Shown: piece after piece, positions 1 to 64,000 of the stretch
Layout: each line of letters opens with the position of its first letter
Numbering within the stretch: position 1 is the stretch's first letter
Source: Climacium dendroides
Taxonomy: Eukaryota; Streptophyta; Bryopsida; Hypnales; Climaciaceae
Assembly (NCBI GenBank): GCA_950106755.1
Contig: OX467091.1
Location: forward strand, 8,449,538-8,513,537
DNA length: 64,000 nucleotides
Reading direction: 5' to 3'
Made by a program: the position numbers and the translations under genes
Notes under the pieces: model-generated
Database searches by the model: none
Told to the model about the DNA's origin: nothing
What the model saw: only the letters and a program-made list of their open reading frames with translations

Positions 1-1307
1 GGATCTAAACCCACCTAAAATGGCTATCTTGAAGCAAAGAAAATAATGCTTCAAGGTCCGTTGGGTGTTTTTGAGAACCTATGGGTTTGCACATTTGGAT
101 ACTTTTAGCTAGTACCTCTTGTTCATTGCCCAAACATTTGGACACTTATTTCTTAATTCTTAAATGACATTTTTTGGCCTTGGAAAACCCAAGGGAAATT
201 TTTTAAATCCTTAAAGCAAGGCATGGGTCTTATTCCTTGCCCAAGATTTGTATGGTCAAGGCAAGTAAATTTAATCAATGAATAGAGTTTTGACTTTGCA
301 ATCTAAATGCAATGCTTGGCTAGCCTTTTTTATTATAAAAGTGAATCTAATAGTTGAACAATTCCTAAATTCCTAAATCCACTATTTGTAAAAGATTCAA
401 ATAAAACCAAGCTAGAGGGGTCTAGCTTGTCTTTAAAGGTTAAGATTAAAACATCTGTGAAAATTCATTTAAGTTGATGTATATAGATAGAGTCAAAATC
501 AAACTTAGGTGTTATTTTTCCCATGTAGACAAATGGAATTCATTATTATTCATAAATTAATTAAATTTAGAAAGTTTTTATATTTATTTTTAATAGACAT
601 CTATTTGATAGAAATGGGAATGAATGGAATCAAGCTGTTTTAATCATATTTAAACAAAAGTTGGAGTGATATCACCTAAGTCTTACTCCATAGTATGTGT
701 TTTGAAGGAAAAAATATGGAGAGAACATTCTACCATGGAGGAGATAGCACTATAATATCATTGGTTGATCAATAAAATGGCAGTTTTTGAAATTTTCTCT
801 TGACCCTCCCTCCAGTCCTTTAGGGATTAAATTGTGGTCATTTGAATTGTTGTAAGATTTTATGTACCTTAAATTTTAATTAAGAACAATGAAGATTAGT
901 GTAATTTAATTGTAGCCAATATGTTGTTCAATACTTAATGCATTTTAGCCTTGTTTAAGCTTGCAAAGTTTACATGGATTATGAGTTTTTTAATGTTGAA
1001 AATTTTGTACACATTTTTGGCAAGATTTAAAAACTTTTGAATACTTAAAGGAGTTTAAATTTATTGTACACTAATAGCGATTTTAATTCAATCCTACAAA
1101 AACTAATGTGAAACAAAGCATCACAAAAACAATTGTTTTTCAATATAAAAACTTTGGAAATCATATATATATATATATATATATATATACTTACCAATAC
1201 CATAAAATAAAGTACTATTACAAGGAGTCTTTTAAAAATTAGTAAATGAATTATATTTAATTATTCAAAAGTTCCTTTCATTGATAATTATAAGAATATG
1301 GATATTT
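1..1307. other. AT-rich intergenic DNA with an (AT)n tract
   Basis: No coding exon or element end was recognised here. The only clear structure is a run of about 13 AT dinucleotides near 1163-1189. Confidence 0.6.
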
Positions 1308-2522
1308 TCATTTTTGAGATTGTAAATAATTGGGACAAGTTTCTTGATGATTTGTTTTAATGTGATCATTAAATGCCATTGTCGATTCTTCACTAGATGG
1401 TGATTGTATCATCAAATCATGTAGTTGTGTAAAGTCAAAATAATCTTCAGGTTGGAAAGAACCTCTTGAGTTTAACTTTTTTATTTCACCTAAAACCTGA
1501 TTGGTAATGAAATACTTGATTATCACATGAAAAAATAATATTCTTCATACACCTCATATTTTTTAAAGGTAATAATATATTTATTTAATATCATTATATT
1601 ATTTAAAACATTTGAAATAGTAATTGTAGTTCAATTTTCTTAGCATTTTGTTGTTGTCTACAAAATTTAAGATTTTTTTGAAGTGCAACGAAATATTTAT
1701 ATTTTACTTGGATGTTTTGAGAGTTTTTTTGTACACTCCATAAAGTTTGAGGTCCAAAACTTGTATTGTCATCTTGAATCACTTCCCATTGGCAGGGTGC
1801 ATTACTTTCAACATTTGATAGGATTTTACTTCTTCCAATCACACTACAACCAACAAAACATATTATTACAACATTCTATAAGGATCCAAAGACTAATAAG
1901 AAAATAGAAATGAAACATTTTTTTTGGTGTTTAATTCTATATTAGTTAGTAATATATATTTATGTATTTAGAAAAGGTGCTAGTTAGGGAACTATTGCTA
2001 CAATGTCACATGTAATTGTTTTTAAATTTAGTATAACCATTTCTAACCTCTCTTTAGCTTTCATAGTCTCATTCATCATTATAGATCCAATTCCAACTTC
2101 CGAAAGAGGTTTTGAGGCTTTCAAGTTGAATACCAATTTTTTTTCATTTATTACTGTTGAAGTCTTAGTATTTGGTTCCTCAATTAAAGTCTTAGTAAAT
2201 ATCAATGATTTATTATCGGAGTTGATTTGTTCTACATTATTCATATCATTTACACAATTAGATTGATCATTTGGATTTATTTGCATACATTTTGTTGGTA
2301 AATTTTTACTTTTAGCATTTGAAATAGTTGAAGTACTTGATTCTATGATTGAAGAATCATTTGGTGATATAGCACAATGAACCAAACAATTGGCATTGAT
2401 TGAATCCAATCCAATGTCTTCTTTTCCATTTCTATTGTGTGTGGTTGATACTTTTTGGGTACAAATGCTCAAATTTGGGTCTTCAAGAATTGAATTGGTA
2501 TCTTTTTTAACTTCATTATATC
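1308..2522 (-). other. possible 3' exons of the EH-domain gene
   Basis: Three open minus-strand blocks lie downstream of the confidently traced EH exons. One runs from 2522, just after a TTTTTAG acceptor, to about 1984 and is Ser/Asn/Thr-rich. One runs from about 1843, after a TTGTAG acceptor, to 1603 and contains the run WEVIQDDNTSFGPQ. One near 1500-1308 begins after ACCAATCAG and contains SRGSFQPEDYFDF. EH1/Pan1 proteins have long, poorly conserved, acidic and Ser-rich C-terminal tails, so these could be tail exons. However, the phase of the 2522 block does not fit the exon ending at 3525, so at least one connecting exon is missing from my model. I recognise no domain in these blocks. They could also be chance ORFs in old noncoding DNA. 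Confidence 0.3.
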
Positions 2523-3524
2523 CTAAAAATTATATCATTATCATTCATTATACAAGTTAATTCATCTTCATAAAAGAAATCAAAAGCTACATTACAAAGT
2601 AGATTTTCTAATAAATATATAATTTAGCTAACATTATCAAAATGTTTATGTGGTAGTCAATTTTGACTTAATCTAGTATTTAGGTGAATAATAACCAAGA
2701 ATCATTATTGTTCATTGAAAGCCAATATCTACAACTAATATTTATTTGATCTTCAAGCTTATATTTTAATAATAATAAATTTATTACCTTTTTTTTATTA
2801 GGTGAATTTTTCAATTGCACAATTAATAATTCATCCAAAATGGTTTCAAAGCATTTTGAAGCAAGATAAACTAAAATGTAGGACAAGTTTTTGTTTTTTT
2901 AAAATTAGGATATTTCTATTTTTACATGTTCAAATTAAAACACTCTTTATGATGTAATAATCTCAAATAGTTGTTAAAACCTTATTTATATCTCAAATTA
3001 ATATTTTAAATTTTCTTTTTTAATGTTAAAAATGATTAAAATAAACTTGTCATATAATAATACAATCAAAATCACATAATAGAACATGAAGTCCATTTTG
3101 GCACAATTTGTTCTTAAGTGATAACATACTTGCACCCAACATCAATCAATCAATCAATCAATCATTTTCCCTCTTTATAAATATTAAACAAAAGATCTCT
3201 TTGCTAAGTTCATTATTTTGAAAGTTTATATTTTAATTAGGTCAATTGAGTTATCCAAAAATAATAATTACGTTGCATAATTAATTGATAAATTAATAGT
3301 AAATTTTTTTATAGAAATATATATTAGTAAATTTACACTTGAATATAAATAAATAAAATAAAAAATCTAACTAAATAATAGAAAAACTGCTTCTTAAGCA
3401 TTCATGTTATCACTTTTTTTTAATTCAACTATTAATTTCCAAGTTTTTTGTTGCAAACATTGTGCATATATAAGCACTTGTAAAACAACCAAAAGAATTG
3501 TCACTAAAGGTCAAGTATGGAGAC
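2523..3524. other. AT-rich intron or intergenic DNA, (ATCA)n
   Basis: Nothing convincing in either strand. A short ATCA tetranucleotide run sits near 3140-3165. A missing short exon of the EH gene could be hidden here, since the flanking exon phases disagree. Confidence 0.4.
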
Positions 3525-6500
3525 CTGAAATATCATAGCATCTCCAATCATAAAATTTAGTCCAAACGCACCAAAAGGAATCTTTTTAGGTGATTCTTGT
3601 TTGATATCAACACCTAAAGATTTTGCCTTGTCAACAAGCATCTTCTTTAATTCATGAAGTTCAATTGCAAGAAGATCAAATTGAATCTACAATACACAAT
3701 AATTTTTATTTATTTTTATGTTCTAGTGAGACAAAATAGCACTTTTATAGATGTTATATAAAAATTTCAAAAATTAGACAATTTACACCTACTCCTTGCC
3801 AAAAATGACTAATAATAAATAAATCTAAAATTGAACTAATGAGATAAATAAAGATATTTTTGAAACAAATTTCATTATTCAATATTAAAAGTTTTTAGTA
3901 CACTTGCTAAAATCTTTATATTATAGTAGTGTGAGTGGATCATTTATATATAGGGTTCAAATTGAATAGTGTCTTTCATGTTGAAGAAAGACTTGCATGA
4001 ACTTAGCAATTATATTTTCTAATATTTGGTTTGAAAATAATTTAACATACAAAACTTATTGCAATTTGAATCCCTAAATGCTCGAAGCACCAAATTTTGG
4101 TGTCGAAAATTATTTGAAGTTAAATAAAACCTTACCAAGTTGTTATTTTTGAAAAATTCTTATTGAAGTCTAATTTTAGCATCAAAATCTAATTTAGAAA
4201 ATGAATGATTATTATTTTTCTATTCAAAATTTTGTGCAAAGGTGTCCATTGCAAATCTTGATTTTCTAGTGTTGAGCGCTCTTGGAAATGGACCTCAAAT
4301 ATACTACATCTTGGAGAAAAATCATATTAGGAATTTATTTTAAATAATTTTTGAGTAGATTTGAGAAGCCAAAAAATTGATTGGAGTTATACATGTTAAA
4401 CCCTTTAACCTCATATTTTTTTGTGACCAATTTTTTAGATTTGACATACAAAAAGACGATTACAAGGCTTTAAATCACTTTCACAATTTTAACACCCTCA
4501 TAATCAAACATTATAATCTTTCAATACATATGTGATAATGTTAAGCTTTATTTTTCTATGTGGTCTTTAACATGTCTAGTATGAATTTTGTATAATTACA
4601 ATTCCCTCAAAAATGATAAAATTTATGAAGATGTTGGATTTTTGTTTAATTTAGAGCAAATTCCAAGGATCTTAGACAAGGCCTTGGACATTTAGGGGTT
4701 AAGTAACAATCTAACTTGTTGTTTTGATTAAATTTGAAACTTGGGCATGTAAATCTTGTATGCATACTTTATTTTCCAAATTGGAAGAAATCATGGTCTT
4801 TTTTTTTCTATAATTTATTTTCTAAATACAGTGATCGAGTTTAGAAATTATAATTCATCTAGTGATTATTTATATTAGTAAATTATACATAATAAAGAAG
4901 TTTATTTGTCCATAATTCTAAATAAACAAAAACATTACCTGATTTTCATTTAGAGCTGCATTTTCCATAGACATTAGAGTTTCATCCTTTAAAGCAAACT
5001 TCAAGTCACATTGCTGACTTAAAGAATTCACCTAATTTATTTTACAATATTTACTTTTTCATTAGACAACCTTTATAATGAAGATTGAATCTTGCTCATG
5101 AAAAAAATAGTTATCTTGAATAATACAAATTAGGATTTATAAAAATTATTTAATAATTGATTTAATTATTAACTAAGAAGATTTTTACGAAATAGAAGGT
5201 TTGAAACAATTCAATGAGGTACAATACGGGGAACAATTTAACATATATTCAAAACATTTAAATGATTTGCATTTGACAATTGGATTCTTACTTCATTTTT
5301 ATATTTAATAATCTTCTCTACCATCTTTGAACACTTGTTGTCACATTGACTTTTGAAGTCCACCTGTCTTTATAATAATTAAAGGAACAAAATCCCAAAA
5401 TATAAATACTATTAATATTAAAGATGTACTAAATATTTATAAATTTTTAATTCTAAAATTCTAAAATGTTTTAAATCATGTAATAAATACATAAAATATT
5501 ATTGTTTTACAAAATTGTAGCATCTCTTACAATCTCTTGCAATTTTGAATAATAATATTCAGCCTTGTCTTTTTGTGACATCACGTGCTTATTTAAATCA
5601 GCCACCTATCAAAGAGGATTATTTCATTTGTAAATTAAAAATTCAACAATTCTAGTAATTCTTTGTATTCTAATCAAGTAAAAGCTAATGAAAAATTGCA
5701 ATAAAATTGTAAAGGATCTTTATACATTGAAAGACAATGCATTGGTAACAATATTGCAATATTTTTTTGAGCTAAAATATCCAATGAATGATACAAATAG
5801 TAACACAAAGGTGAAGGATAAAAATATATAAAGTAAGAACAAACCTCCATGATAGGTTTAATTGACAATGTCAATGTTGGCATTTTGGCTTCTTTAGATT
5901 CTTTGTTTTTATTTATGAAATGGATGTCGAAAGGTGGATTAGTAGACTTAGTGGCCCCCTTACTAGCTAAAAGTGGATCTTGAAAATAAGTTGGTGAAGT
6001 GGTAGGCATAATAGAGTGATGAAAAGGAAGACTTGATCCTGAGTGAAATACTAATTTCAAATGATAAAATTTATGAAGGCATGATATTACTAATGAGAAG
6101 TGATTATAATGATATAAAACGAAAGATTTTGATAGGATGAACATTTTTCAATTCATTTTCCACATATTTCTCTAGTTGAAACTTACAACAAAAATCAATT
6201 GATGCCTTCAAATTAATTTCAGAATTACATCAATTTTGTATTAACATTTAAAATATAATAGTTAACATACAACAAACTTCTTGAATGCTACATTGATATT
6301 GAATTTCTTACCAAGAGCAAGTGATTTATCAAGGTGAATGTCCATTGGCAATTTTGAAAGTAAAGGAAAACCCTCCGTAAACTTCTCCAACAAATAAATC
6401 ATCATACAAAATTCTCTTTTTGTCAACATATTATCACCATCTTGATCGGAAAGGGTCCATGCATTCTTCAACACCTCTAATACAAACTTTATAATTTTTA

Positions 6501-8853
6501 CTATAGAAATCATGGTACTTTTATTACTATGTATTATTAAACTTTGATTTATCATTCATTTTTAAATGATATTTTGTAATAAAACAATGCATTCATTCTT
6601 TGATAAAACTTATTTGCTTATAAAACATTTAAAAAAAATACAATCATTAATGTATCCATGCAATTTTTAGAGATGTATAATAGTTTAGTAGTAGTATTGT
6701 TTGTACTTTCATTAAATAAATGAAAGAATTATTAAATAAATATTTTTTCAATCAATTGAATGTAGAAGAATTATAAAAGAAATTAATACAAAAAAAAAAT
6801 GTGTAAATAAACCTCTTGGAAGTTGCCAACTTAAAAAAAGGTTGCGAGTTTGATCTCCTGAAATCTTTCCATCTTCATCACTATCTATTTGATTAAATAC
6901 ATGAACATATCGTTGGACATCATGAGCAGACATTTTTGGCCATGGAGCTTCAAGTGAAGGTCTTGCTCTCACATGTTCTTTATATCCAAGATTTGAAGTC
7001 GTAGGAAGAAATGGAGCTTGAAAAAGTCCTAAAGGTATGGTATAGAAGAATCAACATTGACAAGCCCTATGGGGTTTAGTAGTAATTCATTTAGAAAAAT
7101 CAATGAAGTTTTCTTATTTATGAAGTAAGTTGCATGCATTTGAAAATAAATATAAAATATTTTGCAATAAAAATCATAAAATAAACTTTGCAACATTAAT
7201 GTACTAGATGTTTTTTTCCTACACATTATTAAATTTTTTTTAAATAAAAAATTGATAATTTGTAGATAATTTTTTTACATCCTTGTATGAACATTTGAAG
7301 CATTTGATGTGAGGTAGGAAGTTTATAAATTGGTAGGATTCAAAGATGTCTAGTAGACCCTCCATCTATCTAATGAAGTCAATTTTAAGGTTGGAATTTT
7401 AAAAAGAAGACTCTCTATTTACAATTTTGACATATTAATGTTCCAATTTATTAAAGTATTTTAATTTAATAAAAATTTATTACATTTAAAATTGAGGGTC
7501 ATAATTAAAGTAAAACTTCAAATTGTCTTAGCTATTGGATATGGCTTATTAGACAAAAATGTCATGCAAACTCAACATTTATCTAGTGCGACATACAATG
7601 TTAGACATCTATTAGAAGTTCTAATAGAAATTATATCCATGGAACAACCTTGATGTTTAGGAACAAGTGACATGTTCCTTGAAATATCTGTTATTGTCAT
7701 CTATAAGGTAGGTAAGTTTGAAAGAATGGTTTTGTAGATCATCTACCTTAATCCATGTTATTGTAATGCAAGATATAATGAACTTTGAAGACCCAAAGTT
7801 TAGGTCACAATATTAATTAGCTCTAATTTCTTCAAATGCTTCTAGCTAGACTTATTCACGAGATAGTACCTTCTTTTTTAGTATTTGAAAATTGTTGTAT
7901 TGGTGTCAATTGTGGAGGTGGTATTTGTGAAGCAATTGTCCCTATTAAGGTTGCTTTCACCAATTCTAGTGTTAGTTCTCTTCCTGTTTGTGCTATTGTT
8001 ACGAGCTTGAGAGCGTTGTAGAATTCATGCCGTGAAAGAAATCCTCTTTGTCTTTCATCAACAAATCTCCAAATCTACAAAGAACCCCAACTATGTATAG
8101 TTATACAACAATAATTAATTTTCATAATATCCAATTATGAACACTAGAAAAGCAATCTTGTGACAAATAGACTTTGGTAGGTAACTTCCACATTTTCAAT
8201 AGTGGAAGTTATTGACAATTAAATTGCAAAGATAATGATACCTTGAAAATGAAAACTTTATCCTTGTTGGGTACTTCTAAATAAAATCTTCTAAGGACAA
8301 TCTATAAATGGCATTCATGAATAACTTGAAAGACCAATAAAATGGAAAATAATCATGAAAAAAATTTATCAAGGATTTTAGTTTAGTTGAATTGTTGTAA
8401 TAGCTTTTAGGAGATAAATTTAAAAATCATCCTAAAGAAAATATTCTTACCAAAACCTTCTTTTAATTTCTATGAACTTAAAGAATCTTCCACATGAACT
8501 ATGCAAAAGACTCTCTTTATAATGTTCCAAAATCTACTAAATTTTAGTATTTTTTGTTTTACTAATTAAAAACCAAAAATATCTTTTTTTTGACAAAATT
8601 ATTTTCTTTGTACACCAAAAATTCTTGTAAAAATGATGGTCTTAAGGCTGTAATAGATCCTCATGAAATATTTGAATGTCATTGAATCTCAAGTATGCAA
8701 TCCAATATTGGAATAATGAATAACCTTAGCAAGAGTAGGTTGAGGAATATTTGTAGCTTTGAAAAAATTAATTGCTTCAGGTCCACTAATAACACCATCG
8801 CAGTCTATATCTGCTTGAAGGAAAAAATCTTCAAAGATCTCGGCGTACTCCAT
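3525..8853 (-). CDS. EH-domain protein, AtEH1/Pan1-like (nine exons traced)
   Basis: This gene encodes an Eps15-homology protein of the plant AtEH1/Pan1 type, part of the TPLATE endocytic complex at the plasma membrane. I traced exons at 8853-8725, 8074-7870, 7028-6813, 6476-6312, 6050-5845, 5605-5531, 5363-5292, 5031-4939 and 3686-3525. All join in phase with GT/AG borders, giving 441 codons without a stop. The first EH domain (residues 1 to about 95) has the calcium loop DIDCDGVISGPE and the stretch FLSRHEFYNALKLVTIAQ. The second EH domain has PWPKMSAHDVQRYVHVFNQ, the loop DSDEDGKISGDQ (last acidic residue replaced by Q), LSDQDGDNMLTKREFC and YLLEKF. Exons 6-9 encode the helical coiled-coil part (for example KAEYYYSKLQEI, FKSQCDNKCSKM). 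The linker is much shorter than in Arabidopsis EH1, and the true C-terminus is not resolved. The first donor, GTTATT, is weak. The ATG at 8853 matches the family start, a few residues before the first EH helix. Confidence 0.82.
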
Positions 8854-9475
8854 TTTAAAAATCCCTTATCAAAGATTAGGCAACTAAATATAGAAAGTTG
8901 AAAAGAAAGTACACACAATTGCAACTCTTATCTTTATAGAACCTCTACATAATTTTTCTTAGAATATACACAATTTGAATATGAAAAGTTAATATCAATT
9001 TAGGATACAACCATGTAATTTTTATAATTTGTTCATATATTATTCAAAGAATTCATGTTTAGAAGCCTTCAAATCCTCTCAAATTATCATCACAACAATA
9101 CAAATGTGAGAGACAATTTCTCAAAATAAAGACCATTCTTAGATGCTAATTAGGGTATTGTTGCCACTCATTTATTGTATTTTAGGTCAATAATTTGTTG
9201 ATCGAGCCAATCTCAAGATGCCTACCCAACATGGAATCGAATTCTACAATTTAATTCATTGACTTTCATACTCCAATAATATTGCCCATCTCTTCCTATA
9301 TTTTTGACACACAAGGGATTGTTCCGCAATCATTAAATGAGATTTGAGGTTAAGAAAGGGCCATTTCAGGCATGTCCCCAAAGCTATGAATAAGTTAGTT
9401 AGAATATTAGGAAATTAAAAATATTAAATATTATTATCTGAATATTATTGGCATTAAATATTATTATTGGTATGG
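8854..9475. promoter_or_regulatory. 5' flank of the EH-domain gene
   Basis: This stretch of about 620 bp lies between the EH gene start and the left end of the giant transposon, so any EH promoter must fit here or reach into the transposon. It is AT-rich, and I cannot pick a TATA box or start site with confidence. Confidence 0.4.
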
Positions 9476-9625
9476 TTGGGGCCATGTCAAATTGTTGATT
9501 TCTCAAAGTTCCCATTGATCCCCATTGTCTGGAACTCTCAAGAACTCATGGTCTTATTTGGGCATAAAAAATCATCTAATAACACCGAATTAGACATTCT
9601 TGCACTTGGCCAAGTGCAATCACCA
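9476..9625 (+). repeat. left terminal inverted repeat of the giant transposon
   Basis: This holds TTGGGGCCATGT at the outer edge, then about 95 bp not shared with the right end, then AACACCGAATTAGACATT, CTTGCACTTGG and a directly abutting inverted CCAAGTGCAATCACCAT. TTGCACTTGGCCAAGTGCAA is itself a 20-bp palindrome at 9600-9619. The unshared 95 bp compares with about 27 bp at the right end, so one end has gained or lost roughly 70 bp. Confidence 0.75.
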
Positions 9626-10106
9626 TATGTAATACTATTCATTAAAGAAGTGATTTTTAAAAGAGGAGTACCCCCTGGGTTTTTTGGAATATCTTTTTCT
9701 TACTATTCTGTAATGTATTTCATGCACAGCTATGCATTTCCAGTTCAAATGCATTGTTACATATCTTGTAGAAGAATAAGTTTCTAATGTACTGTTTTTT
9801 ATTTGCATTCTTCTTTCCTTTCTATTTTAATCTTCGCATGTCACCACATATTGCAATCTCATTAATTGTATATTACTTTTATGTCAATAATACATGTACA
9901 CCATAAATCACGACAATCATTGAAAGCTTTATCAAGAAAATAAAAGTGGAATTGAAGGTATTTGCACTACCTTTTCAATTCTCAATTATTGTTCACACAA
10001 AACAAAAACCACACAATCCAACGTCTACATAAAACCACAACGACCATATATTCTTTGCATTCCTACATATTGTATGATACTGTCACATATACCACTATTT
10101 CGCTTG
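9626..10106. other. 3' flank of ORF1 inside the transposon
   Basis: No coding sequence. This is where the ORF1 transcript should end; an AATAAA signal on the minus strand is present at 9803-9798. Confidence 0.4.
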
Positions 10107-13100
10107 TTACTGCAATGTTTCTTCCAGTGCCTCCAAGACTTGTGTAGATGATTGCGTCATGTCTTCGGCTTCTCCTGTACCAACTGTTTCTGTTCCCTCA
10201 TTGAAACTGATTTCACCAATTGGACTTAGTGGGGGCGGAGAGGCGTACTGCAACGCCCTATCCACCATAGCGCTGGCAATAGGTGTCGACACTCCCTCTG
10301 ATACAGTCGGTGATAAAGTAGGATTTTCCAAGATGGAAATAACACGTTCATACACGTAATGCCCTTCGCTACCGGTCCGAACATAGCGTATGTGTTCTTT
10401 ATCATAAAAAAACCCATCTTCATCTGGAAACAAATTCATAGACTGTAATCCACTGAAAGCTGACAATGCTGACATAGGTTCCACTGAAGCTGGTGATACT
10501 TCAATTTCTTCCCCATCACCTTCTTCATCTTCTAAGCCTTCATGATGCACATCATTATTGCCTTCCGGAACTAAATAATCAGGATCTGTGTCCATGTCCA
10601 CCGAATCTGCTACATCTCCATGGACATCATTCACTGCATTGGTGTCAGTTGATCCCAAACTTCGACCACCACTTGGTAAGTCATTGGAATGCGTTCTCTC
10701 AGAATCACTATCACCTTCATTTGATGATGAAGCTGATGAATCAATTGCAGTCTCCTTCCCTTTCCGCGTGTGCTGTTTGGTCCTTGGCAATCTCTCTCTT
10801 TCATTTGGTGAATCACTTGACGACTGCAGTACCCTATGCTGTCTACTACGTGGTACACCTCTCTTCCTCTGTGAAGAACCAGGACCACTAGATTCGCCTT
10901 CCGTGCTTAACACTTGTCTACGCTCTGCAGTTGTATTCACACTATTTACCATCACCATTTTGTCACCGTACATCAACTGCAATGTGTTGTAAACGAATTG
11001 TGTACACGTTGTTCCTCCCTCCATGATGATAACTTCATCACCTACAAAACCGGTCTCCAATATACCCGGTATTGCCATTGTGATGCCTAATGTAACTAAA
11101 CCCCATTCTGGTGGCAAATACATTTGCACCAACCTCTTCAATTCCATTGGTGTCCTCTCCAACTTGTCCTCCGCTCTTGGCATTACTTCTGCGTTCCAAG
11201 AGTCTCGAAACACCACATCCAACTTCTGTGTGAGGTTAGGAACATTTTCCAATGGACCTGATTCTTTTGGATACTGCATGATGATGGCAATGTCACCTAC
11301 TGGTTGCACACGACATTTGCGTTGTTCCCCATGATGTAAATCATGCACGTATGAAGAAACTGTTTGTGGTTTAAATATCCAAGAACCTCGCAAACAGTGA
11401 CAACTCTCTGGCAACGCCATCTTCGACTGCATTTCTTCATCGAAATATACACCTGGTGGGAAAAGAAATATAGCATTCCATCGTAAAATTGATGACATCC
11501 AATTCTGCAGTTGTTGGAAAACCTTGCTGTAGTCTTCACTTGACCACTCTTCATCCAACCCTTCCGAACCACAACGTCGACAATCAAATATCCATAAACA
11601 TGGTTTACCAAGCTCCACATACTCGTCTTCAAAAAATCCTCCTCTACACCTCACATGAAGCAATCTTTCTCTCCCTTGTTGTTGGACAAGGGAAAGTGCG
11701 ACTTGCCAATCCCATCGAGCATTGGACACGTCATCTACATCCCGGCTATATCCTGCATATCCTTTGCGACCTGCTTTAATGTCCACAAAATGTTGCCTCA
11801 CGAATGCTGGAATTACATTCTCAAAACTGCTAAGCGTTTGAACAGTCTTCACAAAAGGTGAACACCACAAAGTCTTCGTATCATTATTCAATGTCTTCCC
11901 CATCAACGTGAATTGCTTTCCTTGTTCATCTCCATACTTGCTGGCATCTATGGCAAAGAAATCATCCATAGACAAGGGATTCACATCCCCGGCTTGCACC
12001 ATCAGGTATCGGATTTGGTTTCTCACTGCATCTTTTCTCTGCACACGATCTACTACATATGCCACTGTACCTTTGGGAGGATTTGTAGAAGTAGTGTTAT
12101 TGAAATAGTATTGCTGTGAACCTCGCAACCCGTTCACTACATCCTTAGCTGCCATCCGCTTGACCACTCGTACATATGTTTCCTTTGAAACTCTGCTGAG
12201 AGGCCTCCACCACGTTTTTTCCATCCGTTTCCTTTTTGGATCTGCATCTACACTTGCATCAAGATTTCGATCCCTTGCCATCTTTTTCCACCTATCCTCT
12301 GCTTTTTTGCTGAAAAATAACTTCCCTTCTTCATAGTCTTTGCAGACCCGTAGAATCGCTTCATACGATTCTTCATCTTCATTCCAAGCATGTCGTGTGT
12401 AGTCGATCATCTTCTTTGACAATTCCCCCAATGACATGTGCTTCGGTAAATCTTGGCTCAAATGCAGCGCACTTGCTGCCATAGTCAACGCTTTCGCTCT
12501 ATACGCATCATCAATTCTAGCTGCAGCACTGGGGCTCCCACATGCTTTCCAGATGTCATGCAGCTTGATTAAATTCTCGTAATACGTGCTAAAAAACGTT
12601 CGATCAAACTCCCTTGCGTTTATTCTGACTGATGCTTCGATATAGAATTGTGGGTTGTCATACACCACAAACTTAGCTTTTCGTCTCTCGAAACGCGTGA
12701 AGTACTCGTCGTTTGACATAATACCCTCTTGGTTTTCTTTTTGGGCTCGTTTACAAGCACCAACTACATGTTGTCCATCAACCGGTTCCCACACTACATT
12801 ATTCTGCAGCCAACTTGTCCTCGACACAGTACCTGAGAGGGACGGATCTGCAAAGCCGTGTCTCAAAAATGCTGCCTCAAATTCCCGTACAGCACTTTCA
12901 CGACTGAAAGGAACCTCAACCATCTCAAATTCCCCATCATCATTCATAATCTCATGTCGATATGCAATAGGACGGAGAGTAATTGCACTAACTGCATCGG
13001 CTTCTGATCCCTTCAAACGCTCATACATTTCATTCACTCTCCATTCCATTAGCACCCTATGGTTGGTCTCTGCATTGACTATATGGTGGATGCTATCAAT

Positions 13101-14501
13101 GTTGGCATTGAAGAACATATCATGTCCCCAAATGTATCCAGCCTTATACTCAATCTCCGTGGGAAAAATCACAGGTGGTTTCGTAATATTTCTTACCAAC
13201 ACACTTCTTAATTCCCCTTGTGGTTCTCTTTCCGATGAATCATCCTCAAAAACATCTTCGCCATCATTGCCTTGTGGAGGTGGTTCTTGCATTGTTGTTC
13301 TTTGTCGATGTCTTCGTACTGTAGAATGAGTGCGGACATTTCGCTCCTCTGCTAACCTTGTGTTTAAGGTATGAAGATTGTGATGTTCTTCTTGGTTGTC
13401 CACCACTGTAGAAGGCTGTTGTTCTATCCTTCTACCTCGTCCCCTACCAGCACTTTCTCCCCTGCTAGTACCTCGTCCCGTTCTGGTAGCTTGTAGTGGA
13501 CTGACGTTGGGTCTTCTGGCATTCATATTGGCAAGAACAACACGTGACCTATATGTTCGACTTCTAGAATCCACCTTTGTAGCTCTTGATGCTGAACCCA
13601 CTTCAGTGACTGCAGTAGGAGCTCCATGTTCAACTACATTTTGAAGGTCTATGGGAACTAGTTCTTCTATTGTTGTAGCCCTCTGAAATGCAATTCGGTT
13701 GCCTTGCAATGACTCTTCTCCAACCTCCATCTCCACTGCTACTGGCATTACTGATGCACTTTCTCGTACTAACGTCTCTTCATATTCATGACTTTCATTT
13801 TCTACGAAAGGCTCCACTTCAACATTGTCTATGACAGATTGAAGACGTTGGCGATGAGCACTCTGTCTTTCAGAAACTCCCAACTCATTCACATCTGCTC
13901 CAATTTCCACTTCAATAGCTGCTTGCTTTCGGTTTCGTTCAGACGGAGGTATCCAATTTTCTTTCAAAAGCGCTGCAAAAACCCGATATATATGATCCGT
14001 ATCCTCAGGTTCTCTAGGGGGAGCTCTCTCTTCAGTTACAACAACGCCACTATTCTGAAGATCTTCATAACTTCGGATCTCCATGTACCGAGTACGTACT
14101 TCAAATGCTTGCTCAGGAGTCAATTCCTTGAATTTTTTAACAGATGCCTCTCTCCGATCTTTCAAATCATCAGGCATACTGTTCCAGAACTTCACCAACG
14201 TCTTCACACCATGTAAGGGTGACAGATTAAGTAGGAGCTCCGGTGGAATACGTGCCATCATGAGCTTCTTCTGCAATTTGTACTTTTCCAGTACCATTTC
14301 GCTGTTGGTGACAGACACAGTTAATCCTCCTTCAGCAGTGCCTGCAAGACTCTCAATGACTCCAACAGAGGATCCTAAAGCGGCCCAGTACCGTCCTTCC
14401 TCTATCGCAAACTCCGTGATCCATAACATTGGTTTCTCATGACCGTTTGCTACGATCCACCAACCATGCTCCACCCACTTTGAATGAACTTTGGGTGCCA
14501 T
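10107..14501 (-). CDS. transposon ORF1: ParB-like plus degenerate DNA-methyltransferase-like protein
   Basis: An uninterrupted 1464-codon gene from ATG at 14501, far less AT-rich than its flanks. Residues 1-170 form a compact region rich in W and charged residues. Residues 200-430 look disordered, with an RG-rich basic stretch (about 340-358). Residues 440-600 resemble a ParB/sulfiredoxin-type fold, with the signature-like EPVDGQHVVGACKRAQ at about 572-587. Residues 965-1180 follow the order of a permuted (beta/gamma-like) DNA methyltransferase: WIFDCRRCG where DPPY is expected, DEEWSSEDYSKVFQQLQNWM, LRWNAIFLFPPG, GSWIFKP, then RTPMELKRLVQMYLPPEWG followed by LVTLGITMAIPG where the SAM-binding GxG motif is expected. 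Both catalytic motifs are gone, so enzyme activity is unlikely. Residues 1200-1464 are acidic and Ser-rich, with basic nuclear-signal-like clusters near 1215-1250. My inference is a DNA-binding accessory factor of the transposon. The domain calls come from motif reading only. Confidence 0.8.
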   Translation of the reverse strand: MAPKVHSKWVEHGWWIVANGHEKPMLWITEFAIEEGRYWAALGSSVGVIESLAGTAEGGLTVSVTNSEMVLEKYKLQKKLMMARIPPELLLNLSPLHGVKTLVKFWNSMPDDLKDRREASVKKFKELTPEQAFEVRTRYMEIRSYEDLQNSGVVVTEERAPPREPEDTDHIYRVFAALLKENWIPPSERNRKQAAIEVEIGADVNELGVSERQSAHRQRLQSVIDNVEVEPFVENESHEYEETLVRESASVMPVAVEMEVGEESLQGNRIAFQRATTIEELVPIDLQNVVEHGAPTAVTEVGSASRATKVDSRSRTYRSRVVLANMNARRPNVSPLQATRTGRGTSRGESAGRGRGRRIEQQPSTVVDNQEEHHNLHTLNTRLAEERNVRTHSTVRRHRQRTTMQEPPPQGNDGEDVFEDDSSEREPQGELRSVLVRNITKPPVIFPTEIEYKAGYIWGHDMFFNANIDSIHHIVNAETNHRVLMEWRVNEMYERLKGSEADAVSAITLRPIAYRHEIMNDDGEFEMVEVPFSRESAVREFEAAFLRHGFADPSLSGTVSRTSWLQNNVVWEPVDGQHVVGACKRAQKENQEGIMSNDEYFTRFERRKAKFVVYDNPQFYIEASVRINAREFDRTFFSTYYENLIKLHDIWKACGSPSAAARIDDAYRAKALTMAASALHLSQDLPKHMSLGELSKKMIDYTRHAWNEDEESYEAILRVCKDYEEGKLFFSKKAEDRWKKMARDRNLDASVDADPKRKRMEKTWWRPLSRVSKETYVRVVKRMAAKDVVNGLRGSQQYYFNNTTSTNPPKGTVAYVVDRVQRKDAVRNQIRYLMVQAGDVNPLSMDDFFAIDASKYGDEQGKQFTLMGKTLNNDTKTLWCSPFVKTVQTLSSFENVIPAFVRQHFVDIKAGRKGYAGYSRDVDDVSNARWDWQVALSLVQQQGRERLLHVRCRGGFFEDEYVELGKPCLWIFDCRRCGSEGLDEEWSSEDYSKVFQQLQNWMSSILRWNAIFLFPPGVYFDEEMQSKMALPESCHCLRGSWIFKPQTVSSYVHDLHHGEQRKCRVQPVGDIAIIMQYPKESGPLENVPNLTQKLDVVFRDSWNAEVMPRAEDKLERTPMELKRLVQMYLPPEWGLVTLGITMAIPGILETGFVGDEVIIMEGGTTCTQFVYNTLQLMYGDKMVMVNSVNTTAERRQVLSTEGESSGPGSSQRKRGVPRSRQHRVLQSSSDSPNERERLPRTKQHTRKGKETAIDSSASSSNEGDSDSERTHSNDLPSGGRSLGSTDTNAVNDVHGDVADSVDMDTDPDYLVPEGNNDVHHEGLEDEEGDGEEIEVSPASVEPMSALSAFSGLQSMNLFPDEDGFFYDKEHIRYVRTGSEGHYVYERVISILENPTLSPTVSEGVSTPIASAMVDRALQYASPPPLSPIGEISFNEGTETVGTGEAEDMTQSSTQVLEALEETLQ

Positions 14502-14506
14502 AATAC

Positions 14507-14527
14507 CCTACAAAATGAAGATGAAAT
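14507..14527 (-). promoter_or_regulatory. candidate splice acceptor just before the ORF1 start
   Basis: On the minus strand the bases before the ATG read as a pyrimidine-rich tract, TTTCATCTTCATTTTGTAG, followed by GGTATT and the ATG. This is a good acceptor and suggests an intron in the 5' leader, placing the promoter far upstream, possibly in the GC-richer core at 21-24 kb. Confidence 0.4.
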
Positions 14528-17344
14528 ACATTTTTTTAATTGGTAATTGTGAAAGTTGTAAGGTTCAAAAGTTATATTTTAATATGAACGACTGTTATGA
14601 CAACAATAGTTGAAATACATGCTATCATACTCTTTAAGGTTTTATTCACTTCACAATTGCAAAGAATTTCTTGCTACAATAAACTATGAACATGGAGTAC
14701 ACATCACCAATGACCAATTGCAATTGATATTTCATTCAAATAATGCAATTTCACAAGCCACTCCTGCCTAATTTCTCAAAAAATCATTTTCTACAAATAT
14801 GAAATGAAAGTGCTATTGCTTCTTATCATTCACTAAATTCATCATCGTCAATGTTTAACACTTTCAATACCCCCCCAAAAAAACCTTCCTTCCTATATAG
14901 ATTACATGAATTTTCTCTTCATGTGTCTTCAAATATTATACTATATAAATCAATACATTTTAGGAATACAGAAAATGAAGTACAACATCAATTCAAAATA
15001 ACAACCACTTGATGACTACTTTATAACTACATCTTCATTGACATGAAGATAAAATACATACATTTCTACAAATGTCATCGTATAGCACCGTAATGGTCGC
15101 ATTCCATTCATTTGTACTAATACATCATACACAATGTAGTGCTCTAGACCACGAACATTACAGTTTTTCAATTTTCCATTAAAAATTTGTTCATGCATTT
15201 CACAAATAAAACATTCATACCTGGCATTCAACTATTCTATAAAAGTATAACAACTTCAACGTAAACAAATAAACATGTAAACCATTTGTACAACATATTC
15301 ATGATGTCTTAAAATTCATTCATCATCTTTTCATCCAAAAAAAATTTAACTGTCACTACAGTGCCACCACTTAAGCTTTTATTCACTAAGCCCTCAAATA
15401 CCTACAAGTGCACTATCATGCAATAAAATTTTTTAATTGGGTATTCAAAAAAATTCCTATTCTTTTACAATTCAAATATCACATACATCATATAGTACGT
15501 GCGTTTCAACTAAAGACACATAGTTCTCATAATTGTATCCTAAAAACACTACAGAACTCCGTATTTATAGAAATACACAAATCACTTCTATGAATTGATA
15601 CTTCATAGTTGCATATGTTCATTTACATGCACTTCCAAAAATAACTTCCATAGTGCATACAAGTGTCAAAGTATGTAAAACTTAAATTTTCAAATTTATT
15701 GAAAATAAAATGGAAATTCAAACTCACATTGTCCACCACTTACACTTGTACATTAGAGAAATTTGAAATTTGAAAATATATCTCATCTTGTCCTGCAGTA
15801 GTTTCTTCCTTTCAATTATGATAAAATTCAATAAATTTATAAAAATACTAAATTCTATGTCCTATTCATTCAAATGTTGTGTTCTACCATTCATTAGTGC
15901 TGAAACATCTTTCACACTCTAAAAGTTTACTACAATAATAACTACACAGAGACCTCTATAGAAAATGGGTTTACAGCAGATAGAATTTCGATTACGAACC
16001 TGTTTTCAATATAAATGTTGCGTACAAATCTACAAACAAGCACAGAACACCAACTCCCTTTGACGTTGAAATTTAAGTTCTTCAAGTACGTCACATTTGT
16101 TCTCCTCCAAAAATCTATAACATACACGCACATGATGAACATGAATACTATGTCTTCCCTTTTGAAAAAATTCTAATAACACACAATTCTTTCCTAGTGA
16201 AAAACAATCATTCTGATTTTATTGATTCAGTGTACTCAGGCTTGAACACTTAGCTCTCAATAGAAAAATTCTAAGAGAACTGAAACTTCAAAGATTGAAA
16301 CTGCTGTGGACATGATTGTTCAAATGAAGTCCAATAACAAACACAAAACAAAAACAATGCTTGTACTTAACATTCAAGTTCATTAGGTACATGGTGTTTG
16401 TTTTCCTTCCAGAATGTCCTACATCAAATCAAATAATCAATGTGCACTCTTTATCTTCCCTTTCCAAGTACATGGTTTCAACACAAATGAGACTCTTTCA
16501 ATTCAAACTATTAAGAAATAATACATTTATTTCAAAGAACTACCCTTTTTCAAAAAAAATCAACATACAAATAATAATTATACTTATTAATCAATGGCAG
16601 TACTCTACATTTTCAATTCATCATGCACATTGAGAACTAACAAATGAAGTACAACAAAAATAACACAAGCAATTTACATTAGCAATGTATTTTTGAAACC
16701 ATAGATTCAATGTACATTACTTTCGAATGCATTTCAAATTCTCTTAATATTTTCCAAAAATAATCCGTAGAAATAGAAATTTAATAAATTAGATGTCACA
16801 TATGAACAGATAGCATAAACATATATTTCTAAATATACTTTTAATCATGACTAATTTTGACTACTGATGTGGTACATGACTAAATAAGAGGATTTCAACA
16901 TTTACAAATTCAATTCCATTGTTTCAGTATTATGTGCACATTTCAAACTCATTGACGATGTCAATTCACATTCCTTCTCTAACAAAACTAATTTCATAAA
17001 TTGTCCGAATAAGGAGTTAGAGGAAGAACCACTGTGGATGCTGTAATTCGTTGTGCACTTAAAAGTATCCTTACAGCACGTTGGAACGTGAAGCTACCTC
17101 TCCTACTTTTCAGTTTTATCGCTTTTCACTCCCCCTACAGAACCTGTTACATCCAAAAATAAAATTAACATCTCCACAAACACTTCTTTTTCTAATGATG
17201 TTCATGAAGAGGACATTGAACCATTAGCACTCCCTCTACTTGTAAGCAATGATTACCTTCAATGAACTATAAATTTCAATAAAGACGTTCACATGGAATC
17301 ATGAATATGACAAGTAATTCATGAAGTCCTCTTCATTCAATATA
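14528..17344. other. noncoding interior of the giant transposon, left arm
   Basis: AT-rich DNA without a credible coding frame; the short ORFs are scattered and show no domain. Motifs such as AATGAAGTACAAC recur near 14975 and 16645, hinting at very old internal repetition. Confidence 0.5.
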
Positions 17345-18650
17345 GGAAGTCTAATTCATTGTACCCAAGCAATCATGGTATACAATAACCAATTTAATTA
17401 GATGCCAATTGCATATGGGCTATTCTAAAAAGGAACTATGAATTTAAACTATAAATTACGCTTTGTACACAAGTAAACAAGTTCTAAAGTATACCAGAGA
17501 AAAACACTTCTCTGGCTTTCAGCTTCTACACTTGAAAACTAAAATTTAAAATTGGTCTAAATATAGAACAATAAATTGAAGTGCCACTTGCATATAGAAT
17601 CTTTTGCACATGAACTACGAATTGAAAATCAAAATTTCATTCTGTATGAAAACAAACTTCCAACATTGTCTCCTACAATGAACCATGTCTAAACTTCTAG
17701 AACTAAGAACTAATTCCAAGACTGTTCAAAAGGAAAATAAAAACAGTTAAGTACATTGCAATTGTATGTGGGTTCTTCTAAAAAGCAACTTCAGTTTTAA
17801 ACTACCAATTTGGCTCCATTTAAAAGGTTCAAACATATACTACTTTAAAGAGATATACATGGCTCCTAACTTCTAAAATTCATAACTAATTCAAAGAGTG
17901 TTCAAAAGGGAAATAAAGAAAATGAAGTTCACACTAGTTCCATGTACATTCCTACATAAATAAATTCCAAATTGAAAGTAGCAATTTTAATATCTACACA
18001 TTGGAAGACGCTTAAAAGTTTTGTGTACAGAAAAACGTTTAAACTTCAGATTTCGCTAATTTATTCCATGATTATTAAAGAAGAAATGGACATGCTGAAA
18101 TGTAGGTGCCTTCCTCTAAAATATAACTTAAAGTTGAAACTAGCAATTGTACTTTGTACAATTGGGCACAACATCAAGAAATTTTTATAGACAATGAATA
18201 CTCAACTTCAAAAACCCATAACTAATTCCGATGGTGTTCAATGGAAAAAAAAGGTGAATTCTAGGGCAATGCAAGGTAGTCTTCTTTAAAAATGAACTAA
18301 CAATTGAAACTAGCAATTACGCTTCATACATAAGGCAACAACCTCAAAAGAATTGTACCCAAACCTATGTATGAACTTCAAAAATTCATAAAACAACTAC
18401 CATGTATTACGAAGGACATGAATAAGTTCAATTAGGTGGCAATTCCATGCAGGATTCTCTGAAAATTAAGTAACAATGGAACTTCTCAAATTAACTTCAT
18501 ACAACATACAGAAAGATTAATTATGCTTCATAAAGAACAATGTCTCAACTTCAGGAACACGTAACCAATTCAAAAAGTGTTAATAAACAAAAAACAAAAA
18601 AACTTACATTACAATTTGATGACTCTTTGTATTAAAATTTCATAAATTTT
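17345..18650 (+). repeat. satellite-like array, period about 172 bp, inside the transposon
   Basis: Diverged units begin near 17345, 17518, 17690, 17867, 18042, 18207, 18380 and 18552, a spacing of roughly 165-177 bp. Each carries versions of ACTTC(T/A)AAAA followed by CATAACTAATTC, then GTGTTCAA, a purine-rich block, a GCAATT(G/C)-type block and AACTAGCAATTA. The best matched units are those at 17690, 17867 and 18207. Another recognisable but isolated unit lies near 19598. The period is near nucleosome length. Confidence 0.6.
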
Positions 18651-20879
18651 TTTGAAATGAATTGAGGTTCTTCAAGTACGCCATGAACTAAAATTTTTAA
18701 ACTATTTCACCTAATTACAACAAGCTAGAAACTCTTCAATAGTTTGTGTAATAGTGAACCGCTATAATCATAATGCCATTTTCTTGAAAAAATAATCTTC
18801 AATAGTAAGTTCCAAATTTTCGTGATTAGGATTATGAACCTCAAGTTTCTGCATGCCATTACAACTTCTAGTACTGTCTTTGTCTATGATTGTTCTGGAA
18901 AATATATAAACGGATTCTTCTTCTTAATTAGTTGGTGAAATTTGAAAACAATATTCATAGGTCCAAAAAAAAATATCATTGAAACCACATCTCATTTTGC
19001 ATTTACGTTGTAATATGCTAATGTCCACCAATGTAAGGTACAATGTTAATGTCTGAAGTACATTTTACAATGTACATTGGTGGGACGTGAAGAGAAGACA
19101 AAAAATTATAAGTTGAAAAACTCATAATTTAGTAATTCACTTGAAACATTTCATGTTGCAAAAAAATATATATCTCATAGCTTATGATAAGAACTTAAAT
19201 CTCTTCTTCTATAAGATTGAGTACAAAAATAGCCATAGCAAGGACTTCAAGACATCACCTGATGTGGATGCCGTAGTTGCTTTTGCATGTACAAGTACAC
19301 TTATAGCATGGCGGATTGTCAATGAAATTATCTTCGTAAGAGCTTTGTAGGCTCTTGAATTTGTCCTAGAGACCTGTCGCACCCAATAGTTAAAAAAATG
19401 AATAACTCATTTAAGGACATGCTAATTCCATGTGAACTACAAAATATGTAAACTCAAATACAGTTCTCCTAGAATGATGTTGTACAAAAAACAATGTGCA
19501 GAAACACTCCTGCACTGCATTCTATGTCTAAACATTGCAGGTAGTAATTAAATTTCTTACAAAAGGCAATTATTGAAATGTACTACTATTAAGATCTATG
19601 TTTGAACACCACAAATCCATAACTCCTTGCACAAGTGTTGAAATACTACGAAATGAAACCATCTTCTTCAGAGCTACATTTAAGATAGAAGTTCAATCAG
19701 AACTTCACTTCCCAAAAATACATAAAGTGTTCATCGATAAAAATGAATGAAACATCAATCAACTTCATGTCAACCTTTACAGATCTATTAATACAGTATT
19801 GACACTACCTAATAATACTACATTACTCATACGTTTCCTTATGTTATACATATCATTGGAGATAGGATGATAAGCATAATTTGCTTGTCATGCACATTAA
19901 ATTAATTCAAAGTCTATGGGTTCATTTTTCCATGTTCAGAGTTAAAGTTCAATTTTTCATTCCGTACCCATACTATTGTGAAGTGAATGAAATCACCTTG
20001 TACATTTTCAGTTCCTATAATTTGCAATTAACACAGTTCTATATTATGTCATTTCAGTATGCTAAGATAGGATGTACATGAGAAATAATGCAGGTGAACA
20101 AATATGCACAAAGCACAACTACTACGTGCATTTTGTCAATTCTTAGGGAAAGACACTACTATCAATAATTCATTCTCTACAAACTTCCACTCTCAAAATA
20201 TGGTAGTCATGCGTCTTCCCTAATTTTTGACTCCTAAAAATAGTCAACCTCATTGAATAATGTTTCAAGCGGGTATTCAAATCATACATTTAGTTAATTC
20301 CTTAACAGTTTTTGCAACGAAGCTTACTTTATCTCACGTTCCCTGAAATGTTTGTAAATGCACTTCCAGGTACTTCAATTTATGTACTTTTAATAGTTAG
20401 TTTCAAAGCACCAACATTTTCTGCTTCGTTTCTATGCTAACCAAAAATTGGGATTGAACCATATGTCTTTCATTGAACTTGTTCTATAGTCACTGCCACT
20501 TGACTATTGAATGACATCAAAATTTTCTGAAATACAAGTTAAACTACTTCTGCTCATAACTAGTGAAGTAATACATGAGGACAAAATTTCTTAAGGTAGA
20601 AGTTGAATTTGCTGCTCTCTCAAGTAGCATGGATTTGTTTCAACAATTTTTCTGTGTGTAGGATTTTCATTTCTTTTATTCAATTAGAACCTCATATAAT
20701 CTTTTGGCAAGCTTGACTTCACAAAATTTGTTATTGGAGTTTATTATTTGACGACATTATCTTTCAATATTTTTGAATAATGCATATCAAAAGCAATTAA
20801 TACAAGGGAAAGGTAAAGTTCTGTGAACAGAACATTCATTTAAAGTATTCATTTAAGTGGTGAAAACTGTCATGAACTA
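18651..20879. other. noncoding transposon interior with a small hairpin
   Basis: No coding exon recognised. An inverted repeat at about 19022-19084 pairs CCACCAATGTAAGGTACAATGT with CCACCAATGTACATTGT read from the other strand. Weak relatives of the 172-bp unit occur near 19400 and 19598. Confidence 0.45.
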
Positions 20880-21111
20880 TCATAGCTAAAGTTTTAGTTG
20901 TTACTGGCTTCTTGGCAAACAGAACCAGGAACTTCTTGGCAAATCAGAACCAAGGACAACTGCAGTGGAAAAGGAGACCATGAGCAAGGACAGAGGGTGC
21001 TGGTTTCTGTCAAGTTGCACGGAGGAAACTACTTCGCAGACTAGCAATTACCAGGCAAGTACCGTGGGAGGTGCAAACCCACAGACCTTGCCGTTTCATG
21101 TATTGTTCGTA

Positions 21112-21177
21112 CTGTCTCCGTCAAAGACACAATTGACGAATTCACTGTCTCCGTCGAAGGCACAATTGACAAATTCA
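21112..21177 (+). repeat. 33-bp tandem duplication
   Basis: Two adjacent 33-bp units start with CTGTCTCCGTC and contain CACAATTGAC; they differ at only a few positions. Confidence 0.8.
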
Positions 21178-21242
21178 AGTACTGTCTTCTTCTAACGCAC
21201 TACTTATGAATGCATCCCATTTTTCTTCCATTTTCATTTTCT

Positions 21243-21392
21243 CTATTGCCAGTGCAAGTTTTAAATCTGTGGAAAGGGTTGTGGTCAGGACAGTGCTATT
21301 GCCAGTGCAAGTTTGCACAGGGTTGTGGGCAAGACAGTGCTATTGCTAGTGCAAGTTCTAAATCAGTGGACAGGGTTGACGGCAGGACAGTG
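21243..21392 (+). repeat. three-copy tandem repeat, 53/44/53 bp
   Basis: Units at 21243-21295, 21296-21339 and 21340-21392 each run from CTATTGC(C/T)AGTGCAAGTT to GGACAGTG or AGACAGTG. The middle unit lacks 9 bp. Confidence 0.8.
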
Positions 21393-22630
21393 CATTGCAT
21401 AGCAATTTCAAAGGCACATGCAACTCATGAGGGCCAACTTTAACTGAAGCGCACAAACGGAGTCTATCGTTAGGTGCAGATTCAACAACGAAGTCAATCT
21501 GAAAAGGTAATTCATATTCTAAGTTTGTAATTACTCTTCCATTGAATTGTAACATGCAGTCCTTTTGGAATTCAGACTTGAATGCTCAAGGTTCAGCAAC
21601 TTCAAACTAACTGTTGAAGGTCTAAGTTCGTCACAGTACTAAGTGACTGCTGTTTTCAATAACAATTAATCCAAGGTACTATTAAGCATGCACTCTATGG
21701 AAATGAAGGCTGCCATTCAAGTTTTCCTGCTGAATTAGAAAAAAGAACTCTGTCATTGTACTTCAAGAACTGTAGACCCGGTGGAATTCAAAAACAGTTG
21801 AACAAAAAAACTGGATTCAATTTTATTACTCTTGTGATAGTCATCTACCTTCAAGCCTGTCTTATTGCATACATAACTTTTAAATGAAAATGGAAGCAAG
21901 ACAACGCAGTTTCAGCTAAGAATTGTACTAAGCAGCTTTGTCCTGGAAAATTAACGAAGAACATCACTCACACATTCGAGAGCACTTCATCACTGTCCAA
22001 GTAGTATGCTGATATTCAAAATCTTCAGATCCTTCTCTGCTCTCTTCACTGAAATGCACAGAAAACGGTTAGTTAGTGTAGTACAGAAAGTGTGTGTGTG
22101 AGTAACAGAACTGTCGTCAAGTGTTTCAATATGTCATGAGTACAAAGTAGCTTGTTTCCACCTTTCCTGCATTTAAGAGAGTAGCGTACTTGAGAAAAAT
22201 TTCTGCATGCGGGGAAGGCAATCATTGACCTGAATTGTTCATACTCTCACAAAAAAACAAAGTGGACCTGCAGATGAAGAGATTACCGATTGGGAGTGGA
22301 AATCACGAGATGAAGGCAGAACAGAAATTCCGATGATAGGAAGCCTCCAACCTAGTGGCCGCTCAGGTGACTGCCCTTCAACCCTTCCCTGACCACTTCA
22401 CGGAACACTCACTTTTAACAACATGTTGAACAAATTAAAGAAAACAGTAGTGACAGCAATATTGTACTAAAAAACCAGACGTACTTGATGGAGCAAACAA
22501 AATGAGCGACTGACGAGGAAGGTGTGCAGGTGAGAAATCTAGAAAAAAATTCACCTGAGAACTGAGCGAAAGGGGATAAGCAACAGAAGAGGAGAAGCAA
22601 CGGAGGGGGAGAAGCAAGTGGCGCGAAAAT

Positions 22631-22690
22631 CACGGAGGAAGGCAGCTGTACACGGAGGAAGGCAGTTGTACACGGAGGAAGGCAACTGTA
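22631..22690 (+). repeat. 20-bp tandem repeat, three perfect-length copies
   Basis: Three consecutive units of CACGGAGGAAGGCAGCTGTA type differ only at the centre of the CAGCTG box (CAGCTG, CAGTTG, CAACTG). Confidence 0.85.
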
Positions 22691-22834
22691 CTTTCTAAAA
22701 CTAGCTGCCGCAGCTGTACAAGCTGAAAATACTCGTTGCAGCGGCGCCGACGTGCCAAGTCCCTGCCAGCACTTTACCGCTGGTGAGTACAGTCCTTGGC
22801 ATTGAGGTCTCAATCCTATTTCGAGAGTCCAATA

Positions 22835-22980
22835 AAGCTACAGTTACCCTCCGCGGCCGCGGAGGGTCACTGTTCAAGTCTGCTCGGTTTCAATCCACGA
22901 ACGGTCTGACTCCACGAAGTAGTGCAACCAAGCTACAGTTACCCTCCGCGGCCGCGGAGGGTCACTATTCAAATCCGCTC
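22835..22980. repeat. paired 51-bp repeats, each with a 22-bp GC palindrome
   Basis: Copies at 22835-22885 and 22930-22980 are nearly identical. Each has a perfect palindrome, the half ACCCTCCGCGG followed by its complement (22846-22867 and 22941-22962), flanked by AAGCTACAGTT and CACT(G/A)TTCAA. Spacing between copies is 95 bp. Perfect GC palindromes stand out sharply in this AT-rich DNA and look like binding sites for a dimeric protein. Confidence 0.85.
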
Positions 22981-23800
22981 TCAAACACTGCATGAACAGT
23001 AGGCTCACCCTGGATTTTCAAAATATAAATTTAAAAAAAAACAAAACGGAACTTTGCCACCGTTATCTGGTAGTCCGGACACAGTGAGTTGGCAGTCGTG
23101 GCTACAGGTATCGTCCACTTCTGCCGCTAGTTCTGTGTTTAGGCAAGTTATTTCAAGACTGTCGCACTTTCCCCCGGAGGGATAATCTACTTTACAGAGA
23201 ATTAGAAATTGAACTAGAAACGGAAAGAGAGCTGCGGGGTAGGGTTTAGAGTTTACCGTTTATCAAGATGCAGGCCACGACTGCCAACTCTCCCCTTCCG
23301 AAACTGGAGTACCGCTCTCCCCTTCCGAAAATGCGGAAATCCTATCTGCAGCAATTTGTTGCAGGACACGAAGAATAGACCCCGCACATGTACACTTACC
23401 CTGCAAGATACACCGCCGCCTTTCATGTACGTGTTGAATTTCAGTACTGCACAGTACGAAAGAAAAACGGAGAATTGAAAACTCCCGAGGAACCCAACAT
23501 GTAGAAGTGGTAGCATTTACCTGAGTCTGTGAATAGCTTCAGTGACGTCTCCGACTGGCTTCGTAGCGACTCCGCTGATCTTTCTCAACCTCAATCTGTC
23601 TGCACTTTGAAGCGGAGCGCACTAATTTCATCGAAATTGCAGTAGAAAAACCAGTAACTCTAGGGTTAGCCGCTCGAAAGCTCTACTCAGGTGGCTGTAT
23701 TCCAGATCGATCTTCTGTTCGAAACTGATTAGGCCGTTAGGACGGAAACTGAAGCACGACAGAGGTAACCCTAATCTGGTAGAAGGAGGCGGACTATGCA

Positions 23801-25589
23801 AGTGGGGAACTCCTCAATGAACAATGCTCATGGGATTTCTGTTTGCGTCCTTCAATCGTTTAAATTTTTCTTAGTTAAACCAGAACTTGCACGTTAATTA
23901 ACTATAATGTTGTTGCAGAGGGATGTCTATTAGTTCAAGTAAAACAACCCATTTGGTAAGAAAGAGGAGTTTGACATCATGTTGTTGTAATTTCTGAATT
24001 TTTTTCCCACATAGTACAAGTTTGAGCGATTGCAAGTGCAATTGAAATTAAAATTTTTTGACAAACTATGAATTAACTAGGAATTTATAAAGTGTTCAAC
24101 CCAGAGGAGTCAGTATGCTACCTTCAAACTAGGAAAATCTAAATCTGAAATGCTAATTTTACTACCAAATGTAGTCCAATGATTTTCTAGTATTGAAGGT
24201 CCAAAAATACCATTTTTACAATGAACTACACACTAAAAAATCAAAAGTTCTTAATGAGTTCTGTGTTCACTCCATAATTGTCATTGAACCTGAAACTGTC
24301 TGATTGACCATATATGGTGAATCGGAAAGTTCAGTCTGACTTTGGGATGGTCAGTTAAATTCATATGACTATTATAGAAATTTTGGGGGACAGTTTGTAG
24401 GGTTCACTGTTGAGAACTTCCATTTTTCACTAGAAAAGTTTAACATTTGATTTTTTAGAGGTTCTTAAAGCCATGTATGTCCATTTTTGGTAGAGTAAAG
24501 CTTGCTAATTTTTCCTCATTATCCCAACTTTGCCAATTTCACTTGATTTGAGATCTAGGAAATTGTACTTATCCTTTTTATTCGAAAATTTTATGTGTAA
24601 AGTTATGGAGCATTTTGGAGTCACAAATTGCGTTCTAGGGAAAGCGGAATAACTCCCAATAGTTTTTAGTTAATTATATTGTGAAGAAATATGCAATTTG
24701 CATTGAAGTTTCAATTTTAATGCAAAATAAGTAAATATAATTGAATTTCTCTTTGAAATAATTTTTAAATTTTAATAAAGAATGTACTTTGAATTTGTTT
24801 CAACCTTCGAGCAAGTGCTATGAGAGATGTTGTGAATTGTAAATTGTGCCACTAATCCCAAAGAGGGGTATAGTGATATGAGTGGTAGATCAGAACATCT
24901 CCCAAATTTTTTAAATGAAGTGACCACGTTCTCTAAGACATTGTCCATGTATAGGAAAATGTGAGGTTTACGTGCATGCCATTTTTTGGAATGTTGAGTC
25001 AGTTTTAGAATATTCCAGAACTCCTAGATTATTTTCATTTTTAATCCCGAAGTGAATAAGAATGGAGGTGACTATGTCCAATATGTTGTCCAAAGATGCT
25101 TGAATAGGTCGTACTACAAGTTTCTGAGGCCTTGGAGACAATTGATCCAAACTATGAACATATGTTGTACAAAATGTATTGATTGGTTACTAATGTCACT
25201 AAATTCCTAATAGGGAGTTAAAGACATTATTGAGAAATCACAATTTCTCCCACATCATTTGCATTGAGGTACATAGGGGAGTTCATTGGTTAAATTCTAT
25301 ACATTGTGTAGTTTTCATAGTTACATAATTACTATTAAAAATTCAATTTTCAATGAAATAATTTTTTTTTAATTTTTTTTAATTATTACAGAAATACATG
25401 AGGGTAAATACGTACTAGAGAAGAAATAGATACACGAAATAATGATGATTGAAGTTACATAATTTTATATTTTTACTCTATGAATAATTTGAAGGAAGTT
25501 TACTTCAGGATAATGAAAATTTTCCCTTTTTCGTTGAGAAATTATAATTCCTCTTGGATTTGATTTATGAAACAAGTGCACAACTTCAA
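23801..25589. other. noncoding interior of the transposon, right arm
   Basis: AT-rich, with no exon or element end recognised. Confidence 0.5.
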
Positions 25590-25815
25590 AAATAATGTTG
25601 TTCTCTTGAAATTTACAACATAATATTGAAATAGCGAATGGAGGTGGTAATAGGCTTCTGTACCTCGTATGGGCTTGATTTGGAACTGAGCAATATTAAT
25701 GAATACTGAGAGCTTCACTTTCGAAATGAATACACACTTTCATAAATTATCTAGCACTCTTGAATTTGACAACAAAATTTTGAAATTGACAATGAAGGTG
25801 GTAATAGGCTTGTCT
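25590..25815 (+). repeat. diverged repeat, two copies about 155 bp apart
   Basis: The blocks near 25594-25655 and 25749-25811 share CTCTTGAA, ACAACA, ATTGAAAT and GGTGGTAATAGGCTT in the same order. Confidence 0.6.
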
Positions 25816-27019
25816 ACATACTTTTGAGAGAACATGTATGTAAGTAGTACAAAACAAATCCTGCAGTTCTTTTGAGCAACTTGCAGAGGTAGCTAATTCG
25901 TAGGTGGAGAACGGAACATGCTAATTCATGTGAAAGAAGTTCTGATCCAATTTGTACTAATTCCGTACTCCATCCAATTCCTTGCTTCAGACAAATACAT
26001 TAGTAGAATCATTTTCTTTTTTTAAATGGATGAAATGAATACAATGTTTCCGAACATGAATAATAGTTACAAAAAAATATAATTTAAGCCTAGTACATTG
26101 AATATACATCCATTTTGGTTGATAAATTGTTGTTTCATGCTTCATAGTTAAATGTATTAATTTAGAAATTTATGTTTCATCAATGAATACAAAGTTCCTA
26201 ATCTTATAAGAAGCTTACATTGGGAACCATATAAAGTTGACGGTTTTGCTTGTGTGTATTATGAAATTTGTGCAAGTCATTGTGTACACAATGAAATTCA
26301 TTATGAATTGTATGAAGCCATTGTCCTTGGTACTAACGTCACATACATTGAGTAGGTATCTACGTTTTGCGTTGAATGCTACGTAAATTGGCTTCTGAAT
26401 TGCATTGAGCCATATGGAATGTATGTCCGGGAAATCTAAGATACAGGTATGACAACTCCAAATGTATCCTATGTTTGTAGGAAATTCACGATATCATTGA
26501 CGTTTAGGAATTGATATTTTTTATAGGCTACATAAGACTTCTTAAAGTTTGACATTATTATTCCTGAAGTCAATAATTATTTCTACAATTATGCAGTTCC
26601 AGTCTTTCTGTGAACATAAATAATTCATAGGAAGGTGAATGCAAATAGAATGAATGAAAGTTGTACATGTGGGCAAGAATAAAATGCTTATGGGGAAAAA
26701 AATTAATATCAACAATTGCGAATTTATAAATTTTTTTGGAGTATACTTTCGTCTGTTTTTTTAGGTTACATGGGCATAATAAGCACGAGAGAGGTAATCC
26801 TTTTTTACACCGCAAGGGACAATGGTATGTGAAGGATTAAAGAACATATTTTTCTTCATCCAATTAAAAATTAATAACGTCTGTATAAAGAAGATTTCAT
26901 TTGTATTGAAGACCTAATCACTGTGCTTATACAGAGAAGAACAGTACTATAACAATGCACAATCTTATTTTCCGGCTACGAAAATTTTGTACAATGAGAT
27001 TTTTAAAAAAAGTGACAGT
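25816..27019. other. noncoding interior of the transposon, right arm
   Basis: AT-rich. Only short ORFs without recognisable domains are present. Confidence 0.5.
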
Positions 27020-27163
27020 ACTAGGAAATTAAGTTTTTCTGTTGTTTTGGTTGCGTTCTTCTGGTCAGAATCTGACAGAAATATGTTGATTTCAACATAT
27101 TTTTGTCAGATTTTGAAAGAAAGAACACAACTGGAACAACAAAAAACATAAATTTCATAGTAG
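27020..27163. repeat. long hairpin upstream of ORF2
   Basis: Two arms of about 68 bp face each other almost without a loop. The left arm passes through TGTTGTTTTGGTTGCGTTCTT, TCAGAATCTGACA and ATATGTTGA, and the right arm carries the complements in reverse order with a few mismatches. It lies about 700 bp before the ORF2 start. It could be a nested MITE or a source of small RNA. Confidence 0.75.
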
Positions 27164-27868
27164 TTTGACCATGTGTGCATGCAGGTTCAAAGTATCATGA
27201 ACAGTTGTATGCTTCATTTCCGTCCTTTTGTTAGAGATGTTGACATGTAAATTATTATTGAGGCTTTCATTGAACAAATGGGTCGCATTGTTAAAATCTT
27301 TGTGTAAAAGTGCAGGGGATTTTTGTTTTGGGATGTGCAAAGGTATTCGGTGGAAGTTCATGGATTCTAAAGTATTAGGATTTTGTAATTCAATGAATTT
27401 CTTTAGAATTCATTTTGATTTTTGAAAAAGAAATAAGTTTTTCATCATATTGTAAAACATGATGAAATGAAGTTTTTGTTGCACTTTTTGCTGAAGGGTT
27501 TTTGTGAAAATAAGTTGTGTTTGTTTGAAAGTGAATATGTGAAAGTCATTTGTTCTTTTTGAAGTTAATGTGCAGAATTATTTGAGTTTTATGAACTAGT
27601 GTATGGAAATAGAAGATTGAATCATACTGTTGTAAATGAATATTGATGAAATATCTCTCTAGTTTTGTAAGTACTATGCATTATGAGGGAACTTTTTTTG
27701 TACTGTTACAACGATCATGTCAGTTTCATGAAAGATGTAGTGACAGTGTTCAACTTCTTCATTGTGTATGGTTGTGGGGAAAAAGTGACATCAATGGATT
27801 GCATAGACGAAGGTATTTGAGAACGTAGTGGAACAGAAGCAATTACAGTGTAGTACAAACGTACTAAA
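27164..27868. promoter_or_regulatory. 5' flank or leader of ORF2
   Basis: Noncoding DNA between the hairpin and the ORF2 ATG. Candidate acceptors (GCAATTACAG, GTGTAG) lie within 20 bp of the ATG, so a spliced leader is possible, but the pyrimidine tract is poor. Confidence 0.35.
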
Positions 27869-30748
27869 ATGTCATCAGCAGCATTTGGAAGTCCAGTGAT
27901 TTTGAATACTAAAGGCAGAACAACAATCTCAACGGAACAAAGAAGCGTAGGGGAAAGATTGGCCCGGGTAGTACGCGGAAGACTTTTCCAAGAAGAAGGA
28001 CCTCCATGTCCACGTGTAGTACCAGAGTCTATTCATGGCACGGTGAAACTCCTCGGTGACGACGGATGTGTTGTGGGTGTTGGTGTGGTGGATAATAGTA
28101 TTACATGTGGACTCGAACTTCACCAAGTGAAATTACGACCTTTTGAATTGGCTGTGAAAGTTACAGAAGTAGTGGATGTCAAGAAGTGGGTTGGTGAGGT
28201 GGTCGAGAAGTTTTTAGGTGATTGTGTAGGAAAAATCATACGATGGCGTCGTGGTTTAGTGAAATTGCCACTTCCATCAGAGTTGAGAACGACAAGTACT
28301 ACTTCAAGGGAAGGGCAGAATTTTTCATTCCATCCTGTGTCTGCAGCGGAGTTTGATTTTTGTGACGAAGATGATGACCTCAGCAATTCTCGACGTGTTT
28401 CACCAACTTTTGGTGAAACTAGTACACGTGCAAGAAGTTCACCTATAATACAAGGCTCTCAAGGCAGCACTGCCAGTTTTACAACAATGGAAGGACTACC
28501 CAGGGATACACCGAGGAGGAAGTATTCAATGACAAACAGGAGAGCAAGGGTCAGGAATCCAAGAAAAAGGGGAGAATCAGCTAGTCAGAAAGTGACACTT
28601 GAAAGTGTAATGTGTGCAAAGGAGAAAGGAGGTTGTAAGCGAAACTATTTGGTGCATGTGGATCCGAAATCTATTTTAGATCAACGATATATGGCTTGGG
28701 ATCAAAAGTATGAAGAAAGGGCTACATGGATAATGCAAATGCTCAATGCCTTTTATACTCGAACACAGGGGCCTTCCAGAGACAAATATGTCACTAAGTT
28801 AGACAGAGTAGTCGTCTGTAATGCATGTTACGCTGTGGCATTGGGGTACTCCCAAAGGCGATTGAAGCAATTGAAGACAGCACATGCAGTGTATGGGAAA
28901 GTGGCAGCAGTACATGGAAACACGTGCCAAGGAAATGAAAGTGCAAAGTTCTCTGCAGTAAGAGAGAGCCTTGATATTTTTGTGAAAGAGGCTGGATGTC
29001 AACAACCCCATCGATCAATTCGAAGGAAACTGGATGGTGTAGTGTTGCCGTTGATTCTTTTGCCTATGAATACCACAAAACTAGATGTATTTCAGTATGT
29101 GAATGAAGAAGTGAAGAAATTGGTGGATGGTTCGGAATTATCAATTAGCTCCTTCCGTCGACTATGGCGAAAGGAATTCCCGCATGTGCAAATCCCACCA
29201 TTTTCTCGGTTTTCAAAGTGCTATCATTGTTGGGAGTACAAGTGTGGAATGGAATCCACAACTAATGCAACAGCGAAAGTGAAGATCAAAGAGTTGTATG
29301 TGATTCACATCCGATACCAAATGGAGGAGAGACGAGATTATTGGTTGTTCAAGAGATCAGCCATGATAACTCCAGACATTTTCATGTGTTTAATTGTGGA
29401 TGGTATGGATCAGAATACCACCATGATACCGAAGATGAGACAGACTGTGAAGAACATCGAATCTCGATTTGTGAAGACTCATCTTTGTGGAGTACTTGTG
29501 CACGGGATTGGCTTGTACGCAGACGTGTGGATAGATGCTCACTACAAACATGATAGCAATCAAGTTATAACGTCTCTGATGAACGTTATATGCGATGTGA
29601 AGCAAAGAAAGGGATCACTGCCACCGACATTGAGGATTCAAGCCGATAACACAACGAGGGAGAACAAGAATGTGTACATGTTTGCAATGTGTGCTGCATT
29701 GGTTGGGCTAGGTTTTTTCAAAGAAGTGCATCTTTGTTTTCTAATAGTGGGACACACGCATGAAGACATTGATCAGAAGTTCAGTGTCATATCCAATGTA
29801 CTGAAGAGGAAAGACATAGATACACTGGACGAGATGTTGGAACTTGTGGAGAAAGGGACGTCATATACGGAAGCGTTTGTGAAAGCTCGACAACTTGAGC
29901 ATGTTCGTGATTGGAAGGCCTTCATTACGCCTCATTTGCTTCGTGGGGGGGACTCATTGACTGGTATAACATTTCCGCACCACATGAGGTTCTATGTGGA
30001 AAATGGTTTGGTCCGTGTGCAACACAAACATTTTTGCTCAGATGAATGGGGCCCGGAGAGAGGTCACTTGTGTTTGAATTCTCTACCGAGCGTAGAAGAA
30101 AAACCAGACCTTGCTGAAGTGTTTCCAGCAGACAACAGGGAATTGAAGGCGCTTGACGAATTCATAACTTACAAGGAGAAGTTGGCATTAAGAGGCATAA
30201 ATCGTATGAGAAATGTGGAAGTCGCACAAAAGATAACAGAATTCAAAGATTATTTGGAGGACTTCCCGCATTGGAATAGAGGAACATATCGTGAATTACC
30301 GTTCTGGCCAAGTGAGGTCATAAACCAAAATGGGGATGGGGATCATTCGCCAAATCTTGAAGAAGCAGGTACAAATTCAAGTGGACCAATTGATGCAGGA
30401 AGAGGTACAACGGAAAGTGCAGACGTTGACTTGATTATGGCAACAATGCCAAATCCAGAGAGGAGGGGGTACTTTGGACCCCGTAGGGAAAGGCCTGCAC
30501 AAGAAGGATCACGAAGAGTGACAGGTGGGAGGAATAGAGGTGTACGGAATGAAACAGCACCTGCACAAGTTCAAGGTGCAAGCGAAGATCTTTTTCCTGC
30601 ATTCAATCCAGAGAATGATGTTGTCATTGGTCAATTTGTGGCTCTTACTGTGGAGTTGCAAGAAGTCAGAGGAGGAGTTCCTTTTTATATTGGAAAGGTT
30701 CTAGAATTTGGTCAAGGAAGGCGTTCCTTGAAGATGAAGGTATTGTAG
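27869..30748 (+). CDS. transposon ORF2: DUF7869-type, RNase H-like transposase candidate
   Basis: An intronless 959-codon frame from ATG at 27869. Residues 55-135 resemble the DUF8039-type domain of plant transposon proteins (HGTVKLLGD, ELAVKVTEVVDVKKWVGEV, IIRWRRGLVKL). Residues 160-245 are low complexity and basic. Cysteine pairs at about 249/255, 317/320 and 450/453 suggest zinc binding, and YSQRRLKQLK near 337 looks like a DNA-binding helix. The DUF7869 core follows: VDGMDQ (about 509-514), CGVLVHGIGLYADVWID, RIQADNTTRENKN (D at about 592) and VGHTHEDIDQKFS (about 627-639). The acidic residues of VDG, ADN and HED occur in the order of a DDE/RNase H-fold nuclease, so I infer transposase function; the family's biochemistry is not known to me. 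The frame meets TAG at 30746 in the middle of a C-terminal, BAH-like domain (FYIGKVLEFG) that continues in the same frame. Confidence 0.85.
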   Translation: MSSAAFGSPVILNTKGRTTISTEQRSVGERLARVVRGRLFQEEGPPCPRVVPESIHGTVKLLGDDGCVVGVGVVDNSITCGLELHQVKLRPFELAVKVTEVVDVKKWVGEVVEKFLGDCVGKIIRWRRGLVKLPLPSELRTTSTTSREGQNFSFHPVSAAEFDFCDEDDDLSNSRRVSPTFGETSTRARSSPIIQGSQGSTASFTTMEGLPRDTPRRKYSMTNRRARVRNPRKRGESASQKVTLESVMCAKEKGGCKRNYLVHVDPKSILDQRYMAWDQKYEERATWIMQMLNAFYTRTQGPSRDKYVTKLDRVVVCNACYAVALGYSQRRLKQLKTAHAVYGKVAAVHGNTCQGNESAKFSAVRESLDIFVKEAGCQQPHRSIRRKLDGVVLPLILLPMNTTKLDVFQYVNEEVKKLVDGSELSISSFRRLWRKEFPHVQIPPFSRFSKCYHCWEYKCGMESTTNATAKVKIKELYVIHIRYQMEERRDYWLFKRSAMITPDIFMCLIVDGMDQNTTMIPKMRQTVKNIESRFVKTHLCGVLVHGIGLYADVWIDAHYKHDSNQVITSLMNVICDVKQRKGSLPPTLRIQADNTTRENKNVYMFAMCAALVGLGFFKEVHLCFLIVGHTHEDIDQKFSVISNVLKRKDIDTLDEMLELVEKGTSYTEAFVKARQLEHVRDWKAFITPHLLRGGDSLTGITFPHHMRFYVENGLVRVQHKHFCSDEWGPERGHLCLNSLPSVEEKPDLAEVFPADNRELKALDEFITYKEKLALRGINRMRNVEVAQKITEFKDYLEDFPHWNRGTYRELPFWPSEVINQNGDGDHSPNLEEAGTNSSGPIDAGRGTTESADVDLIMATMPNPERRGYFGPRRERPAQEGSRRVTGGRNRGVRNETAPAQVQGASEDLFPAFNPENDVVIGQFVALTVELQEVRGGVPFYIGKVLEFGQGRRSLKMKVL

Positions 30749-31054
30749 TACTGGCCAGCTATGAAATGAGGGGTGCAAGAAGAGACAGGCAGTAATAGAG
30801 TGAGGTACACGAATTGCATGGAAGGTACTTGGGAACCATCTGGAGAGAGGTTTTCTTGGATTGACAAGGAAGCCACAATATATTCATGGGAGCATGTCCC
30901 TCGTAGAGGAAGAAGTGGTCATGTAGTAGGTTCAAATGTAACAGTGTATGGTGTGCAAACTAAGGGACACATAATAATTCCTCAGGAAGCAAAACCTCAT
31001 CTTCTAGAGTATATAGCGATGCAAGTGGAGAACTTGGATGATGAACGTTTGTAG
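30749..31054 (+). pseudogene. C-terminal part of ORF2 cut off by two in-frame stops
   Basis: The frame of ORF2 continues without a shift: TAG at 30746, six sense codons (YWPAMK), TGA at 30767, then open to TAG at 31052. The continuation, with EGTWEPSGERFSWI and EATIYSWEHVPRRGR, completes the small aromatic-rich domain begun before the first stop. Each stop is one C-to-T change from a sense codon (CAG to TAG, CGA to TGA), in CHG and CG contexts that plants methylate. Mutational decay of a silenced copy is the simplest reading; programmed readthrough is less likely because two stops occur in a row. Confidence 0.75.
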
Positions 31055-31322
31055 AATGATTTGGATATGTATTAGAGTGACATTGTAGTATTCAATGCAT
31101 TTGAAACACTGTAATTATAGGTATTCAGAAGTAATGAATGTGAAGTGCACAGACAAGTACTCAAGAAGTAGTGCACGTTGAGAAATATGTAAGGTTTTCA
31201 TGAAGTAAATATATGAAGTATGGAGTTTTTTGACATTATTCCACTAGGAAATTTTTTCCTCAAAGAGTAATTGATATTTTCTAAAATCCCCCCCCCCAAT
31301 ATTTTGAAATTGACTATTTTGG
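31055..31322. other. 3' flank of ORF2
   Basis: Short noncoding stretch between ORF2 and the right inverted repeat, with a homopolymer C run near 31289. Confidence 0.5.
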
Positions 31323-31418
31323 ATGGTGATCAAGCCAAGTGCAATTTTGCACCCCCCAAGTGCAAAAATGTCTAATTCTATGTTTAATGTGGTTGACCTT
31401 CGAAAAACATGGCCCCAA
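31323..31418 (-). repeat. right terminal inverted repeat of the giant transposon
   Basis: Read from the outside inward on the minus strand it shows TTGGGGCCATGT, AACATAGAATTAGACATT, TTTGCACTTGG, a short G-rich spacer, TTGCACTTGG again and ATCACCATC. The two TTGCACTTGG motifs here are direct repeats, whereas the left end has them as a palindrome. Confidence 0.75.
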
Positions 31419-33679
31419 TGAACAAGGTAGTCACCAAAATATCTTTATTATCGTATCAATAGGTATAGTTTTTATTTCTATAGTTAACAATGATCATTCA
31501 TTGAAACTTGTGGATCCACACTATCCTTACAAGGATAATAATAATGTCAAAAAGAATTATTTTCTTGAAAATGCTACCCAAAGTTGGTCAATGATCCAAT
31601 AGAATTTAACTGTAGATTTAAGAAACCAACCTTGTTTGGCAAATAATTTGAAGAAAAAAATTACTTCACTATATGACAACAAAACAACCAAACCTATAAC
31701 ATAATATCGTATAACCAAGTATTCATCCTCCCCATGTTGGAAAGGTATTATGTCCCTTAGATGCATTAAAGGAATTATCAATTAATGCAAGGATTGCAGT
31801 TGGTTGAGGATCCATATTAAATAATTGTGTTTATTATAGGGGTACACTTTTTAAGAATGCAAAAGAGATACCTGCCTCATTGGTAAACAATTTTATTTGA
31901 TGATTTGTTGAAGATAGCCTAAGAAGTAGTATGTATGTTAAAAATCCGTTGCTCCAAAAGTAATAAAAGAAATAACCAATCAATCATTATTGGATAAGTT
32001 CTTTTGAGAAGAATAGAAAATAATATTAAAAATCCTAAATTAGTCTTTAGAAAAGTTGGGTAAGATTATTTTAATGCCTTTTTGATAGCAAAAGCCATTT
32101 GAGTGTCATTTTATCCGATCACTTTGATAGTGAGTTGGCATGGAGGTTGGCACCAAATTATTTTGATAGACTTTTAATTTACCATCATGGAACCATATTC
32201 ATATGCCCTAAAGTTCCTGATGGTAGCACTTTTCAATACACAAATCTCAAACAACTAAGACTAGAGAGGCCTTAACTACAAAATTTTACCCTTAAAATTG
32301 CACGTGTCTCTTCAGGGACACTTGAAACTTTGGGCAAGTTCCTATGAGCTCAATTTTTGATATGATTTTTTGAGACATTTTTTGAAGATAGAAAAATAGA
32401 TTAGGTTTTTAGGAATATAATTGTTATTTCAATCAGTACCTAGAAGTAGAAGTTATGTCATAGTTCATTGCAAAAATCACCCTACATTTTTTGTAGCATT
32501 TTGGCAAAATTTGCAATTCAACCTTGAAGTACTATGCATACTATGTAGCAAAACAATCTCAGCCATTAATTAAAAAAATCAATGGCTAAAAATACCATTG
32601 CAAGTACTATGGACTACTTGCAAGTACTGAAACAATACTATAGGGAAAAAAACAAATTATCACAAGAAAAATAGAAACAATGAGTTATAAATTAATAATA
32701 AATAGGAAATCATGAATATAAATAAATAAATATTGTCTATTTGTGAGGACTTGATGGTGATCAAATTTCACAAAAAATGAAGTTGACACCATCTTCAATG
32801 GTCAAAAGTGCTTGTGCAAGGGAGTCCTATTTGCATGGACCTAGAGGACATAAAATAATATATTTTAAAATTCCCCTTGGTATGCATATGTCCACCTAGT
32901 GTGGGAATAGACCACCAAAATTCCAACTCCAGATCATTCAATTTGGGTGCACCAAACATAGTGAAAATCCCTAAACCTCAAAGTGTGACAAATTAATAAA
33001 ACTAAATTTTAATTATAAAATAATTTTTTTATTTCTAAAAAATAAGGAATTTGATTACCATCAATGAAATTAGGCATCTCCAATAAAAATTTCATGTGTT
33101 ATTGGACTTGTGCTTCAAAAATTATAGCAAATAATAACAACATCACTCTCATTGTGATGAAAAATAGGATAGGTGTTTCTTGCAATGACCTTCACTTTAA
33201 GTTCAAAAAATAGTGGGCAACAAGAAAAAAAACTCAAAAAAACTTGAAATATTTTTAAAAAATTAGTTCTTAGATATTATACTTTTCTCTACATACTTAG
33301 AAAGTTTTAATTCATTCCATTTAGATAAGTGATGTGAAAATTACGGAGCTTATTGTCTTGCAACAATCATTGCATTTTCTTGAAGAGCTAACAATTTGGA
33401 TTTGTTTTTGAACTTGATTCTTACAATTTAAAAAAAGAATTCACATGTTTCAATTTTCTTGCTAGAACAATCTCACTATTGGGACTAGTGCATTCCAATT
33501 CCATCTTAGAATTATTAATGATTTAGATTTTCATTCTATCTCATATCGACTTCAACTTCACATTTTTGTAAAGAATGAAATAGAAGCTGTTTTAATTATT
33601 TTCATGGGAAATTTCATTATAAATGCTAATTATTCTGTCAAAATGGTACAAAGGGGGATTGTAGAATGGAAGAAATTCA
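31419..33679. other. intergenic DNA
   Basis: AT-rich, with no element ends or coding exons recognised. Confidence 0.5.
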
Positions 33680-34330
33680 TAGAAAGATGGCATGGAGGGT
33701 GAAGAAATATGGAAGTTGCGTTGCAATTTGGACTTGTTAGGGACAAAATTGACACATCTATGAGGTTGACATGCTGAAGAGCGTTGTCCAAAATTTTCCT
33801 ACTCACATAAATGGCATGTGGAATATTGCCATTTTAATATAATTTTCCATTTTCCTAGATTTTCAATTCTTATAGGTGGTTTAAAACTGCTAGATCCTGA
33901 AATTTCACTCTATGCCTTATTGGCCAAGTGGGTGCTACATGCCATCAACCCTAGCTCATTAGGACTAAAGACCTTGCTTGGATACTGCATCTATAGAATG
34001 AAGCTCCATACCAAAGGTATTCACTAGTTCCCTTCTCTAACATGGTTAAAGTCACATAGACTCTCTTGACTTCATGGATCAAGAGAGTGGAATAGGATCA
34101 TTATGGCATGGAAACGCGTGCTTAAATTCATTGAAGCAATTCCACACTCTAATGCACATGAGGTCCTAAATACAAGCTTATGTTTAGGACCTAGTTCATT
34201 GGAGTCAATTTTAACTTCTCCATAGAAAGGGCAAGAAAACTTGCACGATCTAGCTATTGGTACCTTTAAGTCATGGCACAACATATCTCTCTCCTTTCCA
34301 TTCTTTGAGCTTGACCTCACCACATAGAAC
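33680..34330 (+). mobile_element. decayed LINE-type retrotransposon fragment (3' part)
   Basis: A plus-strand frame at 33818-34027 contains GGLKLLDPEISLYALLAKWV followed by LKTLLGY. This resembles the conserved block after the reverse-transcriptase domain in plant LINE proteins (GGLG..D....N.ALL.KW). Further along the same strand, SREWNRIIMAWKRVLKFI (about 34076-34130) resembles the following W-R-I-AW block. Stops and frame changes separate the pieces, and no polymerase core is present. Moderate to low certainty, from motif memory. Confidence 0.42.
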
Positions 34331-34439
34331 AACCTTATATCTAGAACCCAAGTTCAAGGGATTCAGCTCCTCACAATACATCGAAACATGGTGGAAACGA
34401 ACACTTAGGTCAGCAACTTCGTGAGGGAAGACAATCACC

Positions 34440-35295
34440 TTCTCCACAAGAAGATCTAGAGTCATTAGGCAGGTCTAATCCTTTGAGAATTAGCCCCCAC
34501 TTTAGCCCCACTTTTAGAAAATATGGGATTTTTTTTGTTAAGCAAACTTTAGACTCCAAAAAGGATCACCTTGGTTGGGCTAAGAAGATTTGGAGTCATT
34601 AAGTGGGCCTAATCCTTTGAAAATTAGCCCCCACTTTAGCCCCTCTTTACATAGTGTTTGCAAAATCTCGGATTTTCTTTGTTAAGCAAACTTTAGACCC
34701 CCAAAAGGGTCACCTTGGCCAGGCTAAGAGGATCTAGAGTCATTAGTCATTAGGCGGGTCTAATTCTTTGAGAATTAGCCCCCACTTTAGCCCCTTTTAT
34801 ATAGTGTTTGCAAATCTCAATTTTTTTTATTAACCAAACTTTAGACCCCCAAAAGGATCACCTTGGCCGGGCTAAGAAGGTTTGGAGTCATTAGGCAGGT
34901 CTAATCCTTTGAGAATTAGCCCCCACTTTAGCCCCTCTTTACATAGTGTTTGTAAAATCTCAATTTTCTTTAACAACCAAATTTAAGGCCCCCAAAAGGT
35001 TTAGCTTGGCCGCTAAGAGGATTTGGAGTCATTAGGTGGGTCTAATTGTTTGAGAATTAGCCCTCACATTAGCCCCTTTTTTGAAAAATTAGGGATTCTC
35101 TTTGTCAACCAAACTTAAGACCCCGAAAAGGGTCACCTTGGTCAAGCTAAGAAGATTTGGAGTCATTTGGCAGGTCTAATCCTTGGAGAATTAACCCCCA
35201 CTTTAGCCCCTTTTTACATAGTGTTTCTAAAATCTCGAACTTTATTTGTTAAGCAAACTTTAGACCCCCAAAAGGGTCACCTTGGCCGGATAAAG
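34440..35295 (+). repeat. tandem array of about 140-bp units, six copies
   Basis: Units begin near 34452, 34588, 34731, 34879, 35020 and 35153. Each starts with GAT(C/T)(T/G)(A/G)GAGTCATTAGGCAGG type sequence, then TCTAATCCTTTGAGAATTAG, CCCCCACTTTAGCCCC, a block ending in GTTAAGCAAACTTTAGAC and AAAAGG(G/A)TCACCTTGGCC. The third unit has an internal GTCATTA duplication. No ORF runs through the array. Confidence 0.9.
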
Positions 35296-35506
35296 TATGT
35301 AACTTTAGTCCTAGTCAACATAGGACACATTATTGAGGGCTAATCTATATTTTAATAGCCCCAAGTAATCCTTTCTTTGTTAGCTAGGACTAATGCTATT
35401 TGTAATCAAATCCTACATGGCACTTTTTATGACTCATAGGGGTTTGCAATGAAATTGTGCCAAATAAATCAATAGGTAAACAAGTAGAGGAACCAATAAC
35501 ATTGTA
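35296..35506. other. intergenic DNA
   Basis: Nothing recognised. Confidence 0.4.
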
Positions 35507-36345
35507 AAAAGTGATATTACAGAGGTGATTGCAAACTGCTACTCTATTTCAGTAATATCACATTGTATGAAAATATGATTTCTATGTATGCATGATTGGA
35601 AATGTTTTTATAAAATAATTAAAATAATTATTTTAAAGGCTTATTGAAATCATTATCATGCATTCTATTCAAATATATCAAAGTTTTACTAATATGTGAT
35701 ACAATGAATGCGTAGCATAGCAAGCATGAGCCCCTAATATTAATGATAGCATTTGTGATATTAGAGAGGGACTTATGATTTTAGTAGTATGATTTCAATA
35801 TACACTTACTTATAAAAAAATTATACGAAGATTTTATAAAGGTAGCAATTCCATTGCTTTTCTTGGCTTTATACTTCTTTTGCATTTCTATGATTTTGTG
35901 CTTTTGTGAGCTTTGAGCTTCTAATTTCAATTTTCCATTGCTACTACCAAATGATTTGAGAAATTTATTAGATTCAACCGATTTTGGATTTTACAACAAT
36001 TAAATTGTTCACAAAGCTTTTGATATTTACAAATTTTTCCTTTAAATTCTTCTATTTGAGTTGCCATTGTTTGTAACAATTGAGTCAAATTTCTAATGCA
36101 TTCTAATGTATGTGTATCTTTTACGATATTCATCATTGCATGTATTTCATTCATCATTCATTAAATTTTTATTGTTTATTTCAGTATATGTTTATTTATT
36201 AAAAAAAATTATATGAAGATTTTAGTAATTTTTATCTGAAGATTTATTGAAGTTCTTGCTTTGCATTCTATCTAATACATAAAAATTCTAATGAAAATAT
36301 GAAATTCTAATGATGAATGCATAGCATAGCAAGCGCCAACTGCTA
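35507..36345 (+). repeat. dispersed repeat, copy 1 (segments A and B)
   Basis: Segment A (35507-35805) starts with GTAAAAAGTGATATTACAGAG and includes a GTGATATTAC/GTAATATCAC inverted pair. Segment B (about 35808-36345) follows in the same orientation. Both recur at 62375-63235, where B is inverted relative to A. The sequence AATG(C/A)(G/A)TAGCATAGCAAGC occurs at the end of each segment here (near 35707 and 36317). Segment B holds a minus-strand frame of 76 codons (36157-35927) with heptad-like spacing, not recognised. Confidence 0.8.
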
Positions 36346-36547
36346 GTGATTTTCTAAAAGTGTAAACATGCCTAAGATAACTAATGAGAGAACCACAAAG
36401 TTTTCCTATGTGCCCGATTTGCACCAAGTTGTAGTAACTTCTACATGCTTTATCTTAATGTGGTTTTCAATAGTATTCAAGCCATATTTTCCAAAAATGA
36501 AACAAAAAGTAATAGAGATATTTGCTTAATCACAACATTGATTTTGC

Positions 36548-36806
36548 AATTAGCCATCATAACATTGTTAATGTTCACTAGGAGGTCCCTTCTGCTCCTC
36601 CAAAATTAGGAGCCCCCCAACAAAAAAACACCTATGACAACCAATGACAAAGAAATGCATTGACAACACAATGACTTAGTTTTTTGTGCTAGTCAACTAG
36701 TGAACCTAAAGTCTCCCCCCAAGTATATAGGGGAGAATTATACCTATACCTTTAGTTGGGGGGAGACACCTTTGCTGGTAAACAATGTTATGATTGGTTG
36801 GAAAGA
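36548..36806. repeat. nested foldback element
   Basis: The outer arms pair ATCATAACATTGTTAA near 36556 with TAAACAATGTTATGAT near 36779. An inner pair GTTCACTAG/CTAGTGAAC (36573 and 36697) and another AAAGTCTCCCCCCAA/TTGGGGGGAGACACC (36708 and 36756) are nested within. It has no coding content. It resembles a MITE or foldback insertion; no clean target duplication was seen. Confidence 0.6.
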
Positions 36807-37953
36807 AGATGACCTATATGAATAGTGTAGGATAAACATAATCTTCACTTAAGAAAATTCATGATAAATTTATTTTGGGAAATAAAATTGTGAAAAATTA
36901 GGGATCCTTCTGAAATGTATTTCAGTACACAGAAATTTTTCCTCTCGCGCTCCAGATATGGTCGGAAATGGGTCGGCTACCTTACTTGCATTGAAGTGGC
37001 TTCTAATACTGAAAAAACAAGAACTCCCGTCCTGGTCAAGAGAAGTGCAAATTAGGAAACTGCCCTTACCCTAATTCATTGTAGTCATGTAGAAATTCAG
37101 CATTGTTTAGCAATTAGGTGGGGGTCACAATTACAGTAGGTCTACTCGTCTTAACTTGGAGCTTGTGGGATCCAGATCCAGTTCAATCAAGCCAAGTGTC
37201 CAATGAATGATTTGCAAGGTCCTGTGGAATGGAGGAAGGCAGTGAGATACTCATCTTGTCTTCAGATAATTTCGTCTTTCTGATGATCCGACAGTGCTGA
37301 GTGGTCGATTCGGGGTTTAATTGGAGATCAACTGCGGCAGTTCACTTTTCAGTTCTTAATGCTCTTGGGAAATGTCAGACATGATCACAAACAAGAGCAC
37401 TGGACATTTCCATTGACTTCAATTCACAAACAAATAAACTCCCTGGGTCGAGGACTCGTGTAATGACATCAACATCGTGTGACATCTCGATGAGTAAAGA
37501 ACTGGTTTGTTCTCGCTGTGCATATCTTCCACTACACAAAATTAATATATATTATACCTCCACGACAATTCAATGTATGGATCGTTTCAAAAGCTCTACT
37601 CAATTAAACTCCTAACTGAAGAATCCAAATGGCCAAAACATCATCTAGGAAGCTTCAGTAGGCAACAAGATTTATCATCGGAAGGAAGAAATCACACCCC
37701 TTTCTCAATAAGAGAAATCAATGTACCGAAAGTTACTTTTATTAGAGCACTTAAGGTTACTGTGTACAATTGTACATAGCAGTTTTGTTTGGTGCCGCAG
37801 CTGATTCCCTACTGGAGCATTAAACTACCAATTCCCGAACCTACAAATATATGCACACCACAATACTGCCAGTAGACAATTATTTACTTAAGCTGCTGCC
37901 TCACCAGAACCATCCAACTGTCCCTGGGCTACCTGTTCATTCTCAAATGCAGT
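36807..37953. other. 3' flank of the small three-exon gene
   Basis: Partly less AT-rich DNA between 36940 and 37560, without a readable ORF. The 3' untranslated region of the minus-strand gene should start here; an AATAAA on the minus strand lies near 37740. Confidence 0.4.
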
Positions 37954-39410
37954 CTAAGTCTTACTGTGCCGAGAGACTTCCTTCTCCGCTACATGCTCCC
38001 CTTGTGATACGTCATATTCCACATCCACAACTGCACATTTACAGTACAAGACCCCAGATTCAAAAATCCATACCCTCAAATTAGCCCTTTAAGAACAACC
38101 TTGCTATTTCTCAGAACAATAAGTTACAGTTTGTTTCTCCACCTTGCACACCACCATAGAAAATGGAGTGATTGAACATAGGTCCATTAGAATACGCATT
38201 TGATATTTAATTTGTCGTATTTAGCAACATTAAAACCAAAACATGACCCAAATTGTGGTGCGGCAACTTGCAAATATACACAACATTTTGTTTTCACATA
38301 ATATGACAAGTTCATTAGAACCTTCTCGGTGAGCAAAAGAAGTGAAACACTAACTAAAGTAAGACACAAACCAGATGTGATGTAGCAAAAAATTCAAACA
38401 TGACTGAGATGATAGTTCTATTTACGCTGTAAGAAAGTACGTGAGGTATGGAAACGAACGTTACCAGCATCTGCTTCCTGGTCACGCTCGGCAGTTTCCC
38501 CTCGTTGCAACTCGGTGGTGTTTTGCTCCTTAAACTCGGTGGTGACTTTCACAGATTCACCATATCTCTCCCCAAAACCCTCATCCGCGGACCTCTCACT
38601 GTATGCACCTCCGTAGGACTTAGCCATGTCATCTCTGTAGCAAGACAATCAGAGTTTAATATTCATCCACACAAGGGAAATGCACCTTGTGAAAATGTCT
38701 CGGTCGGTGTTCATTCACTAGATCAAACCCCCTTTAAAACAACGATAAACCCCTCAGTACCCAAGCTTAAGTAGAAAATCCACTGCAAGAGCTAACAGTT
38801 GACTGCAGTAACTTTCAAAAAACATTTCAATCATTCATAACCGTAGGACACGATTCTTTCTTCCTATTGATACAATTTGTTGGTTTCCACAAAGCTTCCT
38901 AATTCATTTACTTGGATGCTTCTTTCTGGGTCTTAAAGATTGAAAAAGAAACATTAGCGTGTTGAGACAACATCACAATGATTTTCTTATGTCCAAGAGG
39001 GGTTTGCGCTACTAGCAGGAGCAAAGTGAAATCATACAACCTATCTCGCCGTGCCAGAAGCAATGTAACCAAATATTTACAAAATGAATTTCAAATACCA
39101 TTCAAACCAAAAGTCTCAAAAATCTTACCAAAGAGTAGGAATATAATACTTTCCACAAGCGGAAAAATTCACCACAGAAAAAAGACGTAAACCCTAACAA
39201 ATTCTTGGGGTTTAGAGTTCGGCATGTACAGAACCTGAAAGCCTCTCGCTCCGCAGGGTTGACTCCCGGCGCGTCTTCGTCGATTCCGGAGGAGTTTTTG
39301 CCTCCGTCGACCTTGACCACGGTGGACATCGCCATCGCCGACCTCTGCACATCCCCCGATCGGCGAAGCCACAACCCGGACGACGCTGCAACTTTCATAG
39401 CCCTCTGCAT
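37954..39410 (-). CDS. three-exon gene for a 140-aa hydrophilic protein, unrecognised
   Basis: Exons are 39410-39235, 38634-38465 and 38030-37954. Lengths of 176, 170 and 77 nt sum to exactly 141 codons including the TAG stop, and all junctions have GT/AG (donors TTCAG|GTTCTG and GATGCTG|GTAACG; acceptors TTGCTACAG and AATGTGCAG). The N-terminus, MQRAMKVAASSGLWLRRSGD followed by more Arg and Ser, has the positive, amphipathic look of a mitochondrial or plastid presequence. The rest is very hydrophilic and rich in E, D, S, G and T (SYGGAYSERSADEGFGERYG in exon 2, DVSQGEHVAEKE in exon 3), with no membrane segment and no known motif. That composition is LEA-like, which is only a compositional analogy. 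A pyrimidine-rich TTTTCTTGTTCCAG at 39468-39455 may be the acceptor of a leader intron. The coding DNA is clearly more GC-rich than its surroundings. Confidence 0.72.
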
Positions 39411-39734
39411 GATGGTGGACCCAACGTCGAATTCGCCAGCTGCAATTCTGGAACAAGAAAACAGATGAACGACAGATTGAATGGGGAGAAAATTTGAAAT
39501 TGAAGCTCTGCAACAAATTTTGTTTCAAGTACGGCACGATTTGAATGTGAAAAACTGTTCAATGTAACTTAAGAATGCACATTCTCTGCTTCGCAAGTGG
39601 AAGGTTCACAGTCACCGTTGGGTCGAGGTGAGCTTCGCACTTGGCATTTGGCACTTGGCTGGGCTTCATGTTTGACAAGTGGCAGGAAGTGCACGCTCAC
39701 TTATTTAATATCAACTTCCGAGTAATACAGTAAC
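39411..39734. promoter_or_regulatory. 5' flank of the 140-aa gene
   Basis: About 320 bp between the start codon and a foldback insertion. It includes a duplicated CACTTGGCATTTGGCACTTGG motif near 39639. No TATA box chosen. Confidence 0.35.
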
Positions 39735-40058
39735 TAAGGAGGTTCATAAATCGCCCACATAAGAACTGAAACTGAATTTGGGGGAGGTGAAACTTCTTGA
39801 AACACTTTTCAGTAAATTTTCCTTGAAAGACAAGTGGAATTGACATCTCACCCAAGTCGTTTCATGTTTTTTGGAGCTTTGAAGAATTAGTTATGGAATT
39901 TTAAAGTTGAAATGGCGTAGGGCTCTAAAATCGCCCACCTCCTGAAATGTACATTGTGTGTACATTGCTGACGGCTATGAACAAGCAACATGTACAAATA
40001 ATGTACATTTGAGGAGGTGGGCGAATTTAGAGTCTATGCACTTTTAGAACCTCCTACT
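39735..40058. repeat. MITE-like foldback element upstream of the 140-aa gene
   Basis: The core hairpin has 31-bp arms, 39925-39955 and 40000-40030, matching at 29 of 31 positions (TCGCCCACCTCC and AAATGTACATT on the left arm). Outer arms AAGGAGGTT (39736) and AACCTCCT (40050) define a larger element, with a possible 3-bp ACT duplication outside (39733-39735 and 40058-40060). The motif AAATCGCCCACAT also recurs at 39748. No coding content. Confidence 0.65.
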
Positions 40059-42245
40059 TTATTAAATACGAGTACTGAATATGGTCACACTTGGTATTTG
40101 ATATATGTAGTATTGGGGCATCTTTAATGGATCACGGCAAATGGACCAACAAAAATATTACTATACTTCATTTGGTGTGGAATTAGCACTTGAGGTTGCT
40201 ATTGTTGAAAACACATCAAAAATTGCATAAAATAGGTACAAAAATGAAGATTTGGACTTTCGACAATCAAACTAGAGCTCATACAATTTCAAAAACAAAC
40301 ATTATAGAGCCACATCAAATCATACCTAGATGATTCTACAAGAAGTCAATTGCATTTATCAGCATTGGAAATTTCATAGAAATTATCCAAGTAGCAGTAA
40401 AATCCCACTAAAAATCAAGATAGTGTATTTTAGCTTAAATAAGTGTCTAGCCAAATTTCATGACATTTCAACACCGACAAGTACCTCAACCAGGGGTGGC
40501 AACGACTTTAAACAAATTTACGAAGTTTGCGATGAGTTTACCAACAAACCAAGAGCATATGATGTTCAATTGAAGTCAACTTGGATTCTTTTTTTACTTT
40601 TTAAAACCTTCTGAACAACCTAGGCTAGTCAAAACTTTGAAAAAAATGCAAACTCCAATATTTGGATTTTCTACTTTTTTCACTAGTTTGCTAATTGCTA
40701 GTTTCCGCTTGCGAAATGGCTTGGAAGTAGGGAGTTTGGGATCCCTAAACTAATTTGGGTCCTCTAAAAAAATGGCGCAATCATTTTAGCGTTTGGAGCA
40801 TTTCTCCAAAAATTAGAGCAATCATAGCAATAGGGTAGAATTTGAAGTTTTAGACTTAATTTGATTTTTATGTAGGTAGTTATAGGTAATTTGAGAGGGG
40901 AAAGAGGCCTTGGAAAAGTATAAAAGGCCTCCCCTCCTCTCACTTTGCACCCCTTTTCTTTCATTTTGTTATTTGGCCATTTTGTGGCCATATTGTTTGA
41001 ATCTTTGGCGTTTGCCAAAAACTCATATTTTTTTGCATTTGGAGCATTTTTGCATTTGGAGCATTTTTGCTCTTGTTTTCAAGCTATTTGGTGTCTTGTT
41101 GCTTACTTCAAAGGACGTTAGGGTCCCTTTGAATATTGCCATCATCATTTCATGTTTTTGAGTGGTTCAAGTCCCTCAAAAATATTTATTTATTGTAGTG
41201 CAGTACTAATCCTAAGAAAATTCTAGCCAAATTCAAGCAATGTTGTTAGTTAAAATTCCTTAAAGATTTCTTTTATGAAAATTGTATTGAAGTTGTGTCA
41301 AAATACTAACAATTCTCAAACCAATGCTTTGTGTAAGATTTCATGCCATTTGATTGTTGAAAATCCCTCAATCATTTAACTTTGAAAATACGTGGTCCAA
41401 GAAGTTTGTTTGGTGTCATTTCCAGAGAAATTGGATTGAAACCAAATCTCAAAATGTTCATACTAACCTATGTATCAAATTATTGTCCTTGGAAGTGGTG
41501 CTAACCCACCATACGGTGAAGCTATCGCTCCCAAGACAATCTCCCAAAGTATTTTATTCGTGTTATTTTTTCATTTATTGCTAAGGTTGGGAAAAACTCA
41601 CCCCATACAACAAAGCTTTGCTCTTAGTAATTCTCTATGTTTTGTTTGGTTAAGGGGTCACCAAAAGAAGACCCGAGTATTTGGTTTAAAATACCAAAAA
41701 TTGGTGGGCAACGGCAAATTTTTTGGAACCAGTAAAGGTTCAAAACCAAAACATCAAAAAACAAATCAACCAAGTAGTCAGCATGGTCCCCGAGGTCTAG
41801 CCAACACCATAGACTAAGCTAGACCGTAAGGCAGGAAGACTATATTGGCAACCCACTAGACAAGTTGGTAGCCCTTGGTGGGTCAAAACTCGAAAGGCAA
41901 GGCCAATCGGTCACCAATTGACTAAACTCACATCCATACATATTAGATATAAAAAAAACCAAGTGGGAGGATACCCCATGGGGTCCCAACTTTGATTTTT
42001 ATTTGATTTTTTCCTATCTAGTTTTGAAAAACAACTTAGGAGATATAATTCTAAAAATTAAAGGAACGAGAGAGAAAATTTGCAAGGAGTAGTAGTTTGA
42101 ACTAGAATAGCCTAAGAGATTAAATTCTTAAAATTATAGTTCAAGCTTAGAATTTGAACTCAAATACTAGTAAGCTGAGAAGGCTGAAATCCAAGCCAAA
42201 GTGACTGAGAGGTCTGATTCTCACAACTAAGAAGAAGAGAGGTTG
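40059..42245. other. intergenic DNA with short tandem repeats
   Basis: No coding exon supported. A 19-bp tandem with GCATTTGGAGCATTTTT lies at about 41030-41075. The stretch from about 42120 to 42245 resembles the flank on the far side of the copia insertion (ACTAGTAAGCTGAGAAGGCTGAA against AGTAGTAACTGGAAAGGCTGAA), so the retroelement landed in a pre-existing local repeat. Confidence 0.5.
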
Positions 42246-42250
42246 AAATT
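42246..42250. repeat. target-site duplication, left (AAATT)
   Basis: The five bases before the left LTR are AAATT, identical to the five after the right LTR (48214-48218). Confidence 0.85.
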
Positions 42251-42468
42251 TGTTGCAAACACAAGACTAAAATAAACCACAACAACTAGCAACAAGCAAA
42301 GTACGCAAGAATAACTAAGTGTGTATTCAAAGAAATGTTTAAACATAAGTAAGGAGAAAGAAAATGAATAGTTATCTTCTTCCATTGGTTCTAAGTATTC
42401 TCTAGTTGACTATCCTTGTATGACAAGTTGGCAAGCGTATTAAGATAATATATATTTATTTCTTAACG
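42251..42468 (-). repeat. 3' LTR of the copia element
   Basis: Begins TGTTGCAAACACAAGAC and ends CTTAACG; the final base differs from the expected CA end of the other LTR. It aligns through its length with 48002-48213. Confidence 0.9.
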
Positions 42469-42484
42469 CTTTTCCTTGCTCGAC
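42469..42484 (-). promoter_or_regulatory. polypurine tract
   Basis: On the minus strand, AGCAAGGAAAAG lies just inside the 3' LTR, at the position of the plus-strand priming site. Confidence 0.6.
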
Positions 42485-42639
42485 GTAATATTGCTATAAA
42501 ATTTCTACAATGATATATATAATAATCTCCGTACTCTCGCAAGATGTACAGTTGCTACTTCATCAAAATCTTATCTGAGAAAACCTTGATTATTCAAGGA
42601 CAAAACCATAGATGAAGGAAAAAGAATACATCACCTTTA

Positions 42640-43536
42640 TTAATTCATTCTCATAGTAAAACCCAATGGAAAAAATCCATAGAATAATATCAAAAGATTT
42701 CTACAATTTTGTAGTAAAAATCTATTGAATCTCTTGCTCCAAAATATTGAATCGCCGCATCCAATACTATGAACAAGCCGATGATGGATACATAATGGAA
42801 GAGCCTTAGTGAAAAGATCCGCAAGATTATCTGCTAATATAGTTTTTTTGATTTCAAGTACTCGTTTTGTAATCAAATCGTGGGTATAACTAAAATATTT
42901 TGGACCAATGTGCTTAGTTTGATCACCTTTGACAAAACCCACTTGCATTTATACAACACATGTACTATTGAATTTATATAAAATAGTTGAAGAATCATCA
43001 TGTGATAATCCACAGTTTGTTCAAATAAATTTATCAATCAATTTCAACTATATGCAATTCTGAGATGCTTCATGCAGAGCAATAATTTATGCATGATCAG
43101 ATGATGTTGCAGTTATCATTTGTTTTACCGACTTCTAAGATATTCCAATTCTATATTATAAAATATAGTTTGTTTAAGACTTGGCTGTTGTAGGATTAGA
43201 TTTATAGTTAGTATTGGTATATCCAACCAATTTGAGATCTATCGATCGAGAATAATGTAATCCCAAGTCTTCCATTCCTTTCAAATAACAAAAAAAGTGT
43301 TTAATACCATTCTAGTGTCTTAGTGTAGGATGAGCACTATGCCTTACAAAGACACTAATTGCAAATGCAATATCAAACCTTGTAAATATAGCTAAATATA
43401 AAAGTGCATCGATCACAACAACATATGGATATTGTTTAGTTAATGTTTTTTCCTCCTCCTTGCAAAGGCAATATGGATCATTACCTTTATTACTATGACC
43501 AATCATAGGTGTAGAAAGTGGATAGGCATTTATCAT
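42640..43536 (-). pseudogene. copia RNase H region, broken
   Basis: Two blocks are readable: 43536-43312 with AYPLSTPMIGHS and PYVVVIDALLYLAIFTRFDI (the end of the polymerase and its linker to RNase H), and 42948-42640 with KHIGPKYFSYTHDLI and NLADLFTKALPL, the characteristic end of plant copia RNase H. Frame changes separate them. Confidence 0.85.
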
Positions 43537-43547
43537 ATTAAATTTTT

Positions 43548-44130
43548 TTAAGATTTGGTTGATGTTTTTTCAAACAATTTCATCTCAAATTCACAAATAA
43601 GGAGTTGAGTTGCAACAATACATGCAAATTTGGTGCCCACGAGGTTCAGATCATCAACATATATTGCAATGATCACAAATTCATATTTGTCTTGTTTGAT
43701 AAAGAAACATGGAAACAAAAGATCATTTATAAAATCATGCTCAATAAGATAATTCCATAGTAGTTGGTACCACATGAGTTCAGATTGTTTAAGACCATAT
43801 AATGCTCGTTGTAATTTAACACCACAATATTTTTTGAAAATAAATGTAATTTGACTGGTGGTTTCAAGACTAGGTAGAATTTTCATATAGATACTTACAT
43901 GAAGTAAACTGTATAGATAAGCAGTGACTACATCCATTAAACGCATCTCAAGGATGGTGTGCACTGCCATTGCAATAAGATATTAGAGAGTAATAGAATT
44001 CATAACTAGTAAATACATAGAATCATAATCAATGTCAATTTTTTTGTGAAACCTTGAACGATAAGACAGACCTTATAATGGATAATCTGATCTTTTTCAT
44101 CACATTTACATACAAATACCATTTTATATT
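43548..44130 (-). pseudogene. copia reverse transcriptase, broken
   Basis: The main block 43970-43548 contains MDVVTAYLYS, VKLQRALYGLKQSELMWY and the catalytic YVDDLNLVGT at about residue 104 of the block. Just upstream, a second frame carries the DEKDQIIHYK and VQGFTK part. The active-site YVDD is intact, but the frame is interrupted on both sides. Confidence 0.92.
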
Positions 44131-44341
44131 TAAATGATCAAGAAGTGATATTATTCATAACAAGTACTTGTCTTTTTTGTAAAAAAACATATTCCTCTTC
44201 AATAGCAACTTTCCATTTTAGCAAATTGGAGCGATGCATCGCTTCATCAATAGTACTTGGTTCGGAATCATTTTTCTCGCAAGAAAGATTTTCTACAATT
44301 ATACAAATGAATGATTTGTCTATTTCAATTGTCTCTTTGTT

Positions 44342-44788
44342 TCAAATATCACTAGTATTGTAGTATATCACAAATAATTTTATGTTCAATTTGGACTTGT
44401 TTTGGTTATGAGTAATAATCTCTCCCTCAAGAATTGTAGTGATATTGAATGAAGATGAATAGTTTGATATAAGTGATCCTATAAAATTGATGTTGGTAGC
44501 CGTAGGTATAGAAGAAATAATAATATCAGTCATTGTTTTACATTTATATGATTGTTTATCTAATCTACGAGTCTGTTTACTTGTTGTAATAGTTTGTAGC
44601 ATTGAAAGATGAGCAGGAACATTTTGAGCTTCATTAATTGGATTTTTGGTAATTCTTTGTGCATCATTAAAACCATTAGGTGTCTGATTCGCAATCTTTT
44701 GCAAATGCAAAATTTTGGCAACTTTAGTTTCAGCCAAAGATGTTCTAAAATAAGGATTTAATATAAATGTCTCAAGTGCCTTGAACAT
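44342..44788 (-). pseudogene. copia linker between integrase and reverse transcriptase
   Basis: A 148-codon open block, Ser/Thr/Asn-rich, where copia elements have the variable C-terminal tail of integrase. Its start is a non-ATG codon and its function rests on position alone. Confidence 0.5.
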
Positions 44789-44963
44789 AAGGCTCTTAGA
44801 TTGTTCTTGAATAAATGCTTTTCTTTTTAAAGTTGAAAATATGTCTTTTTCAAATCAACAATTGGCAAATCGAGTATGTAGCAACGTACCAATAGATGGA
44901 TTGATATAACAAATAATACTTGGAGAATTAAATCCATCATAGATGTCTTTTTGTCAATGAGCT

Positions 44964-45325
44964 TCAATAATATGACATTGTGGTTCTAAGATTGGAACCC
45001 ATACGCGGCAACCAAAAACTTGTAAATGAAATATATTGGAAACACATCTCAAAAGTAAATCTTATGAGGAAGTAATGTTCACAGATGAAGGATAGAGCTA
45101 AATAAAGGTTGAAGCATGTAAAACTACATATCTCCATATAGATGTAGGTAAATTTGTATAAAAGAGCATAGGTCTTGTAATAAATTGAATCCATTTGATA
45201 AATGATTTTGTTAGTCTATTTTGAGCATGTTCATATGGAACTAAATAGGTAAAGTCAATCCCCATTGCAATGCAATAATCTTCAAAAGATCTTGACCAAA
45301 AATTTTGAGCATTATTCATATGCAA
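44964..45325 (-). pseudogene. copia integrase core, broken
   Basis: The block 45325-45098 contains MHMNNAQNFWSRSFEDYC and HAQNRLTKSFIKWIQFITRP, matching the second half of the copia integrase core (D-N, then QN..E/K-S-FIK). The glutamate expected after NGLA is replaced here (NRLTKS), so the catalytic triad is not intact. Confidence 0.88.
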
Positions 45326-45587
45326 TGTTTTAATACTTAATAGGATAATTAGGAAAACGAGCCTTAAAATAAATCAACATTGAAAATAAATTGGCAAAAG
45401 CCAAATTTCACATTGATAATAACGAGACACATGATTGTTTACTTGATGCATCAATCAAAACCAGAAAATATCAAAATGGTTCAGATATAGGAATTATTGG
45501 ACCACAAATATCATTATGTAGCCTTGAAAGCATTGGCAGTAATTTGTGAAGAAGCTGCCATAATGATGGCTTGACAATTAATTTGTC

Positions 45588-45797
45588 TTACATACATGCT
45601 TGACAAAATGTTAATGAACTCACATCTGCTAGCTGCAAATTATGACTAGCAACACATAGAATAATTTTTTTCAATGAAGTAGAGCCTAGAAGGCTCAATC
45701 TTCCATGCCAAAGTAAAACTTTATTAACCTTAAAAGATAAAGCAAAGCTAGATACAACTAGTGGTCGAATTACAATTTGATATAAACTACTTGCCAC
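45588..45797 (-). pseudogene. copia GAG-pre-integrase domain
   Basis: LLWHGRLSLLGSTSLKKII and a terminal CQAC match the zinc-binding pre-integrase segment LWH.RLGH...L..I..FC.AC. Confidence 0.8.
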
Positions 45798-45995
45798 AGC
45801 AAAAGTGGTTTTCTACTACTTTATTGTTTTGTATAAAAATTAGACACTCTTGCCTATCTAGAATTTTAAGAAATGAAGATCATTAATATGCACATCTTGA
45901 TAGCTGATTAGACTTCAAGGCACAAAGTAGAAAACTTAATACGCATGAATATAATAGTGGTGCCCTCATAGAATATCACCTTTTGTTGGTCCCTC

Positions 45996-47310
45996 CTAAA
46001 AATGAAACACATTCGATCCAGCTATAGTCATCAAATTTCTAGTTTGCCAAGTTGAAAAATTATTTTCATCAAAAAATTTCTTATTTCTTAAGATTGTATG
46101 TGTAATTGCAAAGTTAAGGAGCACATCACAAAACTCACTAGTAGAAGTATCTTCAACAACATGAGCTTCAAAGTCTTCAACTCTATGAGTTTTGAAGTTT
46201 TCAATCCAAAATGGATTCATAGACGCATCTATGGTGTGGAATTCTCGAGTTTAAGCTCAGAGCTCTTTATTTTCTTGGAACATTTTTACAAAGTAGTTTG
46301 ATATTTGGCAAACATTTGTCAACTGGCCCACTTTGCCACATTTGTGGCAAGAATGAGTATTTAATAAACGCTTAACATGATTGTTAATATTAGTAAAGGA
46401 GGTGTTATTTTTCCTTTGAACTTATTAGTTATCACAACTATAACTACCTTGATGTTTATAGCAATTTTTTCCATATTTGTGTGCTTTTGGTTTGACATGA
46501 GAAACCTTGGTAATATAGAATTCAAGAACTAAAGTTCAATTGGGATGGGCCTTTGCATTGTACAAGAGGAGTTCGTTTTGCTTTTCAACAAAATTGGAGT
46601 GATTCTCAAATTTCATATTTTTGTATTATTGTGCAAATACAACAAAGATGAATGGAAATGTTGAGAGAGTTTTCTTAATCATTTCCCCTTCAGTAATGGT
46701 CTGACTACACAACTTTCATTCTGACACTATGCGGTACAACACATTATTGAAAGATACAAGTCTTGGAAAATCCAACACTCATAAATGGGTCCAATCGTGA
46801 AGGGCTTTAGGATGAAAAATTATTTTCTAGTGGTCATAACGAGCTTTAAGCTTATGCCAAAGCTCATTTGAACTTTTAAGTTCCAAATATTAATGCTGCA
46901 AAGATGGTGACGGAGTAAGAGTAGTGTTTTCCATAAAGTAGAGGTGGAAATAGAAATAGAAGTATTTGCAGATTTGAGACTATCAAAACTCAAAAGTAAT
47001 ACAATTAGATAATTGCTTCGCAAATATATGCGCTTTTGTGGTTTTCGCCTATAATAAATAATTACTCTCATCAACTGCTAATTGAGGAAAAAAAAGAGGT
47101 TGTAGTTTGGGTGGTTCAACATCAATAGTAGCCATTGAAATTGTTGTAGAAGTGGCAACGGAAGAAGTGGGTGTACTCATGATGTAGAAAAATAAAGAGA
47201 AAGATGATTAAAAAAAAATTGAAAATTAGGATTTGAAATAAAAAAATAAAGATGAAAATCAAATTAAAAATAAAGGTGAGATAAAGATAAAGATAAAGAT
47301 AAAGACACAA
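45996..47310 (-). pseudogene. copia gag region, heavily decayed
   Basis: No long frame survives. At 46305-46352 the minus strand encodes a CCHC-like knuckle, CHKCGKVGQLTNVC, with the histidine replaced. A fragment at 46220-45996 (DEWNFSTWQTRN-like end region) lies nearby. A GATAAA-type hexanucleotide run near 47278-47335 lies in the 5' part. Confidence 0.65.
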
Positions 47311-48001
47311 TAAAGATAAAGATAAAGCAGAGATAAAAAATAAAAATAAAAGTACAAATTAAGATTAGAGAAAAAAAGAAAAAGAAAAGGAAACAATTTT
47401 GTTAATTTTTTAAAAATAATCAAAAATTAAAATTAAAATGAAACAATAAAAATTTTAAAAAATAATTGAAAACGGTGTGTGTGTGGAGAGACAACGTAGA
47501 GGAAAATGGAGGTGAAGAGGAAAGGAAGGAGGAAGAGGCGCTTGAAGGATGTTGGAAAGGAGGGATAAGTGAAAGAAAAACCCAAAATAGAAACAAAAAA
47601 AAAATCGTTGAAGTAGCAAGGAGGAAGGAAGGTGAACAAGAGTAGGAAAGAAAGGCTTTGGGAGGGGATGTTTAGAGCGTTTAAGGGGAGCTATACGGGA
47701 GGGGAGGAGTTGAGAGAGAGGAAGTCGGCAGTAAGCACCAAGAGAGCAAAATGAGGGGTCAGGGAGCAACTGGTGATCTGAAGAGAGCAATTGGGAAAAT
47801 CAGGATTGGCTGGGTTAAAGACAAGGATCCCAAGGGAAAAAAGTACAAGCATAGTGCCACTATGCAAAAGCACAGAATAGCATGGGGGTTGCAAAACTCC
47901 TCTAAAAACAAAAAACAAATCAAAATCTAAATTAAAAGTGAATATTTGAAACAAAGAACGTAAGATCATGCAAATGATAGCATGAGAGTGTGCTAATAGC
48001 A
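47311..48001 (-). other. copia 5' leader with degenerate primer-binding site
   Basis: Directly inside the 5' LTR the minus strand reads TGCTATTAGCAC, which matches the initiator-Met tRNA primer site TGGTATCAGAGC at 8 of 12 positions. The remainder is purine-biased noncoding sequence (on the plus strand). Confidence 0.6.
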
Positions 48002-48213
48002 TGTTACAAACACAAGACTAAAATAAACTACAACAACTAGCAACAAACAAAGTACGCAAGAATAACTAAGTGTGTATTCAAAGAAGTGTTTAAACATAAG
48101 GAGAGAGAAGATGAATAGTTCTCTTCTCCCATTGGTCCTAAGTATTTCCCAATTGACTATCCTTGTATGATGAATTGTCGAGCATATTAAGATAATATCT
48201 TTATTTCTTAACA
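48002..48213 (-). repeat. 5' LTR of the copia element
   Basis: Begins TGTTACAAACACAAG and ends TTCTTAACA, with the short inverted ends TGTTA/TAACA typical of LTRs. Confidence 0.92.
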
Positions 48214-48218
48214 AAATT
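48214..48218. repeat. target-site duplication, right (AAATT)
   Basis: Matches 42246-42250 exactly. Confidence 0.85.
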
Positions 48219-51200
48219 TTAATACTAAGTGAACTAAATTCAAATACAAGTGAAATGAATTCAAATACTAGTGAATTAAATTCAAATAGTAGTAACTGGA
48301 AAGGCTGAATCCAAACTAGAGTTGATTATATGAGGCTCAATAGACTGAGTTTGTAGCTACCCCTCCCCCCATCTGTAAAGTCAGATCATGCTGGACTAAG
48401 TAAAAAATCGGAAAATTTTCATTTGTAGAACTCTGGATCAACTCTTGCAAACTTGAAACTTGAAACTAAAACACCATACAAGTGCAATTTAGTTGTATAG
48501 ATCAACAAATTGGTGTTTGAAAAATAAGCAGGATTGCAACAAAAGAGTACCATGCATTAGAAAATAGTTGACTTCATTAAACAAAGTTAAACTTTGATAA
48601 AAGACAAAGAGAAAACAACCAAAAGAATAATAGTTGACTCTGATAAATTTTAAGATTTATTGATTAGTTAGTAGAAGCCAAACATACTTATCTTCCAGTT
48701 TTGTTTGATTCTTAACCATTTAGCAGAATACTTAAACTCTTAAAGGTTAGATTTGATAGGATTTTATTCCACAATATCTCAAACGACAAGAGAAGATTAC
48801 AAAGAGAAGAGAAGAAAAAGGAAAGAAGCTTGGAACAAGGAAGGAGGGAGTTGGAACTTCTTTAACCACAATGCGACATCCAAATATAACTTTTAAAATA
48901 CAATAAAAAATACAAATAGAAGTTAAAGGATACCATGACAAGTTTGCAATTATGTTGAACGAAAATGGAACCATGTAGGTTGCAACTTTTTAGGCTAGTC
49001 TTCAAATTTCTTTCCCCCATTTGCTCACTTTCACTAAAAATATTAGATTAAGTCAAAACTATTAATCTAGAAGTTAGAAGTCAAGGTCAGACCATTAGGG
49101 TCATTCAAAAATTTAGAATTGGAAGCTAAAAGTCATTAGGAAATTTCATTAGCTTTCTAAAAAAGATATTAAACATAAAAAACTAGATTAAAACTCCTAA
49201 AGTTACACTAGGATAAAAAATAGTCTTTGAATTGGATGAAAATACAAAAAATCATTCAAAGGAATCTTAAAAGGAATATTAGAATTTACATTAAAGTAAA
49301 ATTTAAAATATAAAAAAAAAAATTCAAAGGTAAAAGAAATTGACGGATGAAGTTTGGTGAACCAAACAACAGTCAACCTTCATTCAAAAATAACTTTTAT
49401 TGAGAAGGTCAAAAATAGAAGTGTTTTATCTTTTTAAAAAGGAAAACTCAAGACCATAAAGATAAAATTATTTAATCCTAAAAGTAGAAGTAAAATCAAA
49501 AGTTCAAATGAAGTAGTGAAAACTAATTAGGAATTTATCATTGAAGTTAAAAAATAACTAAAGAACAAGTTAGATATAGAATCTTAAAGAGGATATTTTG
49601 AAGATTCCAAAACTAGTTTAAACTCAAAAATTGAATTAAAAGTGAAGGAGTTAGAGTAAGGGGAAATTGGATGAAAGTCAACCAAATTTTACCAAGCCAA
49701 GCCAAATTCAGAACTTAGATAGAAGATTGAAAATAGAAAATAACATAACTATCAAAAATAAATTTTGTTAGTTAAAACATTAGGAATTGATGGATGAAGT
49801 TTTAGAAATTAGTTTAGAGGTCAAACTTCATCTACAAATATCTTCTAGGGAATTAGGTCAAAATTAGATTTCTTTATCATTTTGAAAAGGGAAAATCAAT
49901 CCTACTTGTACTATTTAACTTTTCTTCTTAATTAACCTATTGGCCCCTCGTTTTGGTTGTCATGGCCAAAATCGAACACATTACTAATTTATTTGAATTT
50001 GTTAGTATTTGCCACAAGGAAAGTGTAGGTAGAAACAACAATTAAAGATCCATTATCTGAAAGGCATAATTGGATTACATGTTGTAGACACTCACTAGAA
50101 TTTTATACGACAAAAATGACTTAAGAACATGGTTTTATTTGTGTTATTCCAAGTGTGGGAATATAGTGCCTATAGAATGGTGCGTCTGCCAGGAGTGACT
50201 AATTACTAACTAAGTTACTATCCAGGCTTTTTCAATAGCAAACTCATTAGACACATAATGCGGTTGCTAAGAGCAAGCAATTAGGGTTCAAAGTTATTCC
50301 ATTTAATTTATTTTCTAACATTAGAAGCAATTTTATAGGATCAATTGTTGGTTGCCAAAATCTAGCTTTCTGCACTTGAGGTTTGGGTGGGAAGTCACTA
50401 TGGTTGGCCATGCAAGTTCTATATTGAAGACAAAAAATACAATAGTTATGACTCCATTCTATAGGCGTTTTTGTAATTTTAAGGTTGATCACTTCAAAAA
50501 TTCACAAAATTTATAATTTCAACTCCTGAAGTCCAAAGGTCTATTTTTCATCAAAAAACAATCAAAATTGTCATATTTATAGTAAGAGCAAAAAAATGTG
50601 TCGAAGTGTAGGAATGTGTAGAAGAAATTTTATAAACTTTCACCATGACAAATTACAAAAAACTTGCATTTAAAGTAAAGGAAAAAAAAATTTAAGAATC
50701 TTTCTCAATTACATTTTTGGACTTTTGACCTTCATAATTTATTGTTTGTATTGTACTATATGAGTCCCCATTTTGTCACTTGGGACTCATGATTTTTTTT
50801 TTTTAGTTTTCACAATTTTGAATATAGTTTTATATGCCAAAAAATCCCCAAAGAGTGTAAAACCAAAATAGTTATGTCACATTTCAATATAGCATTTGGT
50901 CCTAACTAGATTATTTTCCCTTAAATACAACCAAAACCCGCATGTAAATAGGGTAGAAACCTAGAATTTGTACAAAATAAAAATAATAAGTAGAAATTGT
51001 CTAAATTGTTTAAATTAAACTTGCCTTGCATGTAAAAAATTCTAGCTAAATTGGTCCAAGGAAACCTGTGTAAGAACTCTAAAATAATTCTTGAAGAGAG
51101 GTTTTAGACTCCCATTTCAATTTACAAAATAGTAGAAACCCCAATTGTTAACCTACAAGTGAAGAAAACTTAAGATAGACCAGTAAAAGACATCTACAAT

Positions 51201-52669
51201 TAGAGTATGGTATTTGAAGGTGGAAATCACACTAGGAGTTTGATGGTGCAATCAGTTTGCTAAGATTTCCTTCCATATGAAAGGTTCCCTATTCATTGAA
51301 TTTAACTATAATTACTCTTTAATACTTGAATGTCGATTGTCATGTCTTCCACCATAGCTTGTACTTTTCTTGTAATGCCAATTTTTGCGTGCCACATATA
51401 TAATTTGGGGGAATTGAGTCATTTACAAGTCTTCTTTGTGAACCTTGAATGCTTCTCTTGTCTTATAGTGTTGTCTTTCATTTGATTGTCTTGTTAATCC
51501 CCCCTTACAATGGAAATTTTTCCCCTTATGTAGTTTCCCTAGTTATAAGGGAACTTATTCAATTACTTTAACTGTTTTTTCCCATGGTTATAGGTCTAAG
51601 CCTATTTCTATTGCTAATTTACTATCCTAACTACCTTGGTCATACCTAATTCTATTATAAAATCGTCTTAGTAACTTTTATATAATACTATTATTTGAAT
51701 TTAATTCCTTCTTCCCTATCTGCATAAATTGGGTCTTTTGTAAAATTGATAACATGCTTTTGAAGACTGTTTTCTACCATAAACTTGTTTATTCTTGTTT
51801 ATTATAGTATAATATTTGGATTGTTATACCTATTTTTCCAAAGACTCATAACTAGCTTTTATTGATTTATTAAGAGTGATGAAAAATACAGTTTACCGTT
51901 GAAATTGGCTCTTTTTATAAATTAATATTTCTTTTGAAAATAATTTTTTAATATTAAATATATTAGAATATTAGAATATTGTTTAATATAGCCTTTATAA
52001 TATTTATTTTGATATTTTGGAACGATCAGTAATTATTTTGGAAAGGTCAAAGTAGACCTATTCAGTAATTTTTACCCTGTATGAAAATGAGGTCAACAGT
52101 AACAGCAATGGATATTGAATAGTAGTTCTCGCATTCAAGAAACTTAGTAATTACATGTAGCTTATATCTCATGTGATTCTTACATTGTGTTATATCCCAT
52201 GTAATTCATACCAGTTTGTGGTTCTTAGAGGATACCAAACCATAAACCCTTTTTGTATCAAAATAATTTTTTATAGTTTGATTAGAATTCTCAATTCTTG
52301 TTTGTTTTGTTCTTATAATACAGATGCAAGAAACTATGAGAAATCATAGTTGAAGTGACATTTGAAAATTATACGTTTCTGTATATGACCAGTAGAAACA
52401 TTTGCATAATGATCTTTTTTTAACGACCTTAATAGAGTTTGACCTAAATTTATGGTGCTTATGCAAGAGGCTCTACAAAAGAAGAGGACTGTCGTAGCCT
52501 ATTGTGAGGTTAGTGATAGTGGTCTTAGTGCATGTTTGATAAATCTTTGCTTAATAGGTGATATGATTTGGGTTTGGATTTGATGACTTGCTGTTTGAAA
52601 TGGTGAAAATCAGAGTTTGGGATTTAGCGCTTTAGTGCAAAAATTTTAATATGCATAATTTACAATTCA
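48219..52669. other. intergenic DNA
   Basis: Begins with three diverged copies of a unit of about 27 bp (GTGAA.T.AATTCAAATAC, 48226-48290). Otherwise AT-rich with no exon, RNA gene or element end recognised over about 4.4 kb. Confidence 0.5.
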
Positions 52670-52672
52670 ATG

Positions 52673-52845
52673 CACTAGAAGAAAACCGTGAGGGTTTCAA
52701 CACAAAATACTTGATGTTTTTGTTTACTCTAATGTAGAAATATCAAGTTCAACGCAAAATCTGTGTTGAACTTGATAATTCTGTGTTAGAATTAACAGAG
52801 ACATCAAGTTGTTTGTATTGAAATCCTCACGGTTTTATTTTAGTG
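52673..52845. mobile_element. CACTA-type MITE, 173 bp, with target duplication
   Basis: The ends are CACTAGAAGAAAACCGTGAGG on the left and the inverted CACTAAAATAAAACCGTGAGG on the right. The inverted match continues inward through TTTCAA.ACAAA and CTTGATGT, so most of the element folds into a hairpin. The 3-bp sequence ATG flanks it on both sides (52670-52672 and 52846-52848), the size expected for CACTA elements. No coding content. Confidence 0.88.
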
Positions 52846-52848
52846 ATG

Positions 52849-54925
52849 TGGCTTTCAAGAAGATACTACAATTGTTCTTACATTGGAGTGATGCAGAAAA
52901 TCTTTTCTAATTTATTTTTCATTTTTGTATTTTCAGTACTTAAAGACAGTCCTTTATAAGATTCTTTCTTTAGGTCAAGTGGGTTGAAACCATATGATTT
53001 AGAATTTTTGTAGAATTTGAAGTTGTTTAGGTGTTCAAAAATAGATGAATTTAAATAGTAGCTATTGTCTTTAGAAGTTTAAAGTATATTTGATAGTTAA
53101 TGGTGGTGGATACTCCCATTTCTTTTGTATGTGTGAATCATATGAAAGTCTCTTGGAGATATTCAAAATAGGTGCTCCTTGTTGTGTATATATGTTTCAC
53201 AATTTAAAACAATTGTAAGCTTTTTTGATGGAGGTATCTAAGGATCAAGTTTGCAAATTTTGGAAATCCTGCAACTCTAAGTGATATTTTATTGATGTCA
53301 AACTCAACTTTTGCCCTTAAGGTCATTACTTAGGTTGTATGATCATTTTTACATTCAAATTATATGTTGAGGTGATTATTAAAGCACATCCAATCTTGAT
53401 CATGAAGGAATCAACTTTGTTATTTGGTAAATATACAATTTACAGTTATCTACATAGAATATAAGGATCTTCCTTAACGCATTAATGTAATTTCGGCTTT
53501 AAGGTTTAATATTGTGACTAATTTTGTTGTAGTGTTGTCTTGAGTTTTTATGCATATTATTAGTTGTATTCATCACATTCAGCTATCTAATAAATGCTTG
53601 TTGATTTTGAATACAAAATATTGAAAAGTTATGATTGAACATAAGAAAGTAGGATTGGCCACAAGAATTAAATGATAAAGACTTGAGGATTGTGAAAGAG
53701 CATTACTAATGTTGAAGAAAATTGAGAGACTTTTGATGTTGGGGATGAAGTCTCAGGTTAGTAGCATTGTCTTCTTTATAATTTTGAATGCAGAGGTTAT
53801 TATGAATTTGGATAGAAGATCACCTTCTAAATTCAAAGTGGATTAAGGTTTTTACCTTCTACCATTTGCCATTTTGAGTTCTTAGAAAACCTAATGTATG
53901 CTCAAATCTTGTTAGTTTTTTTTAATCCTCTAATAGTATATGTGAGGCAATTATGGGTTAGTCATTATTAGAAAAGAGTAGTTGAGGCATTTATTTGGTG
54001 TAGAGGGAAGTCTTACATATTAATGGTTTAGAAAAAGGTCGTGATGGTTGACTTCAAAGTGTTGGAAATTATAAACGAGAGCAGACCATCAACCAACTTT
54101 TTACAATATGTTTATGGATTTTTCTATTTGGTTAGCAAGTATAGTTTGTTTGTATCTTATGGCCAGTATGATTATTTTCTATTTTGAATTTGATCAATCG
54201 CGTGCTAAAATGGAAGAGTATTTGGAATTGTTGCATGGTGGATGCATTTAGAGTAAACCATGTGCATTAGAACTTGTTCGGTTGGAAGCGTATTAGACTG
54301 GGATTTATTTCATCATTTATAAAATTTAATGTTCTCAGTTTCTATGGTTTTGGTGCACATAGGTTGTTTGAGCTACTATCATAGTTGGCGAGACTATAGA
54401 GTTGGCACCTAATATTATTGGAGGCAAGATAGAGGCCAAAATTGGTGCATTGAAGGTGTGTCACATCTTGTGTCTGAATAACAAACTAGAGTGTTTGAAG
54501 GATATTTCTTTGATCATAAACTTGAACTATATATAATAGGTTTTTTTTATCTAGGCTATAATGTCTATAGTTCTATTTTGTTTTGAAGAAAAACTTCAAA
54601 TAGAATGTTGCTAAAGAGAAACACCCAAAGTGTGGTCTTTGGGGAGAATGTACTGGAAGTGGACAATTTAGGGGTGAATGGGGTGTTTCCCCTTAGTAGC
54701 ACTTGCCCTAGCAATCATCTCTAAAATGAGTTAGGACAATTCAATTTTATATGTCAATTAGTTTTGAGAAGGTGAATGTAATGAAATTTTAAATGTCAAT
54801 GAATAATTTGAAAAAGTATGAAATTACACTTTGATCTAAAGAAAGAAAAGTATGAAATTCACAATAACAATGTTAGCAAAGCCGAATACTTACACAACAT
54901 CACTTGAATTTGTATGACAAGAAAA
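52849..54925. other. intergenic DNA
   Basis: No coding exon or element end recognised. Confidence 0.5.
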
Positions 54926-55832
54926 GCATATTGGACATTGGCCTTCTTGAATGAACTCAAGTAAAGAGTACATTCCAAGTATGTGCTCTAAATTGGTTCT
55001 TGATTTATCTATTTATATTGACATGACTCTTATTTTTGTTGAAGGAGGACAAATTTTGTTTTTAGAGAACGTTTGGTTCTATAAGGAAGAAGAGAAGAAT
55101 GATGTAGAATTCTCCAAGAAGTTTGCCGAGAATACTGATTTTTTTGTTAACAATGCCTTCGGTACCACTTACCTTGCTCACTCATCCATAGTTGGAATTG
55201 TTGAGTTTATGTCCAAGAAGATAGCTGAAGTTCTACTTGAAAAAGATTGATATACTTAGTTGGTGCCATCGAGAGCCCTAACAATTCCTTTGTTGGCATT
55301 GTAAGTTTTTTGTAATACCTTATTGTCTCATTAAAAATAAGTATACAAGAATATGGCGAATTTCTCATTTCAATAAAGTTCATTTTGTCTTTCTTGCATG
55401 CATATTTTCACCAGAGTTTTTTTGTACGTTTATTGTGTTTATGAGCACAGAGACTATTGATTTAATTGGACTTTGTTGTATCTATTTCAGGTTGGATACA
55501 AGAAAGTATCATCAATGATTACTGTGACTTAGTCTTTAATGACTATGTGCCAATTTGGCTTAGATTCCTTGAAAGGAGGCATGATCTTCACCTTCTTTAA
55601 GGCTAATGGAAAAAATGTGGGTAGCTTCCTTGTAAACAACAATAAGATCAACTTCACTAAGACTTTGGTATCTCTTGCAAAAGATAAAGGTATCTAGTTC
55701 ATATTTTCTATTGATGTAATTGTGACTGACAAATTTGTCCCTAATGCCAACACTTATAGATATATAGCTCTTGAAGCATCCCTTATGGTATGTAACAACC
55801 CAACTGCAAAGGATTTGCTTACATTGTTTATA
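54926..55832 (+). pseudogene. phosphoglycerate kinase (PGK) pseudogene fragment
   Basis: The first block, about 55014-55250, has ILFLENVWFYKEEEKNDVEF and DFFVNNAFGTTYLAHSS, matching the PGK segment LLLENVRFYKEEEKN...YVNDAFGTAHRAHAS. A one-base shift near 55248 is followed by YLVGAIESPNNSFVGIV. An intron-like gap ends with TATTTCAG at 55490, after which VSSM, GGMIFTFFKANGKNVGSFLV and DVIVTDKFVPNANT continue the enzyme in order, with stops in between. The closest resemblance is to the plastid/cytosolic plant type. Both ends of the enzyme are missing, the arginine of ENVRF is lost, and the retained intron argues against a processed copy. The downstream part is interrupted by a CACTA element. Confidence 0.85.
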
Positions 55833-56079
55833 CATTACAACAAAATGTGTATTTTATGATTGCAAAATATGACTGTAGTTAGTTATAATATTAGAAAATG
55901 TGATTAAGGTAGAAATCACCGTAGATAACTCAAAATATGAATGGATCTAACATTACCGACTAGTTACATTTTCAGTCATTTGTTTTTCGGAATAATTTCT
56001 TGTATTTTGCCTATGTAGCGTATATATTAATCACCTTTACAATTTGAATTTTTCTTAAGGTGCCTAGGCAAGGAAAAAA

Positions 56080-56480
56080 ATCCTACGTGGCATATGACTA
56101 AGTGTAGTTATATTTTTGTTGATGTGGAATATGACTATTATGAGTCATATTTTGGTTGACGAGGAATATGATTATGATAAGTCACATTTTGGTTGACATG
56201 GCATATGATTTTATGTAGTCATATTTTTTACTAACGTGAAATATGACTATGGTGAATCATATTTTTTATTGATGTTGAATATGACTTTTATGATTCATGT
56301 TTTTTTATTGATGTTGAGTGTAATTTTTATGAGTCATAATTTTATTGATTTGGAATATGACTTGTATAAATGATATTTTCTTTTAATGTGTAATATGACT
56401 CTTGTAAGTGATATTTTTGGTTAATGTAAAATATAACTATTGTGAGTCATATTTTGATTGATATAGCAATTCAACTAAAT
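56080..56480. repeat. subterminal repeats of the CACTA element
   Basis: About eight units of roughly 45-60 bp alternate AATATGACT(A/T)(T/A)(T/G)(A/G)TGAGTCATATTTT with a short TTGATGTGG-like spacer. Related TATGACTA/TAGTCATA motifs recur at the other end, about 57810-58075. Confidence 0.8.
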
Positions 56481-57019
56481 GTTGTTGGTAATTTTATAAC
56501 TGAATGTAATCATATAGGCATAGATCAACATGGTTTAGTTACTAAATAAAAAAATTTATGCAATTAAAAATGAGTATACATGATTTATAAGATGTACAAG
56601 AAGTAGTCATATTGAAAAAAAAATGCAAAAAAAAATGTAAATTTTTCCAAAGACATTTATTAGTCACTAATACAAAATATAGTAGAAATATTACAATGAT
56701 TCATTCTATGATTGAATATTCTCACATGCTTGTAAGGTTTATATTACTTACAATAATGTGAAGTTGTTGATTTTATTGTATTGTAAATAGCCTTCAATGA
56801 CTTTGCTTCAACTTTTAGTATCTACAAATACAATCAAGGAGGTCAATTTTAGTAAATGAATAATAAGGTTAATCTTCAAAGGTTTATGGCAATACAATTA
56901 TGTAGTATTTAAATTGAGGGTGAAAAAAAGCCAAAACAACTTTGTCTTTAAAAAATATGAGAAATAAAAGAGAATAATAATGGAGATGAAAAAAATTAGA
57001 AGCAAAAGGTGGCAAGTGC

Positions 57020-57560
57020 AAAGTGGTAACAACAAATAAGAGTTAAGATGTAACAAAAGGCAAGAAGAGGCAACAAGTAAAAGGCAAAAAGAAGAAAGAA
57101 TAATATGAATTAAGGTGCAATAAGAGAAAAAAAAAAGCTATAATTAAAAAAATAATAAAAAATAAGATTTAAGAGACAATAAAAGGCAACAATTTAAGAT
57201 GCAACTAAAGGCAACAACTAAAAAGAAACAAGTGAATTCAAAGCAACAACAACAATTAGTGAACAAAAACTAAGAGACAACAACTAAGAGACTCACAACA
57301 ACTAAGAAGTTACAAATAAAAAATTCACAACAACTAGTAAGTAACAACCAAGAAACAACAACTAAAAAACAACAAGCAAGAATCAACAACTAAGAAGATA
57401 ATAACCTCGAAGGAACAACTAAGAGATAATAACTAAGAAGCAATAATCGAAAGACAAAAACTAAGAAGCCTCAACCAAAAGACAACAAAAAACAAAAGAG
57501 AAGAGGCAAAAAGTAAGAGATAGAAAGAAACAAACGACAAAAAAGAGAAGGCAAATGAAG
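57020..57560 (+). repeat. low-complexity AACAACTAAGA-type repeat
   Basis: A long purine-rich stretch of imperfect AACAACTAAGAGAC and CAACAAC units inside the CACTA element; no coding potential. Confidence 0.7.
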
Positions 57561-57569
57561 TGGTGGTTA

Positions 57570-57735
57570 GAGTTTCAATACCTTAAAAAAATGGAAGCAA
57601 GGGTTTCAAAACCCTAGAAATGGCGGTTAGGATTTTAAACCCTAAAAATGGCAACTAGGGTTTGGAAACCCTAAAAAAATGATGGCTAAGATTTCAAAAT
57701 CCTCTAAAAGTAGTATCTAGGATTTCAAAATTTTG
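57570..57735 (+). repeat. about 30-bp tandem repeat containing AAACCCTA motifs
   Basis: Four to five diverged units of AAATGGC.(G/A)(T/C)TAGG.TTT.AAACCCT type. The telomere-like AAACCCTA arises from the unit itself rather than from a telomeric array. Confidence 0.75.
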
Positions 57736-58099
57736 AACAATAATATTTTAAAATTTTTATAAAAAATTCCAAATTTTTAGGGGCTACCCCAAAAGAAAAA
57801 AATGAAACTTCTATAAAATATGACTATAAAATATGACTACACATAGTCATATGTAAAAATATGACTGATACATATGACTAGGTGTTTTTAAGACATGTTC
57901 ACTATAAAATATTTTGACGTTCTCAACAAGTGTATATTATAAGCCCATCAAATATAAGAGCAAAATATGATTGACAGTCATATTTGCAATCATATTTTTT
58001 TCCAAAGTTTTGGCATCCCAAAATGTGATTGTAAATAGTCACCAGTCACCCCTAGTTATATTTTCCTAGTCATAAAATTAAACTTCTGTTGTAGTGATA

Positions 58100-58859
58100 C
58101 CATTATACTAATTTCATCTAGGTTTGTGTAGTAATTATTTAAGGTTGTATTACAAAAAAAATTTAGTGTAGATTTTTTATCGACATACAAGGTAGTTGCT
58201 AGTACTAGAGATTGTTTTGAAACTCCCAATCAATTGCATGTGACACATTTTTCAAGCACTTTATATTGATCACTTGGTGTGCTTGTAATCTCAGGATGGA
58301 TGGAACTTGACATTGACTTATATGCTATCATGCAATTCCAGGATGCTATCACTAAGTGTATATGCCTCAATTGAACTAGAAGCAAGTTCTATGAAATGTA
58401 ACAAACCTGAAATACTACAATAGCTATTTTTCAAACCCCCTAGAAGACAAGATGGAGGAGTCTAGGTATAGAAGGAGCAACAACCCAATCCTATGAACTT
58501 TGTTGAATTTAGTTTAAGCTTGTTGATTGAAGGTAAGACGACCACTATGTTAGCTAATGTAATTGAAGTGGTGCCCTTGCTCATGGAAGAATTGTTCATG
58601 TAAGAAGAATCAATTGTAGTTAAATAAGCGGTAGTTTTTAGTACCACAGTGTACTCTTGTTTTTGTTACTCAATCATTTGTACATGTATATGTGCAAGTG
58701 AGCTAAGATTTTTTTAGCATAATGGATTTTATGTCTCAAGCACAATGCCTAATATTAGAATTTAGTTGCTACAACTTTTAGTGTGAATGTAGAATAATTA
58801 CAAGTTGCTCTTGATTAGTATTTTTAAATGGTTTGTTATTGTCACCTTACATTTGAATG
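58100..58859. other. intergenic DNA
   Basis: Nothing recognised. Confidence 0.45.
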
Positions 58860-61115
58860 AATAAACTTGACTTTGACGAAATGTCAAGATCTAATCCTAA
58901 CATTCGTCAAGATCCTAAGAATCAAAAATATTAAAAATAAAAAAATTCCTAAATAGTTCAACCATTGAATTAGACGATCTATCTATCCCATTGATGGCTT
59001 GTCTGTCGTGTTGACGGTCAAACCATCTAAGTGACGAACAAGTTGTCAAGGCTATCAATTAATTATATATATATATTTTTTAAAGTTTGAATTTAAATGC
59101 GATCTCACAAGTCTGAATGCATCTAGACTAATGTTGACAAACATTCCGATGTAAAAAGCCACTGTCATGTTGGGTGGACAATTCAAATGTATCCTGCTCT
59201 CTATAACAAGATTAGTGTTTATAGTTTTCTTATACATGTGTTCATTGTAATGTTGCAATTAATATCAATAAAAAAATTTCATTCTATCATTTAGATCCCA
59301 CACCCCTTGAAAACTTCATCCTTATTTCAAAATTTCATCTCCATAAGTTCATCCTAAAATGTCATCTAAAAAATTCATCTATAAATTTCATCCATAATTT
59401 TTCATCCATAAAATGCCATCCACAAAATTTCATAGGTACATCATTCATTTCATTCATCTAATGTTATGGATGGAATCATTTAATGTTGTCCGTATTGTCA
59501 TTTGTGAGACAAAAATTCATCTAATATTTTTGGTGGAATTTCACTTGGTAGTAATTTACATGCTAGTGAGTGGTACAAAAACAGTAGTGAAGTGGTTGTA
59601 AATGGTCTTGAAATGGCCTTAAACATAGCCAAATAGATTTTATCCCACTTTTATTTGTATAAGGTGAAGTGAAGGTGAATTGCACATGAAAATATGGTGA
59701 TTTTTGGAAGTTCACTACGGTTTCACCTTATGGTGAAGAGGCATAGGTTCCTTGTGGTCTTATCCTCACATACATCCATAAAAATCCCACAAATGGCTGG
59801 TCTACCTACGTAGTGGCCTTATGCCCTTATCCATATGGTACATTTGCCAACGTGGTGGCCTTATTTACATGGTGGATCTAGGGTTTTCAACATCACATCA
59901 TGTCTAACATTGAAAAGTCCGTCAAAATGTCAAGATTCAACCCCAACATCTATTTAGATCAAGAAGAATTTTTTTTCGAACAACCTCTTTATCGAGATAA
60001 ATGGCATGTTCATCACGGTTGACAAAAAATCTATCCATGTCTACGGACAACCTGTCTAAATCAATAGATATTCCATCTACATATAAAAAAAATTCTGACA
60101 GAGATAATCTTGAATTTCTGATGTATTAAAATGTGTCCTACTCGACATGAACAAACATACCAATGAAAAAATCCAACATTACATTAATTAAGATAGAAAA
60201 TCCTACACAAATCTACTAATGTGGTGGTCTTATCTGCATGGTGGGGCTTTTTACATGGCAACTATGACTACATGAAAGATTTGCCAATGTGGTGGATTTT
60301 CAAATAATATTAATTAAATTTTTTTCTGGATTTGACTAAATCAAGAAAAAAAAATTAACAAAAAATGATGATTATTGCCTTAACCAATTAAAATAACCAA
60401 CATATATCATTAGTAAATCATGTTAAAAAAATATTTTTTTCGTCTAGTGAACATTAATTTCAAGTTTCAAGATGCAAGAATGGCAACATAGTATTATACA
60501 TACACCATCTATAAATCACAAATGAGATGAGGCTATAATGCACAATGAATTTAATTTATAATTTTTTATCTAGACCAATTCTTCAATTTAGTAATCTAAA
60601 CAATATTATCCACATTGAATGTGTATAGATGTCTCATCTTCACAAGTATCCATGAAAGTTCCACATTGAAGCCTCGTCTATATAGCGAGTCTACTTATAG
60701 AGTGGCTTTACCAACATGGTCAATTTGCTATGTAGTGATCTTGTCTATATGGTGCATCTGCCTTCAACACAACCTTATCTATGCGGTGGATTTAGGATTT
60801 TTCAATGTCACATCTCATATAGATGTTAAAAACTCAAATGTCCGTCAAAATGTCAAGATTCAACTCTAACGTGCATTAGGATTTTTTTTAGATTGCATAT
60901 TTGTTGACGTTGATAGAGATGTTGTTTAGATTATATGATACACCATTTACAAGAAACAAATTTATTGGTAGACATGATCCTAATGTATTAGGATGTGTCT
61001 TGATTGAGGTTAATGGACATATTGAATTACTAAACAAGAAAACCAACGTTACTTTAGGATAAAAAATTTGGATGGATCCATTGATGTAGTGACTTTATCC
61101 ATATAGCATTTCTCC
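58860..61115 (+). repeat. three diverged tandem copies of a unit of about 1 kb
   Basis: The block (AAA)TGTCAAGAT(C/T)(T/C)AA.(C/T)C.AAC occurs near 58880, 59928 and 60848. Each time it is followed 150-200 bp later by a region with ACAAACATTCC/ACAAACATACC/GGACATATTG and AA.CCAAC/AAAAGCC-type motifs. Copies two and three also share GTGGCCTTAT and GCGGTGGAT(C/T)TAGG(G/A)TTTT before the block. Divergence is high. Confidence 0.55.
59290..59455 (+). repeat. TTCATCCATAAAA-type short tandem repeat
   Basis: Eight or so imperfect repeats of TTCATC(C/T)ATAAAAT inside the 1-kb array. Confidence 0.7.
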
Positions 61116-62374
61116 TTAGATCGCAATCCTTTACGCTATTGGAATGAGAAGAGTCTACTTTGAAAATACATGAGGTATCTGGCTACAACTAAAAGTAACT
61201 TGGGGTTGGAAGATGCAAAAAAATGATAAATTCTCTTAAGACCAATCTTGTATTTAAAACACGAATTGTCTTCAACTATCAACCCCGTTTGCATCTAAGA
61301 TCTGAGGCATTTAGTAGTATCTAATGCCGATTAGGCTTAAAAACCTCATTAGTTTCTATCGCCAGTTCAAAGCCTCAAATGCAAACACTTTCAAGTAGTT
61401 TTGATGACTACTTAAGTACTTGCAACCATCTATAGGATAAAAGCAACCTGCACTTGCACCTACTTCACCACTAAATCTTATGGTCTATTAATCATCATTC
61501 CAACCTCGCTAAAAGAGGAATTTAGCACCGCCTATTCAATGGTCTAGTTGGCCATTAATCCAACCTCACCACTACAATACAGCTAAAAATTAAAAGTGCC
61601 TAACCACAAACACAAAATAAAACAAAGTTTGCCACGAGGAAAAGTATCAAGACAAAAATCAAAAAATTCACATCGGATCCTCTTCCCCAAACAACACTTA
61701 ATCAAGAAATAGAAAGAAAATAAGATACACTAAATGCATTCACCTATAAACTTCACTAAAACTGTCCAAATAGAAAGGCAATAGACCTTCCTATCTTCAA
61801 ACTTTTATAACTTTTATTCATATGCTCCAAACATTTCAAAATTAAGTCTTTAGTAAGCTATAGAAGATTACTCTAATGTTCATAAATTTTAAAAAGAAAG
61901 GCGAACTTTACAAATCATGGTGGTCGCTTAAATCTTTTCTTTTCTTCATTTTGATGGCATTAGACCTTCTTCTACTTACACATTCATAACTTTTCACTTA
62001 CAACTTCAAATCAAGTAAAAACAATCTTCTTGAAAGTGTAAAAATTTAAAAAGAAAACCTTCAAAATTTAATTGCAAAATTCAACATACATCAGAAGCTA
62101 TGGCTCTCAAAGTTACCACTTTTTTATTTCCCTTCTCCACACACAAATCGGATTAGGTAAAGGAAAAATGGGATTTATCTATCAATTAAACCCTAGGGTA
62201 GAGGAGGACAATCCATGTACAATCACTATGGATCTTTAAACCCTCATTGGTCATGAAAAATTCCCATTAAAAGTTTTTATTCACCTCCAAAGGCCCAAAT
62301 ATCACCAATGTTAGAATTTAATAGGTAAATCCCTTTTATACCTCTATTCTTTTATTCTAAATACTAGTGGTTGG
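61116..62374. other. intergenic DNA
   Basis: No coding exon recognised; AT-rich with weak internal repetition. Confidence 0.45.
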
Positions 62375-63235
62375 CGCTTGCTATGCTACGCCTTCATCAT
62401 TAGAATTTTATAAGAATTTTTATATATTAGATAGAATGTAGAACAAAAATTTCAATAAATCTTCAAATAAAAATGACTAAAATCTATGTATAATTTTTTT
62501 TTATAAGTAAGCATATATTGAAATGTACAATAGAAATTTATTGAATGATGAATGAAACATATGCAATGGTAAATACTATAAAAGATACACATACATTAGA
62601 ATGCATTAGAAATTTGATTCCATTGTTATAGAAAATGGCAACCCAAATTGAAGAATTGAAAAGAAAAACTTATAAATCTCAAAAACTTTGTGAACAACTT
62701 AATTGTTGTGGAATCCAAAATTGCTTCAATTGAATAAATTTTCCAAAATCATTTAGTAGTAGCAATAGAAAATTGAAATCATAAAAGCTCAAAGCTCACA
62801 AAAGCACAAAATCATAGAAGTGTAAAGAAGTGTAAAGCCAAGAGAAGCAATGGATTTGCTACCTCTATAATATTATCCTATCGATCCTCTTTAATATCAC
62901 CTCAATTGTAATGACTATATTATTTCTATAATATCACTTTTTGTAAAAAGTGATATTATAGAGGTGATTGCAAACTGCTACTCTATTTCTGTAATATTAC
63001 ATTGTGTGAAAATATGATTTTTATGTATGCATGATTGGAAATATTTTTACAAAGTATTTAAAATAATTATTTTAAGGACTTATTGAAATCATTATCAAGC
63101 ATTCTGTTCAAATATATCAAAATTTTACTAATATGTGATACAATGAATGCGTAGTATAGCAAGCACAAGCCTCTAGTATTAATAATAGCATTTGTGATAT
63201 TACAAAGGGACTTATGATTTTAGTAGTATGATATG
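62375..63235. repeat. dispersed repeat, copy 2 (segment B inverted, then A)
   Basis: 62375-62880 is the reverse complement of segment B of copy 1 (35808-36345). 62942-63235 matches segment A of copy 1 (35507-35805) in direct orientation, differing by scattered substitutions. At the junction a near-perfect palindrome, ATAATATCACTTTTT facing AAAAAGTGATATTAT, marks the start of A. Confidence 0.85.
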
Positions 63236-64000
63236 GATGAACTACAAAATATAAAATGGCTAAAATATTAGAAAAAAAACTAAACACATGTAAAAATTGA
63301 AGTCGAAGAATACTACTACTCTATTTACAAGAACTTCAAAATGTGTCGGACAATAGCAATTACATAATCTATACATTCAACCTTTGTCAAAGGATTTACT
63401 AGCCCCTTCAACCAATTTTGGTGGCCAATACTTTCTATAATCAGCCAAACCATACAATAGTAGTGCTCTTCATTTAAGCCTTCAAAACTACTTTCAAAAG
63501 TCACATTTTGAGTCCTTGGTTCAATACAATCTCCTTGAAGCAGAATCACTAAAACACGAGCATCTCTTTGGAGATTGTCATATCAATGCCACTCTACACG
63601 AGGTTGTTTTAGCAACCGAGAAGGCCCACCTTGCCGCGATATTGCTAACATTGGTTGAGTTGGCTAATATGATAATTGAGACAAAAAAAGCTCTAGCTCC
63701 GCTTCTGGTTAAGACTTAGGATTTTGCCCTGAAGGGTGCACTACAAAGGAAGTTCATAGGTGGGGAACGACCAAATTTTGGACCCCTTATATTATATCCT
63801 AAAGTTTTATTTTTTTTTCTAAAAAAAAAAATGAATAGATTTTCCTACTTTGAAAGTTTATGTTCTGAATTATTGGTATTTTTTATGTTAATAATAATTA
63901 ATTACAATTTTTTTTTAAAAATACACTGTAAAGCTAAAAATAACTTTCACACCCCTATATTATATAAGAAAAAAAATTTGAAAAATGAAAAAAAATTCTA
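63236..64000. other. window end, two unassigned ORFs
   Basis: A minus-strand frame at 63549-63325 (contains EEHYYCMVWLIIESIGHQNW) and a plus-strand frame at 63516-63719 (contains ALAPLLVKT and LAAILLTLVELANMIIETKK) overlap by about 30 bp. Both start with non-ATG codons. Neither matches a family I know; either could be an exon of a gene that continues or a repeat fragment. The last 280 bp are very AT-rich and empty. Confidence 0.35.

Follow-up and report, generated by a model that had tools for sequence, protein, structure and literature searches.

A 22-kb DNA transposon in the moss Climacium dendroides pairs a DUF7869 gene with a partner gene whose modelled product resembles ParB

The window analysed here is a stretch of 64,000 nucleotides from the genome of the moss Climacium dendroides (assembly GCA_950106755.1, contig OX467091.1, positions 8,449,538 to 8,513,537 of the forward strand). 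From position 9581 to 31384 it contains a giant cut-and-paste DNA transposon of 22 kb, which occurs in many copies. An earlier note on this DNA had proposed a transposon of about this size, and common ends, numerous copies and 4-bp duplications bear this out. Its features, with the evidence on which each was placed, are as follows.

9577..9580, no strand: target-site duplication TAAT, left copy (flank comparison of copies)
9581..9609, + strand: left terminal inverted repeat (TIR), 29 nt (self-comparison, copy alignments, flanks)
9600..9619, no strand: 20-bp perfect palindrome TTGCACTTGGCCAAGTGCAA, adjoining the TIR at the partner-gene end (palindrome scan, genome pattern count)
10107..14501, - strand: partner gene, 1464 aa, open frame, intronless (open reading frame, genome matches, fold comparison)
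11115..11741, - strand: weak methyltransferase-like and other folds in the partner, about residues 921-1129 (fold comparison; DCRR at the place of a possible DPPY; no match in the profile comparison)
12597..13112, - strand: ParB/sulfiredoxin-fold part of the partner (model residues 25-196, i.e., protein residues 464-635)
14502..27868, no strand: 13.4-kb core with degenerate repeats, a GC-rich centre and no coding signal, different in other subfamilies (GC, reading frame, repeat and phase analysis)
22846..22962, no strand: GC-rich palindrome of 22 bp, present twice (at 22846-22867 and 22941-22962; self-comparison)
27012..27169, no strand: foldback with 78-nt arms, upstream of the DUF7869 gene (self-comparison)
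27869..30748, + strand: DUF7869 gene, probable transposase, 959 aa, truncated, intronless open reading frame (open reading frame, Pfam, genome matches)
29462..30043, + strand: DUF7869 domain (Pfam PF25273; E 3.2e-53, residues 532-725)
30749..31075, + strand: remnant of the conserved DUF7869 C-terminal part past the first stop, with more stops inside (relatives; end judged by eye)
31356..31384, - strand: right TIR, 29 nt (self-comparison, copy alignments, flanks)
31385..31388, no strand: target-site duplication TAAT, right copy (flank comparison of copies)

The two long, intronless genes face outward, as had been noticed previously. The accompanying claim that they are richer in GC than their surroundings is correct with respect to the DNA outside the element (0.42-0.44 in the genes versus mostly 0.24-0.32) and fails for the centre of the core (21-24 kb), where GC also reaches 0.40-0.47. 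When the window was compared with four copies, substitutions by phase were 25/25/39, 23/30/36, 24/26/58, and 20/28/59 in the DUF7869 gene (phase 3 being the third codon position) and 86/46/59, 55/47/44, 102/35/49, and 113/54/65 in the partner gene (phase 1 being the third codon position on this strand); the third-position bias is clear for both genes in most comparisons and weak against C41:17.04. Blocks of the core differ from the copies at 5-21% of sites, versus 3-5% in the genes, with no steady phase bias. The core was rejected as a third gene, since it has no open frame of more than 140 aa and no third-position bias. It is indeed rich in repeats, as the earlier note held, and has only stretches of 25-37 nt, including the GC-rich palindrome, in common with the core of another subfamily. 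This palindrome, found twice at 22 bp in the window, is 34 bp long and perfect in the copy at C35:15.7 Mb; its exact centre is absent in four of the seven copies scanned, and an imperfect match occurs in another subfamily.

The ends of the element were placed by self-comparison of the window, which revealed the 29-nt inverted ends GAATTAGACATT...TTGCACTTGG, 90% complementary and 21.7 kb apart, and by alignment of seven same-subfamily copies. The left alignments start at 9577-9581 in six copies (the left end of C40:5.59 lies outside its fetched stretch), and the right alignments stop at 31384-31394 in six of the seven and at 31344 in C40:3.7. Duplicated 4-bp flanks fix the first letters as AACACC (9581) and the last as ...GTT (31384). 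Of the inverted sequences thought earlier to enclose the genes, these ends are retained. The outermost arm, TTGGGGCCATGT (9476-9487 and 31407-31418), was discarded as an element end, because it falls outside both the copy alignments and the duplicated flanks; a scan of the fetched loci found it only in the window and at the window's own genome locus. The inner 23 letters of the TIR gave 103 + 92 = 195 genome matches with at most two mismatches, and a reversed control gave 0 + 0.

Target duplications are exact over 4 bp in 18 of the 23 elements for which both ends were examined: TAAT in the window, AATA, ATAA, GCAA, AAAG, and AATG in five other copies, AGAC, ACTA, ACAA, TATT, AATG, CATT, and CACC in further ones, AAAC in C40:5.59, and TATA, AATG, CCTT, and TTTG in yet others. 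The right end of C41:4.31 was determined by eye. Counted as independent insertions the figure becomes 17 of 22, C40:3.7 and C40:4.08 being one insertion with common flanks. Inexact flanks were found for C34:24.5 and C3:36.64 (three of four letters), C3:5.86 and C38:11.4 (1-nt offset), and C3:36.60 (damaged end). Among the first 20 elements, flanks were equal in 16 of the 20 true pairs versus 7 of 380 mismatched pairs. Three peculiar arrangements were encountered among the copies. At C40:3.70 Mb and C40:4.09 Mb, 0.38 Mb apart, insertion and flanks are identical, which points to a segmental duplication carrying the element. In C3:36.60 and C3:36.64 Mb, 38 kb apart, the genes are separated by an equal distance (13,141 bp), and the target duplications of both are inexact. 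At C1:48283030 and C1:48308447, two partner-type ends lie 25 kb apart, pointing away from each other.

The host assembly searched comprises 412.6 Mb in 123 contigs; the genome searches score the best candidates only, and all copy counts are therefore lower bounds. An LHC protein encoded in this assembly matches LHCII chains of plants; the best single-domain chains are 7xqp_a and 8htu_U, of the moss Physcomitrium, and chains of other plants score only slightly lower. The DUF7869 protein yielded at least 49 genome matches and the partner at least 46, while a distant relative of each as the query yielded at least 56 (DUF7869) and at least 66 (partner). After repeated rows had been dropped and pieces merged, at least 63 DUF7869 loci and 47 partner loci remained. 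A partner lies within 40 kb of 37 of the 63 listed DUF7869 loci, and in all 37 pairs the arrangement is outward, with gene gaps of 1.9 to 24.7 kb; random scatter would be expected to produce about 0.6 neighbours, whatever their orientation. Other copies thus have what the earlier note had anticipated: the same ends, both genes in outward order, and target duplications. The observation which it had named as contrary, i.e., the two genes residing in separate elements, was not made for the paired loci; for 26 of the 63 DUF7869 loci and 10 of the 47 partner loci, no counterpart is listed within 40 kb, which may in part be an artefact of the best-candidate lists. With a 60-kb limit and the two main protein queries only, a neighbour was found for 27 of 49 rows and was outward in 26, the lone other case being C34:24.5, an internally deleted copy close to another element.

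The copies fall into diverged subfamilies. In a group of seven elements the gap between the genes is nearly constant (10,197-10,234 bp), and in three of the seven both gene matches are free of stops. Since the gap is so uniform and these three have no stop in either gene match, their sequences suggest that the group spread recently. In a deep subfamily the DUF7869 protein is 60-61% identical to that of the window; to it belongs a compact element of 10,741 bp (C40:20817595-20828335) with both genes, the TIR AACACGCAATTCGTTATTTTTGCACTTGG and the duplication TATA. As this compact form keeps both genes, the 13-kb core is dispensable for the architecture.

The Pfam family DUF7869 (PF25273), to which Pfam assigns no function, is matched by all 17 sequences of our DUF7869 protein alignment. 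The window protein is cut short: relatives that reach this far extend for another 109-110 residues. In a PDB sequence search the C-terminal part of the DUF7869 protein matched two BAH-domain chains weakly (E 1.7 and 1.8); if real, this match would mean a chromatin-binding tail that is absent from the window copy.

The partner was harder to place. Its residues 464-635 (approximately) match ParB, PadC, Noc, and sulfiredoxin in fold, at 8-18% identity among the rows listed for a low-confidence model, and on this basis the partner resembles ParB in one of its domains. The likeness is one of fold only, without a sequence-family match: none of six partner sequences matched a Pfam ParB family (with a filter that drops most matches above about E 0.1), and scans of six partner proteins against NCBIfam and Pfam and of ten against PHROG gave no convincing family. 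PDB sequence searches gave no usable match. No relatives were found in viral contigs, nor with the partner alignment in prokaryote genome contigs (a search made for the partner only), and tblastn of the partner against phages gave no match. Further along the protein the fold matches to methyltransferases are weak and mixed, so that a methyltransferase-like region is possible in the model and would be degenerate.

The palindrome at the partner-gene end is a recurrent feature. The 16-bp centre of TTGCACTTGGCCAAGTGCAA occurs at 101 places in the genome (control, 0); of the 16 partner loci listed for contigs C1-C3, 8 have it downstream of the gene. Of 40 palindromes on these contigs, 18 have a listed partner or TIR next to them and the other 22 do not, TIRs with two mismatches not being in the list. 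The constant-gap subfamily has an imperfect palindrome, in which TTGCAC/GTGCAA is kept in two of the three fetched ends, and GCACTTGG occurs six times in the window, four of these at the two ends. We boldly hypothesize that the palindrome is a candidate binding site of the ParB-like partner; the transposase is an alternative candidate binder.

Taken as a whole, a giant transposon with a DUF7869 transposase and a ParB-like accessory partner is the best explanation, and we regard it as very probable. The DUF7869 protein would be a transposase of the RNase H fold: it would cleave at the inverted repeats and open the target with a cut staggered by 4 bp. The partner would have an accessory role, its ParB-like domain attaching to DNA of the element itself, most likely at the palindrome TTGCAC...GTGCAA by the partner-side end and at a comparable inverted pair at the opposite end; bound there, it may help to draw the two far-apart ends together or protect the element from silencing. 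The methyltransferase-like region of the partner, if so read, is without the catalytic motif and would serve as a scaffold for binding rather than as an enzyme. In the window copy the partner frame is open and the DUF7869 frame is truncated, and this copy therefore probably depends on full-length transposase from another copy.

Target duplications of 4 bp are made by Sola1 transposons, with which the length found here agrees, and by other superfamilies too. The architecture, which the earlier note took to be undescribed, turns out to have a close counterpart in print: the accessible part of PMC12477816 describes Sola1-1_Ec32 of the brown alga Ectocarpus, a giant Sola-1 transposon of 21.5 kb, akin in size to the window element, with two genes on opposite strands and a ParB-type partner. 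The ParB-like second gene on the opposite strand is present here as well, as judged from the fold of a low-confidence model. The same part of that paper mentions DNA transposons of green and red algae that carry a protein with ParB-like and methylase parts, and within the literature searched the combination of a transposase-like gene and a ParB-resembling partner in one transposon is described only in algae. The window element is this kind of giant transposon known from algae, here in a land plant and with a variant partner. A superfamily other than Sola1, or an unnamed one of DUF7869's own, seems to us possible and rather doubtful: the likeness to Sola1 was drawn from the published description, and DUF7869 was mentioned by no paper in our literature search, whereas size, opposite-strand genes and ParB-type partner all recall Sola1-1_Ec32, and Sola2 is reported, in the accessible part of PMC3627910, with AT-rich target duplications of 4 bp. 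No land-plant case of such an element was found in the literature, subscription journals and bioRxiv being outside its scope, and the accessible part of a moss genome paper (PMC9247546) names neither Sola transposons nor ParB.

The role of the partner could be read differently. The methylase of Sola1-1_Ec32 is predicted to act (PMC12477816, accessible part), whereas the 1464-aa partner has no DPPY-type motif and goes unrecognized by Pfam. We consider it very unlikely that the partner works as a DNA methyltransferase and marks the element with N4-methylcytosine or N6-methyladenine, in the way proposed for the protein of Ectocarpus: at the candidate catalytic site, assigned by eye, DCRR stands in 7 of 7 rows of one partner alignment and in 9 of 10 rows (all those covering the site) of a second, and the profile of the partner alignment did not match true methylases, as was also the case for the DUF7869 alignment used as a control. 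A passenger gene, unneeded for movement, is somewhat easier to accept and still unlikely. The DUF7869 loci without a listed partner and the internally deleted copies such as C34:24.5 would fit it, but the pairing is kept across subfamilies with DUF7869 identity down to about 60%, the partner is retained in the compact 10.7-kb form, most comparisons reveal the third-position bias in its gene, and a similar protein occurs in algal transposons (PMC12477816, accessible part). Two unrelated neighbouring genes or elements between chance inverted repeats, to which the loss of the outermost arms might have lent some credit, have practically no chance of being the explanation, as they are refuted by the copies with their outward pairs, shared ends and target duplications.

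The main interest of the element is its partner, not its size. Strongly diverged subfamilies within a single plant genome have retained, next to the transposase, another protein whose fold is of prokaryote type, as has the compact form of 10.7 kb; dozens of copies, including three recent ones that are stop-free in both gene matches, make the role of a ParB-type partner testable in a land plant. The Pfam family DUF7869 gains a likely function, that of a transposase. Host control is presumed to keep giant transposons in check, ectopic recombination being named in the accessible part of PMC12477816. The same paper notes that in many of the taxa with giant elements a large part of the life cycle is haploid, which would fit a moss host. 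As a tentative proposal, which we hold to be possible without expecting it to be correct, a ParB-type protein with a catalytically dead, methylase-derived part would read its own parS-like palindrome at one end and control the pairing or silencing of an element of more than 20 kb, i.e., a partition-type system employed by a eukaryotic transposon, in a lineage of giant transposons of land plants.

Outside the element the window holds other repeats. A tandem array at 34528-35288 consists of about 5.4 copies of a 141-bp unit. The stretches 35502-36352 and 62359-63232 are 85-92% identical, in part inverted and in part direct, and probably represent another repeat family. Two further stretches, 52673-52845 (173 bp) and 39923-40032 (110 bp), are self-complementary at about 80% and resemble foldback elements or MITEs.
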